This document shows positions 1 through 33,114 of a stretch of 33,114 nucleotides of DNA, one piece after another. The stretch is from an uncultured Prevotellaceae bacterium. Its GTDB lineage: Bacteria; Bacteroidota; Bacteroidia; Bacteroidales; Bacteroidaceae. How positions within the stretch are numbered: the stretch's first letter is position 1; the number at the start of each line of letters is the position of its first letter. Under the pieces are notes generated by a model that searched no databases, was not told where the DNA came from, and saw nothing but the letters and a program-made list of their open reading frames with translations. Made by a program: the position numbers and the translations under genes. The stretch covers positions 1 to 33,114 of the forward strand of contig OMSJ01000074.1 of the NCBI GenBank assembly GCA_900313705.1. Direction: 5' to 3'.

Positions 1-702
1 AAAGCGATTGCCCTGAAGTTCGCCTCAGAAGGCGCTAACATAGCATTCACCGACCTCGTCCTCAACGACGAGATGGCAGCAGGACTCGAAGCTACGCGCA
101 AAGAGATAGAAGCTGTCGGCGTCACCTGCCGTGCTTACGCAGGCAATGCTGCCGACTTCGCAGCCACAGAAGAGGTGGTGAAGCAAATCAAGGAAGACTT
201 CGGAACAATCGACATCCTGGTCAACAACGCTGGCATCACGAAGGACGGACTCATGCTCCGCATGACCGAACAGCAGTGGGATGCCGTCATCAACGTCAAC
301 CTCAAGAGCACCTTCAACTTCACCCATGCCTGCGTGCCCGTCATGATGCGTCAGCGCGGCGGCAGCATCATCAACATGGCCAGCGTCGTCGGCGTACACG
401 GCAACGCAGGTCAGGCCAACTACGCTGCCTCCAAGGCCGGCATGATAGCCCTTGCCAAGAGCATCGCTCAGGAGATGGGACCCAAAGGCATCCGCGCTAA
501 TGCCATCGCCCCAGGCTTCATCGAGACAGCCATGACCGCACAGCTCAGCGAAGAGATTCGCGAGGAATGGAAGAAGAAGATACCCCTGCGCCGAGGCGGA
601 CAGGTGGAGGACATCGCCAACGTGGCTACCTTCCTTGCCAGCGACATGAGCAGCTACGTCAGCGGACAAGTCATCCAGGTCGATGGCGGCATGAACATGT
701 AG
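1..702 (+). CDS. fabG: 3-oxoacyl-[ACP] reductase FabG, 5'-truncated by the window edge
   Basis: NADPH-dependent reduction of 3-oxoacyl-ACP in cytoplasmic type II fatty acid synthesis. The frame is open from base 1 (KAIALKFASEGANIAF) with no start inside the window, so roughly the first 18 residues, including the Gly-rich nucleotide-binding TGxxxGIG motif, are missing. An internal Met at 73 is not a plausible start because the preceding residues are conserved Rossmann-fold sequence. Visible short-chain dehydrogenase motifs are LVNNAG, the catalytic Ser in NMASVVG, and Tyr and Lys in NYAASKAG. The C-terminal VSGQVIQVDGGMNM is typical of FabG. It ends with TAG at 700-702. Other classical SDRs are possible, but the similarity is strongest to FabG. 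Confidence 0.93.
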   Translation, partial: KAIALKFASEGANIAFTDLVLNDEMAAGLEATRKEIEAVGVTCRAYAGNAADFAATEEVVKQIKEDFGTIDILVNNAGITKDGLMLRMTEQQWDAVINVNLKSTFNFTHACVPVMMRQRGGSIINMASVVGVHGNAGQANYAASKAGMIALAKSIAQEMGPKGIRANAIAPGFIETAMTAQLSEEIREEWKKKIPLRRGGQVEDIANVATFLASDMSSYVSGQVIQVDGGMNM

Positions 703-714
703 AAAAAAAGAATG

Positions 715-803
715 ATTCAAAATTCAAAATTATTAAATTCAAATAAAGGTTGCGCCTTTGACTCTAATAAATTTTGAATTTTGAATTTATAAATTTTGAA
801 TTC
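715..803. repeat. Inverted pair of AT-rich short tandem repeats between fabG and the rluA-type gene
   Basis: The left arm (715-740) repeats TTCAAAA/TTAAATTC. The right arm (769-803) repeats its complement, AATTTTGAATTTTGAATTT. A small AAAGG-TTGCG-CCTTT hairpin (745-759) lies between them. The arms can fold back on each other and may end fabG transcription. The right arm touches the TTG start codon of the next gene. Confidence 0.7.
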
Positions 804-805
804 TG

Positions 806-1522
806 TTGAAAGTTCTCTACGAGGATAATCACCTGATAGCCGTATCGAAGAGAGTAGGGGATATCGTGCAGGGAGACAAGACCGGCGATGTCCCCTTGTC
901 CGATATGGTGAAGGCTTACCTGAAGGAGAAGTACCACAAGCCCGGAGAGGTGTTCCTCGGAGTGGTGCACAGGCTGGACCGTCCCGTCAGCGGTGTGGTG
1001 CTCTTTGCCAGAACGAGCAAGGCCTTGCCCCGCCTCAACAAGATGTTTGCCGAGCACGAGTCGGTACGCAAGACCTACCTCGCCATCGTCGGCAATCGTC
1101 CGCCGCAGCCACAAGGGACACTCACCCATTGGCTGACGCGCAACGAGAAGCAGAACACGGCACGTGCCTACGACCGCGAAGTGCCTGGCAGCAAGAAGGC
1201 GGTGCTCGACTATCGCCTCCTGGCGCAGTCGGAACGATACTTCCTGCTGGAAGTAGAGCTGCATACAGGACGCCACCACCAGATACGCTGCCAGCTCGCC
1301 AAGATAGGCTGCCCCATCCGAGGCGACCTGAAGTACGGAGCACCACGCAGCAACCCCGACGGCGGCATCAGCCTACATGCATGGCGGCTACAGTTGGAAC
1401 ACCCCGTTGCCCACGTCCCCGTCAACATCGAAGCACCTGTGCCCGAAGAACGACTGTGGAAAGAACTTTGCGCTGAGATAGATAAAAAGACAGACAACAA
1501 CTTAACACCCATTGAACCATGA
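806..1522 (+). CDS. RluA-family pseudouridine synthase (TTG start)
   Basis: Isomerises uridine to pseudouridine in structured RNA (rRNA or tRNA; the target cannot be told from sequence). Residues 54-63 carry the family signature VHRLDRPVSG, with catalytic Asp58. GRHHQIRCQLAKIGCPIRGD (about residues 155-175) is the conserved RNA-binding/active-site block. At 238 residues it is a short RluA-type protein without an S4 domain. The start is constrained: an in-frame TGA lies at 797-799 and no ATG follows until about residue 34, so ATT, CTG or TTG must initiate. TTG at 806 gives the usual family N-terminus (VLYEDNHLIAV). The stop overlaps the next start as ATGA, so the two genes are probably co-translated. 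Confidence 0.9.
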   Translation: MKVLYEDNHLIAVSKRVGDIVQGDKTGDVPLSDMVKAYLKEKYHKPGEVFLGVVHRLDRPVSGVVLFARTSKALPRLNKMFAEHESVRKTYLAIVGNRPPQPQGTLTHWLTRNEKQNTARAYDREVPGSKKAVLDYRLLAQSERYFLLEVELHTGRHHQIRCQLAKIGCPIRGDLKYGAPRSNPDGGISLHAWRLQLEHPVAHVPVNIEAPVPEERLWKELCAEIDKKTDNNLTPIEP

Positions 1523-2586
1523 AACAACTGATTGTAGTCCTACTGTCCATGATGCCTTTGCTGCTCTGTGCCAAGGGAGACAAGGACACCCGTCTGGTCG
1601 TCATCACCATCGACGGATTGCGCTGGCAGGAAGTCTTCGAAGGAGCCGAAGAGAACATCCTGACTGACAAAAAGCAAGTAAACGACACCGAACTGTACCG
1701 CAAGACCTACTGGCGGTCAACACCCGAGGAAAGGCGGCAGGCGCTGATGCCCTTCGTCTGGAACACCATCGCCAAGCAAGGCACCATCATCGGCAACCGC
1801 AACAAGAACAGCATGATGCAGCTTGCCAACAAGACCAACATCTCCTATCCCGGCTACAGCGAAATGATGACGGGAATGGTGGACGATGCCATCAAGGGTA
1901 ACGACCCTGTCAACAATCCCCACCGCAACGTCCTGGAGGCTGCCAACGAGGACGCCCGCTACAAGGGCAGCGTCATGATGTACGGCTCGTGGAAGTCCAC
2001 GCGCTTTGCCATCCACAACGAGCAGGCAGGCATCCCGGCCAGCGTGTCCTACGAGAAGCCTATCGCCAAGAAGCCTTCACCCCGCATCAAGCTGGCAGAA
2101 AGGATGCTCGAAGGAATGCCGCACTACTGGCGCTCGGAACACTTCGATGCCTTTACCTATGCCTTCGCCATCGAGACACTCCTCAGTGACCATCCCAAGG
2201 TGATGTGGATTTCCTTCGGCGACTGCGACGAGTGGGCACATGCCCGCAAGTACGACCTCTACCTCGATGCTGCCAAAGGCACCGATGCCTTCATCCGCGA
2301 CATCTACGAAGCTCTGGAGGCCGACAAGTTCTACAAAGGCAAGACGACCTACCTCATCACCTGCGACCACGGACGCGGCTTCGGCAACGAGTGGGGCAGT
2401 CATGGCAGCAGCACCAAGGGCTCCGAGGCCACTTGGGTCATGCTCCTGGGCAAAGGCATCGAGGCAAAGGGTGAGACAAAGGAATGCGGTCCCTACTACA
2501 CCAAGCAGATTGCCGCTACCATCGCCTCCATCCTCGGCATCGCCTTCACCCCCGACGACGGCACAAAGCTGCAGCCAATAGAATAG
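1519..2586 (+). CDS. Exported alkaline-phosphatase-superfamily enzyme (type I phosphodiesterase/pyrophosphatase-like)
   Basis: Predicted periplasmic metallo-hydrolase of phosphate or sulfate esters. The N-terminal signal peptide is MKQLIVVLLSMMPLLLCA. Metal- and active-site motifs follow the superfamily order: TIDGLRW with Asp32, then NISYPGYSEMMTG, where Ser109 aligns with the Thr/Ser nucleophile. After these come GDCDEWAHARKYDLY, which supplies Asp and His, and TCDHGRGFGNEWGSHG, which supplies Asp, His and His near the C-terminus. The length of 355 residues suits a minimal catalytic domain. It overlaps the upstream pseudouridine synthase by 4 nt. The substrate is unknown; phosphodiesterase, phosphatase and arylsulfatase-like activities all remain possible. 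The fold assignment is secure, the chemistry is not. Confidence 0.82.
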   Translation: MKQLIVVLLSMMPLLLCAKGDKDTRLVVITIDGLRWQEVFEGAEENILTDKKQVNDTELYRKTYWRSTPEERRQALMPFVWNTIAKQGTIIGNRNKNSMMQLANKTNISYPGYSEMMTGMVDDAIKGNDPVNNPHRNVLEAANEDARYKGSVMMYGSWKSTRFAIHNEQAGIPASVSYEKPIAKKPSPRIKLAERMLEGMPHYWRSEHFDAFTYAFAIETLLSDHPKVMWISFGDCDEWAHARKYDLYLDAAKGTDAFIRDIYEALEADKFYKGKTTYLITCDHGRGFGNEWGSHGSSTKGSEATWVMLLGKGIEAKGETKECGPYYTKQIAATIASILGIAFTPDDGTKLQPIE

Positions 2587-2645
2587 TCTTTTCTAGGAGA
2601 GAAACGCCATTTGTGCCTGTATAATTGCTTTTCTGAGCAAAATAC

Positions 2646-2676
2646 TTGGAGATTGTTTACTAATTAGTTATCTTTG
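2646..2676 (+). promoter_or_regulatory. Bacteroidales promoter of the HigBA-like operon
   Basis: TTG at 2646-2648, a 20-bp gap, then TATCTTTG at 2669-2676 match the Bacteroides -33 (TTTG) and -7 (TAnnTTTG) consensus. Transcription would start near 2682, which excludes the upstream in-frame TTG (2674) as the toxin start and supports ATG at 2695. Confidence 0.75.
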
Positions 2677-2694
2677 CAGGCGAAATCATCCAAG

Positions 2695-3051
2695 ATGGCC
2701 AAAAGGGAATACATAAGAACGGTCGTTGCCTATGGGGAATACTTCAAGGACTTCAAAAGGACAGTCTCGCAGCAGGTAATCGATAAGTTCTATGAGATTT
2801 TCCTATACATTATGACATTGGAAGTTATTCCGAGTGTCTATTTCCGTTCTGTTGAGGGCGTGAAGGGGCTGTTTGAGATTCGTGTTGAAGAAGGTGGAAA
2901 CATATACAGGGTGTTTTGTTGCTTAGACGAGGGTAATCTGGTAATTCTGTTCAATGCCTTTCATAAGAAAACACAGAAGACACCAAAGGGTGAGATAGAG
3001 AAGGCAAAACGAATAATGAAAGCGTATTTTGAAGAAAAGAAAGGAATATGA
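2695..3051 (+). CDS. HigB/RelE-type toxin of a type II toxin-antitoxin pair
   Basis: Small basic 118-residue protein resembling the HigB/RelE mRNA-interferase fold. It has an N-terminal helical stretch followed by the segment FRSVEGVKGLFEIRVEEGGNIYRVFCC and LVILFNAFHKKTQKTP, with basic residues where this family binds and cuts mRNA on the ribosome. ATG 2695 is chosen because the promoter box at 2669-2676 leaves only a short leader. The next gene overlaps by 4 nt and encodes an XRE-type antitoxin. Toxin-first order is the hallmark of HigBA. Activity against particular codons cannot be inferred. Confidence 0.85.
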   Translation: MAKREYIRTVVAYGEYFKDFKRTVSQQVIDKFYEIFLYIMTLEVIPSVYFRSVEGVKGLFEIRVEEGGNIYRVFCCLDEGNLVILFNAFHKKTQKTPKGEIEKAKRIMKAYFEEKKGI

Positions 3052-3362
3052 GTATGTCAAGCGAGGAAATGAAAAAGCTGCGCCTCACGCCTATCACGGA
3101 CTATATCAAGGAGGATTATGGCGAAGAAGGAACACCATCAAGAACAGAGTTTGATGCGAGAGTGGATGCCTTTATCTTAGGTGAACGGCTCAAGGAAGAG
3201 CGTCTCAAGGCTGGTTTTACGCAGGAGCAGTTGGCGGAGCGTATTGGCACAAGGAAGAGTTATATCTCGCGAGTAGAGAATGGTCATGCAGATATACAGG
3301 TTTCCACCCTGTTCAAGATATTCAACGGGCTTGGCCGACGGCTGAGCTTGACAGTGCTATAG
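3048..3362 (+). CDS. HigA-type antitoxin with XRE helix-turn-helix
   Basis: A 104-residue DNA-binding antitoxin expected to neutralise the upstream toxin and repress the shared promoter. The HTH_3 domain spans about residues 45-100: RLKEERLKAGFTQEQLAERI, then GTRKSYISRVENG as recognition helix and DIQVSTLFKIFNGLGRRLSL. The N-terminal 40 residues (RLTPITDYIKEDYGEEGT) are probably the toxin-binding part. ATG 3048 overlaps the toxin stop (ATGA). ATG 3054 is an alternative start two codons later. Confidence 0.88.
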   Translation: MSMSSEEMKKLRLTPITDYIKEDYGEEGTPSRTEFDARVDAFILGERLKEERLKAGFTQEQLAERIGTRKSYISRVENGHADIQVSTLFKIFNGLGRRLSLTVL

Positions 3363-3682
3363 TTTTTTACTTTAGTGACAAAAACGAAGCAAATACTATT
3401 ATCTACAACCAATATGAACCGCCTATGGCATAAATAAAGGAACTAAGACATAATAGACAGGAAGCGTTAGCTTTGATTCTTGCTTTCTCCGAATTCGCCA
3501 AATTAAAAGAAAGCACCAAGAGAAAAAGACTAATGCTCACGTCATTTCGATGTGGACTTTTACTCGTATATGGTGCAATGGTGTTTGGCGATACCAGGAG
3601 AAAGCGTAGACGAATGAAGTCACGTTTTTTTGTATTACAGAGAAGTGTCGAATAACAAACAATAACCATAACAAACAAAACA
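3363..3682. other. 320-bp spacer between the antitoxin gene and the BspA-like gene
   Basis: No convincing gene was seen. Short open frames on both strands here show no recognisable domain and no start context. A TAGCTTTG box at 3468-3475 resembles a -7 element but lacks an upstream TTG at the right distance. The last 40 bp before 3683 are A-rich, as is common for Bacteroidales leaders. Confidence 0.5.
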
Positions 3683-5857
3683 ATGATGAAAGCTAAACAT
3701 TTTATTCTTTTTATTATGGCTCTGATGAGCTATATGTCAGAGTCCGCATTAGCTTACGAACATATCTGGAGCGATGCTAATGGCATTCCATGGACTTTCA
3801 ACATCTCGGGAAGCAATGCTACATTATTTGGCATTTATTATGAAGAAGATTGTGAATATGCGCCATGTATTAGAGGGACAATTCCACAAAACCTGATTAT
3901 TCCATCTCAAGTCTATGTGGGCGGAACGCCCTATACAGTTACCGCTATCGGAGATGGTGCATTCTATGAGTGCTGGGACCTTGAAACAATTACCATCCCT
4001 GATGGGGTAACATCGATTGGATATGATGCTTTCTGGGGTTCTGGCATAACCACTATTGTAATTCCAGAAGGGGTTACAAACATTAAGAGTTATACCTTCT
4101 ACAATTGTGAGCACCTCACATCCGTTACTATTCCAGGTAGTGTTACTTATATTGCTGGTATGGCTTTCGAAGGTTGCAACCTCAGCTCTGTAAATGTGCA
4201 AGCTTTAACACCTCCAGCCACTCAGAACAATCCTTATGGCACGTTTTATTCTTCTGGTTATTCAATTGCTACGCTATATGTACCATACGGCTGCAAGGCT
4301 GCATACGAAGCCGCGAATCAGTGGAAGGACTTCAAGGAGATTATAGAAATGAGTCAAGCCTCATCCTTCATTACCTTTGTTGATTCCAATGTTAAGAGCC
4401 TCTGTCTTGCAAATTGGGATACAAATGGCGATGGAAAATTGAGCATGGCAGAGGCGGCTGCTGTAACTACGATTGGGACTGTGTTCAAGAATAACACGTC
4501 TATAACTTCTTTTGATGAGTTGCAATATTTTACAAGCCTTACATCCATAGGGAATGAAGCTTTTTATGGCTGTACTAATCTCGCATCAGTTACTCTTCCC
4601 GATAACCTTACATCCATAGGAAATGAGGCTTTCAGAAGTTGCACCAAATTGACATCCATCACTTTGCCTGATGGGGTTTCTTCTATCGGATATGAGGCCT
4701 TTTATAACTGCAACAAACTAACATCTGTTAATATACCAGATGGAATTACTGCTATAGAACATTCTGTCTTTGAAGATTGCTGGATGCTATCTTCAATCAC
4801 AATTCCTGATGGAGTTACTTCCATCGGAGCAGATGCTTTTTGGAATTGCTTCTTACTCACTTCCATTTCCATTCCTGATGGTGTCACTTCCATTGGGAGT
4901 AGTGCATTCTATCAGTGTACGGCTCTTACCTCCATCAATATACCAGATGGAATTACTTCCATAGAACACCATACTTTTTATGGGTGCGAACATCTTACTT
5001 CTGTTAATTTGCCTGACAAGGTTACATCCATTGGAGAATATGCTTTTGGTTATTGTAACCGACTCGCTTCTATAAATATTCCAGAAAAAGTCACTGCAAT
5101 TGGAGGCGGTGCTTTCAATGGTCCTTCCGCCCTCACAATAGTAAAAGTGGATGTTGATACCCCCTTAAGTATAAATGAAGATTGTTTCTCTAATCGTACA
5201 AACGCCACACTTTATGTTCCATCTGGGTATAAAGCAGCATACGAGGCAGCGGACTACTGGAATGAGTTTAAGGAGATTATTGAAACCAATACCGTTAATG
5301 TTGGTAGCACCGGCTTTGCAACCTATTGTTCTCCCAATGCCTTGGACTTCTCTGGCGTTTCAGGTATCAAGGCTTACGTTGCCAGTGATTTTGACTCAGG
5401 AACAAACACATTGACGCTGACTCGAGTGACAGAGGTGCCTGCGGGGGAGGGACTCTACATCGTTGGCACTGCTGGTAGCTATGAAATTCCAGAAACCACA
5501 ACAGATGCGGTTTACTCCAATCTGCTGAAAGGCGTGACTCGGGCAACTACCGTTTCTCCGACAGATGGTTCTAACACGAACTTCATTCTTTCTAACGGCT
5601 CTCGTGGTGTAGGCTTCTATACACTATCTGCAGAAGGTGAGCTGGCAGGAGGAAAGGCTTACTTGCAACTGCCCACGGCAAGTGTGGCTGGTGTGAAAGC
5701 CCTGAACCTTGTTTTCGATGATGATGCAACAGGTATAGACTTCAATCCTGTCCTCTCGAAAGAAGAGAGAGTTATATACAATATCGCAGGTCAGCGGGTT
5801 AGCAAGGCTCAAAAGGGATTGTATATTATTGACGGCGAAAAGGTATTCATCAAATAA
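3683..5857 (+). CDS. BspA-like leucine-rich-repeat surface protein
   Basis: 724-residue exported protein with signal peptide MMKAKHFILFIMALMSYMSESALA. BspA-type LRR_5 repeats of about 23 residues (core SIxIPDGVTSIGxxAFxxC) occur at about 85-215 and 280-490. Between them, DTNGDGKLSMAE (246-257) matches an EF-hand/dockerin-like calcium loop. Residues 535-680 form a beta-rich module common in Prevotella surface proteins. The tail YNIAGQRVSKAQKGLYIIDG resembles a C-terminal sorting signal. BspA homologues mediate adhesion to host proteins and other bacteria; that role is inferred here. A 54-codon gene follows 12 nt downstream. The coding sequence is richer in A/T than the neighbouring housekeeping genes. 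Confidence 0.9.
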   Translation: MMKAKHFILFIMALMSYMSESALAYEHIWSDANGIPWTFNISGSNATLFGIYYEEDCEYAPCIRGTIPQNLIIPSQVYVGGTPYTVTAIGDGAFYECWDLETITIPDGVTSIGYDAFWGSGITTIVIPEGVTNIKSYTFYNCEHLTSVTIPGSVTYIAGMAFEGCNLSSVNVQALTPPATQNNPYGTFYSSGYSIATLYVPYGCKAAYEAANQWKDFKEIIEMSQASSFITFVDSNVKSLCLANWDTNGDGKLSMAEAAAVTTIGTVFKNNTSITSFDELQYFTSLTSIGNEAFYGCTNLASVTLPDNLTSIGNEAFRSCTKLTSITLPDGVSSIGYEAFYNCNKLTSVNIPDGITAIEHSVFEDCWMLSSITIPDGVTSIGADAFWNCFLLTSISIPDGVTSIGSSAFYQCTALTSINIPDGITSIEHHTFYGCEHLTSVNLPDKVTSIGEYAFGYCNRLASINIPEKVTAIGGGAFNGPSALTIVKVDVDTPLSINEDCFSNRTNATLYVPSGYKAAYEAADYWNEFKEIIETNTVNVGSTGFATYCSPNALDFSGVSGIKAYVASDFDSGTNTLTLTRVTEVPAGEGLYIVGTAGSYEIPETTTDAVYSNLLKGVTRATTVSPTDGSNTNFILSNGSRGVGFYTLSAEGELAGGKAYLQLPTASVAGVKALNLVFDDDATGIDFNPVLSKEERVIYNIAGQRVSKAQKGLYIIDGEKVFIK

Positions 5858-5869
5858 ATACACAGAATT

Positions 5870-6034
5870 ATGAAAACTATATATGAAGCCCCAAAGATGA
5901 TACAGGTACGACTCCAGACGAGGCACCTCTTTTCAACATCCACATTAAACGCACAAGTTTACACAGACGAATCCCAGGATGTAGGCGGTGCTCTGACAAA
6001 AGAGAACCGTAGCATATGGGATGATGAGTGGTAA
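5870..6034 (+). CDS. Small 54-residue Prevotella-type protein downstream of the BspA-like gene
   Basis: ATG 5870 to TAA 6032-6034. It begins MKTIYEAPKMIQVRLQ and ends TKENRSIWDDEW. The layout (MKK-x-Y-x-x-P start, Gly/Asp-rich middle, R-S-[IL]-W-acidic-acidic-x-W end) recurs in short Bacteroidales proteins of unknown function, and a decayed relative with the same ending lies at 26014-26093. It starts 12 nt after the BspA-like stop and is followed by a terminator, so it is probably in the same transcript. No signal peptide or known domain was seen. Whether it is a peptide precursor, an assembly factor or something else is unknown. Confidence 0.72.
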   Translation: MKTIYEAPKMIQVRLQTRHLFSTSTLNAQVYTDESQDVGGALTKENRSIWDDEW

Positions 6035-6071
6035 GTGAATGACAATGGATTGACAATATGTCAGAATAACA

Positions 6072-6114
6072 AAGAAAGTCTCGCTGTCCTTCAGTAGGAT
6101 GACGAGGCTTTCTT
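6072..6114. terminator. Hairpin between convergent transcripts
   Basis: AAGAAAGTCTCG (6072-6083) pairs with CGAGGCTTTCTT (6103-6114) through 12 bp with one G-T pair, and TCCT/AGGA pairs inside. T-rich sequence follows on both strands, so it could serve both the BspA-like operon and lrgB. Confidence 0.7.
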
Positions 6115-6180
6115 GTATTTGTATGGGATTGCAAATCCCTATATTCAGTAATACGTTATTTCGGGAAAGCAGAGGAAGTG

Positions 6181-6825
6181 CTATATCCCCATCACCTTCA
6201 GGATGAGTGGGGCAAGCAGAGCTGTGAGCAAGCCGTTGAGGATGAGGCCCAGGGAGGCATAGGCTCCGTAGGTGTCGCCCTTCTCCATGGCTCGCGATGT
6301 ACCCACGGCGTGGGAAGCTGTGCCGATGCTGAGGCCTTGTGAATAGGGATTCTTGATGTGCCACACCTCCAGCACCTTGAAGCCGAAGATGGCACCGAAC
6401 AGCCCGACGGAAACAACGATGGCCATGGGCGTCGTCACGGATTTGGGTGCAAGCGAAATGATGGTCTCTCGGGATGCGCCCATCGTCTGTGCAATAACCA
6501 CCACGCTGGCTACACCGACGATGCAGCCTGCCAGTTGCGAAAGGAAGATGGGCAGGAACTGTCGGCGAATCTGCCCAAGATGCTGATAGAGTGGCACACC
6601 GAGTGCAACGATGGCAGGCTTGAGCCAGAACTCGATGTAGTTTCCAGCATGGGCATACGTTCCGTAGCTGACACCTGTGACCTTCAGTAGCAGAATCAGC
6701 GCGACAATAGTCAGAAGGATGGGGTTAAGGACAATCCACCCCGTCCATTTCTGTAGCTGACGTGCAGCATAATAGATGCCGAAGGTCAGCGTAAGCAGTA
6801 TGATGTTATTCTGCAGCAGCTCCAT
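6181..6825 (-). CDS. lrgB: LrgB-family membrane protein
   Basis: 214-residue multi-pass inner-membrane protein with about seven hydrophobic segments. The conserved LrgB/YohK features are visible: LNPILLTIVALI near the N-terminus, GTASHAVGTSRA (about 165-180) and GAYASLGLILNGLLTALLAP at the end. LrgA/LrgB (CidA/CidB) pairs act as holin/antiholin-like systems that modulate murein hydrolase activity, and some export glycolate or pyruvate; which applies here is unknown. It lies downstream of lrgA on the same strand across a 69-bp repeat-rich spacer. Confidence 0.9.
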   Translation of the reverse strand: MELLQNNIILLTLTFGIYYAARQLQKWTGWIVLNPILLTIVALILLLKVTGVSYGTYAHAGNYIEFWLKPAIVALGVPLYQHLGQIRRQFLPIFLSQLAGCIVGVASVVVIAQTMGASRETIISLAPKSVTTPMAIVVSVGLFGAIFGFKVLEVWHIKNPYSQGLSIGTASHAVGTSRAMEKGDTYGAYASLGLILNGLLTALLAPLILKVMGI

Positions 6826-6831
6826 GTCCTT

Positions 6832-6912
6832 TACCTTTTTAACCTTTCACCTTTTTACCTTTTCAACCTTTCACCTTTTTACCTTTTCAACCTTTCACCT
6901 TTTCAACCTTTG
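6832..6912. repeat. Tandem repeat of ACCTTTTcAACCTTTC units between lrgA and lrgB
   Basis: About 80 bp built from AACCTTTCACCTTTTTACC-like units of about 24 bp, in three partial copies. The lrgA stop codon and its last residues (RLKR) lie inside the repeat. Confidence 0.75.
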
Positions 6913-7227
6913 GTGTGTCCATCCCGTGACGATAAGGACCAGAATGGTGCTGACGACTGTTGCCACCACAATAGGTATAAACTCAGCCTTGATGATGTCG
7001 AGGTAGAGCATCAGGGCAACGCCTGGTGGCACGAAGAAGAACCCCATGTTGGAAATGAGGAAGTCCGACATACCCTTTACCCATTCCTCCTTGACGACCT
7101 TCGTTTGCAACAAGGCAGCCAAAAGGAGCATACCGATGATGCTGCTCGGTATGGCGATGCCCGTCAGCCAAACAATCAGTTCGCCGACGGCAAGGCAGCC
7201 GAAGATGATGAAGCACTGTCGTATCAT
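6895..7227 (-). CDS. lrgA: LrgA/CidA-family membrane protein
   Basis: 110-residue holin-like protein with four transmembrane segments and the family core GELIVWLTGIAIPSSIIGMLLL and FFFVPPGVALM. It acts with LrgB in the inner membrane. An upstream in-frame ATG at 7305 would give 136 residues, but a good promoter (-7 box at 7251-7258) lies between the two, so MIRQCFIIFG at 7227 is preferred. The C-terminal tail THQRLKR is encoded by the start of the spacer repeat, suggesting repeat growth into the coding end. Confidence 0.87.
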   Translation of the reverse strand: MIRQCFIIFGCLAVGELIVWLTGIAIPSSIIGMLLLAALLQTKVVKEEWVKGMSDFLISNMGFFFVPPGVALMLYLDIIKAEFIPIVVATVVSTILVLIVTGWTHQRLKR

Positions 7228-7250
7228 AATACGTTCCGTTAACTTGCCAA

Positions 7251-7281
7251 CAAAGGTACGATTATATGAGCTAAATTGCAA
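7251..7281 (-). promoter_or_regulatory. Promoter of lrgAB
   Basis: On the minus strand, TTG (7279-7281), a 20-bp gap, then TACCTTTG (7258-7251) match the Bacteroidales -33/-7 pattern. The predicted transcript starts near 7245, giving a leader of about 18 nt before ATG 7227. Confidence 0.72.
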
Positions 7282-7445
7282 GTTAGCTTGCTGAATTTCG
7301 GGCATGGATGTCTAAAACCGAAGCAAGGATGCAATTTTGCTTCACCTGTTTAAGTAATTATGTCTTTATTCGTGTTGACTCGCTGCGATATTCGACGCTG
7401 CTGGATTGCAAATCCGTCAGGATGGAAAAACTTTCAACTCTAAAC

Positions 7446-7476
7446 TTTGAACTTTGAACTATTTGTCGTACCTTTG
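7446..7476 (+). promoter_or_regulatory. Promoter of tig
   Basis: TTTG at 7446-7449, a 19-bp gap, then TACCTTTG at 7469-7476. The transcript would start near 7482, giving a leader of about 83 nt that contains the palindromic half-element at 7498-7525. Confidence 0.75.
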
Positions 7477-7497
7477 CACCCGCAAAAATTTAAAAGG

Positions 7498-7525
7498 AAG
7501 ACCCCCTACCCCCTCTTTGGGGGAG
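7498..7525. repeat. Half copy of the C/G-rich palindromic element in the tig leader
   Basis: AAGACCCCCTACCCC followed by TCTTTGGGGGAG resembles one terminus of the elements inside lpd, gcvT, lplA and the sulfatase. CCCCCTCTTTGGGGG can form a hairpin in the 5' untranslated region of tig. Confidence 0.6.
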
Positions 7526-7565
7526 TAAATGGTAAATGATAAATGATTAAACCGTAAATAAACTG

Positions 7566-8924
7566 ATGAAGATTACATTTGAAAACGTCGATAAGGTGAG
7601 CGCATTGCTTACCGTGAACATCGAGAAGAGCGACTACGAAGACAAAGTAAAGAAAGCACTCAAGGACTTCAGCCACAAGGCTAGCCTGCCTGGGTTCCGT
7701 CCCGGCAAAGTGCCCGCATCGCTCATCCAGAAGCGCTTCGGCACAGAACTCAAGGCAGAGGAAATCAATAAGCTCCTCAGCGAAGAAGTCAACAAGTACA
7801 TCCGCGAGAACAAGGTGAATATGCTGGCAGAGCCTCTGCCCAACGAAGAGAAGACTCCCGCAATGGACTTCGAGACGCAGGATGCCTTCACGTTTGCCTT
7901 CGACATTGCCCTTGCTCCTGAGTTCGACGCCAAGCTCACCAAGAAGGACAAGCTCACCTACTACGACATCAAGGTAGATGACGCCCTCGTTGACCAGCAG
8001 GTGCAGAGCTACTGCAACAGAGGCGGACAGCACGTCAAGGCTGAGAGCTACGAGCCACGCGACATGGTGAAGGGCACCCTCACTCAGCTCAACACGAAGA
8101 ACAACACCCTCGAGGGCGGCATCACCGTAGAAGATGCAGTCATGCTTCCCGAGTACATGAAGAACGACAAGGAGAAGGCTAAGTTCGAGGGCGCTAAGCT
8201 GGGCGACGTCATCACCTTCAACCCAGCCAAGGCCTACGACAACGCCACTGAGCTCGCCAGCCTGCTCCACATCAGCAAGGAGGAGGCAGAAGGAATGAAG
8301 TCCAACTTCAACTTCCAGATATCCGAGATTTCGCGCTTCGAGCCTGCCAAGCTCAGTCAGGAGCTTTTCGACCAGATGCTCGGCAAGGACGTCGTGAAGA
8401 GCGAGGCAGAGTTCCGTCAGTTCATTGCCAACGACATCAAGCGCAACTTCAGCAGCGAAGCAGAATATCAGTTCATGCAGGACGTCCGTAGCTACGTGCT
8501 GGGACGCATCGGCGAGGTAGAGTTCCCCGAAGCTATCCTGAAGCGCTTTATGAAGCTCCGCAACGCAGACAAGGGCGAAGAGTACGTAGAAGAGAACTTC
8601 AAGCAGAGCTTGCCCGAGCTGCTCTGGCATCTTGCCAAGGAACAACTCTGCGACCAGCTCGAGGTGAAGGTAGAGCACGAAGATGTGCTGGAGACCGCAA
8701 AGGCCTTCACACGCCTCCAGTTCGCACAGTACGGCATGATAAACCTGCCCGAAGAGTCCATCACCAACTATGCTGCTGAGATGCTCAAGAACGAGCAGCA
8801 GGCACAAGGCCTCGTGGAGCGCACAGTCGAGAACAAACTGGCTGCAAAGGTAAAGGAAACCGTGACCCTGAAGACAAAGGAAGTCACGATGGAAGAGTTT
8901 CGCAAGCTCGCAGAGAAGAAGTAA
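7566..8924 (+). CDS. tig: Trigger factor (ribosome-associated chaperone)
   Basis: 452-residue chaperone that meets nascent chains at the ribosome exit tunnel. The N-terminal ribosome-binding domain (about 1-120) carries the signature GFRPGKVP (43-50). The middle segment (about 150-250) is a diverged FKBP-like region with extra charged residues, as usual in Bacteroidales. The C-terminal chaperone arms are largely helical. The length fits Bacteroidales homologues. It starts at ATG 7566, after a repeat-bearing leader. It precedes clpP-clpX in the conserved order, which links folding and proteolysis. Confidence 0.95.
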   Translation: MKITFENVDKVSALLTVNIEKSDYEDKVKKALKDFSHKASLPGFRPGKVPASLIQKRFGTELKAEEINKLLSEEVNKYIRENKVNMLAEPLPNEEKTPAMDFETQDAFTFAFDIALAPEFDAKLTKKDKLTYYDIKVDDALVDQQVQSYCNRGGQHVKAESYEPRDMVKGTLTQLNTKNNTLEGGITVEDAVMLPEYMKNDKEKAKFEGAKLGDVITFNPAKAYDNATELASLLHISKEEAEGMKSNFNFQISEISRFEPAKLSQELFDQMLGKDVVKSEAEFRQFIANDIKRNFSSEAEYQFMQDVRSYVLGRIGEVEFPEAILKRFMKLRNADKGEEYVEENFKQSLPELLWHLAKEQLCDQLEVKVEHEDVLETAKAFTRLQFAQYGMINLPEESITNYAAEMLKNEQQAQGLVERTVENKLAAKVKETVTLKTKEVTMEEFRKLAEKK

Positions 8925-8934
8925 TCAGTCAGAT

Positions 8935-9136
8935 TTAGAGGTTAGTGGTTAGAGGTTAGTGGTTAGAGGTTAGTGGTTAGAGGTTAGTAGTTAGAGGTTA
9001 GGGGTTAGAGAATACTTCTGGCCCCTGTCTCTGCATCCAAGACAATCCTCTAACCCCTAACCCCTAACCTCTAACCCCCAACCCCCAACCCCTAACCCCT
9101 AACCCCTAACCTCTAACCTCTAACCCCTAACCTCTT
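8935..9136. repeat. Inverted arrays of telomere-like heptamers between tig and clpP
   Basis: The left arm (8935-9010) holds about 11 tandem copies of GGTTAGN, mostly alternating GGTTAGA and GGTTAGT. The right arm (9047-9136) holds about 13 copies of CCNCTAA/CCCCTAA. The arms are complementary, separated by 36 bp, and could form a hairpin of about 75 bp. The right arm's other strand reads TTAGGGG, which could also form G-quadruplexes. Confidence 0.9.
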
Positions 9137-9153
9137 ATTATATATTATATATA

Positions 9154-9876
9154 ATGTATAGCATGGAGAACGAATTTCGCAAGTACGCTACCCGTCACTT
9201 GGGTATGAACAGCATGGTGCTGGACGACGTCATCAGCATGCAGAACCGCGACATCAATCGCGCCTTGGGTGCTAAAGCAACATCGAGTCACTACCTCAAC
9301 CCCTACATTCTGGAAGAGCGCCAGCTGAACGTCACGCAGATGGACGTCTTCAGCCGCCTGATGATGGACCGCATCATCTTCCTCGGCACAGAGATTGACG
9401 ACTATACCGCCAACACCCTGCAGGCACAGCTGCTCTTCCTCGACAGTGCCGACCCTGGCAAGGACATCAGCATCTACATCAACAGCCCTGGTGGTAGCGT
9501 GTATGCAGGTCTCGGCATCTACGACACCATGCAGTTTGTATCCAGCGACGTGGCTACCATCTGCACAGGCATGGCTGCCAGCATGGCTGCCGTACTCCTC
9601 GTAGCAGGCAAGGAAGGCAAGCGCAGCGGCTTGAAGCACAGCCGCGTCATGATACATCAGCCCATGGGCGGTGCACAGGGACAGGCCAGCGACATCGAGA
9701 TAACGGCACGCGAGATACAGAAGCTCAAGAAGGAGCTCTACACCATCATTGCCGAACACTCGCATACCGACTTCGACAAGGTATGGGCAGACAGCGACCG
9801 CGACTACTGGATGACGGCGCAGGAAGCTCAGGAGTATGGCATGATAGACCGCGTGATGACCAGAAAGATGGACTAA
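9154..9876 (+). CDS. clpP: ATP-dependent Clp protease proteolytic subunit ClpP
   Basis: Serine peptidase that forms the double-heptamer proteolytic chamber fed by ClpX. The catalytic triad is Ser143 in GMAASMAA, His168 in RVMIHQPMGG and Asp217 in DSDRDYWM. Counted from ATG 9154 the protein is 240 residues with a roughly 50-residue N-terminal region before the ClpP core; ATG 9163 (MENEFRKY) is an alternative start. clpX follows after 15 nt, so they form an operon. The start lies just 3' of the heptamer arrays, and no clear TAnnTTTG box was seen in the short AT-rich stretch before it. Confidence 0.95.
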   Translation: MYSMENEFRKYATRHLGMNSMVLDDVISMQNRDINRALGAKATSSHYLNPYILEERQLNVTQMDVFSRLMMDRIIFLGTEIDDYTANTLQAQLLFLDSADPGKDISIYINSPGGSVYAGLGIYDTMQFVSSDVATICTGMAASMAAVLLVAGKEGKRSGLKHSRVMIHQPMGGAQGQASDIEITAREIQKLKKELYTIIAEHSHTDFDKVWADSDRDYWMTAQEAQEYGMIDRVMTRKMD

Positions 9877-9891
9877 GATTAGGAAACAGGG

Positions 9892-11127
9892 ATGGCAGGA
9901 AAGCATAAGAACCGCTGCTCCTTCTGCGGACGCAGTGAAGACGAAGTGGCATTGATGTTGACGGGCTTGAACGGCTTCATCTGCGACGAGTGTGTCCGTC
10001 AGGCAGAGCATATTGTGAGCGAAAGCCTGGGCAGCGAGGTACGCCTGAAGAAAGACAACGCTACAGGCATCGACATGACCGACATCCCTAAGCCGCGCGA
10101 CATCAAGGCATTCCTCGACCAATACGTCATCGGTCAGGACAGTGCAAAGCGCTACCTGTCGGTTGCAGTCTATAACCATTACAAGCGTCTGGCACAGCAT
10201 CGAGACGACGAAGTGGAGATAGAGAAGAGCAACATCATCATGGTCGGCGCTACGGGCACAGGCAAGACCCTGCTGGCACGCACCATCGCCAAGCTCCTCA
10301 ACGTACCCTTCACCATCGTCGATGCCACCATCTTCACCGAGGCAGGCTATGTGGGCGAAGACGTAGAGAGCATCCTGACGCGACTGCTGCAGGTGGCCGA
10401 CTACGACGTCCCTGCCACGGAGCGCGGCATCGTCTTCATCGACGAGATAGACAAGATAGCCCGCAAGCAGGACAACCCCAGCATCACTCGCGACGTCAGC
10501 GGCGAAGGCGTACAGCAGGGACTGCTCAAGCTGCTTGAAGGTTCTATAGTGAACGTGCCGCCTAAAGGTGGTCGCAAGCATCCCGACCAGGACTACATAC
10601 ACGTCGATACGCGCAACATCCTCTTCATCTGCGGTGGAGCCTTTGATGGCATCGAGCGCAAGATAGCGCAGCGTCTCAATACCCACGTGGTGGGCTACGA
10701 CAGCGTGCAGAACCAGCAGCGCATCGACACCAAGGACCTCATGAAGTACATCGTGCCTCAGGACCTGAAGAGCTTCGGCCTTATCCCCGAAATCATCGGA
10801 CGTCTGCCGGTGCTCACCTACCTCAACCCCCTCGACCGCGAAGCCCTGCACCGCATACTGACTGAGCCCAAGAACTCCCTCGTCAAGCAGCAGATAAAGC
10901 TCTTCGAAATGGACGGCATCAAGCTGACCTTCGAGGAGGAAGCCCTCGACTACATCGTCGATAAAGCCATGGAGTACAAGCTTGGCGCACGTGGCCTGCG
11001 CAGCATCATGGAGACCATCATGATAGAGGCACAGTTCAATGCCCCGTCGGACCAGGTGAAGACCCTCACCATTACCCGTCAGTATGCCGAGCAGCAAATC
11101 AGGAAGAGTGAAAAAATGAAAGAATGA
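9892..11127 (+). CDS. clpX: ATP-dependent Clp protease ATPase subunit ClpX
   Basis: AAA+ unfoldase that delivers substrates to ClpP. The zinc-binding domain uses Cys9, Cys12, Cys31 and Cys34. Walker A is GATGTGKT (119-126), pore loop 1 is GYVG (152-155), and Walker B is [10 protein letters not shown] with Asp184 and Glu185. [13 protein letters not shown] near the end is the sensor II region. The length of 411 residues is normal. The last codons (KMKE) lie in the left arm of a hairpin that probably ends the clpPX transcript. Confidence 0.96.
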
Positions 11128-11191
11128 GACAAGGAAAAAGACGCGTGTTCTTGCCTTTTTCATTCCTTCATTTTTTTATTCTTTCATTTTT
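11112..11191 (+). terminator. Long hairpin at the end of clpX
   Basis: AAAAATGAAAGAAT (11112-11125, overlapping the clpX stop) is perfectly complementary to ATTCTTTCATTTTT (11178-11191). Inner AAGGAAAAAG/CTTTTTcattCCTT sequences also pair partly. It ends in T-rich sequence and probably terminates clpPX. Confidence 0.6.
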
Positions 11192-11202
11192 ATCTATAAT
11201 TA

Positions 11203-11234
11203 TTTGGTGGTTTGGGCAAATAATTGTATCTTTG
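11203..11234 (+). promoter_or_regulatory. Promoter of recQ
   Basis: TTTG at 11203-11206, a 20-bp gap, then TATCTTTG at 11227-11234. The transcript would start near 11240, about 23 nt before ATG 11263. Confidence 0.75.
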
Positions 11235-11262
11235 TCTTTAGCTTCATTTCAAAACCACCTAA

Positions 11263-13440
11263 ATGAACGATATTAACCTGACAGACCAGCTGAAGCATTA
11301 CTTCGGCTTTGATTCCTTTAAGGGTGATCAGGAACGTATCATCCGCAACCTGCTCGACGGCAAGGATACCTTCGTGCTTATGCCAACCGGCGGAGGCAAG
11401 TCCCTCTGCTACCAGCTGCCGGCGCTGATAAGCGAAGGTACGGCCATCGTCGTGTCTCCCCTCATTGCCCTTATGAAGAATCAGGTGGATGCCATACGAC
11501 AGCTCACCGACGACGACGGCATAGCGCACTATCTCAATTCTTCCCTCACGAAGACACAGATTGACACCGTGAAGCAGGACATCAGCGATGGACGCACGAA
11601 GCTCCTGTATGTAGCACCCGAGTCGCTCAACAAGGAGGAGAACATACGCTTCCTCTCCAAGACGAAGATATCCTTCTATGCCGTCGATGAGGCACATTGC
11701 ATCTCCGAGTGGGGACACGACTTCCGCCCAGAGTACCGCAACATACGCCCCCTGGCCGAGCAGATAGGACGGGCCCCAATCATAGCCCTGACAGCCACCG
11801 CCACGGACAAGGTGCGTACCGACATCAAGAAGAACCTCGGCATACCCGATGCCACAGAGTTCCGCAGCTCCTTCAACCGACCCAACCTCTACTATGAGAT
11901 ACGTCCCAAGACGAAGGACGTCGATAAGGACATCACACGCTTCGTGCTCCAGAACAAAGGCAAGAGCGGCATCATCTACTGCTTGAGCCGACGCCGCGTT
12001 GAGGAACTGGCAGAGATGCTCCGCACCAACAACATCGCAGCCCGAGCATACCACGCCGGCATGGAGACAGCCGAGAGAGCCGAGACACAGGACGACTTCC
12101 TCATGGAGCGCATAGACGTCATCGTTGCCACCATAGCCTTCGGTATGGGCATCGACAAACCCGACGTGCGCTACGTCATCCACTACGACATACCCAAGAG
12201 CCTCGAAGGCTACTATCAGGAGACAGGACGAGCCGGACGCGACGGCGGCGAAGGCATCTGCCTCACCTTCTTCTCGCCCCACGACCTCCGAAAGCTCGAG
12301 AAGTTCATGCAAGGCAAACCCGTAGCAGAACAGGACATCGGGCGGCAGCTCCTACAGGAGACAGCAGCATACGCCGAGACATCCATCTGCCGACGGAAGT
12401 TCCTCCTCCATTACTTCGGAGAAGAATACGAACCCGACAACTGCGGCAAGTGTGACAACTGCCTCCATCCGCGCGAAAGAGTAGAAGCAAGCGACGAACT
12501 GCTCCTCGTCCTCCGCGTCATCAACGCCATCAAGGAAGGCTTCAAGACACAGCACGTCATCGACATCCTCGTAGGCAACGAGACCGACGACGTCATAGCA
12601 CATCGCCACGAGATGCTCAACTGCTTCGCCTGCGGCGACGACCACGAAGCGCCATTCTGGAACGCTGTCATACGGCAGGCCATGATATCCGGCTACATAG
12701 AAAAAGGCATAGAGAACTACGGACTGCTCAGCATCACAGAAGAAGGAAGAGCCTACATGAAGGAACCCGAGGAGTTCTACATCACAGAAGACCGCGAATT
12801 CGACGACTTCAACGACGTGGCAGGCGAAGGCACCTCAGTACTCGACGAGACACTCTTCGCCATGCTCAAGGACCTCCGGCGCGACGTTGCACGACGCAAG
12901 AACCTCCCACCATACGTCATCTTCCAGGATCCTTCGCTCGAGGATATGGCAACATCCTATCCCACAAGCATCGAGGAACTCAAGAAGATAAAAGGCGTAG
13001 GCGAAGGCAAGGCAAACCGCTACGGGGCCGAGTTCTGCCAGCTCATCGCACGCTACTGCGAAGAGAACGAAATAGACCGCTTCGAAGACTTCCGCATACG
13101 CTCCGTCGGCAACAAGAGCGCCGACAAACTCAGCATCGTCCATGCCATAGACCGACAAGTGGACCTCGAGGAAATAGCCAAGACAAAAGGCGTCACCCTC
13201 GACGAACTCCTCGACATCATCTATTCCATCGTCAATAGCGGAACCCGCCTCAATGTGGACTACTACATCCGCGAAGTCATGGACCCCGACCACATGCAGG
13301 ACATCTACGACTACTTCCGCGAAGCAGAAGACAACAACATCGACGATGCCCTCGATGAGTTCGCCGACGACGAAGACGAGTACACCGAAGAAGAGATAAA
13401 GCTCGTCCGCATCAAGTTCCTCGCCGAGAACGGCCATTGA
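11263..13440 (+). CDS. recQ: ATP-dependent DNA helicase RecQ
   Basis: 3'-5' helicase for recombination and fork repair. Helicase motif I is PTGGGKS (41-47) and motif II is DEAH (142-145) followed by CISEWGHDFRPEY. Motif VI is QETGRAGRDG. The RecQ-Ct zinc site uses Cys376, Cys394, Cys397 and Cys400. A winged-helix region follows, then an HRDC domain at about 525-605 (ending KGVGEGKANRYGAEFCQLI). A further 120 residues end in an acidic stretch (DDALDEFADDEDEYTEEE), so the protein is longer than the E. coli enzyme but of usual Bacteroidales length (725). Confidence 0.95.
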   Translation: MNDINLTDQLKHYFGFDSFKGDQERIIRNLLDGKDTFVLMPTGGGKSLCYQLPALISEGTAIVVSPLIALMKNQVDAIRQLTDDDGIAHYLNSSLTKTQIDTVKQDISDGRTKLLYVAPESLNKEENIRFLSKTKISFYAVDEAHCISEWGHDFRPEYRNIRPLAEQIGRAPIIALTATATDKVRTDIKKNLGIPDATEFRSSFNRPNLYYEIRPKTKDVDKDITRFVLQNKGKSGIIYCLSRRRVEELAEMLRTNNIAARAYHAGMETAERAETQDDFLMERIDVIVATIAFGMGIDKPDVRYVIHYDIPKSLEGYYQETGRAGRDGGEGICLTFFSPHDLRKLEKFMQGKPVAEQDIGRQLLQETAAYAETSICRRKFLLHYFGEEYEPDNCGKCDNCLHPRERVEASDELLLVLRVINAIKEGFKTQHVIDILVGNETDDVIAHRHEMLNCFACGDDHEAPFWNAVIRQAMISGYIEKGIENYGLLSITEEGRAYMKEPEEFYITEDREFDDFNDVAGEGTSVLDETLFAMLKDLRRDVARRKNLPPYVIFQDPSLEDMATSYPTSIEELKKIKGVGEGKANRYGAEFCQLIARYCEENEIDRFEDFRIRSVGNKSADKLSIVHAIDRQVDLEEIAKTKGVTLDELLDIIYSIVNSGTRLNVDYYIREVMDPDHMQDIYDYFREAEDNNIDDALDEFADDEDEYTEEEIKLVRIKFLAENGH

Positions 13441-13477
13441 TGTCCGTCAGAAGCACTTGATTCCCAAACAGCATAAC

Positions 13478-13587
13478 AAGTCCCTGTACTTACCGCCATA
13501 AGTACAGGGACTTTTGACGATAAGTACACGTACTTATGGAGACAAGTACAGGGACTTATGGCGGTAAGTACGTGGACTTATGACAGA
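13478..13587. repeat. Array A: five 22-bp units of the AAGTAC-GTACTT family
   Basis: Five contiguous 22-bp units (14-bp near-palindrome plus 8-bp linker) start at 13478, 13500, 13522, 13544 and 13566. Cores vary (AAGTCCCTGTACTT, AAGTACAGGGACTT, AAGTACACGTACTT, AAGTACGTGGACTT). Units 1 and 2 form a 15-bp perfect hairpin with a 6-nt loop. The linkers of units 1 (ACCGCCAT) and 4 (ATGGCGGT) are reverse complements. The array lies between convergent recQ and kbl. Confidence 0.9.
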
Positions 13588-13820
13588 GACTGACTTTTGT
13601 TTCCTTTTCGATAATCTTTTAGAGATTGCTTGGGGCTTGGAAATGCCATGATGGGCAAAAAGCCTGTAGGGCTTCGCCCCCAGTTACATCAAAGTGAAGC
13701 CTTTCAGGCTTAAGATGAAAACTGACTTTACTAAGTAGTAAAGCAGTCAGCAGATTTCCCCGGACAGCAAAAAATCTTTATTATCTTTCGGTGCTACGAT
13801 AGTGGATAATCATATTATAA
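13588..13820. other. Non-coding spacer 3' of array A with small hairpins
   Basis: No gene was seen. GGGCTTCGCCC (about 13669-13679) and AAGCCTTTCAGGCTT (about 13697-13711) are perfect small hairpins. ACTGACTTT occurs at both about 13589 and 13730, like a direct repeat bracketing this segment. The sequence GTGGATAATCATATTA (about 13802-13817) nearly matches the right inverted repeat of array B at 18087-18102. Confidence 0.5.
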
Positions 13821-13863
13821 AAGAAGAGCCTTTCGCAATCGATGACAACGAAAGGCTCTTCTT
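13821..13863 (-). terminator. Rho-independent terminator of kbl
   Basis: AAGAAGAGCCTTTCG (13821-13835) pairs perfectly with CGAAAGGCTCTTCTT (13849-13863). On the minus strand the stem is followed by TTTTAT. It lies 18 bp after the kbl stop. Confidence 0.9.
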
Positions 13864-13881
13864 ATAGTTTGACTTTTGAGC

Positions 13882-15069
13882 TTATTTCAGCACGCCGAGT
13901 TCTTTGCCGACCTTGATGAAGGCGGCGATGCACTTGTCGAGGTGCTCGCGCTTGTGGCCGGCGGTGAGCTGGACGCGGATGCGGGCTTCGCCCTTCGGTA
14001 CGACGGGATAGTAGAAGCCGGTGACGTAGATGCCTTCTTCCTGCATCTTGGCGGCGAAGACTTGCGAGAGCTTTGCGTCGTAGAGCATGACGGCGCAGAT
14101 GGCGCTCTGTGTGGGCTTGATGTCGAAGCCGGCGGCTATCATCTTGTCGCGGAAGTAGCTGACGTTCTCCACGAGGCGGTCGTGCAGCTCGTTAGATTCC
14201 TTGAGCATCTTGAAGACTTCGAGCGATGCGCCGATGATGCAGGGTGCCAGTGAGTTGGAGAAGAGGTAGGGACGTGAGCGCTGGCGCAGCATGTCGATGA
14301 TTTCCTTGCGACCTGTGGTGAAGCCGCCCAGTGCGCCGCCGAAGGCTTTGCCAAGGGTGCCGGTATAGATATCGACACGTCCGTAGGTGCCTGTCAGTTC
14401 GCTGACGCCGTGACCCGTCTTGCCTACGACACCTGCCGAATGGCTTTCATCGACCATGACGAGAGCGTCGTACTTCTCTGCGAGGTCACATATCTTGTCC
14501 ATCGGTGCGACGTTGCCGTCCATCGAGAAGACGCCGTCGGTGACGATGATGCGGAAGCGCTGTGCCTGTGCCTCTTGTAGGCACTTCTCCAGTTCCTCCA
14601 TGTTGGCGTTGGCGTAGCGGTAGCGCTTTGCCTTGCAGAGGCGCACGCCGTCGATGATGGAGGCGTGGTTGAGGGCATCGCTGATGATGGCATCCTCTTC
14701 GGTGAAGAGTGGTTCGAAGACGCCGCCGTTGGCATCAAAGCAAGCGGCATAGAGGATGGTGTCCTCCGTCTTGAAGTAGTCGCTGATGGCTGCTTCGAGC
14801 TGCTTGTGGATGTCCTGCGTGCCGCAGATGAAGCGTACGCTCGACATGCCGAAGCCGCGTTCTGCCATCATCTTGGTTGCTCCCTCGATGAGGCGGGGAT
14901 GGTCGGAGAGTCCGAGGTAGTTGTTGGCGCAGAAGTTGAGGACTTCCTTGCCTTTCACTTGGATGGCTGCCTTCTGAGGGCTTTCTATGAGGCGCTCCTC
15001 TTTGTAGAGTCCTGCTTCGCGAATCTCAGCGAGCGTCTGGCTGAGATGCTGTTTCATCTTTCCGTACAT
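13882..15069 (-). CDS. kbl: 2-amino-3-ketobutyrate CoA ligase (glycine C-acetyltransferase)
   Basis: PLP-dependent alpha-oxoamine synthase, 395 residues, that cleaves 2-amino-3-ketobutyrate with CoA to glycine and acetyl-CoA in threonine breakdown. Visible motifs are NYLGLSDHPRL near the N-terminus, the PLP-ring-contacting VDESHSAGVVG (Asp207, His210), and the Schiff-base Lys241 in YTGTLGKAFGGALGG. The N-terminal MKQHLSQTLAEIREAGLYKEER is typical of Kbl rather than BioF or HemA. The threonine dehydrogenase gene is divergent 211 bp away, so the two steps are encoded side by side. ATG 15069 gives MYGKMKQ; ATG 15057 is an alternative. Confidence 0.94.
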   Translation of the reverse strand: MYGKMKQHLSQTLAEIREAGLYKEERLIESPQKAAIQVKGKEVLNFCANNYLGLSDHPRLIEGATKMMAERGFGMSSVRFICGTQDIHKQLEAAISDYFKTEDTILYAACFDANGGVFEPLFTEEDAIISDALNHASIIDGVRLCKAKRYRYANANMEELEKCLQEAQAQRFRIIVTDGVFSMDGNVAPMDKICDLAEKYDALVMVDESHSAGVVGKTGHGVSELTGTYGRVDIYTGTLGKAFGGALGGFTTGRKEIIDMLRQRSRPYLFSNSLAPCIIGASLEVFKMLKESNELHDRLVENVSYFRDKMIAAGFDIKPTQSAICAVMLYDAKLSQVFAAKMQEEGIYVTGFYYPVVPKGEARIRVQLTAGHKREHLDKCIAAFIKVGKELGVLK

Positions 15070-15094
15070 TTTTGTTTAGGTTTTAAGGTTAAGT

Positions 15095-15139
15095 CGTTAT
15101 ATCGTTATATCGTTATTACGTTATTATGTTATATCGTTG
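15095..15139. repeat. Tandem CGTTATAT-type repeat between kbl and tdh
   Basis: Repeats of CGTTATAT/CGTTATTA upstream of kbl. A related string (CGTTATGACGTGATAACG) lies upstream of gcvPA at about 21244-21262. A minus-strand -7-like box, TAATTTTG, lies at 15197-15190 and could serve kbl, but no -33 element was seen. Confidence 0.55.
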
Positions 15140-15240
15140 TTGTGACATTATTATATTATGTCGATGTGCATTTTCATGTAATTACATTGCAAAATTACAA
15201 AAAAAACTTCATTCTTCATCCTTCGTACTTCATTTTTTTG

Positions 15241-15248
15241 TAACTTTG
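15241..15248 (+). promoter_or_regulatory. -7 promoter box of the threonine dehydrogenase gene
   Basis: TAACTTTG matches TAnnTTTG. No clear TTTG was found at -33. The start codon is 33 bp further on. Confidence 0.55.
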
Positions 15249-15280
15249 CATTCGTAAATGACAAAACAATCAAAACACGA

Positions 15281-16234
15281 ATGAAAAACATCCTTATTAT
15301 TGGCTCAACAGGACAGATTGGTTCTGAGCTGACCATGCACCTTAGAAATCTTTACGGTAACGAGCACGTTGTGGCAGGCTACATCCCTGGCGCAGAGCCG
15401 AAGGGCGAGCTGCTGGAGAGCGGTCCATGTGCCCTTGCCGATGTCGTCAATGCCGAGAGCATTGCGGAGGCAGTGAAGAAGCATAACATCGATACCATCT
15501 ACAACCTTGCGGCTTTGCTCTCCGTCGTGGCGGAGTCGAAGCCCCGTCTGGCTTGGAAGATAGGCATCGACGGTCTATGGAACATCCTGGAGATTGCCCG
15601 CGAGAACAAGTGTGCCGTCTTCACGCCCAGCTCTATCGGCTCGTTTGGACTTGAGACGCCCCACGACATGACGCCGCAGGACACCGTGCAGCGTCCGCGC
15701 ACCATCTATGGTGTGTCGAAGGTGACGACCGAACTGCTCTCCGACTGGTTCTTCCATAAGTACGGTGTCGATACACGCTCCGTCCGCTTCCCGGGCATCA
15801 TCTCCTACGTGACACCTCCAGGCGGCGGCACTACTGACTATGCTGTGGATATCTATTATTACGCTGTTCGTGGTGAGCGCTTTACCTGCCCCATCAAGGC
15901 CGGTACACGCATGGACATGATGTACATGCCCGATGCGCTCCATGCCGCTACGATGCTCATGGAGGCTGACCCAAGTCGCCTTGTCCACCGCAACGGCTTC
16001 AACATCGCTGCCATGAGCTTCGACCCGGAGACCATCTACGCAGCCATCAAGAAGCACAAGCCCGACTTTGAGATGGTCTATGACGTTGACCCGCTGAAGC
16101 AATCCATCGCCGAGTCATGGCCCGACATGATGGACGACAGTTGCGCCCGCCGCGAGTGGGACTGGGAACACAAGTTCGGCCTCGAGGAGATGACGAAGGA
16201 CATGCTCGAGAAATTAACAAAGAAGCTGCTCTAA
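15281..16234 (+). CDS. L-threonine 3-dehydrogenase, short-chain (UDP-galactose-epimerase-like) type
   Basis: 317-residue extended-SDR oxidoreductase. It has the nucleotide-binding motif GSTGQIGSEL (8-17), a PSSIGSFG segment with the active-site Ser, and catalytic Tyr143 and Lys147 in YGVSK. The pattern RFPGIISYVTPPGGGTTDYA and the tail ARREWDWEHKFGL are characteristic of the NAD-dependent SDR threonine dehydrogenases known from other bacteria and animals, rather than of sugar epimerases. It oxidises L-threonine to 2-amino-3-ketobutyrate, the substrate of the adjacent Kbl. The context makes the assignment strong, though a generic NAD-dependent epimerase label is the fallback. Confidence 0.88.
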   Translation: MKNILIIGSTGQIGSELTMHLRNLYGNEHVVAGYIPGAEPKGELLESGPCALADVVNAESIAEAVKKHNIDTIYNLAALLSVVAESKPRLAWKIGIDGLWNILEIARENKCAVFTPSSIGSFGLETPHDMTPQDTVQRPRTIYGVSKVTTELLSDWFFHKYGVDTRSVRFPGIISYVTPPGGGTTDYAVDIYYYAVRGERFTCPIKAGTRMDMMYMPDALHAATMLMEADPSRLVHRNGFNIAAMSFDPETIYAAIKKHKPDFEMVYDVDPLKQSIAESWPDMMDDSCARREWDWEHKFGLEEMTKDMLEKLTKKLL

Positions 16235-16263
16235 GGAGTCATACTAGTAGTATTTTATAGTGG

Positions 16264-16298
16264 AGAGTCCGATGCAAATGCGTCTGGCTCTTTTGTTT
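16264..16298 (+). terminator. Likely terminator of the threonine dehydrogenase gene
   Basis: AGAGTCCGA (16264-16272) pairs with TCTGGCTCT (16283-16291) with one G-T pair and one mismatch, and is followed by TTTGTTT. It lies 30 bp after the stop. Confidence 0.55.
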
Positions 16299-16345
16299 AC
16301 CTGTCCTTTTGCCCTGTTTCTCGTGAATAGGAACCAGAATTCTCG

Positions 16346-16433
16346 CGCCTATTCTATTGCATGTACATGTATGTGCAATTGCACGTACATGTATATGCAA
16401 TTGCACATACATGTACATGCAACGAATTAGGCG
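16346..16433. repeat. Array D1: three 22-bp TGCAnnTACATGTAnnTGCA units forming one large palindrome
   Basis: Units start at 16359, 16381 and 16403, each GCAnnTACATGTAnnTGCA plus two to four bases, exactly 22 bp apart. The whole array (16357-16422) equals its own reverse complement except for the variable bases of the middle unit. Flanks CGCCTATTC and GAATTAGGCG extend the pairing. It lies between convergent tdh and lpd. Confidence 0.9.
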
Positions 16434-16470
16434 AGCTATGTTGGCTGGCGCGACAGGTCGGACAAAGAAA

Positions 16471-16506
16471 ATCCGCGTGCCTCGATGGGTGTCGTAGCAC
16501 GCGGAT
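16471..16506 (-). terminator. Rho-independent terminator of lpd
   Basis: ATCCGCGTGC (16471-16480) pairs perfectly with GCACGCGGAT (16497-16506). On the minus strand the stem is followed by TTTCTTTG. It lies 28 bp after the lpd stop. Confidence 0.85.
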
Positions 16507-16533
16507 AGTGTGGATTAATGCGGGGATGAACCG

Positions 16534-17919
16534 TCAGTTCACTTCAATCAGCACTTCGGAGAGGGTGGGGTGGATGTGGACGGTCTCGCGCAACTGGCGG
16601 AGCGTAGCGCCGAGTGTGATGAAGGCCGTCACCTCCTGCACGATGTCGGCTGCATGTGCGCCGAAGACGTGAGCGCTGAGCAGCTTGCCTTCTTCCGGTT
16701 CGCAGCAGAGCTTGACCATTCCCTCTGTCTCGTTCATCGCCAAAGCCTTGCCGTTGGCACGGTAGAAGCTCTTGTGGCACTCGAAGGGCGTGCCTTGTTC
16801 CTTCAGCTGGTCCTCCGTGGGTCCGACGCAGGCGGCTTCAGGCTCGGTGAAGATGGCAGCAGGCATCACCTCGAAGCGAATCTTGTCCTCAATGCCGAGG
16901 ATGCGGTTCACAACATGTATGCCCTGCATCTCCGCAGCATGAGCCAGCATTTGGCGTCCGTTGACGTCGCCGATGGCAAAGATAGAAGACCCCTCTAAAT
17001 CTCCCCTTAAAGGGGAGACTTTCTGACCCGTGTCCTCTCCCGTTAAGGGGAGGTTTTCTTCGCTTGTTTTCTCCCCCTTTAAGGGGGAGTTAGAGAGGGT
17101 CTTGGCCTTGAAGTGCTCATCGACAGGGATGGTGCCGTTGGGAGCGAGGGCGATGCCTGCTGCTTCGAGGTTCAGGCCCTCTGTGTTGGCCTTGCGACCC
17201 GTTGCTATCAGGATGAAGTCGGCCTCTACGCTCACCTCCTTGCCTTTTTGCTCGAACAGGACAGTCGAGCCGTCGATGCTCTTCACACCAGCTCCCATGT
17301 AGAAGGTGATGCCGCGCTTCTCCAGGAGCTTGCGCAAGCGCTTGGCAATGTCGCTGTCCACCATGGGCAGACACTCCTTGAGGTACTCCACGACGGTCAC
17401 TTCGCTTCCGAACTTCTGGAAGACGCTTGCGAACTCCATGCCGATGACGCCAGCGCCGATGATGCAAAGGCGCTTGGGCAGTTCTTTGAGGGCGAGCAAC
17501 TCGGTGGAAGACCCTACGTTCTGTCTGTCGGCACCCGGGATGGGCAGCATCTTTGCGCTGCTACCTGTGGCGACGATGATGTTAGCCCCTCTCCAAACCT
17601 CCCCCGAAGGGGAGGCTTCAATGGTGCCAGCATCAATGAACTTCGCCTTCTCGCGTACCAAAGTGATGTTGGGATGGGAAAGCAGCGTCTCTACTCCGCC
17701 ACGCAGCGCCTCCACCACTTGCGGCTGACGCTCTACGGCTTCGCCAAAAGTGGCAGAGTGTACGTAGGTCTTCGTCGGGATGCAGCCCACGTTGAGGCAG
17801 GTGCCGCCGACGTTGACGTCCTCGAAGATAACGACCTTCAGTCCGTGCTTCGCTGCATAGACGGCAGCCTTGTAACCGCCAGGGCCGGCACCGATGATGA
17901 TTAAATCAGTTTCTTTCAT
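16534..17919 (-). CDS. lpdA: Dihydrolipoyl dehydrogenase with two in-frame repeat insertions
   Basis: FAD-dependent E3/L-protein that reoxidises dihydrolipoyl GcvH with NAD+. The FAD motif is IIGAGPGGYKAAVYAA (8-23), and the redox disulfide is Cys41/Cys46 in GGTCLNVGCIPTKT. The NAD site is IIGAGVIGMEFASVF, and the second FAD motif AIGDVNGRQMLAHAA is at about 315-329. The active-site His lies in HIHPTLSEV. Two segments are foreign to the family. EASPSGEVWRGA (101-112) precedes the ATGSS motif, and about 39 residues (about 273-311, starting KTLSNSPLKGE and ending SPLRGDLEGS) precede FAIGD. Both coincide exactly with palindromic DNA elements. The catalytic residues are intact. It is the last gene of the gcv cluster, separated from gcvPB by 307 bp. 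Confidence 0.94.
   Translation of the reverse strand: MKETDLIIIGAGPGGYKAAVYAAKHGLKVVIFEDVNVGGTCLNVGCIPTKTYVHSATFGEAVERQPQVVEALRGGVETLLSHPNITLVREKAKFIDAGTIEASPSGEVWRGANIIVATGSSAKMLPIPGADRQNVGSSTELLALKELPKRLCIIGAGVIGMEFASVFQKFGSEVTVVEYLKECLPMVDSDIAKRLRKLLEKRGITFYMGAGVKSIDGSTVLFEQKGKEVSVEADFILIATGRKANTEGLNLEAAGIALAPNGTIPVDEHFKAKTLSNSPLKGEKTSEENLPLTGEDTGQKVSPLRGDLEGSSIFAIGDVNGRQMLAHAAEMQGIHVVNRILGIEDKIRFEVMPAAIFTEPEAACVGPTEDQLKEQGTPFECHKSFYRANGKALAMNETEGMVKLCCEPEEGKLLSAHVFGAHAADIVQEVTAFITLGATLRQLRETVHIHPTLSEVLIEVN
16986..17103 (-). repeat. Palindromic element in frame inside lpd (118 bp)
   Basis: On the coding strand it begins AAGACCCTCTCTAACTCC and ends in the inverted form of that sequence. 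The terminal inverted repeats are about 32 bp, each containing a CCCCTTAAAGGGG palindrome, and a third palindrome lies inside. It is read without stops as KTLSNSPLKGE...LPLTGED...SPLRGDLEGS. Confidence 0.85.
17584..17619 (-). repeat. Second, partial palindromic element in lpd (36 bp)
   Basis: A single terminus containing CCTCCCCCGAAGGGGAGG. It is exactly 12 codons, encoding EASPSGEVWRGA. The core is one base shorter than its relatives and the frame is regained by extra bases near the end. Confidence 0.7.
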
Positions 17920-17934
17920 GGAACATTAAGCATA

Positions 17935-18098
17935 ATGATAATCCACAAAAAGGCTCTATCGAAATAAGTACGTGTACTTGTCGCCATAAGTACGTGTACT
18001 TATTGCCATAACTACGTGTACTTATCGCCATAAGTACGTGTACTTATTTACACCCTTCCCAGAGAGGAGGACAAGAGGCGCTTCTTGTGGATTATCAT
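17935..18098. repeat. Array B: four AAGTACGTGTACTT units inside a 14-bp inverted repeat
   Basis: Four 22-bp units start at 17966, 17988, 18010 and 18032, with linkers GTCGCCAT, ATTGCCAT and ATCGCCAT. They are bracketed by ATGATAATCCACAA (17935-17948) and its perfect reverse complement (18085-18098), so the whole 164-bp block looks like a mobile unit. It lies between gcvPB and lpd, both on the minus strand. Confidence 0.88.
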
Positions 18099-18136
18099 AT
18101 TAATCGTTGAACATCTGTTTAGTAGTTTAGCAGTTA

Positions 18137-18199
18137 AGTAGTTAAGCCAAATGTCTTGGCTGCAAACCTCTAACGGCAGAAGGTATTGGCTTAACTACT
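18137..18199. repeat. 14-bp inverted repeat downstream of gcvPB
   Basis: AGTAGTTAAGCCAA (18137-18150) is the perfect complement of TTGGCTTAACTACT (18186-18199). Next to it is a GCGCGAAAGCGC hairpin (about 18202-18213). Together they may act as the terminator of the gcvT-gcvPB transcript, but there is no strong T run. Confidence 0.6.
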
Positions 18200-18226
18200 C
18201 AGCGCGAAAGCGCATTAACTACTTAA

Positions 18227-19807
18227 CTATTCTGTTTTTGCCTTCCAGTAGGTTGTCACAGGTTGCTTGGCAGCCAGGACGTCGTCCACACGGCCGATTG
18301 GCGTGTTGTGCGGTGCTGTCTTCACCAGTTCGGGGTCTGTCTTGGCTTCCTCCGCAATCTTGTGCATCACGTCGATGAAGGCGTTGATGGTCTCCTTGCT
18401 CTCGTTCTCGGTGGGCTCTATCATGAGGCTCTCATGGAAGAGCAACGGGAAGTAGATGGTGGGAGCGTGATAACCATAGTCGAGCAAGCGCTTGGCCACG
18501 TCCATTGTCGTCACGCCGGTGCTCTTGTCAACGAGGCCGTCGAAGACCACTTCGTGCTTGCACAGGCCCTTGATGGGGAGGAGATAGCTGTCGCGAAGGC
18601 GTTCCTTGATGTAGTTCGCGTTGAGCGTTGCCAAGGGGCCGACCTGCTTGATGTTCTCGCTGCCGAGTGACAGGATGTAGGTGTAAGCCTTCAGCATCAC
18701 GCCGAAGTTGCCGAAGAAGTTGCCGACGCTGCCGAGAGAAGGGTGAGGAGGGAAGAGTGAAGAATCAGAATCAGAGTTACTTTCATTCTTCGTTCTTAAC
18801 TCTTCGTTATTAGCTCCCCAGTCGATGATGAAGCCTTCCCATTCGGTCGGACCGTCTTCGGGGAGGTCGTAGTTCACGACAACCTTTTTGACGCGAGGCG
18901 TCGGGAGGAACTGTTCCAAGCCCTTGCGTACACCGACGGGGCCGCTGCCTGGGCCACCGCCGCCATGAGGCGTGGAGAACGTCTTGTGCAGGTTGATGTG
19001 CATCACGTCGAAGCCCATGTCGCCGGGACGGCATTCGCCGAGCAGGGCGTTGAGGTTCGCGCCGTCGTAGTACATCAGGCCGCCTGCCTTGTGTACCATT
19101 TCGGTAATCTCCAGCACACGCGGCTCGAAGATGCCCAGCGTGTTGGGGTTGGTCATCATCATGGCTGCGATGTTCGGACCTTCTAGTTGAACTAGTCTCT
19201 CTAGGTCTTCTAGGTCAACGGTTCCGTTGGCGTTGCTCTTCACCTCGACGACCTCCAGGCCGCAGACTGCTGCAGAGGCGGGGTTGGTGCCGTGTGCCGA
19301 GTCGGGAATGAGCACCTTTGTGCGGACGTCACCTCGGCTTTCGTGATAAGCGCGGATGACCATCAAGCCAGTCAGCTCGCCGTGTGCGCCGGCACAGGGA
19401 TTCAGCGTGAACTCGCTCAGTCCGGCAAGCTCGGCAAGCGACTCTTGCAGGTTGTAATACACCTCCAGCGCGCCTTGGCAGGTCACGGCGGGTTGCAGGG
19501 GATGCAGTCCGGCGAAAGCCTTCATGCCGGCTATCTCTTCGTTGATGACGGGGTTGTACTTCATCGTGCATGAGCCGAGCGGATAGAAGCCGTCGTTCAC
19601 GCCGAAGTTGTTGTGGCTGAGATTCGTGTAGTGACGCACCACGGTCAGCTCGTCGCACTCGGGCAAGCGGGCTGCTTCCTTGCGGCGAAGAGCCTCGGGA
19701 AGTTCCGCCGTTGTGTGCGTGCGGTCATAGTCCTGCGGAAGGGAGTAACCCTTGCGTCCTTTCTTCGACAACTCGAAGATAAGGTTTCCATATAATGTCC
19801 TGTTCAT
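18227..19807 (-). CDS. gcvPB: Glycine dehydrogenase (decarboxylating) subunit 2, GcvPB
   Basis: PLP-carrying half of the split P-protein. With GcvPA it decarboxylates glycine and passes the aminomethyl group to lipoyl-GcvH. The PLP-binding Lys is Lys275 in MHINLHKTFSTPHGGGGPGSGP, and the family block YPLGSCTMKYNPVINE is at 75-90. About 28 residues (332-359, NNEELRTKNESNSDSDSS...) are low-complexity and interrupt the conserved stretch leading to SVGNFFGNFGV. They match a repeat-like DNA segment (18731-18814). The length of 526 exceeds the usual by about that amount. gcvPA lies 86 bp upstream. Confidence 0.94.
   Translation of the reverse strand: MNRTLYGNLIFELSKKGRKGYSLPQDYDRTHTTAELPEALRRKEAARLPECDELTVVRHYTNLSHNNFGVNDGFYPLGSCTMKYNPVINEEIAGMKAFAGLHPLQPAVTCQGALEVYYNLQESLAELAGLSEFTLNPCAGAHGELTGLMVIRAYHESRGDVRTKVLIPDSAHGTNPASAAVCGLEVVEVKSNANGTVDLEDLERLVQLEGPNIAAMMMTNPNTLGIFEPRVLEITEMVHKAGGLMYYDGANLNALLGECRPGDMGFDVMHINLHKTFSTPHGGGGPGSGPVGVRKGLEQFLPTPRVKKVVVNYDLPEDGPTEWEGFIIDWGANNEELRTKNESNSDSDSSLFPPHPSLGSVGNFFGNFGVMLKAYTYILSLGSENIKQVGPLATLNANYIKERLRDSYLLPIKGLCKHEVVFDGLVDKSTGVTTMDVAKRLLDYGYHAPTIYFPLLFHESLMIEPTENESKETINAFIDVMHKIAEEAKTDPELVKTAPHNTPIGRVDDVLAAKQPVTTYWKAKTE
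18731..18814 (-). repeat. Low-complexity in-frame insertion in gcvPB
   Basis: On the minus strand it contains AACGAAGAGTTAAGAACGAAG and AATGAAAG strings like those found between genes in this window (for example 15208-15237). It encodes a Ser/Asn/Asp-rich stretch without stops. Its exact edges are uncertain. Confidence 0.5.
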
Positions 19808-19820
19808 TGTCTTGATAATT

Positions 19821-19901
19821 AGAAATTGTGAAAATAAGAGAATGTGAAAAGCCTATGGTCTCCCTTTTCTTATTTTCTAAATCTCTTATTTTCTCATTCT
19901 C
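19821..19901. repeat. Inverted A/G-rich and C/T-rich short repeats between gcvPA and gcvPB
   Basis: The left part carries GAAAATAAGAGAATGTGAAAAG. The right part carries CTTTTCTTATTTTC and CTCTTATTTTCTCATTCTCC, largely complementary. The gcvPA stop codon lies in the right arm. Similar AAATAAGAAAATAAG strings occur in the two spacers flanking the four-helix-bundle gene (about 21691-21715 and 22087-22126). Confidence 0.6.
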
Positions 19902-21219
19902 CCATAATTTCGACGAGCTCGTCGATTTCCTCTGTTGAGCGCTGCTCCGTGACGGCCAGCATGAGCGTCTTCTCGCCGACCTGAACGCCAGCGAGGAAGC
20001 CGTTGGCGGTGCATTCGTCGTGGAGCGCTTCGAGGTCTCCCTCGTAATCGACGCAGAACTCATTGAAGAAGGGCTGTCCCGGGAAAGTATCCTTGAACTT
20101 GCCCGTCGCGATGAGTTTGTCGCGGAGACTGTGTGCGCCGGCATAGCTCATCTCTGCCACTTCGCGAAGTCCCTCTTTGCCCATGAGACTGAGGTATATT
20201 GTGACGTAGAGCGCCATGAGGCTCTGGTTGGAACAGATGTTGGAGGTTGCCTTCTGGCGGCGTATGTGCTGCTCGCGAGCCTGCAGCGTCAGGACGAAAG
20301 CCCTTTGGCCGCGATTGTCGAGGGTCTGTCCCACGATGCGTCCCGGCAGCTTTCGCATCAGCTTTTCCGTGCAGGCCATGTAGCCCACGCCAGGGCCTCC
20401 GAAGGTCATGGGAATGCCGAGGCTCTGGCCTTCGCCTACAGCCACGTCGGCTCCCCACTCGGCTGGCGTCTTCAGGATAGCCAGGTCGCTGGGGTTGGCG
20501 TTCACTACGAAGATGCCTTTCTGCTCGTGAAGGGCGTCGGCAATGCCTGTGTAGTCCTCGACGATGCCGTAGTAGTTGGGCTGCTGCACGATGAGTCCTG
20601 CCACGCCGCCCTCAGCAAGTTCCTTGTCGAGAGCCTTGCGGTCGAGGACACCATTGGCGGCAGGCACGAGCTTGATGGGGAAGCCGTGGAAGTGCGCATA
20701 GGTCTCGACGACGCGGCGCACCTTTGGGTCCACCGTCTCGCTCATCAAGACGCAGTTTGCCTTCTTGGCGTTGCCCCAAGCCATCATGGCAGCTTCCGCC
20801 GTAGCGGTTGCGCCGTCGTACATCGAGGCGTTGGCAATGTCCATGCCCGTCAGCTCTGCAATCATCGACTGATACTCGAAGATGTAGTGGAGCGTGCCCT
20901 GCGATATTTCGGCCTGATAAGGCGTGTAGGACGTCAGGAACTCCGAGCGTTGGATGAGGTTCTGCACTACGCTTGGCGCATAGTGGTCGTAGCATCCTGC
21001 ACCGGCAAAGCAAATGAGTTGCTTTGTGCTCTCAGGTGCAGTCAGTTGTTCGAAGAAGAGTCGCAGATCAGTCTCCGAGAGAGCCTCCGGCAGTTCGTAG
21101 TCTCTCTTGAAGCGTGCAGCCTCAGGAATGTCGGCAAAGAGGTCGTGAACCGTCTTCGCGCCGGCAGCCTTCAGCATCTCCTGCAAGTCCTCCTCGGTAT
21201 GTGGAAAGTACTTGTACAT
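19894..21219 (-). CDS. gcvPA: Glycine dehydrogenase (decarboxylating) subunit 1, GcvPA
   Basis: 441-residue N-terminal half of the P-protein, partner of GcvPB in the glycine cleavage complex. It starts MYKYFPHTEEDLQEML, typical of GcvPA. Conserved blocks include CFAGAGCYDHYAPSVV, PYQAEISQGTLHYIFEYQSMI and ANASMYDGATATAEA (about 183-197). Another is GGPGVGYMACTEKLMRKLPGRIVG in the middle. It lacks the PLP lysine, as expected, because this is on GcvPB. It lies between gcvH (73 bp upstream) and gcvPB on the same strand. No glycine riboswitch was seen before it. Confidence 0.94.
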   Translation of the reverse strand: MYKYFPHTEEDLQEMLKAAGAKTVHDLFADIPEAARFKRDYELPEALSETDLRLFFEQLTAPESTKQLICFAGAGCYDHYAPSVVQNLIQRSEFLTSYTPYQAEISQGTLHYIFEYQSMIAELTGMDIANASMYDGATATAEAAMMAWGNAKKANCVLMSETVDPKVRRVVETYAHFHGFPIKLVPAANGVLDRKALDKELAEGGVAGLIVQQPNYYGIVEDYTGIADALHEQKGIFVVNANPSDLAILKTPAEWGADVAVGEGQSLGIPMTFGGPGVGYMACTEKLMRKLPGRIVGQTLDNRGQRAFVLTLQAREQHIRRQKATSNICSNQSLMALYVTIYLSLMGKEGLREVAEMSYAGAHSLRDKLIATGKFKDTFPGQPFFNEFCVDYEGDLEALHDECTANGFLAGVQVGEKTLMLAVTEQRSTEEIDELVEIMGE

Positions 21220-21292
21220 GACGTGATAACTTATTCTATTATTCGTTATGACGTGATAACGTAATGTCGTTATGACGAGACATCATATTGGT

Positions 21293-21673
21293 TTACTCAG
21301 CGCAGAAGGCTTCGTAAGCAGCCTTGTCCATGAGGTTGTCGAGTTCCGAGGGGTCGGAGAGCTGCACCTTGATGATCCAGTTGGCAAAGGCGTCTTCGTT
21401 CAGAAGCTCGGGCTTGTCCTCGAGGGCCTCGTTGACTTCGACAACGGTGCCGCTGACGGGAGAGATGAGGTCGCTTGCTGCCTTGACGCTCTCCACGGCG
21501 CCAAACTCTTCGCCGGCTGTTACTTCGTCGTCAACCTCGGGCATATCGACGTAAACCACATTGCCGAGTGCGTGCTGAGCATAGTCAGAGATACCAATGT
21601 AACCGAATTCGCCTTCAACGCGAATGTACTCGTGTGACTCGCTGTAGCGGAGTCCTTCTTCAAATTTAGCCAT
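21293..21673 (-). CDS. gcvH: Glycine cleavage system H protein
   Basis: 126-residue lipoyl carrier that shuttles the aminomethyl group between the P, T and L proteins. The lipoylated residue is Lys64 in GAVESVKAASDLISPVSG. The N-terminal YSESHEYIRVEGEFGYIGISDYA and C-terminal LNEDAFANWIIKV match the family. The start ATG 21673 gives the standard N-terminus. The likely lipoate ligase for this lysine is encoded at the head of the same gene cluster. Confidence 0.96.
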   Translation of the reverse strand: MAKFEEGLRYSESHEYIRVEGEFGYIGISDYAQHALGNVVYVDMPEVDDEVTAGEEFGAVESVKAASDLISPVSGTVVEVNEALEDKPELLNEDAFANWIIKVQLSDPSELDNLMDKAAYEAFCAE

Positions 21674-21725
21674 AATAGAAAAATGTGAAATTGTGATAAT
21701 AAGAAAATAAGAAAAGGAAGGGTGA

Positions 21726-22088
21726 CTATTCGTCCTTGCTCTCTCTAACTTTCTTAATTATCTTGATTAATGTACCTATAATTATATTTAAGTCGTTTTT
21801 AAGTGAATCGTATTCTTTTTGTCCGATGGTTTCCGATAAGAATAACAAGTCAATCCAGTAGTCAGTCTCACCTGCTTCTTTTAGTGCAATGTTCAGTTTC
21901 ATGGCGAAGTCTGCCTTTGTCTGGGCATATTTGCTTTCTGCGATGTTTGCTCCAATACTTGTCCCAGACCTGTATATCTGTTTAGAGATAACATATTCCT
22001 GTCGCTCTTCACGAAGAAACTTGTGCAACTTGATGATGCGCAAAGCAAAGTTCTTGCTGAGTTCTGCAAGCAGGTTGTTCTTGATCAC
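21726..22088 (-). CDS. Four-helix-bundle protein of the 23S rRNA intervening-sequence (S23/TIGR02436) family
   Basis: 120 residues, mostly helical, with the family signature YVISKQIYRSGTSIGANIAES (about 32-52), then a YAQTKADFAMKLNIALKEAGETDYWIDLL block. Such proteins form pentameric four-helix bundles. They occur alone, within rRNA intervening sequences, and as relatives of the Avd accessory protein of diversity-generating retroelements; no reverse transcriptase is present here. It sits between gcvT (30 bp) and gcvH (52 bp) on the same strand, with repeat-like A-rich spacers on both sides, so it is probably an insertion into the operon with an unrelated role. Confidence 0.88.
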   Translation of the reverse strand: MIKNNLLAELSKNFALRIIKLHKFLREERQEYVISKQIYRSGTSIGANIAESKYAQTKADFAMKLNIALKEAGETDYWIDLLFLSETIGQKEYDSLKNDLNIIIGTLIKIIKKVRESKDE

Positions 22089-22118
22089 TTTTCTTATTTT
22101 CTTATTTTCTACATTTCT

Positions 22119-23264
22119 TCATTTCTTATAGTGTTTATCGTAAAATTTCTTCTTAACCACTTTGCCTTCGAACACTTTCTTGCGGATTTGGACAGAGAGC
22201 GGGGTGTCGAGCTTGGCGTACTCGCTCTTGACGAGGGCCATGCAGACGCTCTTGTCAACGCTGAGGCAATGATAGCCGGTTGTCACTTCGCCCACCTGCT
22301 CGCCTTCCATGTTGAGGACGGGGTAGCCGTGACGGGGGATGGCTTTGTCTGCGAGCTCGATGCCGACGAGCTTCTGGGCAACGCCGTTGGCTTTCTGCTC
22401 AACGAGGGCTTCCTTGCCGATGAACTCAGGCTTGTCGAGCTTGCAGAACATCGACAGACCAGCCATGACGGGGGAGATGTCTGCGCTGAGCTCGTCGCCA
22501 TAAAGTGGCAGACCGACCTCGAAGCGCAAGGTGTCGCGACAACCTAAGCCGCAGGGCTTGCAGCGTCCGCTCTCGATGAGCTTGTCCCAACACTTTTGCG
22601 TGAACTCGTGAGAGCCGTAGATTTCGAAGCCGTCCTCGCCTGTGTAACCCGTGCGAGACACGATGACAGACCCTTCCAAACCTCCCCTTAAAGGGGAGGC
22701 TTCCTTGCATGAGTCCTCTCCCTTTAAGGGAGAGTTAGAGAGGGTCTTAGCCGTGTAGAACTTCAGCTCGCTGCAGGGAATGCCGAGCACCTCTTCAACG
22801 ACTGCTTCGGCTTCGGGACCTTGCACGGCAAGCTGCCCGTACTGGTCGCTCTGATGGTCGAGCTTGATGTCGAAGCCTTCGGTGTGTCCCTTCATCCAAG
22901 CCACATCCTTGTCGATGTTTGCCGCGTTGATGACGAGGAAGAAGTCGTTCTCACCCATCTTATAGACGAGCAGGTCGTCCACCGTTCCACCGTTCGGATA
23001 GAGCATCATACCATAATATATCTGCCCGATGGGTGCTCCAGCCACATCATTCGTGAAGATGTGCTGAACGTAACGCTCAGCGTCGGGACCCGTGATGCGC
23101 ACTTCGCCCATGTGACTCACGTCGAACACGCCGCAATGCTGGCGTACGGCATTGTGCTCGTCGGTGATGTTGGTGTACTGGATGGGCATGATGAAGCCGC
23201 CGAAGGGTGACATGAGTGCGCCCAATGCCACGTGGCGGTCATAGAGACAAGTTTGTTTTTCCAT
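22119..23264 (-). CDS. gcvT: Aminomethyltransferase GcvT with an in-frame repeat insertion
   Basis: T-protein of glycine cleavage: transfers the methylene group from aminomethyl-GcvH to tetrahydrofolate and releases ammonia. Conserved features are GVFDVSHMGEVRITGPDAERYVQ (45-67), GTVDDLLVYK with the catalytic Asp (96/97), FLVINAANIDKD, and SRTGYTGEDGFEIY. About 27 residues (173-199, KTLSNSPLKGED...SPLRGGLEGS) directly before VIVSRTGYTGE are absent from the family and coincide with a palindromic DNA element. Without them the protein has the usual length of about 355-360. The start overlaps the lplA stop by 26 bp, so translational coupling is likely. Confidence 0.95.
   Translation of the reverse strand: MEKQTCLYDRHVALGALMSPFGGFIMPIQYTNITDEHNAVRQHCGVFDVSHMGEVRITGPDAERYVQHIFTNDVAGAPIGQIYYGMMLYPNGGTVDDLLVYKMGENDFFLVINAANIDKDVAWMKGHTEGFDIKLDHQSDQYGQLAVQGPEAEAVVEEVLGIPCSELKFYTAKTLSNSPLKGEDSCKEASPLRGGLEGSVIVSRTGYTGEDGFEIYGSHEFTQKCWDKLIESGRCKPCGLGCRDTLRFEVGLPLYGDELSADISPVMAGLSMFCKLDKPEFIGKEALVEQKANGVAQKLVGIELADKAIPRHGYPVLNMEGEQVGEVTTGYHCLSVDKSVCMALVKSEYAKLDTPLSVQIRKKVFEGKVVKKKFYDKHYKK
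22668..22748 (-). repeat. Palindromic element in frame inside gcvT (81 bp)
   Basis: Coding-strand termini AAGACCCTCTCTAAC and (inverted) GGAAGGGTCT flank two palindromes, CTCTCCCTTAAAGGGAGAG and CCTCCCCTTTAAGGGGAGG. The length is exactly 27 codons. The first 18 bases match those of the lpd copy except for one position. Confidence 0.85.
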
Positions 23265-24033
23265 AGATAAATTCAGGGTTTAGATATGTTTCTCGTTCAA
23301 TGGTTTCGATGTTTCTGACGTCCTCCTCGGTGAGCCGGAGCGTGTCGGAGCAAAGCCTCTCTACTGCGAAGCGCTTGAACTCCTCGATGCTGAGGTCGGT
23401 GTGCTCCTTGAGGAGCGTGATGCGCTGCCGCACGCTTTCTACGCCGTGCTTCGTAAGCTTCTGCTTGGGCGGCGTGATGGCCTGGAGCATGTGCTGCATG
23501 TCGGTGTCGAAGAGCATGGTGCCGTGGACGATGCTTCGCCCGGGCATGTGGTAGAAGGCATTGCCCGATACCTTCCGTCCGCCGATGAGCACGTCGTTGT
23601 TCTCCGTTGATGTCGCGTCCAACCCAAGTTCGCGAAGCATTCCGCAGACCATTTGCATGTACTCGCGGAACGTGGTCTGCACCTCGTCGGAGCACGTGAT
23701 GTAGCTCATCATAACGTTGCTCTTGTCGGCATAGACGCAGCCGCCGCCGCTCTTGCGCCTGTAGAACTCGATGCCGTGCTCACGGCAGTAGTCGAGGTTC
23801 ACCTCGTTCTCGATGACCTGATGCCTGCCGAAGATGACCGTCGGCTCCACTTGCCAGAGGAAGAAGGCCCCCTCCCCGCTCCCCCTTTGGGGGAGTGCTT
23901 TGGAGCGGCGAGGCCGCGGGGATGAGGCACTCCCCCAAAGGGGGAGCGGGGAGGGGGCTGCCGCATATTCCTCCATCGCCAGGTAGAAGGAGAGGCGCCT
24001 TGTCTCGTCTGTGGGTAGAGTCAAGTGGGTCAT
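23239..24033 (-). CDS. Lipoate-protein ligase with an in-frame repeat insertion
   Basis: Attaches lipoate (through lipoyl-AMP) to acceptor lysines, here probably Lys64 of GcvH. The family motif RRKSGGGCVYAD is at 92-103, and the adenylate-contacting Lys154 lies in LIGGRKVSGNAFY. QVEPTVIFGRHQ is the usual N-terminal block. Residues about 26-56 (PSPLPLWGSASSP...GSGEGA) split the conserved MEEY...FFLWQ region and are encoded by a palindromic element. The core without it is about 233 residues, shorter than E. coli LplA and lacking its C-terminal domain. The promoter box lies only 8 bp before the ATG. It overlaps gcvT by 26 bp. Confidence 0.88.
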   Translation of the reverse strand: MTHLTLPTDETRRLSFYLAMEEYAAAPSPLPLWGSASSPRPRRSKALPQRGSGEGAFFLWQVEPTVIFGRHQVIENEVNLDYCREHGIEFYRRKSGGGCVYADKSNVMMSYITCSDEVQTTFREYMQMVCGMLRELGLDATSTENNDVLIGGRKVSGNAFYHMPGRSIVHGTMLFDTDMQHMLQAITPPKQKLTKHGVESVRQRITLLKEHTDLSIEEFKRFAVERLCSDTLRLTEEDVRNIETIERETYLNPEFIYGKTNLSL

Positions 24034-25834
24034 TGCGACTACAAAGATACTTCTTTTTCTTGGAAGGACAAATAATAAGGTGAAAAATTTTTGCTACTCT
24101 TTCGAACTCCTGAATGAACTTCTCTTGGGGAATGCTTTCGCGGTGCATCGCTTTGTACTGCTTCATCAGGCGCAGGAGGTCAGCCCATGTGCCGTCCTTG
24201 AGCGACTCGGCCTTGTGGCGCACACAGTGCAGGTAGAGGGGTTGCATACGGACGCGGTCCACACGTTCGCGAATCTCGTCGTTCTCTGCCATCTTCATTG
24301 CCTCGCTGAGAATGTCGAAGGCCTTCTGCGTAAACTCGTCGCTGTATATCTCGTGGTTCTCACGGATGTAGATGCCGTAGTGTACGTCGGGCTTCACAAG
24401 GCTTTGGCACAAGTCATAATAGTCCTTGATGCGAGGTGCTGCCTTGCCGTAGAAGCCATTGATGAAGATGTTGACCAGCGAATCGACATCCTGCTCAGGG
24501 TTCCATAGGAGCTGGTTCACGGTCCAGGCCTTCATCTCGTCAAACTCAGCTCCGGCGGACTGGTACTGTGCCTCTTCGAAGATGCCGATGGCTTTGTTCT
24601 CGCCAAAGACCTTGATGTTGGGCCCAAGCACTTGGAAGTTAGGCCAGGGAGCCATGTACTGAGCGTAATCGACGATGTAGTCCCAAATGAACAGGTGCGG
24701 TGCAAGTTCAGCCCAGCCTTTCAGGTCGCGCATGAACTTCTCGTTCTGCGGACAGCCGGCATCCAGCGGATGGGCAAAGCAGCACTCTATGCTGCAGAGG
24801 CGGATGACGACGTTCTCGCGGGGCTTGATGCCAGTAGGCGGCTGGCGCGAGTATTGGTAGGCAAAGGTGCCGACGTACTTGTCGGGAAACTCGTCACGCA
24901 CGGCATCGGCCACCTGATTGACGAACCAGACGATGATGCCCGCATGTCCGCCGTACTGCTCTTCGATGGCTTTGCACTGCTCGCACTGGCAGAACAGGAA
25001 GTTGTCGTTCTGCGAGAGGCTGTAGATGCGGTGCTCAGGATGATTGCGCATGTATTGTGCCAGGCGTGTCTTGCACAGCTCCAGCACTTCGGGGTTAGAC
25101 AGGCAGAGCTGCCCGTAGCCGCCGTAGCGCTTGCCGTCGCGCAGGCAGAAGTACTCGGGATGCGTCTCGAAGAACTCTTTCGTTGGGACGAAATGCCCCA
25201 TCGTGTGAGCTCCCCAGTAAGCCTCGATGTTGCCGTATGCGTTGGTGTTGGGGCTCCATTTCATGTTCTCGCGAGTATGGGCGCTCCATTCGGGCACGTT
25301 GGAAGCGACGAAGTAGTTGCTGTAGCGATAGCCGATGAATGGACTTTCGGAGTGGTCGAGCCGAGGCAGTTTCCAGCGTTTGAGCTTAGGCACGATGGTG
25401 CATTTCGGCGTGAGCCAGTGGATGCCAAGCTCGCGCTCGAGGAAGGTGAAGACGCCGTACATCGTGCCGCGCTGCGAACCTCCCCAGATGAGCAGGTCCC
25501 TTCCGACAGTCTTGTAGGTGAAGCTCTCGTCGTCGGCTTTAGGCTGCTTGGCTTCGGTAGTGAGTTGCAGTCTGGCATTGTAGCCCACGACGATGCGAGG
25601 CTCTGCATTCATGTCGTTTGTGATGGGCAGGCGGGCGCCGCTTATCTGTTCGATGTACTGCTGCAGCTCTTTGGCTGCGGTCTGTTCCGAAGTGGAGGCA
25701 CCGGCTGAGATGACTATCTTGTAGTCGCTTTTGCCGTTGCGGAAAAGCCAGTCGGCAGCCTTGGCGCTGACTGTCGGCAACAGCAGACAGACCGTCAGCA
25801 GCAGACAGGAAAAGAAGGGATGAAGGTGTCTCAT
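23780..25834 (-). CDS. Exported DUF4838-type protein with a C-terminal frame running into lplA
   Basis: 684 codons with signal peptide MRHLHPFFSCLLLTVCLLL...SAKA. Residues about 30-150 resemble the alpha-glucuronidase/GH20-type N-terminal domain (TAAKELQQYIEQISGARLPI, then GGSQRGTMYGVFTFLERELGIHWLTP). The centre carries DUF4838-like blocks (HPEYFCLRDGKRYGGYGQLC, then YSLSQNDNFLFCQCEQCKAI). A carbohydrate-related role is inferred; no catalytic residue can be named. The recognisable protein ends near FERVAKIFHL (about 24070). The remaining ~95 codons have no family character and overlap the lplA promoter and first 254 bp in another frame, suggesting loss of the original stop. A TAACTTTA box at 25869-25862 may be its promoter. 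Confidence 0.75.
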   Translation of the reverse strand: MRHLHPFFSCLLLTVCLLLPTVSAKAADWLFRNGKSDYKIVISAGASTSEQTAAKELQQYIEQISGARLPITNDMNAEPRIVVGYNARLQLTTEAKQPKADDESFTYKTVGRDLLIWGGSQRGTMYGVFTFLERELGIHWLTPKCTIVPKLKRWKLPRLDHSESPFIGYRYSNYFVASNVPEWSAHTRENMKWSPNTNAYGNIEAYWGAHTMGHFVPTKEFFETHPEYFCLRDGKRYGGYGQLCLSNPEVLELCKTRLAQYMRNHPEHRIYSLSQNDNFLFCQCEQCKAIEEQYGGHAGIIVWFVNQVADAVRDEFPDKYVGTFAYQYSRQPPTGIKPRENVVIRLCSIECCFAHPLDAGCPQNEKFMRDLKGWAELAPHLFIWDYIVDYAQYMAPWPNFQVLGPNIKVFGENKAIGIFEEAQYQSAGAEFDEMKAWTVNQLLWNPEQDVDSLVNIFINGFYGKAAPRIKDYYDLCQSLVKPDVHYGIYIRENHEIYSDEFTQKAFDILSEAMKMAENDEIRERVDRVRMQPLYLHCVRHKAESLKDGTWADLLRLMKQYKAMHRESIPQEKFIQEFERVAKIFHLIICPSKKKKYLCSRNDPLDSTHRRDKAPLLLPGDGGICGSPLPAPPLGECLIPAASPLQSTPPKGERGGGLLPLASGADGHLRQASGHRERGEPRLLP
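23867..23958 (-). repeat. Palindromic element in frame inside lplA (92 bp, 32-bp perfect inverted repeats)
   Basis: GCCCCCTCCCCGCTCC followed by CCCTTTGGGGGAGTGC (23867-23898) recurs perfectly inverted at 23927-23958. The 28-bp centre differs from the lpd and gcvT copies. It has the same architecture but is a different subfamily (CCCTTTGGG core instead of CCTTAAAGG). Confidence 0.9.
24042..24072 (-). promoter_or_regulatory. Promoter of the lplA-gcv cluster
   Basis: On the minus strand, TTTG (24072-24069), a 19-bp gap, then TATCTTTG (24049-24042) match the consensus fully. The ATG (24033) follows 8 bp after the box, so the transcript would be leaderless or nearly so. The promoter lies inside the DUF4838 open frame. 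Confidence 0.78.
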
Positions 25835-25899
25835 AGCTGTTGTTAGTTAGTGTTTGCGCCGTAAAGTTACGACTTTTATCGTAAAACTCAAAATAAAAA

Positions 25900-25930
25900 G
25901 CAGGCTAATAGCTTTTGGCCATTAGCCTGC
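25900..25930 (-). terminator. Terminator-like hairpin upstream of the DUF4838 gene
   Basis: GCAGGCTAAT (25900-25909) pairs perfectly with ATTAGCCTGC (25921-25930). On the minus strand it is followed by TTTTTATTTT. It would end a transcript coming from the decayed small gene at 26014-26093. It closely resembles the tRNA terminator at 26190-26217. Confidence 0.7.
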
Positions 25931-26013
25931 CTCGTGTATCTGGAGCCCTTTAGCGTCCGCTTAACTGCTGACAGCCAAACGAATAAATGCTCCTGGCTTC
26001 CCCAGAGTAGAAA

Positions 26014-26093
26014 CTAATCTTCCCAGTTGTCTTCCCATAGGCTGCGTTCTTTCACGCGGCCTTCTGTGTCGCCCGCGCCTCCCCTATGGAAAA
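26014..26093 (-). pseudogene. Remnant of a small protein gene (C-terminal part only)
   Basis: The minus-strand frame ending in TAG at 26014-26016 encodes HRGGAGDTEGRVKERSLWED then NWED. This matches the Gly/Asp-rich middle and R-S-[IL]-W-acidic ending of the intact 54-residue protein at 5870-6034. Upstream the frame runs into array C, meets a TAA there and has no ATG, so the 5' half is missing, apparently replaced by the array. Confidence 0.6.
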
Positions 26094-26181
26094 AAGTACG
26101 TGTACTTGTCGCCAGAAGTACGTGTACTTATTGCCGGAAGTACGTGTACTTATCCCCATAAGTACGTGTACTTATCTGACC
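26094..26181. repeat. Array C: four AAGTACGTGTACTT units
   Basis: Units start at 26094, 26116, 26138 and 26160, each 22 bp. The linkers GTCGCCAG, ATTGCCGG and ATCCCCAT follow the same order as in array B (GTCGCCAT, ATTGCCAT, ATCGCCAT), so arrays B and C are copies of one four-unit module. It lies between the small-gene remnant and the tRNA-Leu terminator. Confidence 0.92.
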
Positions 26182-26189
26182 CATAAAAA

Positions 26190-26217
26190 AGGCTAACAGC
26201 TTCTCAGCCATTAGCCT
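26190..26217 (-). terminator. Terminator of tRNA-Leu
   Basis: AGGCTAA (26190-26196) pairs with TTAGCCT (26211-26217). On the minus strand the stem is followed by a TTTTTT run. It lies 7 bp after the tRNA 3' end. Confidence 0.75.
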
Positions 26218-26224
26218 ATCTCCG

Positions 26225-26306
26225 TACTCCGAGCCGGGGTCGAACCGGCACAGGTTTCCCTATCGGTGTTTGAGACCGACGCGTCTACCGATTCCGCCAT
26301 CGGAGC
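26225..26306 (-). tRNA. tRNA-Leu (anticodon CAA)
   Basis: 82 nt on the minus strand. The acceptor stem is GCTCCGA/TCGGAGT (first pair G-U). The D arm contains AATCGGTAGACGC. The anticodon stem TCGGT/ACCGA encloses the loop CTCAAAC, giving anticodon CAA, which reads UUG. A short variable arm and the T arm GCCGG-TTCGACC-CCGGC follow. The class II shape with a long variable region fits leucine. CCA is not encoded. A minus-strand TACCTTTG box at 26326-26319 is the likely promoter. Confidence 0.93.
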
Positions 26307-26318
26307 TTAAGACGGGTG

Positions 26319-26326
26319 CAAAGGTA
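26319..26326 (-). promoter_or_regulatory. -7 promoter box of tRNA-Leu
   Basis: Minus-strand TACCTTTG ends 12 bp before the mature 5' end. No clear -33 element was found because the region upstream is an AAAAGTG repeat. Confidence 0.55.
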
Positions 26327-26331
26327 CAACA

Positions 26332-26425
26332 AAAAGTGAAAAGTGAAAAGTGAAAAGTGAAAAATTATTGGGTTTAGTGCCCTTTTTGTGCTTTTTCTCT
26401 AAACTCTAAACTCTAAACTCTAAAC
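26332..26425. repeat. Two 7-bp tandem repeats between tRNA-Leu and the sulfatase gene
   Basis: AAAAGTG is repeated about four times (26333-26361) and CTCTAAA about three times (26397-26424). No coding sequence was seen. Confidence 0.8.
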
Positions 26426-26431
26426 TTTTTA

Positions 26432-26439
26432 TAAATTTG
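26432..26439 (+). promoter_or_regulatory. -7 promoter box of the sulfatase gene
   Basis: TAAATTTG matches TAnnTTTG. The ATG at 26460 is 20 bp downstream. No TTTG was found at -33, where the CTCTAAA repeat lies. Confidence 0.5.
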
Positions 26440-26459
26440 TGCGTACAAAACCATGAATC

Positions 26460-28115
26460 ATGAAGCTTCCCCTCTCCCTGTTCGGCATGTTGCCGCTCTC
26501 CGTTTTCGCTAAGACATCATACCATAATATTATATATATAATGTGTGACGACATGGGCTACGGCGATTTGGGCTGCTATGGTCAGCAGCTCATCCAGACG
26601 CCCTGCATCGACCGCATGGCTGCGGAAGGGATGCGCTTCACCGATGCCTATGCCGGATGTCCGGTCAGCGCGCCGAGTCGCTGCTCGTTCATGACGGGGC
26701 AGCACACAGGTCACGCCAAGATACGTGGCAACCGCGAGTACTGGGGGCGCTCGGTGCTCAGGCAGAACATGTTCGGGGAGAATGACGACTACTACGTCAT
26801 CGGACAGGAACCTTACGACATGACGCACCCCATCATCCCCGAGCTCTTCAAGGCCAAGGGCTACCGGACCGGCATGTTCGGCAAGTGGGCCGGAGGCTAC
26901 TGGAACTTCGACTACCCCGACACCTATGCCCGCCTGCCCGACGGCAACACGGACACCAGCCGGAGCCGCGAAAGTTCGTCGTGTTCCCTGCCCAACCTCA
27001 GGGGCATCGACTGCTTCTATGGTCCTGTCTGTCAGTTTCAGGCACACACGTACTATCCCAACTTCCTGAACCGTTACGACCCCGAAGGCCGAGGCGACAA
27101 GCATCTGGTGGCAGAAGTCTTGGAAGAGAACATTAAGTATTCTGGCGTGAATTCTGGCAGCACGGATTATGAAAAGCGCCCTCAATACTCAGCCGACCTC
27201 ATCCATCGCTATGCACTCGAATGGCTCGACCGCCAGACGAAGGATGAGCCTTTCCTTGGCATCTTCACCTATACCCTCCCTCATGCCGAGCTCTGGCAAC
27301 CCAATGACTCGATTGTCGAGCACTACCATCGGCTCTTCCCTGCCGAGGAGGAACGCTCGTATAGGACTGATCCCTGGAGCTGGTACTATGGCGGCAACGA
27401 CAAACATGCGCAGTTTGCGGCGATGATTACGCGCTTGGATGCTTACGTTGGTGAGATACTGGAGAAGCTCAAAGCCAAGGGACTCGACAAGAACACCCTC
27501 GTCATCTTCACCAGCGACAACGGCCCGCACGAAGAGGGTGGGGCAGACCCGGCTTTCTTCGGACGTGACGGCAAGTTGCGCGGCATCAAGCGAAGCACCT
27601 ACGAAGGCGGCATCCGCATCCCCTTCATCTGCTGGGGAGCAGGCATCCCACGAGGCACAGTCAGCCATCATCAGCTTGCCTTCTACGACCTCATGCCCAC
27701 CTTCATGGAGTACAGCGGCGCGTTCACGAAGAGGGAGATAGCAGCGCACAGCCTCCAGACCCTCTCTGACTCCCCCTTAAAGGGCGAGAACTCCCTCCCT
27801 TTAAGGGAGGGTAGGGAAGGGTCTTTTGATGGCATCTCCTTCTGCCCAACCATGCTCGGTAAGGATAGGAAACAAAAGAAACACGAGTTCCTTTACTGGG
27901 AGATGAGCGACGGCGGCACACAGGTCATCGGCGTAAGGCAGGGCGACTGGAAGCTTGTCGTCAGCCAGGGCAAGACGTTCCTCTACGACCTCAAGACCGA
28001 CATCCATGAGGACAACGACCTCAAGGACAAGTATCCCGACAAGCTTGCCGAACTCATCGGCATCGTTCATCGGGAACACACCGACAGCCCGCTCTTCCCC
28101 ATCACCTTGCCATAG
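26460..28115 (+). CDS. Exported Ser-type sulfatase with an in-frame repeat insertion
   Basis: Arylsulfatase-family hydrolase, 551 residues, with signal peptide MKLPLSLFGMLPLSVFA, acting in the periplasm or at the surface on sulfated glycans or similar. Metal site CDDMGYGDLGCYG (29-41). The active-site motif is SAPSRCSFMTG with Ser70, so formylglycine would be made by an anaerobic sulfatase-maturating enzyme, not seen here. FTSDNGPHEEGG and KWAGGYWNFDY are further family blocks. Residues about 433-456 (TLSDSPLKGENSLPLREGREGS) are encoded by a palindromic element near the C-terminal subdomain. The reading frame continues to a normal end. A partner sulfatase-PUL gene is not in the window; the nearby DUF4838 and GH97 genes suggest glycan use. 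Confidence 0.9.
   Translation: MKLPLSLFGMLPLSVFAKTSYHNIIYIMCDDMGYGDLGCYGQQLIQTPCIDRMAAEGMRFTDAYAGCPVSAPSRCSFMTGQHTGHAKIRGNREYWGRSVLRQNMFGENDDYYVIGQEPYDMTHPIIPELFKAKGYRTGMFGKWAGGYWNFDYPDTYARLPDGNTDTSRSRESSSCSLPNLRGIDCFYGPVCQFQAHTYYPNFLNRYDPEGRGDKHLVAEVLEENIKYSGVNSGSTDYEKRPQYSADLIHRYALEWLDRQTKDEPFLGIFTYTLPHAELWQPNDSIVEHYHRLFPAEEERSYRTDPWSWYYGGNDKHAQFAAMITRLDAYVGEILEKLKAKGLDKNTLVIFTSDNGPHEEGGADPAFFGRDGKLRGIKRSTYEGGIRIPFICWGAGIPRGTVSHHQLAFYDLMPTFMEYSGAFTKREIAAHSLQTLSDSPLKGENSLPLREGREGSFDGISFCPTMLGKDRKQKKHEFLYWEMSDGGTQVIGVRQGDWKLVVSQGKTFLYDLKTDIHEDNDLKDKYPDKLAELIGIVHREHTDSPLFPITLP
27757..27825 (+). repeat. Palindromic element in frame inside the sulfatase gene (69 bp)
   Basis: Starts AGACCCTCTCTGACTCCC and ends AGGGAAGGGTCTT, with two palindromes (CCCTTAAAGGG and CTCCCTTTAAGGGAG). 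Exactly 23 codons long, in the same orientation and frame relative to the gene as the lpd and gcvT copies. Confidence 0.85.
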
Positions 28116-28169
28116 AGTTCGAAAGCTGCCGACACGTTGTGCCATGGAATTAGCTTAGCCTAATCCTTT

Positions 28170-28235
28170 GCATTTACATGTATGTGCAATTGCAGCTACA
28201 TGTAAATGCAATTGCACATACATGTAGCTGCAAAG
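28170..28235. repeat. Array D2: three 22-bp TGCAnnTACATGTAnnTGCA units
   Basis: Units start at 28170, 28192 and 28214. The variable dinucleotides on unit arms are TT/TG, GC/AA and CA/GC; each has a complement in another unit (TT-AA, TG-CA, GC-GC), so pairing between units is possible. Flanks TTAGCCTAATCCTTTGCA and TGCAAAGAACTAGCTAAGG also pair. It lies between the convergent sulfatase and GH97 genes. Confidence 0.9.
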
Positions 28236-28248
28236 AACTAGCTAAGGC

Positions 28249-28282
28249 AAAGGCGGGAACACCAAATGATGTCCCCGCCTTT
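28249..28282 (+). terminator. Terminator downstream of the sulfatase gene
   Basis: AAAGGCGGG (28249-28257) pairs perfectly with CCCGCCTTT (28274-28282), followed by CTTTCCTTT. It lies just 3' of array D2. Confidence 0.8.
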
Positions 28283-28329
28283 CTTTCCTTTAATCTTTAA
28301 TCCCTAATCTTTAATCCCAGATTAGGAAG

Positions 28330-30272
28330 TTACTTTCCGAGGTCGATGCGTGCGCACCAGCCACCGTTGCGAACCATGTGGATGGGCTGGACGGTGGTGT
28401 TGCTGACCCTGCTCTGCTTGCGGATGTAGTCCATCGCAATCTTGTCGGCGTTGATGCCGTCGGCAAAGTATGTCATGCGGCACTCCTTGCCTGCGGGCAG
28501 GAAGTCAAGCTTCAGGTCGATGTTGCGCTCGGTGCTGTTGGTGATGCCACCGATGAACCACTGGTCGCCTTTGCGCTTGGCTACCACGCAATACTGTCCG
28601 GCTTCAGCCTGAAGGACGCGTGTCTCATCCCAGTTGACAGGGACGCTGGTGAGGAAGTCGCGGCAGTCGGGCCATTGGTCGTAGCGGCAGGGATTGTCCA
28701 TGAGCATTTGCAGGTTGCTTTCGGCAAGCACGAAGATGGCCAGGTTGAAGGCCTTTGTGCCAACGCCTGCACAGATGGGGCGGTTGCCGTGGTGGCGTTC
28801 CGGCTGGTAGTTGAGCATGGAGCCGGGCGTGTAGTCCATAGGTCCGACGGCATTACGGATGAAGGGAAGCCATACGGTATTGTCAGGTTTGCAGCTTCCG
28901 TTGTACTCCATGCCGCGTACACCTTCGTAGGTCAGCACGTTGGGGTACTTGTAGTCCAGGCCGCTGGGGTGGAAGGCGCCGTGGAAATCGACGAAGATGT
29001 GATGCTTGGCAGCTTCTTTGGCCACGCGCTCGTAGAAGTTAATCATCCATTGGTCCTGACGGTCCATGAAGTCAATCTTCGTGCCCTTGATGCCCCATTC
29101 CTCAAACTTCTCGAAGAGGTCCATGTGGTGCTCCACGGTGAGCCACGGGAGCCAAAGGATGACGCCTACGCCCTTGCTCTTGCCGTAAGCGATGATCTCT
29201 GGCAGATGCACTTCGGGGTTGGTCTCGAAGGGGTTGCGTGTGTTGCGTGCCCAGCCTTCGTCGATGAGGATGTAGCCCACGCCGTTGCGGGCTGCGAAGT
29301 CGATGAAGTACTTGTATGTGTCGAGGTTGATGCCCGACTTGAACGTCACGTCCGGGCCGTAGGGGATGCCGTTGAGCCAGTCCCAGCAAGTCTGTCCGAC
29401 CTTAATCCAGTCGGTCTCGCCGATGGCGTTGGCGGGAGCAAGGCGCACAGGCATGGTGCTCTCTACGAGCTGGCCGTCGGTCTGCGTGATGAGCATGTAG
29501 CGCCAAGGGAACGTGCGGGTGCCCTGTGTCTTGGCCACATAGTCGGCTTCCTTGAGAATCTTATGCTTGCGGTCGCCGTCGTCCTCGTATTCAGTCGGGC
29601 ACTTGGGCTGGATGATAGAGAAAGCGTTGCTGCCCTCGCCGACGGACTTGAGGAAGACGCCGGCGTAGTCGAACAGGTCGAACTCGGAGATGAGGACCTT
29701 CTGCTTCTCGCCCATGACGAGGATGGGCAGCTCGCTCATCTTGTCGTCGGCCTTCCATTCGTTGCTCTGTACTACGGAATAGTTCTCTTCGCAGCTTGTC
29801 TTGAAGCCGCCGGGTTGCTGCAGGACGAGCTTTGCAGGTGTGGCAAGCTGCCAGGTTCCGTCCTCGCTCATCACCTCGATGTCGCCCTTCAGGGCTGTGA
29901 CGAAGCGGTAGGCCACGCCGTCGTTATAGACGCGCCACTCCACCTTGTAGCCACCGCCGAAGGTGAGGGTGAGCTGTTCTCCACCTTGCTGAACTTGAGG
30001 GGATGGATGGGTGTGACGGTCTCGTTGACCTTCGTCACCTTGCTGCCCTTGAGGGCGGGCTTCTCGCCAAGGGTGCGGTCTCTGAGCGTCATACCGATGT
30101 GGGACTGCTTGAACAGCAGTTCGCCGTGGCTCTCTACGTCGTAGTAGATACGGTCGCTGACGGTAACTGTCACCTGAACCTGTCCGTCGGGACTGGTGGC
30201 TTTAACTTGTTTCTGCGCAAAGGCGGCAAAGCTCGAAAGGAGCAGTACCGCAAGGAAAAGTGGCTTTTTCAT
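28330..30272 (-). pseudogene. GH97 glycoside hydrolase (alpha-glucosidase/alpha-galactosidase family), one frameshift
   Basis: Exported GH97 enzyme. The N-terminal frame (from 30272) has signal peptide MKKPLFLAVLLLSSFAAFA and the GH97_N start SPDGQVQVTVTVSDRIYYDV through PIHPLKFSKVENS. The same protein continues in another frame as LTLTFGGGYKVEWRVYNDGVAYRF to the TAA at 28330-28332. One base, probably a C in an AGCCTC string, is missing near 29972. The barrel carries GYILIDEGWA, GVILWLPWLT, KIDFMDRQDQ (whose Asp may correspond to the nucleophile of retaining members) and VDFHGAFHPSGLDY. GH97_C follows. Total about 647 residues, normal length, with no other damage, so a recent mutation or a sequencing error is likely. 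Confidence 0.88.
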
Positions 30273-30322
30273 GTTCTCGGTTTAGGTTAATGGTTATCTT
30301 ATAAGATGTGGTTTAAGGCAAA

Positions 30323-30374
30323 AACGTGGATAGTTGGTCAACTAGGTGTGTTAAGTTTGCCAACTACCCACGTT
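30323..30374 (-). terminator. Terminator of the FKBP operon
   Basis: AACGTGGATAGTTGG (30323-30337) pairs with CCAACTACCCACGTT (30360-30374) with one mismatch. On the minus strand it is followed by TTTT. It lies 21 bp after the last FKBP gene's stop. Confidence 0.85.
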
Positions 30375-30395
30375 GAGTCAGTCAATTAGGCGTGC

Positions 30396-31301
30396 CTATT
30401 TCTTCGAGGCATCCTTTTCAATCTCGAGGAGCTCAACGGTGAAGATGAGGCAGGAGAAGGGAGGAATCTTAGCCTGTTCGCGGTCCTTGTATGCCAGTTC
30501 TTGAGGCACATAGAGCATCCACTTGCTTCCGACGGGCATCATGCAGAGGGCCTCTGTCCATCCGGAAATGACTCCAGCCACGGGGAAGGTGACAGGCTTG
30601 CCACGCTTGTAGGAGCTGTCGAACTCGGTGCCGTCGATGAGGTGACCTTCGTAGTTGACCTTCACCTTCGACTCTTTTGTGGGCACTTCGCCGGTACCTG
30701 CGGTCAGGATCTTGTACTGGAGGCCGCTTGGTGTGACCTTCACACTGTCCTTCTTGGCGTTGGCCTTGAGGAACTCCTCACCTGCGATGCGGTTGGCGCC
30801 GTACTTCTTCTCCATGTTGACCTTGTGGTAGTATTCCATCTGCTTCTTCACGAGTGCCTGAGTGCTGTCCATCGAAATGGTGTTGTTCACGCCCTCGAAG
30901 CCTTCGCGGAAGCCCTTCACGAAGAGTTCCTTGTTCAGGATGTCGGTACTGTCGTTCACTTGCTTGGAGGCTCCGGGATAAACCTGCTGCTCCACTTGCT
31001 GACGAATCTCGATGCCGGCCAGACGAGCCTTCTCGCGTTTGTCTGCTTCGGTGAGCGTCAGTTGCTCAAAGCCTTTCAGGAAGTCGGCAACGTAGGTTGT
31101 GTCAATACCCATGCGCTGAACCAGGAAGCCCTTCAGACCATTGGAGTTGGCGCGGCCAAAGAAGTAGCTGAAGGTGTCGATGCTCACGGTATCGACCACT
31201 TCAACGGGTTCCTTTGATTTCTTCTTCTTTGTGTTCTTCTTTGCAGCACTCATGCCCAGAGAAATGCAGGCACAGAGTGCAAACAGGATAAACTTCTTCA
31301 T
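30396..31301 (-). CDS. FKBP-type peptidyl-prolyl isomerase, exported (third of three)
   Basis: 301 residues. N-terminal signal peptide MKKFILFALCACISLGMSA, then a very basic KKNTKKKKSKEP stretch, so the mature protein is probably periplasmic. An FKBP_N-like dimerisation domain spans about 35-175. The catalytic FKBP_C domain is at about 190-295 (VNYEGHLIDGTEFDSSYKRG, GWTEALCMMPVGSKWMLYVP, PPFSCLIFTVELLEI). It catalyses cis-trans isomerisation of Xaa-Pro bonds and probably assists folding of exported proteins. It is the last gene of a three-gene operon, about 180 bp after the lipoprotein paralogue. Confidence 0.9.
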   Translation of the reverse strand: MKKFILFALCACISLGMSAAKKNTKKKKSKEPVEVVDTVSIDTFSYFFGRANSNGLKGFLVQRMGIDTTYVADFLKGFEQLTLTEADKREKARLAGIEIRQQVEQQVYPGASKQVNDSTDILNKELFVKGFREGFEGVNNTISMDSTQALVKKQMEYYHKVNMEKKYGANRIAGEEFLKANAKKDSVKVTPSGLQYKILTAGTGEVPTKESKVKVNYEGHLIDGTEFDSSYKRGKPVTFPVAGVISGWTEALCMMPVGSKWMLYVPQELAYKDREQAKIPPFSCLIFTVELLEIEKDASKK

Positions 31302-31317
31302 TGCTCTTTTATTTCAG

Positions 31318-31462
31318 GGAGTTAAAGAAGTTAAAGAAGTTATTGTTCGCTACGCTCACTATGGAGTTAAAGGACAATACCTTTTTGATGCTGATTTAGT
31401 TTAAGATGCAAAAACTATCGTCCTTTAACTTCTTTAACTTCTTTAACTTCTTTAACTTCCTC
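31318..31462. repeat. Inverted 9-bp tandem repeats between two FKBP genes
   Basis: The left arm repeats AGTTAAAGA (31318-31342). The right arm repeats its complement TCTTTAACT (31426-31462). An inner perfect 11-bp stem, AGTTAAAGGAC (31365-31375) with GTCCTTTAACT (31420-31430), lies between them. Confidence 0.85.
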
Positions 31463-31481
31463 TAACTACTAACCTCTTGAA

Positions 31482-32348
31482 TTATTCGATGCCCAGCAGT
31501 TCAATCTTGAAGATAAGGCAAGAGTAGGGAAGAATCTTGCCGGCTTCACGCTCTCCGTAAGCCTGCTCCTGAGGAATGTAAACTCTCCATGTTGAGCCGA
31601 CAGGCATGTTTGTCAGAGCCTTTGTCCAGCCGGGGATGACTTGCTTAACCATGAACTTGGCGGGCTCGTTACGTTGGTAGCTGCTGTCGAAGATGGTGTC
31701 GTTGAGGAGCTTGCCCTCGTAGTTGACACTTACGCGGCTGGTGTCGGCAGGGATGGCGCCTGTGCCTTCGGTCAGCACCTCGTAGTAGATGCCGTCGCCC
31801 AGCTCCTTGATGCCTTCCTTCTTGGCTACCTCAGCCATGTAGTCCTCGCATTGCTTCTTCCAGTCGCCATACTTCTCAGCCATCACTCTTGCCTTGACGC
31901 TCTGCATGAGGCTCTGTGCAGTCTGTGAAGCCTCGTCGATGGTCATCAGGCCGTTCTTGCCTGTGGTGCCGGAGATGAAGCCTGCCATGAAGTTCTTCAG
32001 GCTGATGGTGCGAGTGCTGTCGTCGCCGAAGATCTCATAGTTGATGCCCTTGACCATCTGCTGGCTTACCTGCTGGCCAATCTGGATGCCTGCATAGTAG
32101 GCAGCCTTCTTCTTGTTGTCACCAGCGTTGGCGCCTTCGTTCAGGCCTTTGATGAACTCGTCGATGTAGGTGGTATCTACGTCCATTCGCATAGTCAGGT
32201 AGTCCTTCAGGCCCTGTGTCTGTGCCAAGCCAATAGCATAGCTCAGAGTGTCAACGTCGTCTTTCAGGTTAGCTTTGGGAGTGCCGTTTGTGCAGCTTCC
32301 CATGATAGCAGCCACTGCTACGGCTGCGAGAAAAGAAAACTTCTTCAT
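31482..32348 (-). CDS. FKBP-type peptidyl-prolyl isomerase, lipoprotein (second of three)
   Basis: 288 residues with a lipoprotein signal: MKKFSFLAAVAVAAIMGSC, Cys19 being the likely lipidation site. The helical FKBP_N domain covers about 30-175 (DTLSYAIGLAQTQGLKDYL). The FKBP_C domain follows with VSVNYEGKLLNDTIFDSSYQ, PGWTKALTNMPVGSTWRVYIP and LPYSCLIFKIELL. It is the closest relative of the downstream gene, suggesting tandem duplication. It would work at the inner face of the outer membrane or in the periplasm. Confidence 0.92.
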   Translation of the reverse strand: MKKFSFLAAVAVAAIMGSCTNGTPKANLKDDVDTLSYAIGLAQTQGLKDYLTMRMDVDTTYIDEFIKGLNEGANAGDNKKKAAYYAGIQIGQQVSQQMVKGINYEIFGDDSTRTISLKNFMAGFISGTTGKNGLMTIDEASQTAQSLMQSVKARVMAEKYGDWKKQCEDYMAEVAKKEGIKELGDGIYYEVLTEGTGAIPADTSRVSVNYEGKLLNDTIFDSSYQRNEPAKFMVKQVIPGWTKALTNMPVGSTWRVYIPQEQAYGEREAGKILPYSCLIFKIELLGIE

Positions 32349-32394
32349 GTTGTTTGTTGAATTTTGAATTTATTAATTTTGAATTTTGAATTAG

Positions 32395-32982
32395 TCACAG
32401 TACCTTGATGAGCTCCACGTCGAAGATGAGGGTGCTGAATGGCGGTATGCTTGCGCCGGCGCCCTGTTCTCCATAAGCCAGGAGATAAGGAATCGTGAAG
32501 CGGAACTTAGCGCCCTCCTTCATCAGCTGTACACCTTCCGTCCAGCCCGGGATGACCTGGTTCAAGCCGAAGTCGGCAGGTTCGCCGCGCTTGTAACTGC
32601 TGTCGAATACTGTTCCGTCGAGCAGACGACCTTCGTAGTGGCAGCGGACTGTGTCGGTAGCCTTCGGGCTCTTGCCTTTGCCTTCCTGCAGCACCTCATA
32701 TTGGAGGCCGCTCTTCGTAACGACGACGCCCTGCCTCTTGGCGTTAGCGTCCAGGTAGGCTTTGCCCTCGGCGATGTGTGCCTGAGCTTCTTCCTTCTGC
32801 TTACGGGTGAAGTATTCCTGTAGCATCATCTGTGCCTCGCGGCTGGAGAAAGCGGTCTCCTTGCCCTCTATCACGTCGCTGATGCTTTTCGTAAAGTCTT
32901 CGATACTGAAGTTCTCGATGTTCATGCTCTTTATCTGTTGACCGATACCAAGGCCCAGAGCATAGCTTATCTTGTCCATCAT
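32395..32982 (-). CDS. FKBP-type peptidyl-prolyl isomerase, cytoplasmic FklB-like (first of three)
   Basis: 195 residues without a signal peptide, starting MMDKISYALGLGIGQQI, so it is probably cytoplasmic. The short FKBP_N dimerisation helices (about 1-90) are followed by a complete FKBP_C domain (VRCHYEGRLLDGTVFDSSYKRG, PGWTEGVQLMKEGAKFRFTIP, PPFSTLIFDVELIKVL). ATG 32979 is an equally good start. It is the first gene of the minus-strand run; the spacer to the next gene (32349-32394) carries GAATTTTGAATTT repeats like those at 769-803. Confidence 0.92.
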   Translation of the reverse strand: MMDKISYALGLGIGQQIKSMNIENFSIEDFTKSISDVIEGKETAFSSREAQMMLQEYFTRKQKEEAQAHIAEGKAYLDANAKRQGVVVTKSGLQYEVLQEGKGKSPKATDTVRCHYEGRLLDGTVFDSSYKRGEPADFGLNQVIPGWTEGVQLMKEGAKFRFTIPYLLAYGEQGAGASIPPFSTLIFDVELIKVL

Positions 32983-33114
32983 AATGATTTACTATTTGAC
33001 GATTTACTATTTACTATTACTAGTGATGCAATAATTTTAGATTAAACTTCATATATCCCTTTATTAATAAGGGTTTCAGGGCGTTCTTTGATTTTTTGAT
33101 TTGAAAATGACAGA
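32983..33114. other. Upstream region of the FKBP operon, window edge
   Basis: No gene was seen. ATTTACTATTTAC-type short repeats lie at 32990-33020, and a small CCCTT-AAGGG hairpin at 33057-33073. No exact TAnnTTTG box was found for the FKBP operon on the minus strand. Confidence 0.4.

Follow-up and report, generated by a model that had tools for sequence, protein, structure and literature searches.

The window analyzed here (i.e., the whole stretch of 33,114 nucleotides) carries members of a real family of palindromic repeats, which sits in frame in dozens of conserved enzymes of rumen Bacteroidales. The family is not a chance pattern, as is evident from its copy number and frame coherence, and it represents an extreme form of Rickettsia-type coding palindromes with an unusually heavy load. 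The first-pass annotation had proposed a protein-invading repeat family in Bacteroidales analogous to the Rickettsia palindromic elements (RPEs); this proposal is supported by the many copies, the element-free orthologous sites, and the patchy distribution (11 of the 61 genomes of the genus).

The core ends are sharp and form terminal inverted repeats (AGACCC..GGGTCT); in the end profile of 177 copies, one end reads AGACC and the other GGTCT, and neither a GTAG nor a CGTC end tag is present. The palindromic unit is approximately 80 bases long (cores mostly 68 to 92 nt). On the basis of the family alignment and the fold of one copy, it is built from a pair of REP-like arms in inverted orientation, both of which have a hairpin; the arms are conserved across the alignment, and the DNA fold of the gcvT copy has a z value of -3.8. 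A search of the genome to which the window belongs (G000) with a covariance model (R1) yielded 148 strand-rows, which were merged by hand into 73 places at a score of at least 44.6 bits, with 22 weaker rows dropped. The family thus occupies at least 73 places in this genome, and a lack of further copies, which would have spoken against the proposal, was not seen. Among known RNA families, only a tRNA exceeded the gathering score between positions 16000 and 28500.

The elements and host genes of the window are listed in the table. A single family had been assumed for lpd, gcvT, lplA, and the sulfatase gene; this holds for three of them, which match R1, while the lplA element belongs to a second family (ends GCCCCCTCCCC..GGGGAGGGGGC; 36 strand-rows in the same genome) built on the same plan. 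The common frame and the stop-free peptide pattern TLS[ND]SPLKGE described for three copies were confirmed, the long lpd, gcvT, and sulfatase copies being read as [KQ]TLS[ND]SPLKGE...GS. Their lengths had been given as 81 and 69 nt, exact multiples of three (and 118 nt in lpd); the sharp cores measure 80, 68, and 116 nt, all equal to 2 modulo 3. The same remainder is found at 55 of the 73 places, and the in-frame unit is the core plus one base (3n). The short lpd copy is repeat-related and lies in an open frame, but it is a single arm rather than a full R1 match; the half copy reported in the tig leader is likewise a single arm. In gcvT, the NF001567 match forms one stretch (2 to 379) spanning the insert, and PDB entry 1yx2 also aligns across it. 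Arrays of 22 nt, reminiscent of the BrickBuilt minisatellite, are also present in the window.

Table. Repeat elements and their host genes in the window
Feature	Position	Strand	Basis
Single arm AGACCCCCTACCCCCTCTTTGGGGGAG upstream of tig (tig leader)	7499..7525	+	By eye
Host lpd (dihydrolipoyl dehydrogenase)	16534..17919	-	ORF; TIGR01350 414.1 bits, above cut-off 408.8
Long (116 nt) AGACCC..GGGTCT element in lpd; peptide KTLSNSPLKGEKTSEENLPLTGEDTGQKVSPLRGDLEGS	16987..17102	-	R1 84.2 bits, E 1.3e-20; in frame
Single arm (half element) in lpd, inside open frame	17584..17619	-	Repeat search (17584-17612) and by eye; not a full R1 match
Host gcvT (aminomethyltransferase)	22119..23264	-	ORF; NCBIfam NF001567, above cut-off
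80-nt element in gcvT; peptide KTLSNSPLKGEDSCKEASPLRGGLEGS	22668..22747	-	R1 106.4 bits, E 3.8e-27
Host lplA (lipoate-protein ligase)	23239..24033	-	ORF; TIGR00545 230 bits, below cut-off 280
Second-family element, 5' part of lplA	23867..23958	-	Own genomic copies
Host sulfatase gene	26460..28115	+	ORF; NCBIfam NF010322 116 bits, below its cut-off
68-nt element in sulfatase gene; peptide QTLSDSPLKGENSLPLREGREGS	27757..27824	+	R1 75.3 bits, E 5.5e-18

Frame is kept far more often than expected. Fifty-six copies in G000 have coding flanks on one strand, and 52 of these are frame-coherent and free of stops (expected, 1 in 3; p = 1e-20), while the frame is broken in four. Orientation is biased (42:10; p = 9e-6), and a mean of 2.0 of the six frames is open through an element. 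Coding sequence lies on both sides of 52 of the 73 elements, compared with 54.7% of 4000 random positions at the same loci (p = 0.005); thus, genes are not avoided. For the AGACCC..GGGTCT family, 18 hosts could be named by NCBIfam (10 over the curated cut-off), and hosts include IleS, LeuS, AlaS, MurB, FolC, UvrA, AroE, and MetH. The dN/dS ratio of the host flanks is 0.085 (102 pairs).

The orthologue comparison was confined to the genus, apart from solved homologues of GcvT and IleS; judged by title or assembly, nearly all genomes were metagenome-assembled (MAGs), and no expression data were available. Loops at the element sites were short in 101 of the 130 host-genome pairs, and for 33 of the 35 hosts, the shortest orthologue was found to have additional residues there. 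At 12 of 35 loops, another species carried a different insert. Within the window, the site of the long lpd copy has 2 to 10 extra residues in 12 relatives (except G003, with 28), and the gcvT site is short or differently filled. Most relatives have short native residues at the lplA site (other inserts in G036 and G020), and the sulfatase site has a short loop in G008 and another repeat in G052. Native loop residues are fewer where an element sits, and target residues appear to have been lost. The in-frame placement claimed for these segments stands, but plain insertion seems a poorer description of the event than loop replacement: the element usually takes the place of the native loop. No target-site duplication was seen; position -1 favors A or C and position +1 favors T or G, which are complementary and not equal. 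On sequence grounds alone, removal of the segment at the RNA level is disfavored because the frame is kept, stops are absent, and native residues are fewer.

The possibility that these segments merely look repetitive, being ordinary loops of variable length or ancestral parts of the proteins, retains hardly any credibility, and we judge it refuted. Loops at the sites do vary in length within the genus, but near-identical DNA turns up in either orientation in genes that are unrelated to each other, and in non-genic sequence as well; ancestral parts are rejected because the segments are absent from most of the relatives compared. The puzzle is that shared copies are near-identical between species far diverged at synonymous sites (four-fold sites only 0.46 to 0.65 identical among the six genomes compared). 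Orthologous copies are often 95 to 100% identical where flanks of the same species are approximately 80% identical. In 22 hand-picked pairs (one per site; flanks <90% identical), element identity was at least 95% in 15 and exceeded that of the flanks in 19 (medians, 0.969 versus 0.829). By these comparisons, the shared copies have diverged too little for a vertically inherited neutral passenger. Vertical inheritance under very strong constraint at the nucleotide level might have frozen them, as might locus-limited conversion, perhaps with the hairpin acting in DNA or mRNA, a reading that we regard as possible while inclining against it. The tree at FolC and IleS is compatible with vertical descent (FolC was accordingly dropped as proof of lateral transfer), and the arms are conserved in the family; however, same-length paralogues in G000 average only 0.82 identity (275 pairs), so element sites can vary, and some orthologous sites (C145, C47, and C66) hold different elements although the measurable flank is approximately 85 to 89% identical. 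A further difficulty is a pair (C166 and L330) identical at 111 of 111 positions, including a spacer absent from all G000 paralogues. This pair fits better with site-specific, homing-like spread, in which an element allele is transferred from one species to the corresponding loop of another, leaving its flanks behind, and also enters new genes. So do the 22 pairs and the four-fold divergence described above, the identity of the IleS element in G000, G005, and G027 (72 of 72), the lack of a clear identity tail running into the flanks, and the 12 of 17 cases in which the orthologue was closer than any G000 paralogue found. We nevertheless consider such spread doubtful, given the FolC and IleS tree, the fact that no nuclease, vector, or strain-level pair of full and empty sites was seen, and the 16 pairs excluded from the set for want of two measurable flanks, none of which reached 95% element identity (0.52 to 0.94). 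Its fullest form, which we offer as no more than speculation, would be that of protein-embedded homing elements that copy themselves from species to species into a given enzyme loop, unaccompanied by flanking DNA, displace the loop or earlier element already there, and are codon-phased so that essential genes become their habitat, the loops being sockets refilled repeatedly by competing families.

How copies move bears on a different alternative, namely, a REPIN-type family mobilized in trans by a RAYT-like Y1 transposase, which we think unlikely. The architecture of two inverted REP-like arms with a hairpin each would suit it. Our search for a mobilizer was limited to Y1 (RAYT/IS200-type) transposases (PF01797 against G000 and the 61 genomes); strong Y1_Tnp genes (E < 1e-10) were present in 4 of the 11 carriers, as against 3 of the 50 remaining genomes (Fisher p = 0.016, uncorrected for relatedness), and those of G000, G013, and G027 are 60 to 73% identical. 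However, with all matches at E 0.001, the difference was not significant (6 of 11 versus 17 of 50; p = 0.30), and no Y1 match was found in the element-rich G005 (89% complete) and G020 (62% complete), with only a weak one in G053. A pattern scan, in genomes that are incomplete, detected family arms within approximately 1.5 kb of none of the seven strong Y1 loci; the G000 gene is flanked by a different repeat (GCCCTGAAAGGGC), and the family lacks the GTAG/CGTC tag. Y1 transposases are thus over-represented in carriers, in an uncorrected excess, yet unlinked to the element.

We consider it probable that the family is a selfish, non-autonomous REPIN/MITE-like element with two hairpin arms and AGACCC..GGGTCT ends, which an unidentified enzyme copies within the genomes of a Bacteroidaceae/Prevotellaceae genus of the rumen and which is tolerated in loops in codon-phased form. 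Entry would replace a few target codons, and selection would spare only frame-restoring copies that are read in a stop-free frame in a tolerant loop. The family may in this way have settled into its codon-phased form (core plus one base), so that it can live in genes, and the peptide, for which expression data are lacking, is presumed to be translated and merely tolerated. Against this explanation stand the lack of a demonstrated mobilizer or visible target duplication, the absence of any match to the element in the viral contigs, plasmids, and phages, the over-conserved orthologous copies, and the four frame breaks.

The family amounts to a second natural experiment on selfish DNA within proteins; it is independent and heavy, and its setting is gut anaerobes as opposed to an intracellular parasite. 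It maps where conserved enzymes tolerate 20 to 40 extra residues and provides many pairs of species whose loops are occupied, vacant, or filled in different ways. We found no report of palindromes that encode protein in Bacteroidales, although subscription literature lay mostly outside the search.

Of the known systems, RPEs and intragenic REP dimers come closest to the family. RPEs are palindromic repeats of approximately 150 bp that occur in frame within a wide range of unrelated protein-coding genes and are read as an extra peptide (PMC10969869). The present palindromes resemble them in this respect (52 of 56 one-strand copies open; 18 hosts named), but they belong to an unrelated lineage and are shorter (mostly 68 to 92 nt); moreover, most copies lie in genes (52 of 73 by a conservative criterion), they take the place of loops, and several families make use of a single loop. 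GTAG/CGTC REP dimers inside ORFs, most of them in O. terrae and R. conorii, encode 20 to 30 amino acids in genes including uvrA, helicases, and tRNA synthetases, and recB of two Xanthomonas species has one at about the same site (PMC3733652); coding palindromes within ORFs, with uvrA and tRNA synthetases among the hosts, are shared with our family. In the same paper, REPs lie mostly between genes (PMC3733652), and our family has neither the GTAG nor the CGTC tag. Like REPINs, which are inverted REP doublets able to form hairpins and present in many copies per genome (PMC3116915, PMC6006769), it has inverted REP-like units with hairpins in many copies, but no linked RAYT was found (none of the seven strong loci had arms), and copies lie mostly in genes. 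The terminal inverted repeats are MITE-like, and the BrickBuilt MITEs of Porphyromonas gingivalis are likewise short, non-autonomous inverted-repeat elements of a Bacteroidales host; they contain a minisatellite, which recalls the 22-nt arrays of the window and not the AGACCC..GGGTCT family (PMC4596501).

The genome to which the window belongs (i.e., G000; 2.83 Mb, 80.5% complete, 185 contigs, with the window as contig C126) carries a main family of palindromic elements, the core of which starts with AGACCC and ends with GGGTCT. The core comprises two differing inverted arms, each with a CTCCCTTAAAGGGAG-type hairpin, and a short variable spacer between them. The first-pass annotation had assigned the copies in lpd, gcvT, the sulfatase gene, and lplA to one family; the first three do form one family, while the lplA copy belongs to a second family of the same plan (lplA-type). 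Under the codon-usage threshold used for the main family, the flanks of lplA-type elements were both coding, on one strand and in one phase, at 5 of the 12 G000 places read (7 of 12 without the threshold). An open reading frame (ORF) upstream of lplA overlaps lplA by approximately 250 nt in a different frame, and it runs across the second-family element.

The repeat family proposed in that annotation is borne out by its own genome. A covariance model of the main family (R1) recovered at least 148 strand-rows in G000, a minimum since 150 of 1,323 first-look candidates were scored. Manual merging of both-strand rows and removal of 22 weak ones left 73 places. Codon usage of 150 nt on each side, blind to the element itself, put 52 of these in one open frame, 4 on one strand with a frame shift, and 3 between flanks called on opposite strands, while 9 had a single coding flank and 5 had none. 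The test is conservative: it misses C93:8630 (RlmI), which is in frame according to orthologues, and C141:517. Coding sequence lay on both sides of 52/73 elements and of 54.7% of 4,000 random positions in the same loci (P = 0.005), and the main family does not avoid genes. GTDB records contributed at least 104 further places in 100 loci (not dereplicated, and including orthologous repeats): 62 were in frame, another was in frame but contained stops, 2 were shifted, 3 had flanks on opposite strands, 21 had one coding flank, 10 had none, and 5 lay at locus edges.

Several features are indicative of selection at the coding level. The core length was 2 modulo 3 in 55 of the 73 G000 cores (68, 74, 77, 80, 83, 89, 92, etc.), and a core plus one base therefore makes a whole number of codons. 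An element has a mean of 2.0 open frames out of 6, and all 52 coherent copies use an open one; the strand reading TLSNSPLKGE was used 42 times versus 10 for the other strand. Host flanks are under strong purifying selection (dN/dS = 0.085; 102 pairs). NCBIfam scans of 19 proteins gave best names over the curated cutoff for IleS, AlaS, FolC, MetH (two copies; C34:3876 and C34:5812), UvrA, RmlD, Lpd, GcvT, MurB, and RlmD, and names under it for LeuS (partial), a DEAD-box helicase, AroE, LplA, the sulfatase, an ABC ATPase, rhamnulokinase, TrpF, and RlmI. Further hosts are, as we judge from sequence, presumably SufS, YidC, Maf, and UvrD/PcrA.

Among the stretches fetched, orthologues were found for 35 of 71 open-context hosts (130 host-genome pairs). 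By a loose rule, 101 of these pairs had short loops, 11 had the main family, and 18 had another insert (at least 9 extra residues). On reading, three of the 11 differed: FolC in G005 looks like a decayed copy, IleS in G036 looks like another family, and the element of C118 in G036 adjoins the site rather than occupying it. The shortest orthologue exceeded the host's non-element residues between the flanks in 33/35 hosts (median, 8 amino acids); therefore, the element occupies the place of a native loop. Native stretches such as LeuS ALGGEG, AroE IRDGK, and MetH QPYIDA... are absent where the element sits, and in alignments of GcvT and IleS to solved homologues the insert faces a shorter stretch. 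The relatives are diverged, which leaves it possible that native residues were lost later. At 12 of the 35 loops, another species has a different insert. All three IleS relatives in the orthologue set are filled, and a survey of this loop (54 of 61 genomes matched, 50 loci read, 45 parsed; 17 to 48 residues) found that G000, G005, and G027 hold the main family there and that G036 and G053 hold a different palindromic family; in several other genomes, short repeat arrays were recognized by eye. In UvrA (L104; C106:14463), a native-like segment is bracketed by two opposite arms, as if arms were able to enter separately. Simple-repeat peptide loops (e.g., NGQWSMVNGQ and NCKSSNCK) occur at G000 element sites in L203, L210, and L165 (RmlD and AlaS of G005; Lpd of G016).

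At sites shared between species, the element is often nearly the same DNA. It is identical at 72/72 positions in IleS across three species and at 111/111 between C166 and locus L330, and in 19 pairs identity drops to a background of 0.8 within a few bases of the element (one flank was misaligned in 2 of these, lowering the background somewhat). Elements had pS and pN values of 0.098 and 0.046 versus 0.569 and 0.048 for flanks (8 shared pairs, seven sites); fourfold sites were 0.46 to 0.65 identical (six genomes). From 48 site pairs, removal of 16 without both flanks measurable and of 12 site repeats, and addition of 6 other pairs, left 26. None of the 16 had an element identity of ≥95%, and some hold different elements. 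Flanks were <90% identical in 22/26 pairs, with elements ≥95% identical in 15 of these and <85% in 3; element and flank identities were not clearly correlated (rho = 0.31, P = 0.13). The orthologue was closer than any G000 paralogue found in 12/17 cases (IleS counted twice). At FolC and IleS, the tree is compatible with vertical descent. The near-identity may reflect lateral site-specific spread, parallel re-entry, or locus-limited constraint.

From anatomy and comparison, without direct evidence of movement, we infer that a non-autonomous palindromic element would be copied by an unidentified enzyme, and that the copies that survive may be those keeping the frame within a tolerant loop. At least 11 of 61 genus genomes carry the main family (E = 1e-12), with at least 68, 46, 41, 32, 22, 18, 9, 7, 4, 3, and 1 strand-rows. 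A family-wide draw gave at least 9 positives among 201 genomes, 4 in the genus and 5 outside it (2 to 4 strand-rows per genome, with a best score of 82 bits); the figures from both searches are minima, as filters were stricter and the number of candidates was limited. All 80 matches listed in a GTDB pattern scan were Bacteroidales by title, with a ruminant source wherever the title names one. A Y1 (RAYT-like) transposase is a possible copying enzyme, as strong Y1 genes occur in 4/11 carriers versus 3/50 other genomes (P = 0.016 without correction), with 60 to 73% identity among three of the four carrier genes; however, Y1 was not found in G005 and G020, and family arms lie beside 0/7 strong Y1 genes. 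The G000 Y1 gene (L061, 1240 to 2040; contig C119) is flanked by its own repeat, GCCCTGAAAGGGC, and a single lplA-type arm lies approximately 190 nt from it.

Single arms, repeat arrays, and the ORF overlapping lplA in the window
Feature	Position	Strand	Location
Single arm	17584-17619		lpd
Single arm	7499-7525		before tig
Array of 22-nt palindromic unit ATAAGTACGTGTACTTATCGCC	13468-13603		
Array of 22-nt palindromic unit ATAAGTACGTGTACTTATCGCC	17934-18091		
Array of 22-nt palindromic unit ATAAGTACGTGTACTTATCGCC	26062-26197		
Palindromic array of 22-nt units (TTGCA..TGTACATG)	16346-16433		
Palindromic array of 22-nt units (TTGCA..TGTACATG)	28158-28241		
Inverted arrays of 7-nt units (TTAGAGG / CCTCTAA)	8935-9135		between tig and next gene
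ORF	23780-25834	-	upstream of lplA

The window holds other repeats as well. The ATAAGTACGTGTACTTATCGCC arrays recall minisatellite MITEs. The two TGTACATG arrays are 87% identical; one adjoins lpd, and the other adjoins the sulfatase gene. The TTAGAGG arrays face each other 31 nt apart, and the gene beyond them is one that we take to be clpP; arrays of similar short units also occur within IleS loops of other species.

Literature searches turned up no description of the main family, but elements of this kind are already known (i.e., RPE and intragenic REP dimers). Unlike the main family, most REPs avoid genes according to PMC3733652. What is new in degree or detail is the majority residence in genes, the codon-phased length, the loop replacement, the presence of several families in one loop, and the near-identical orthologous copies.
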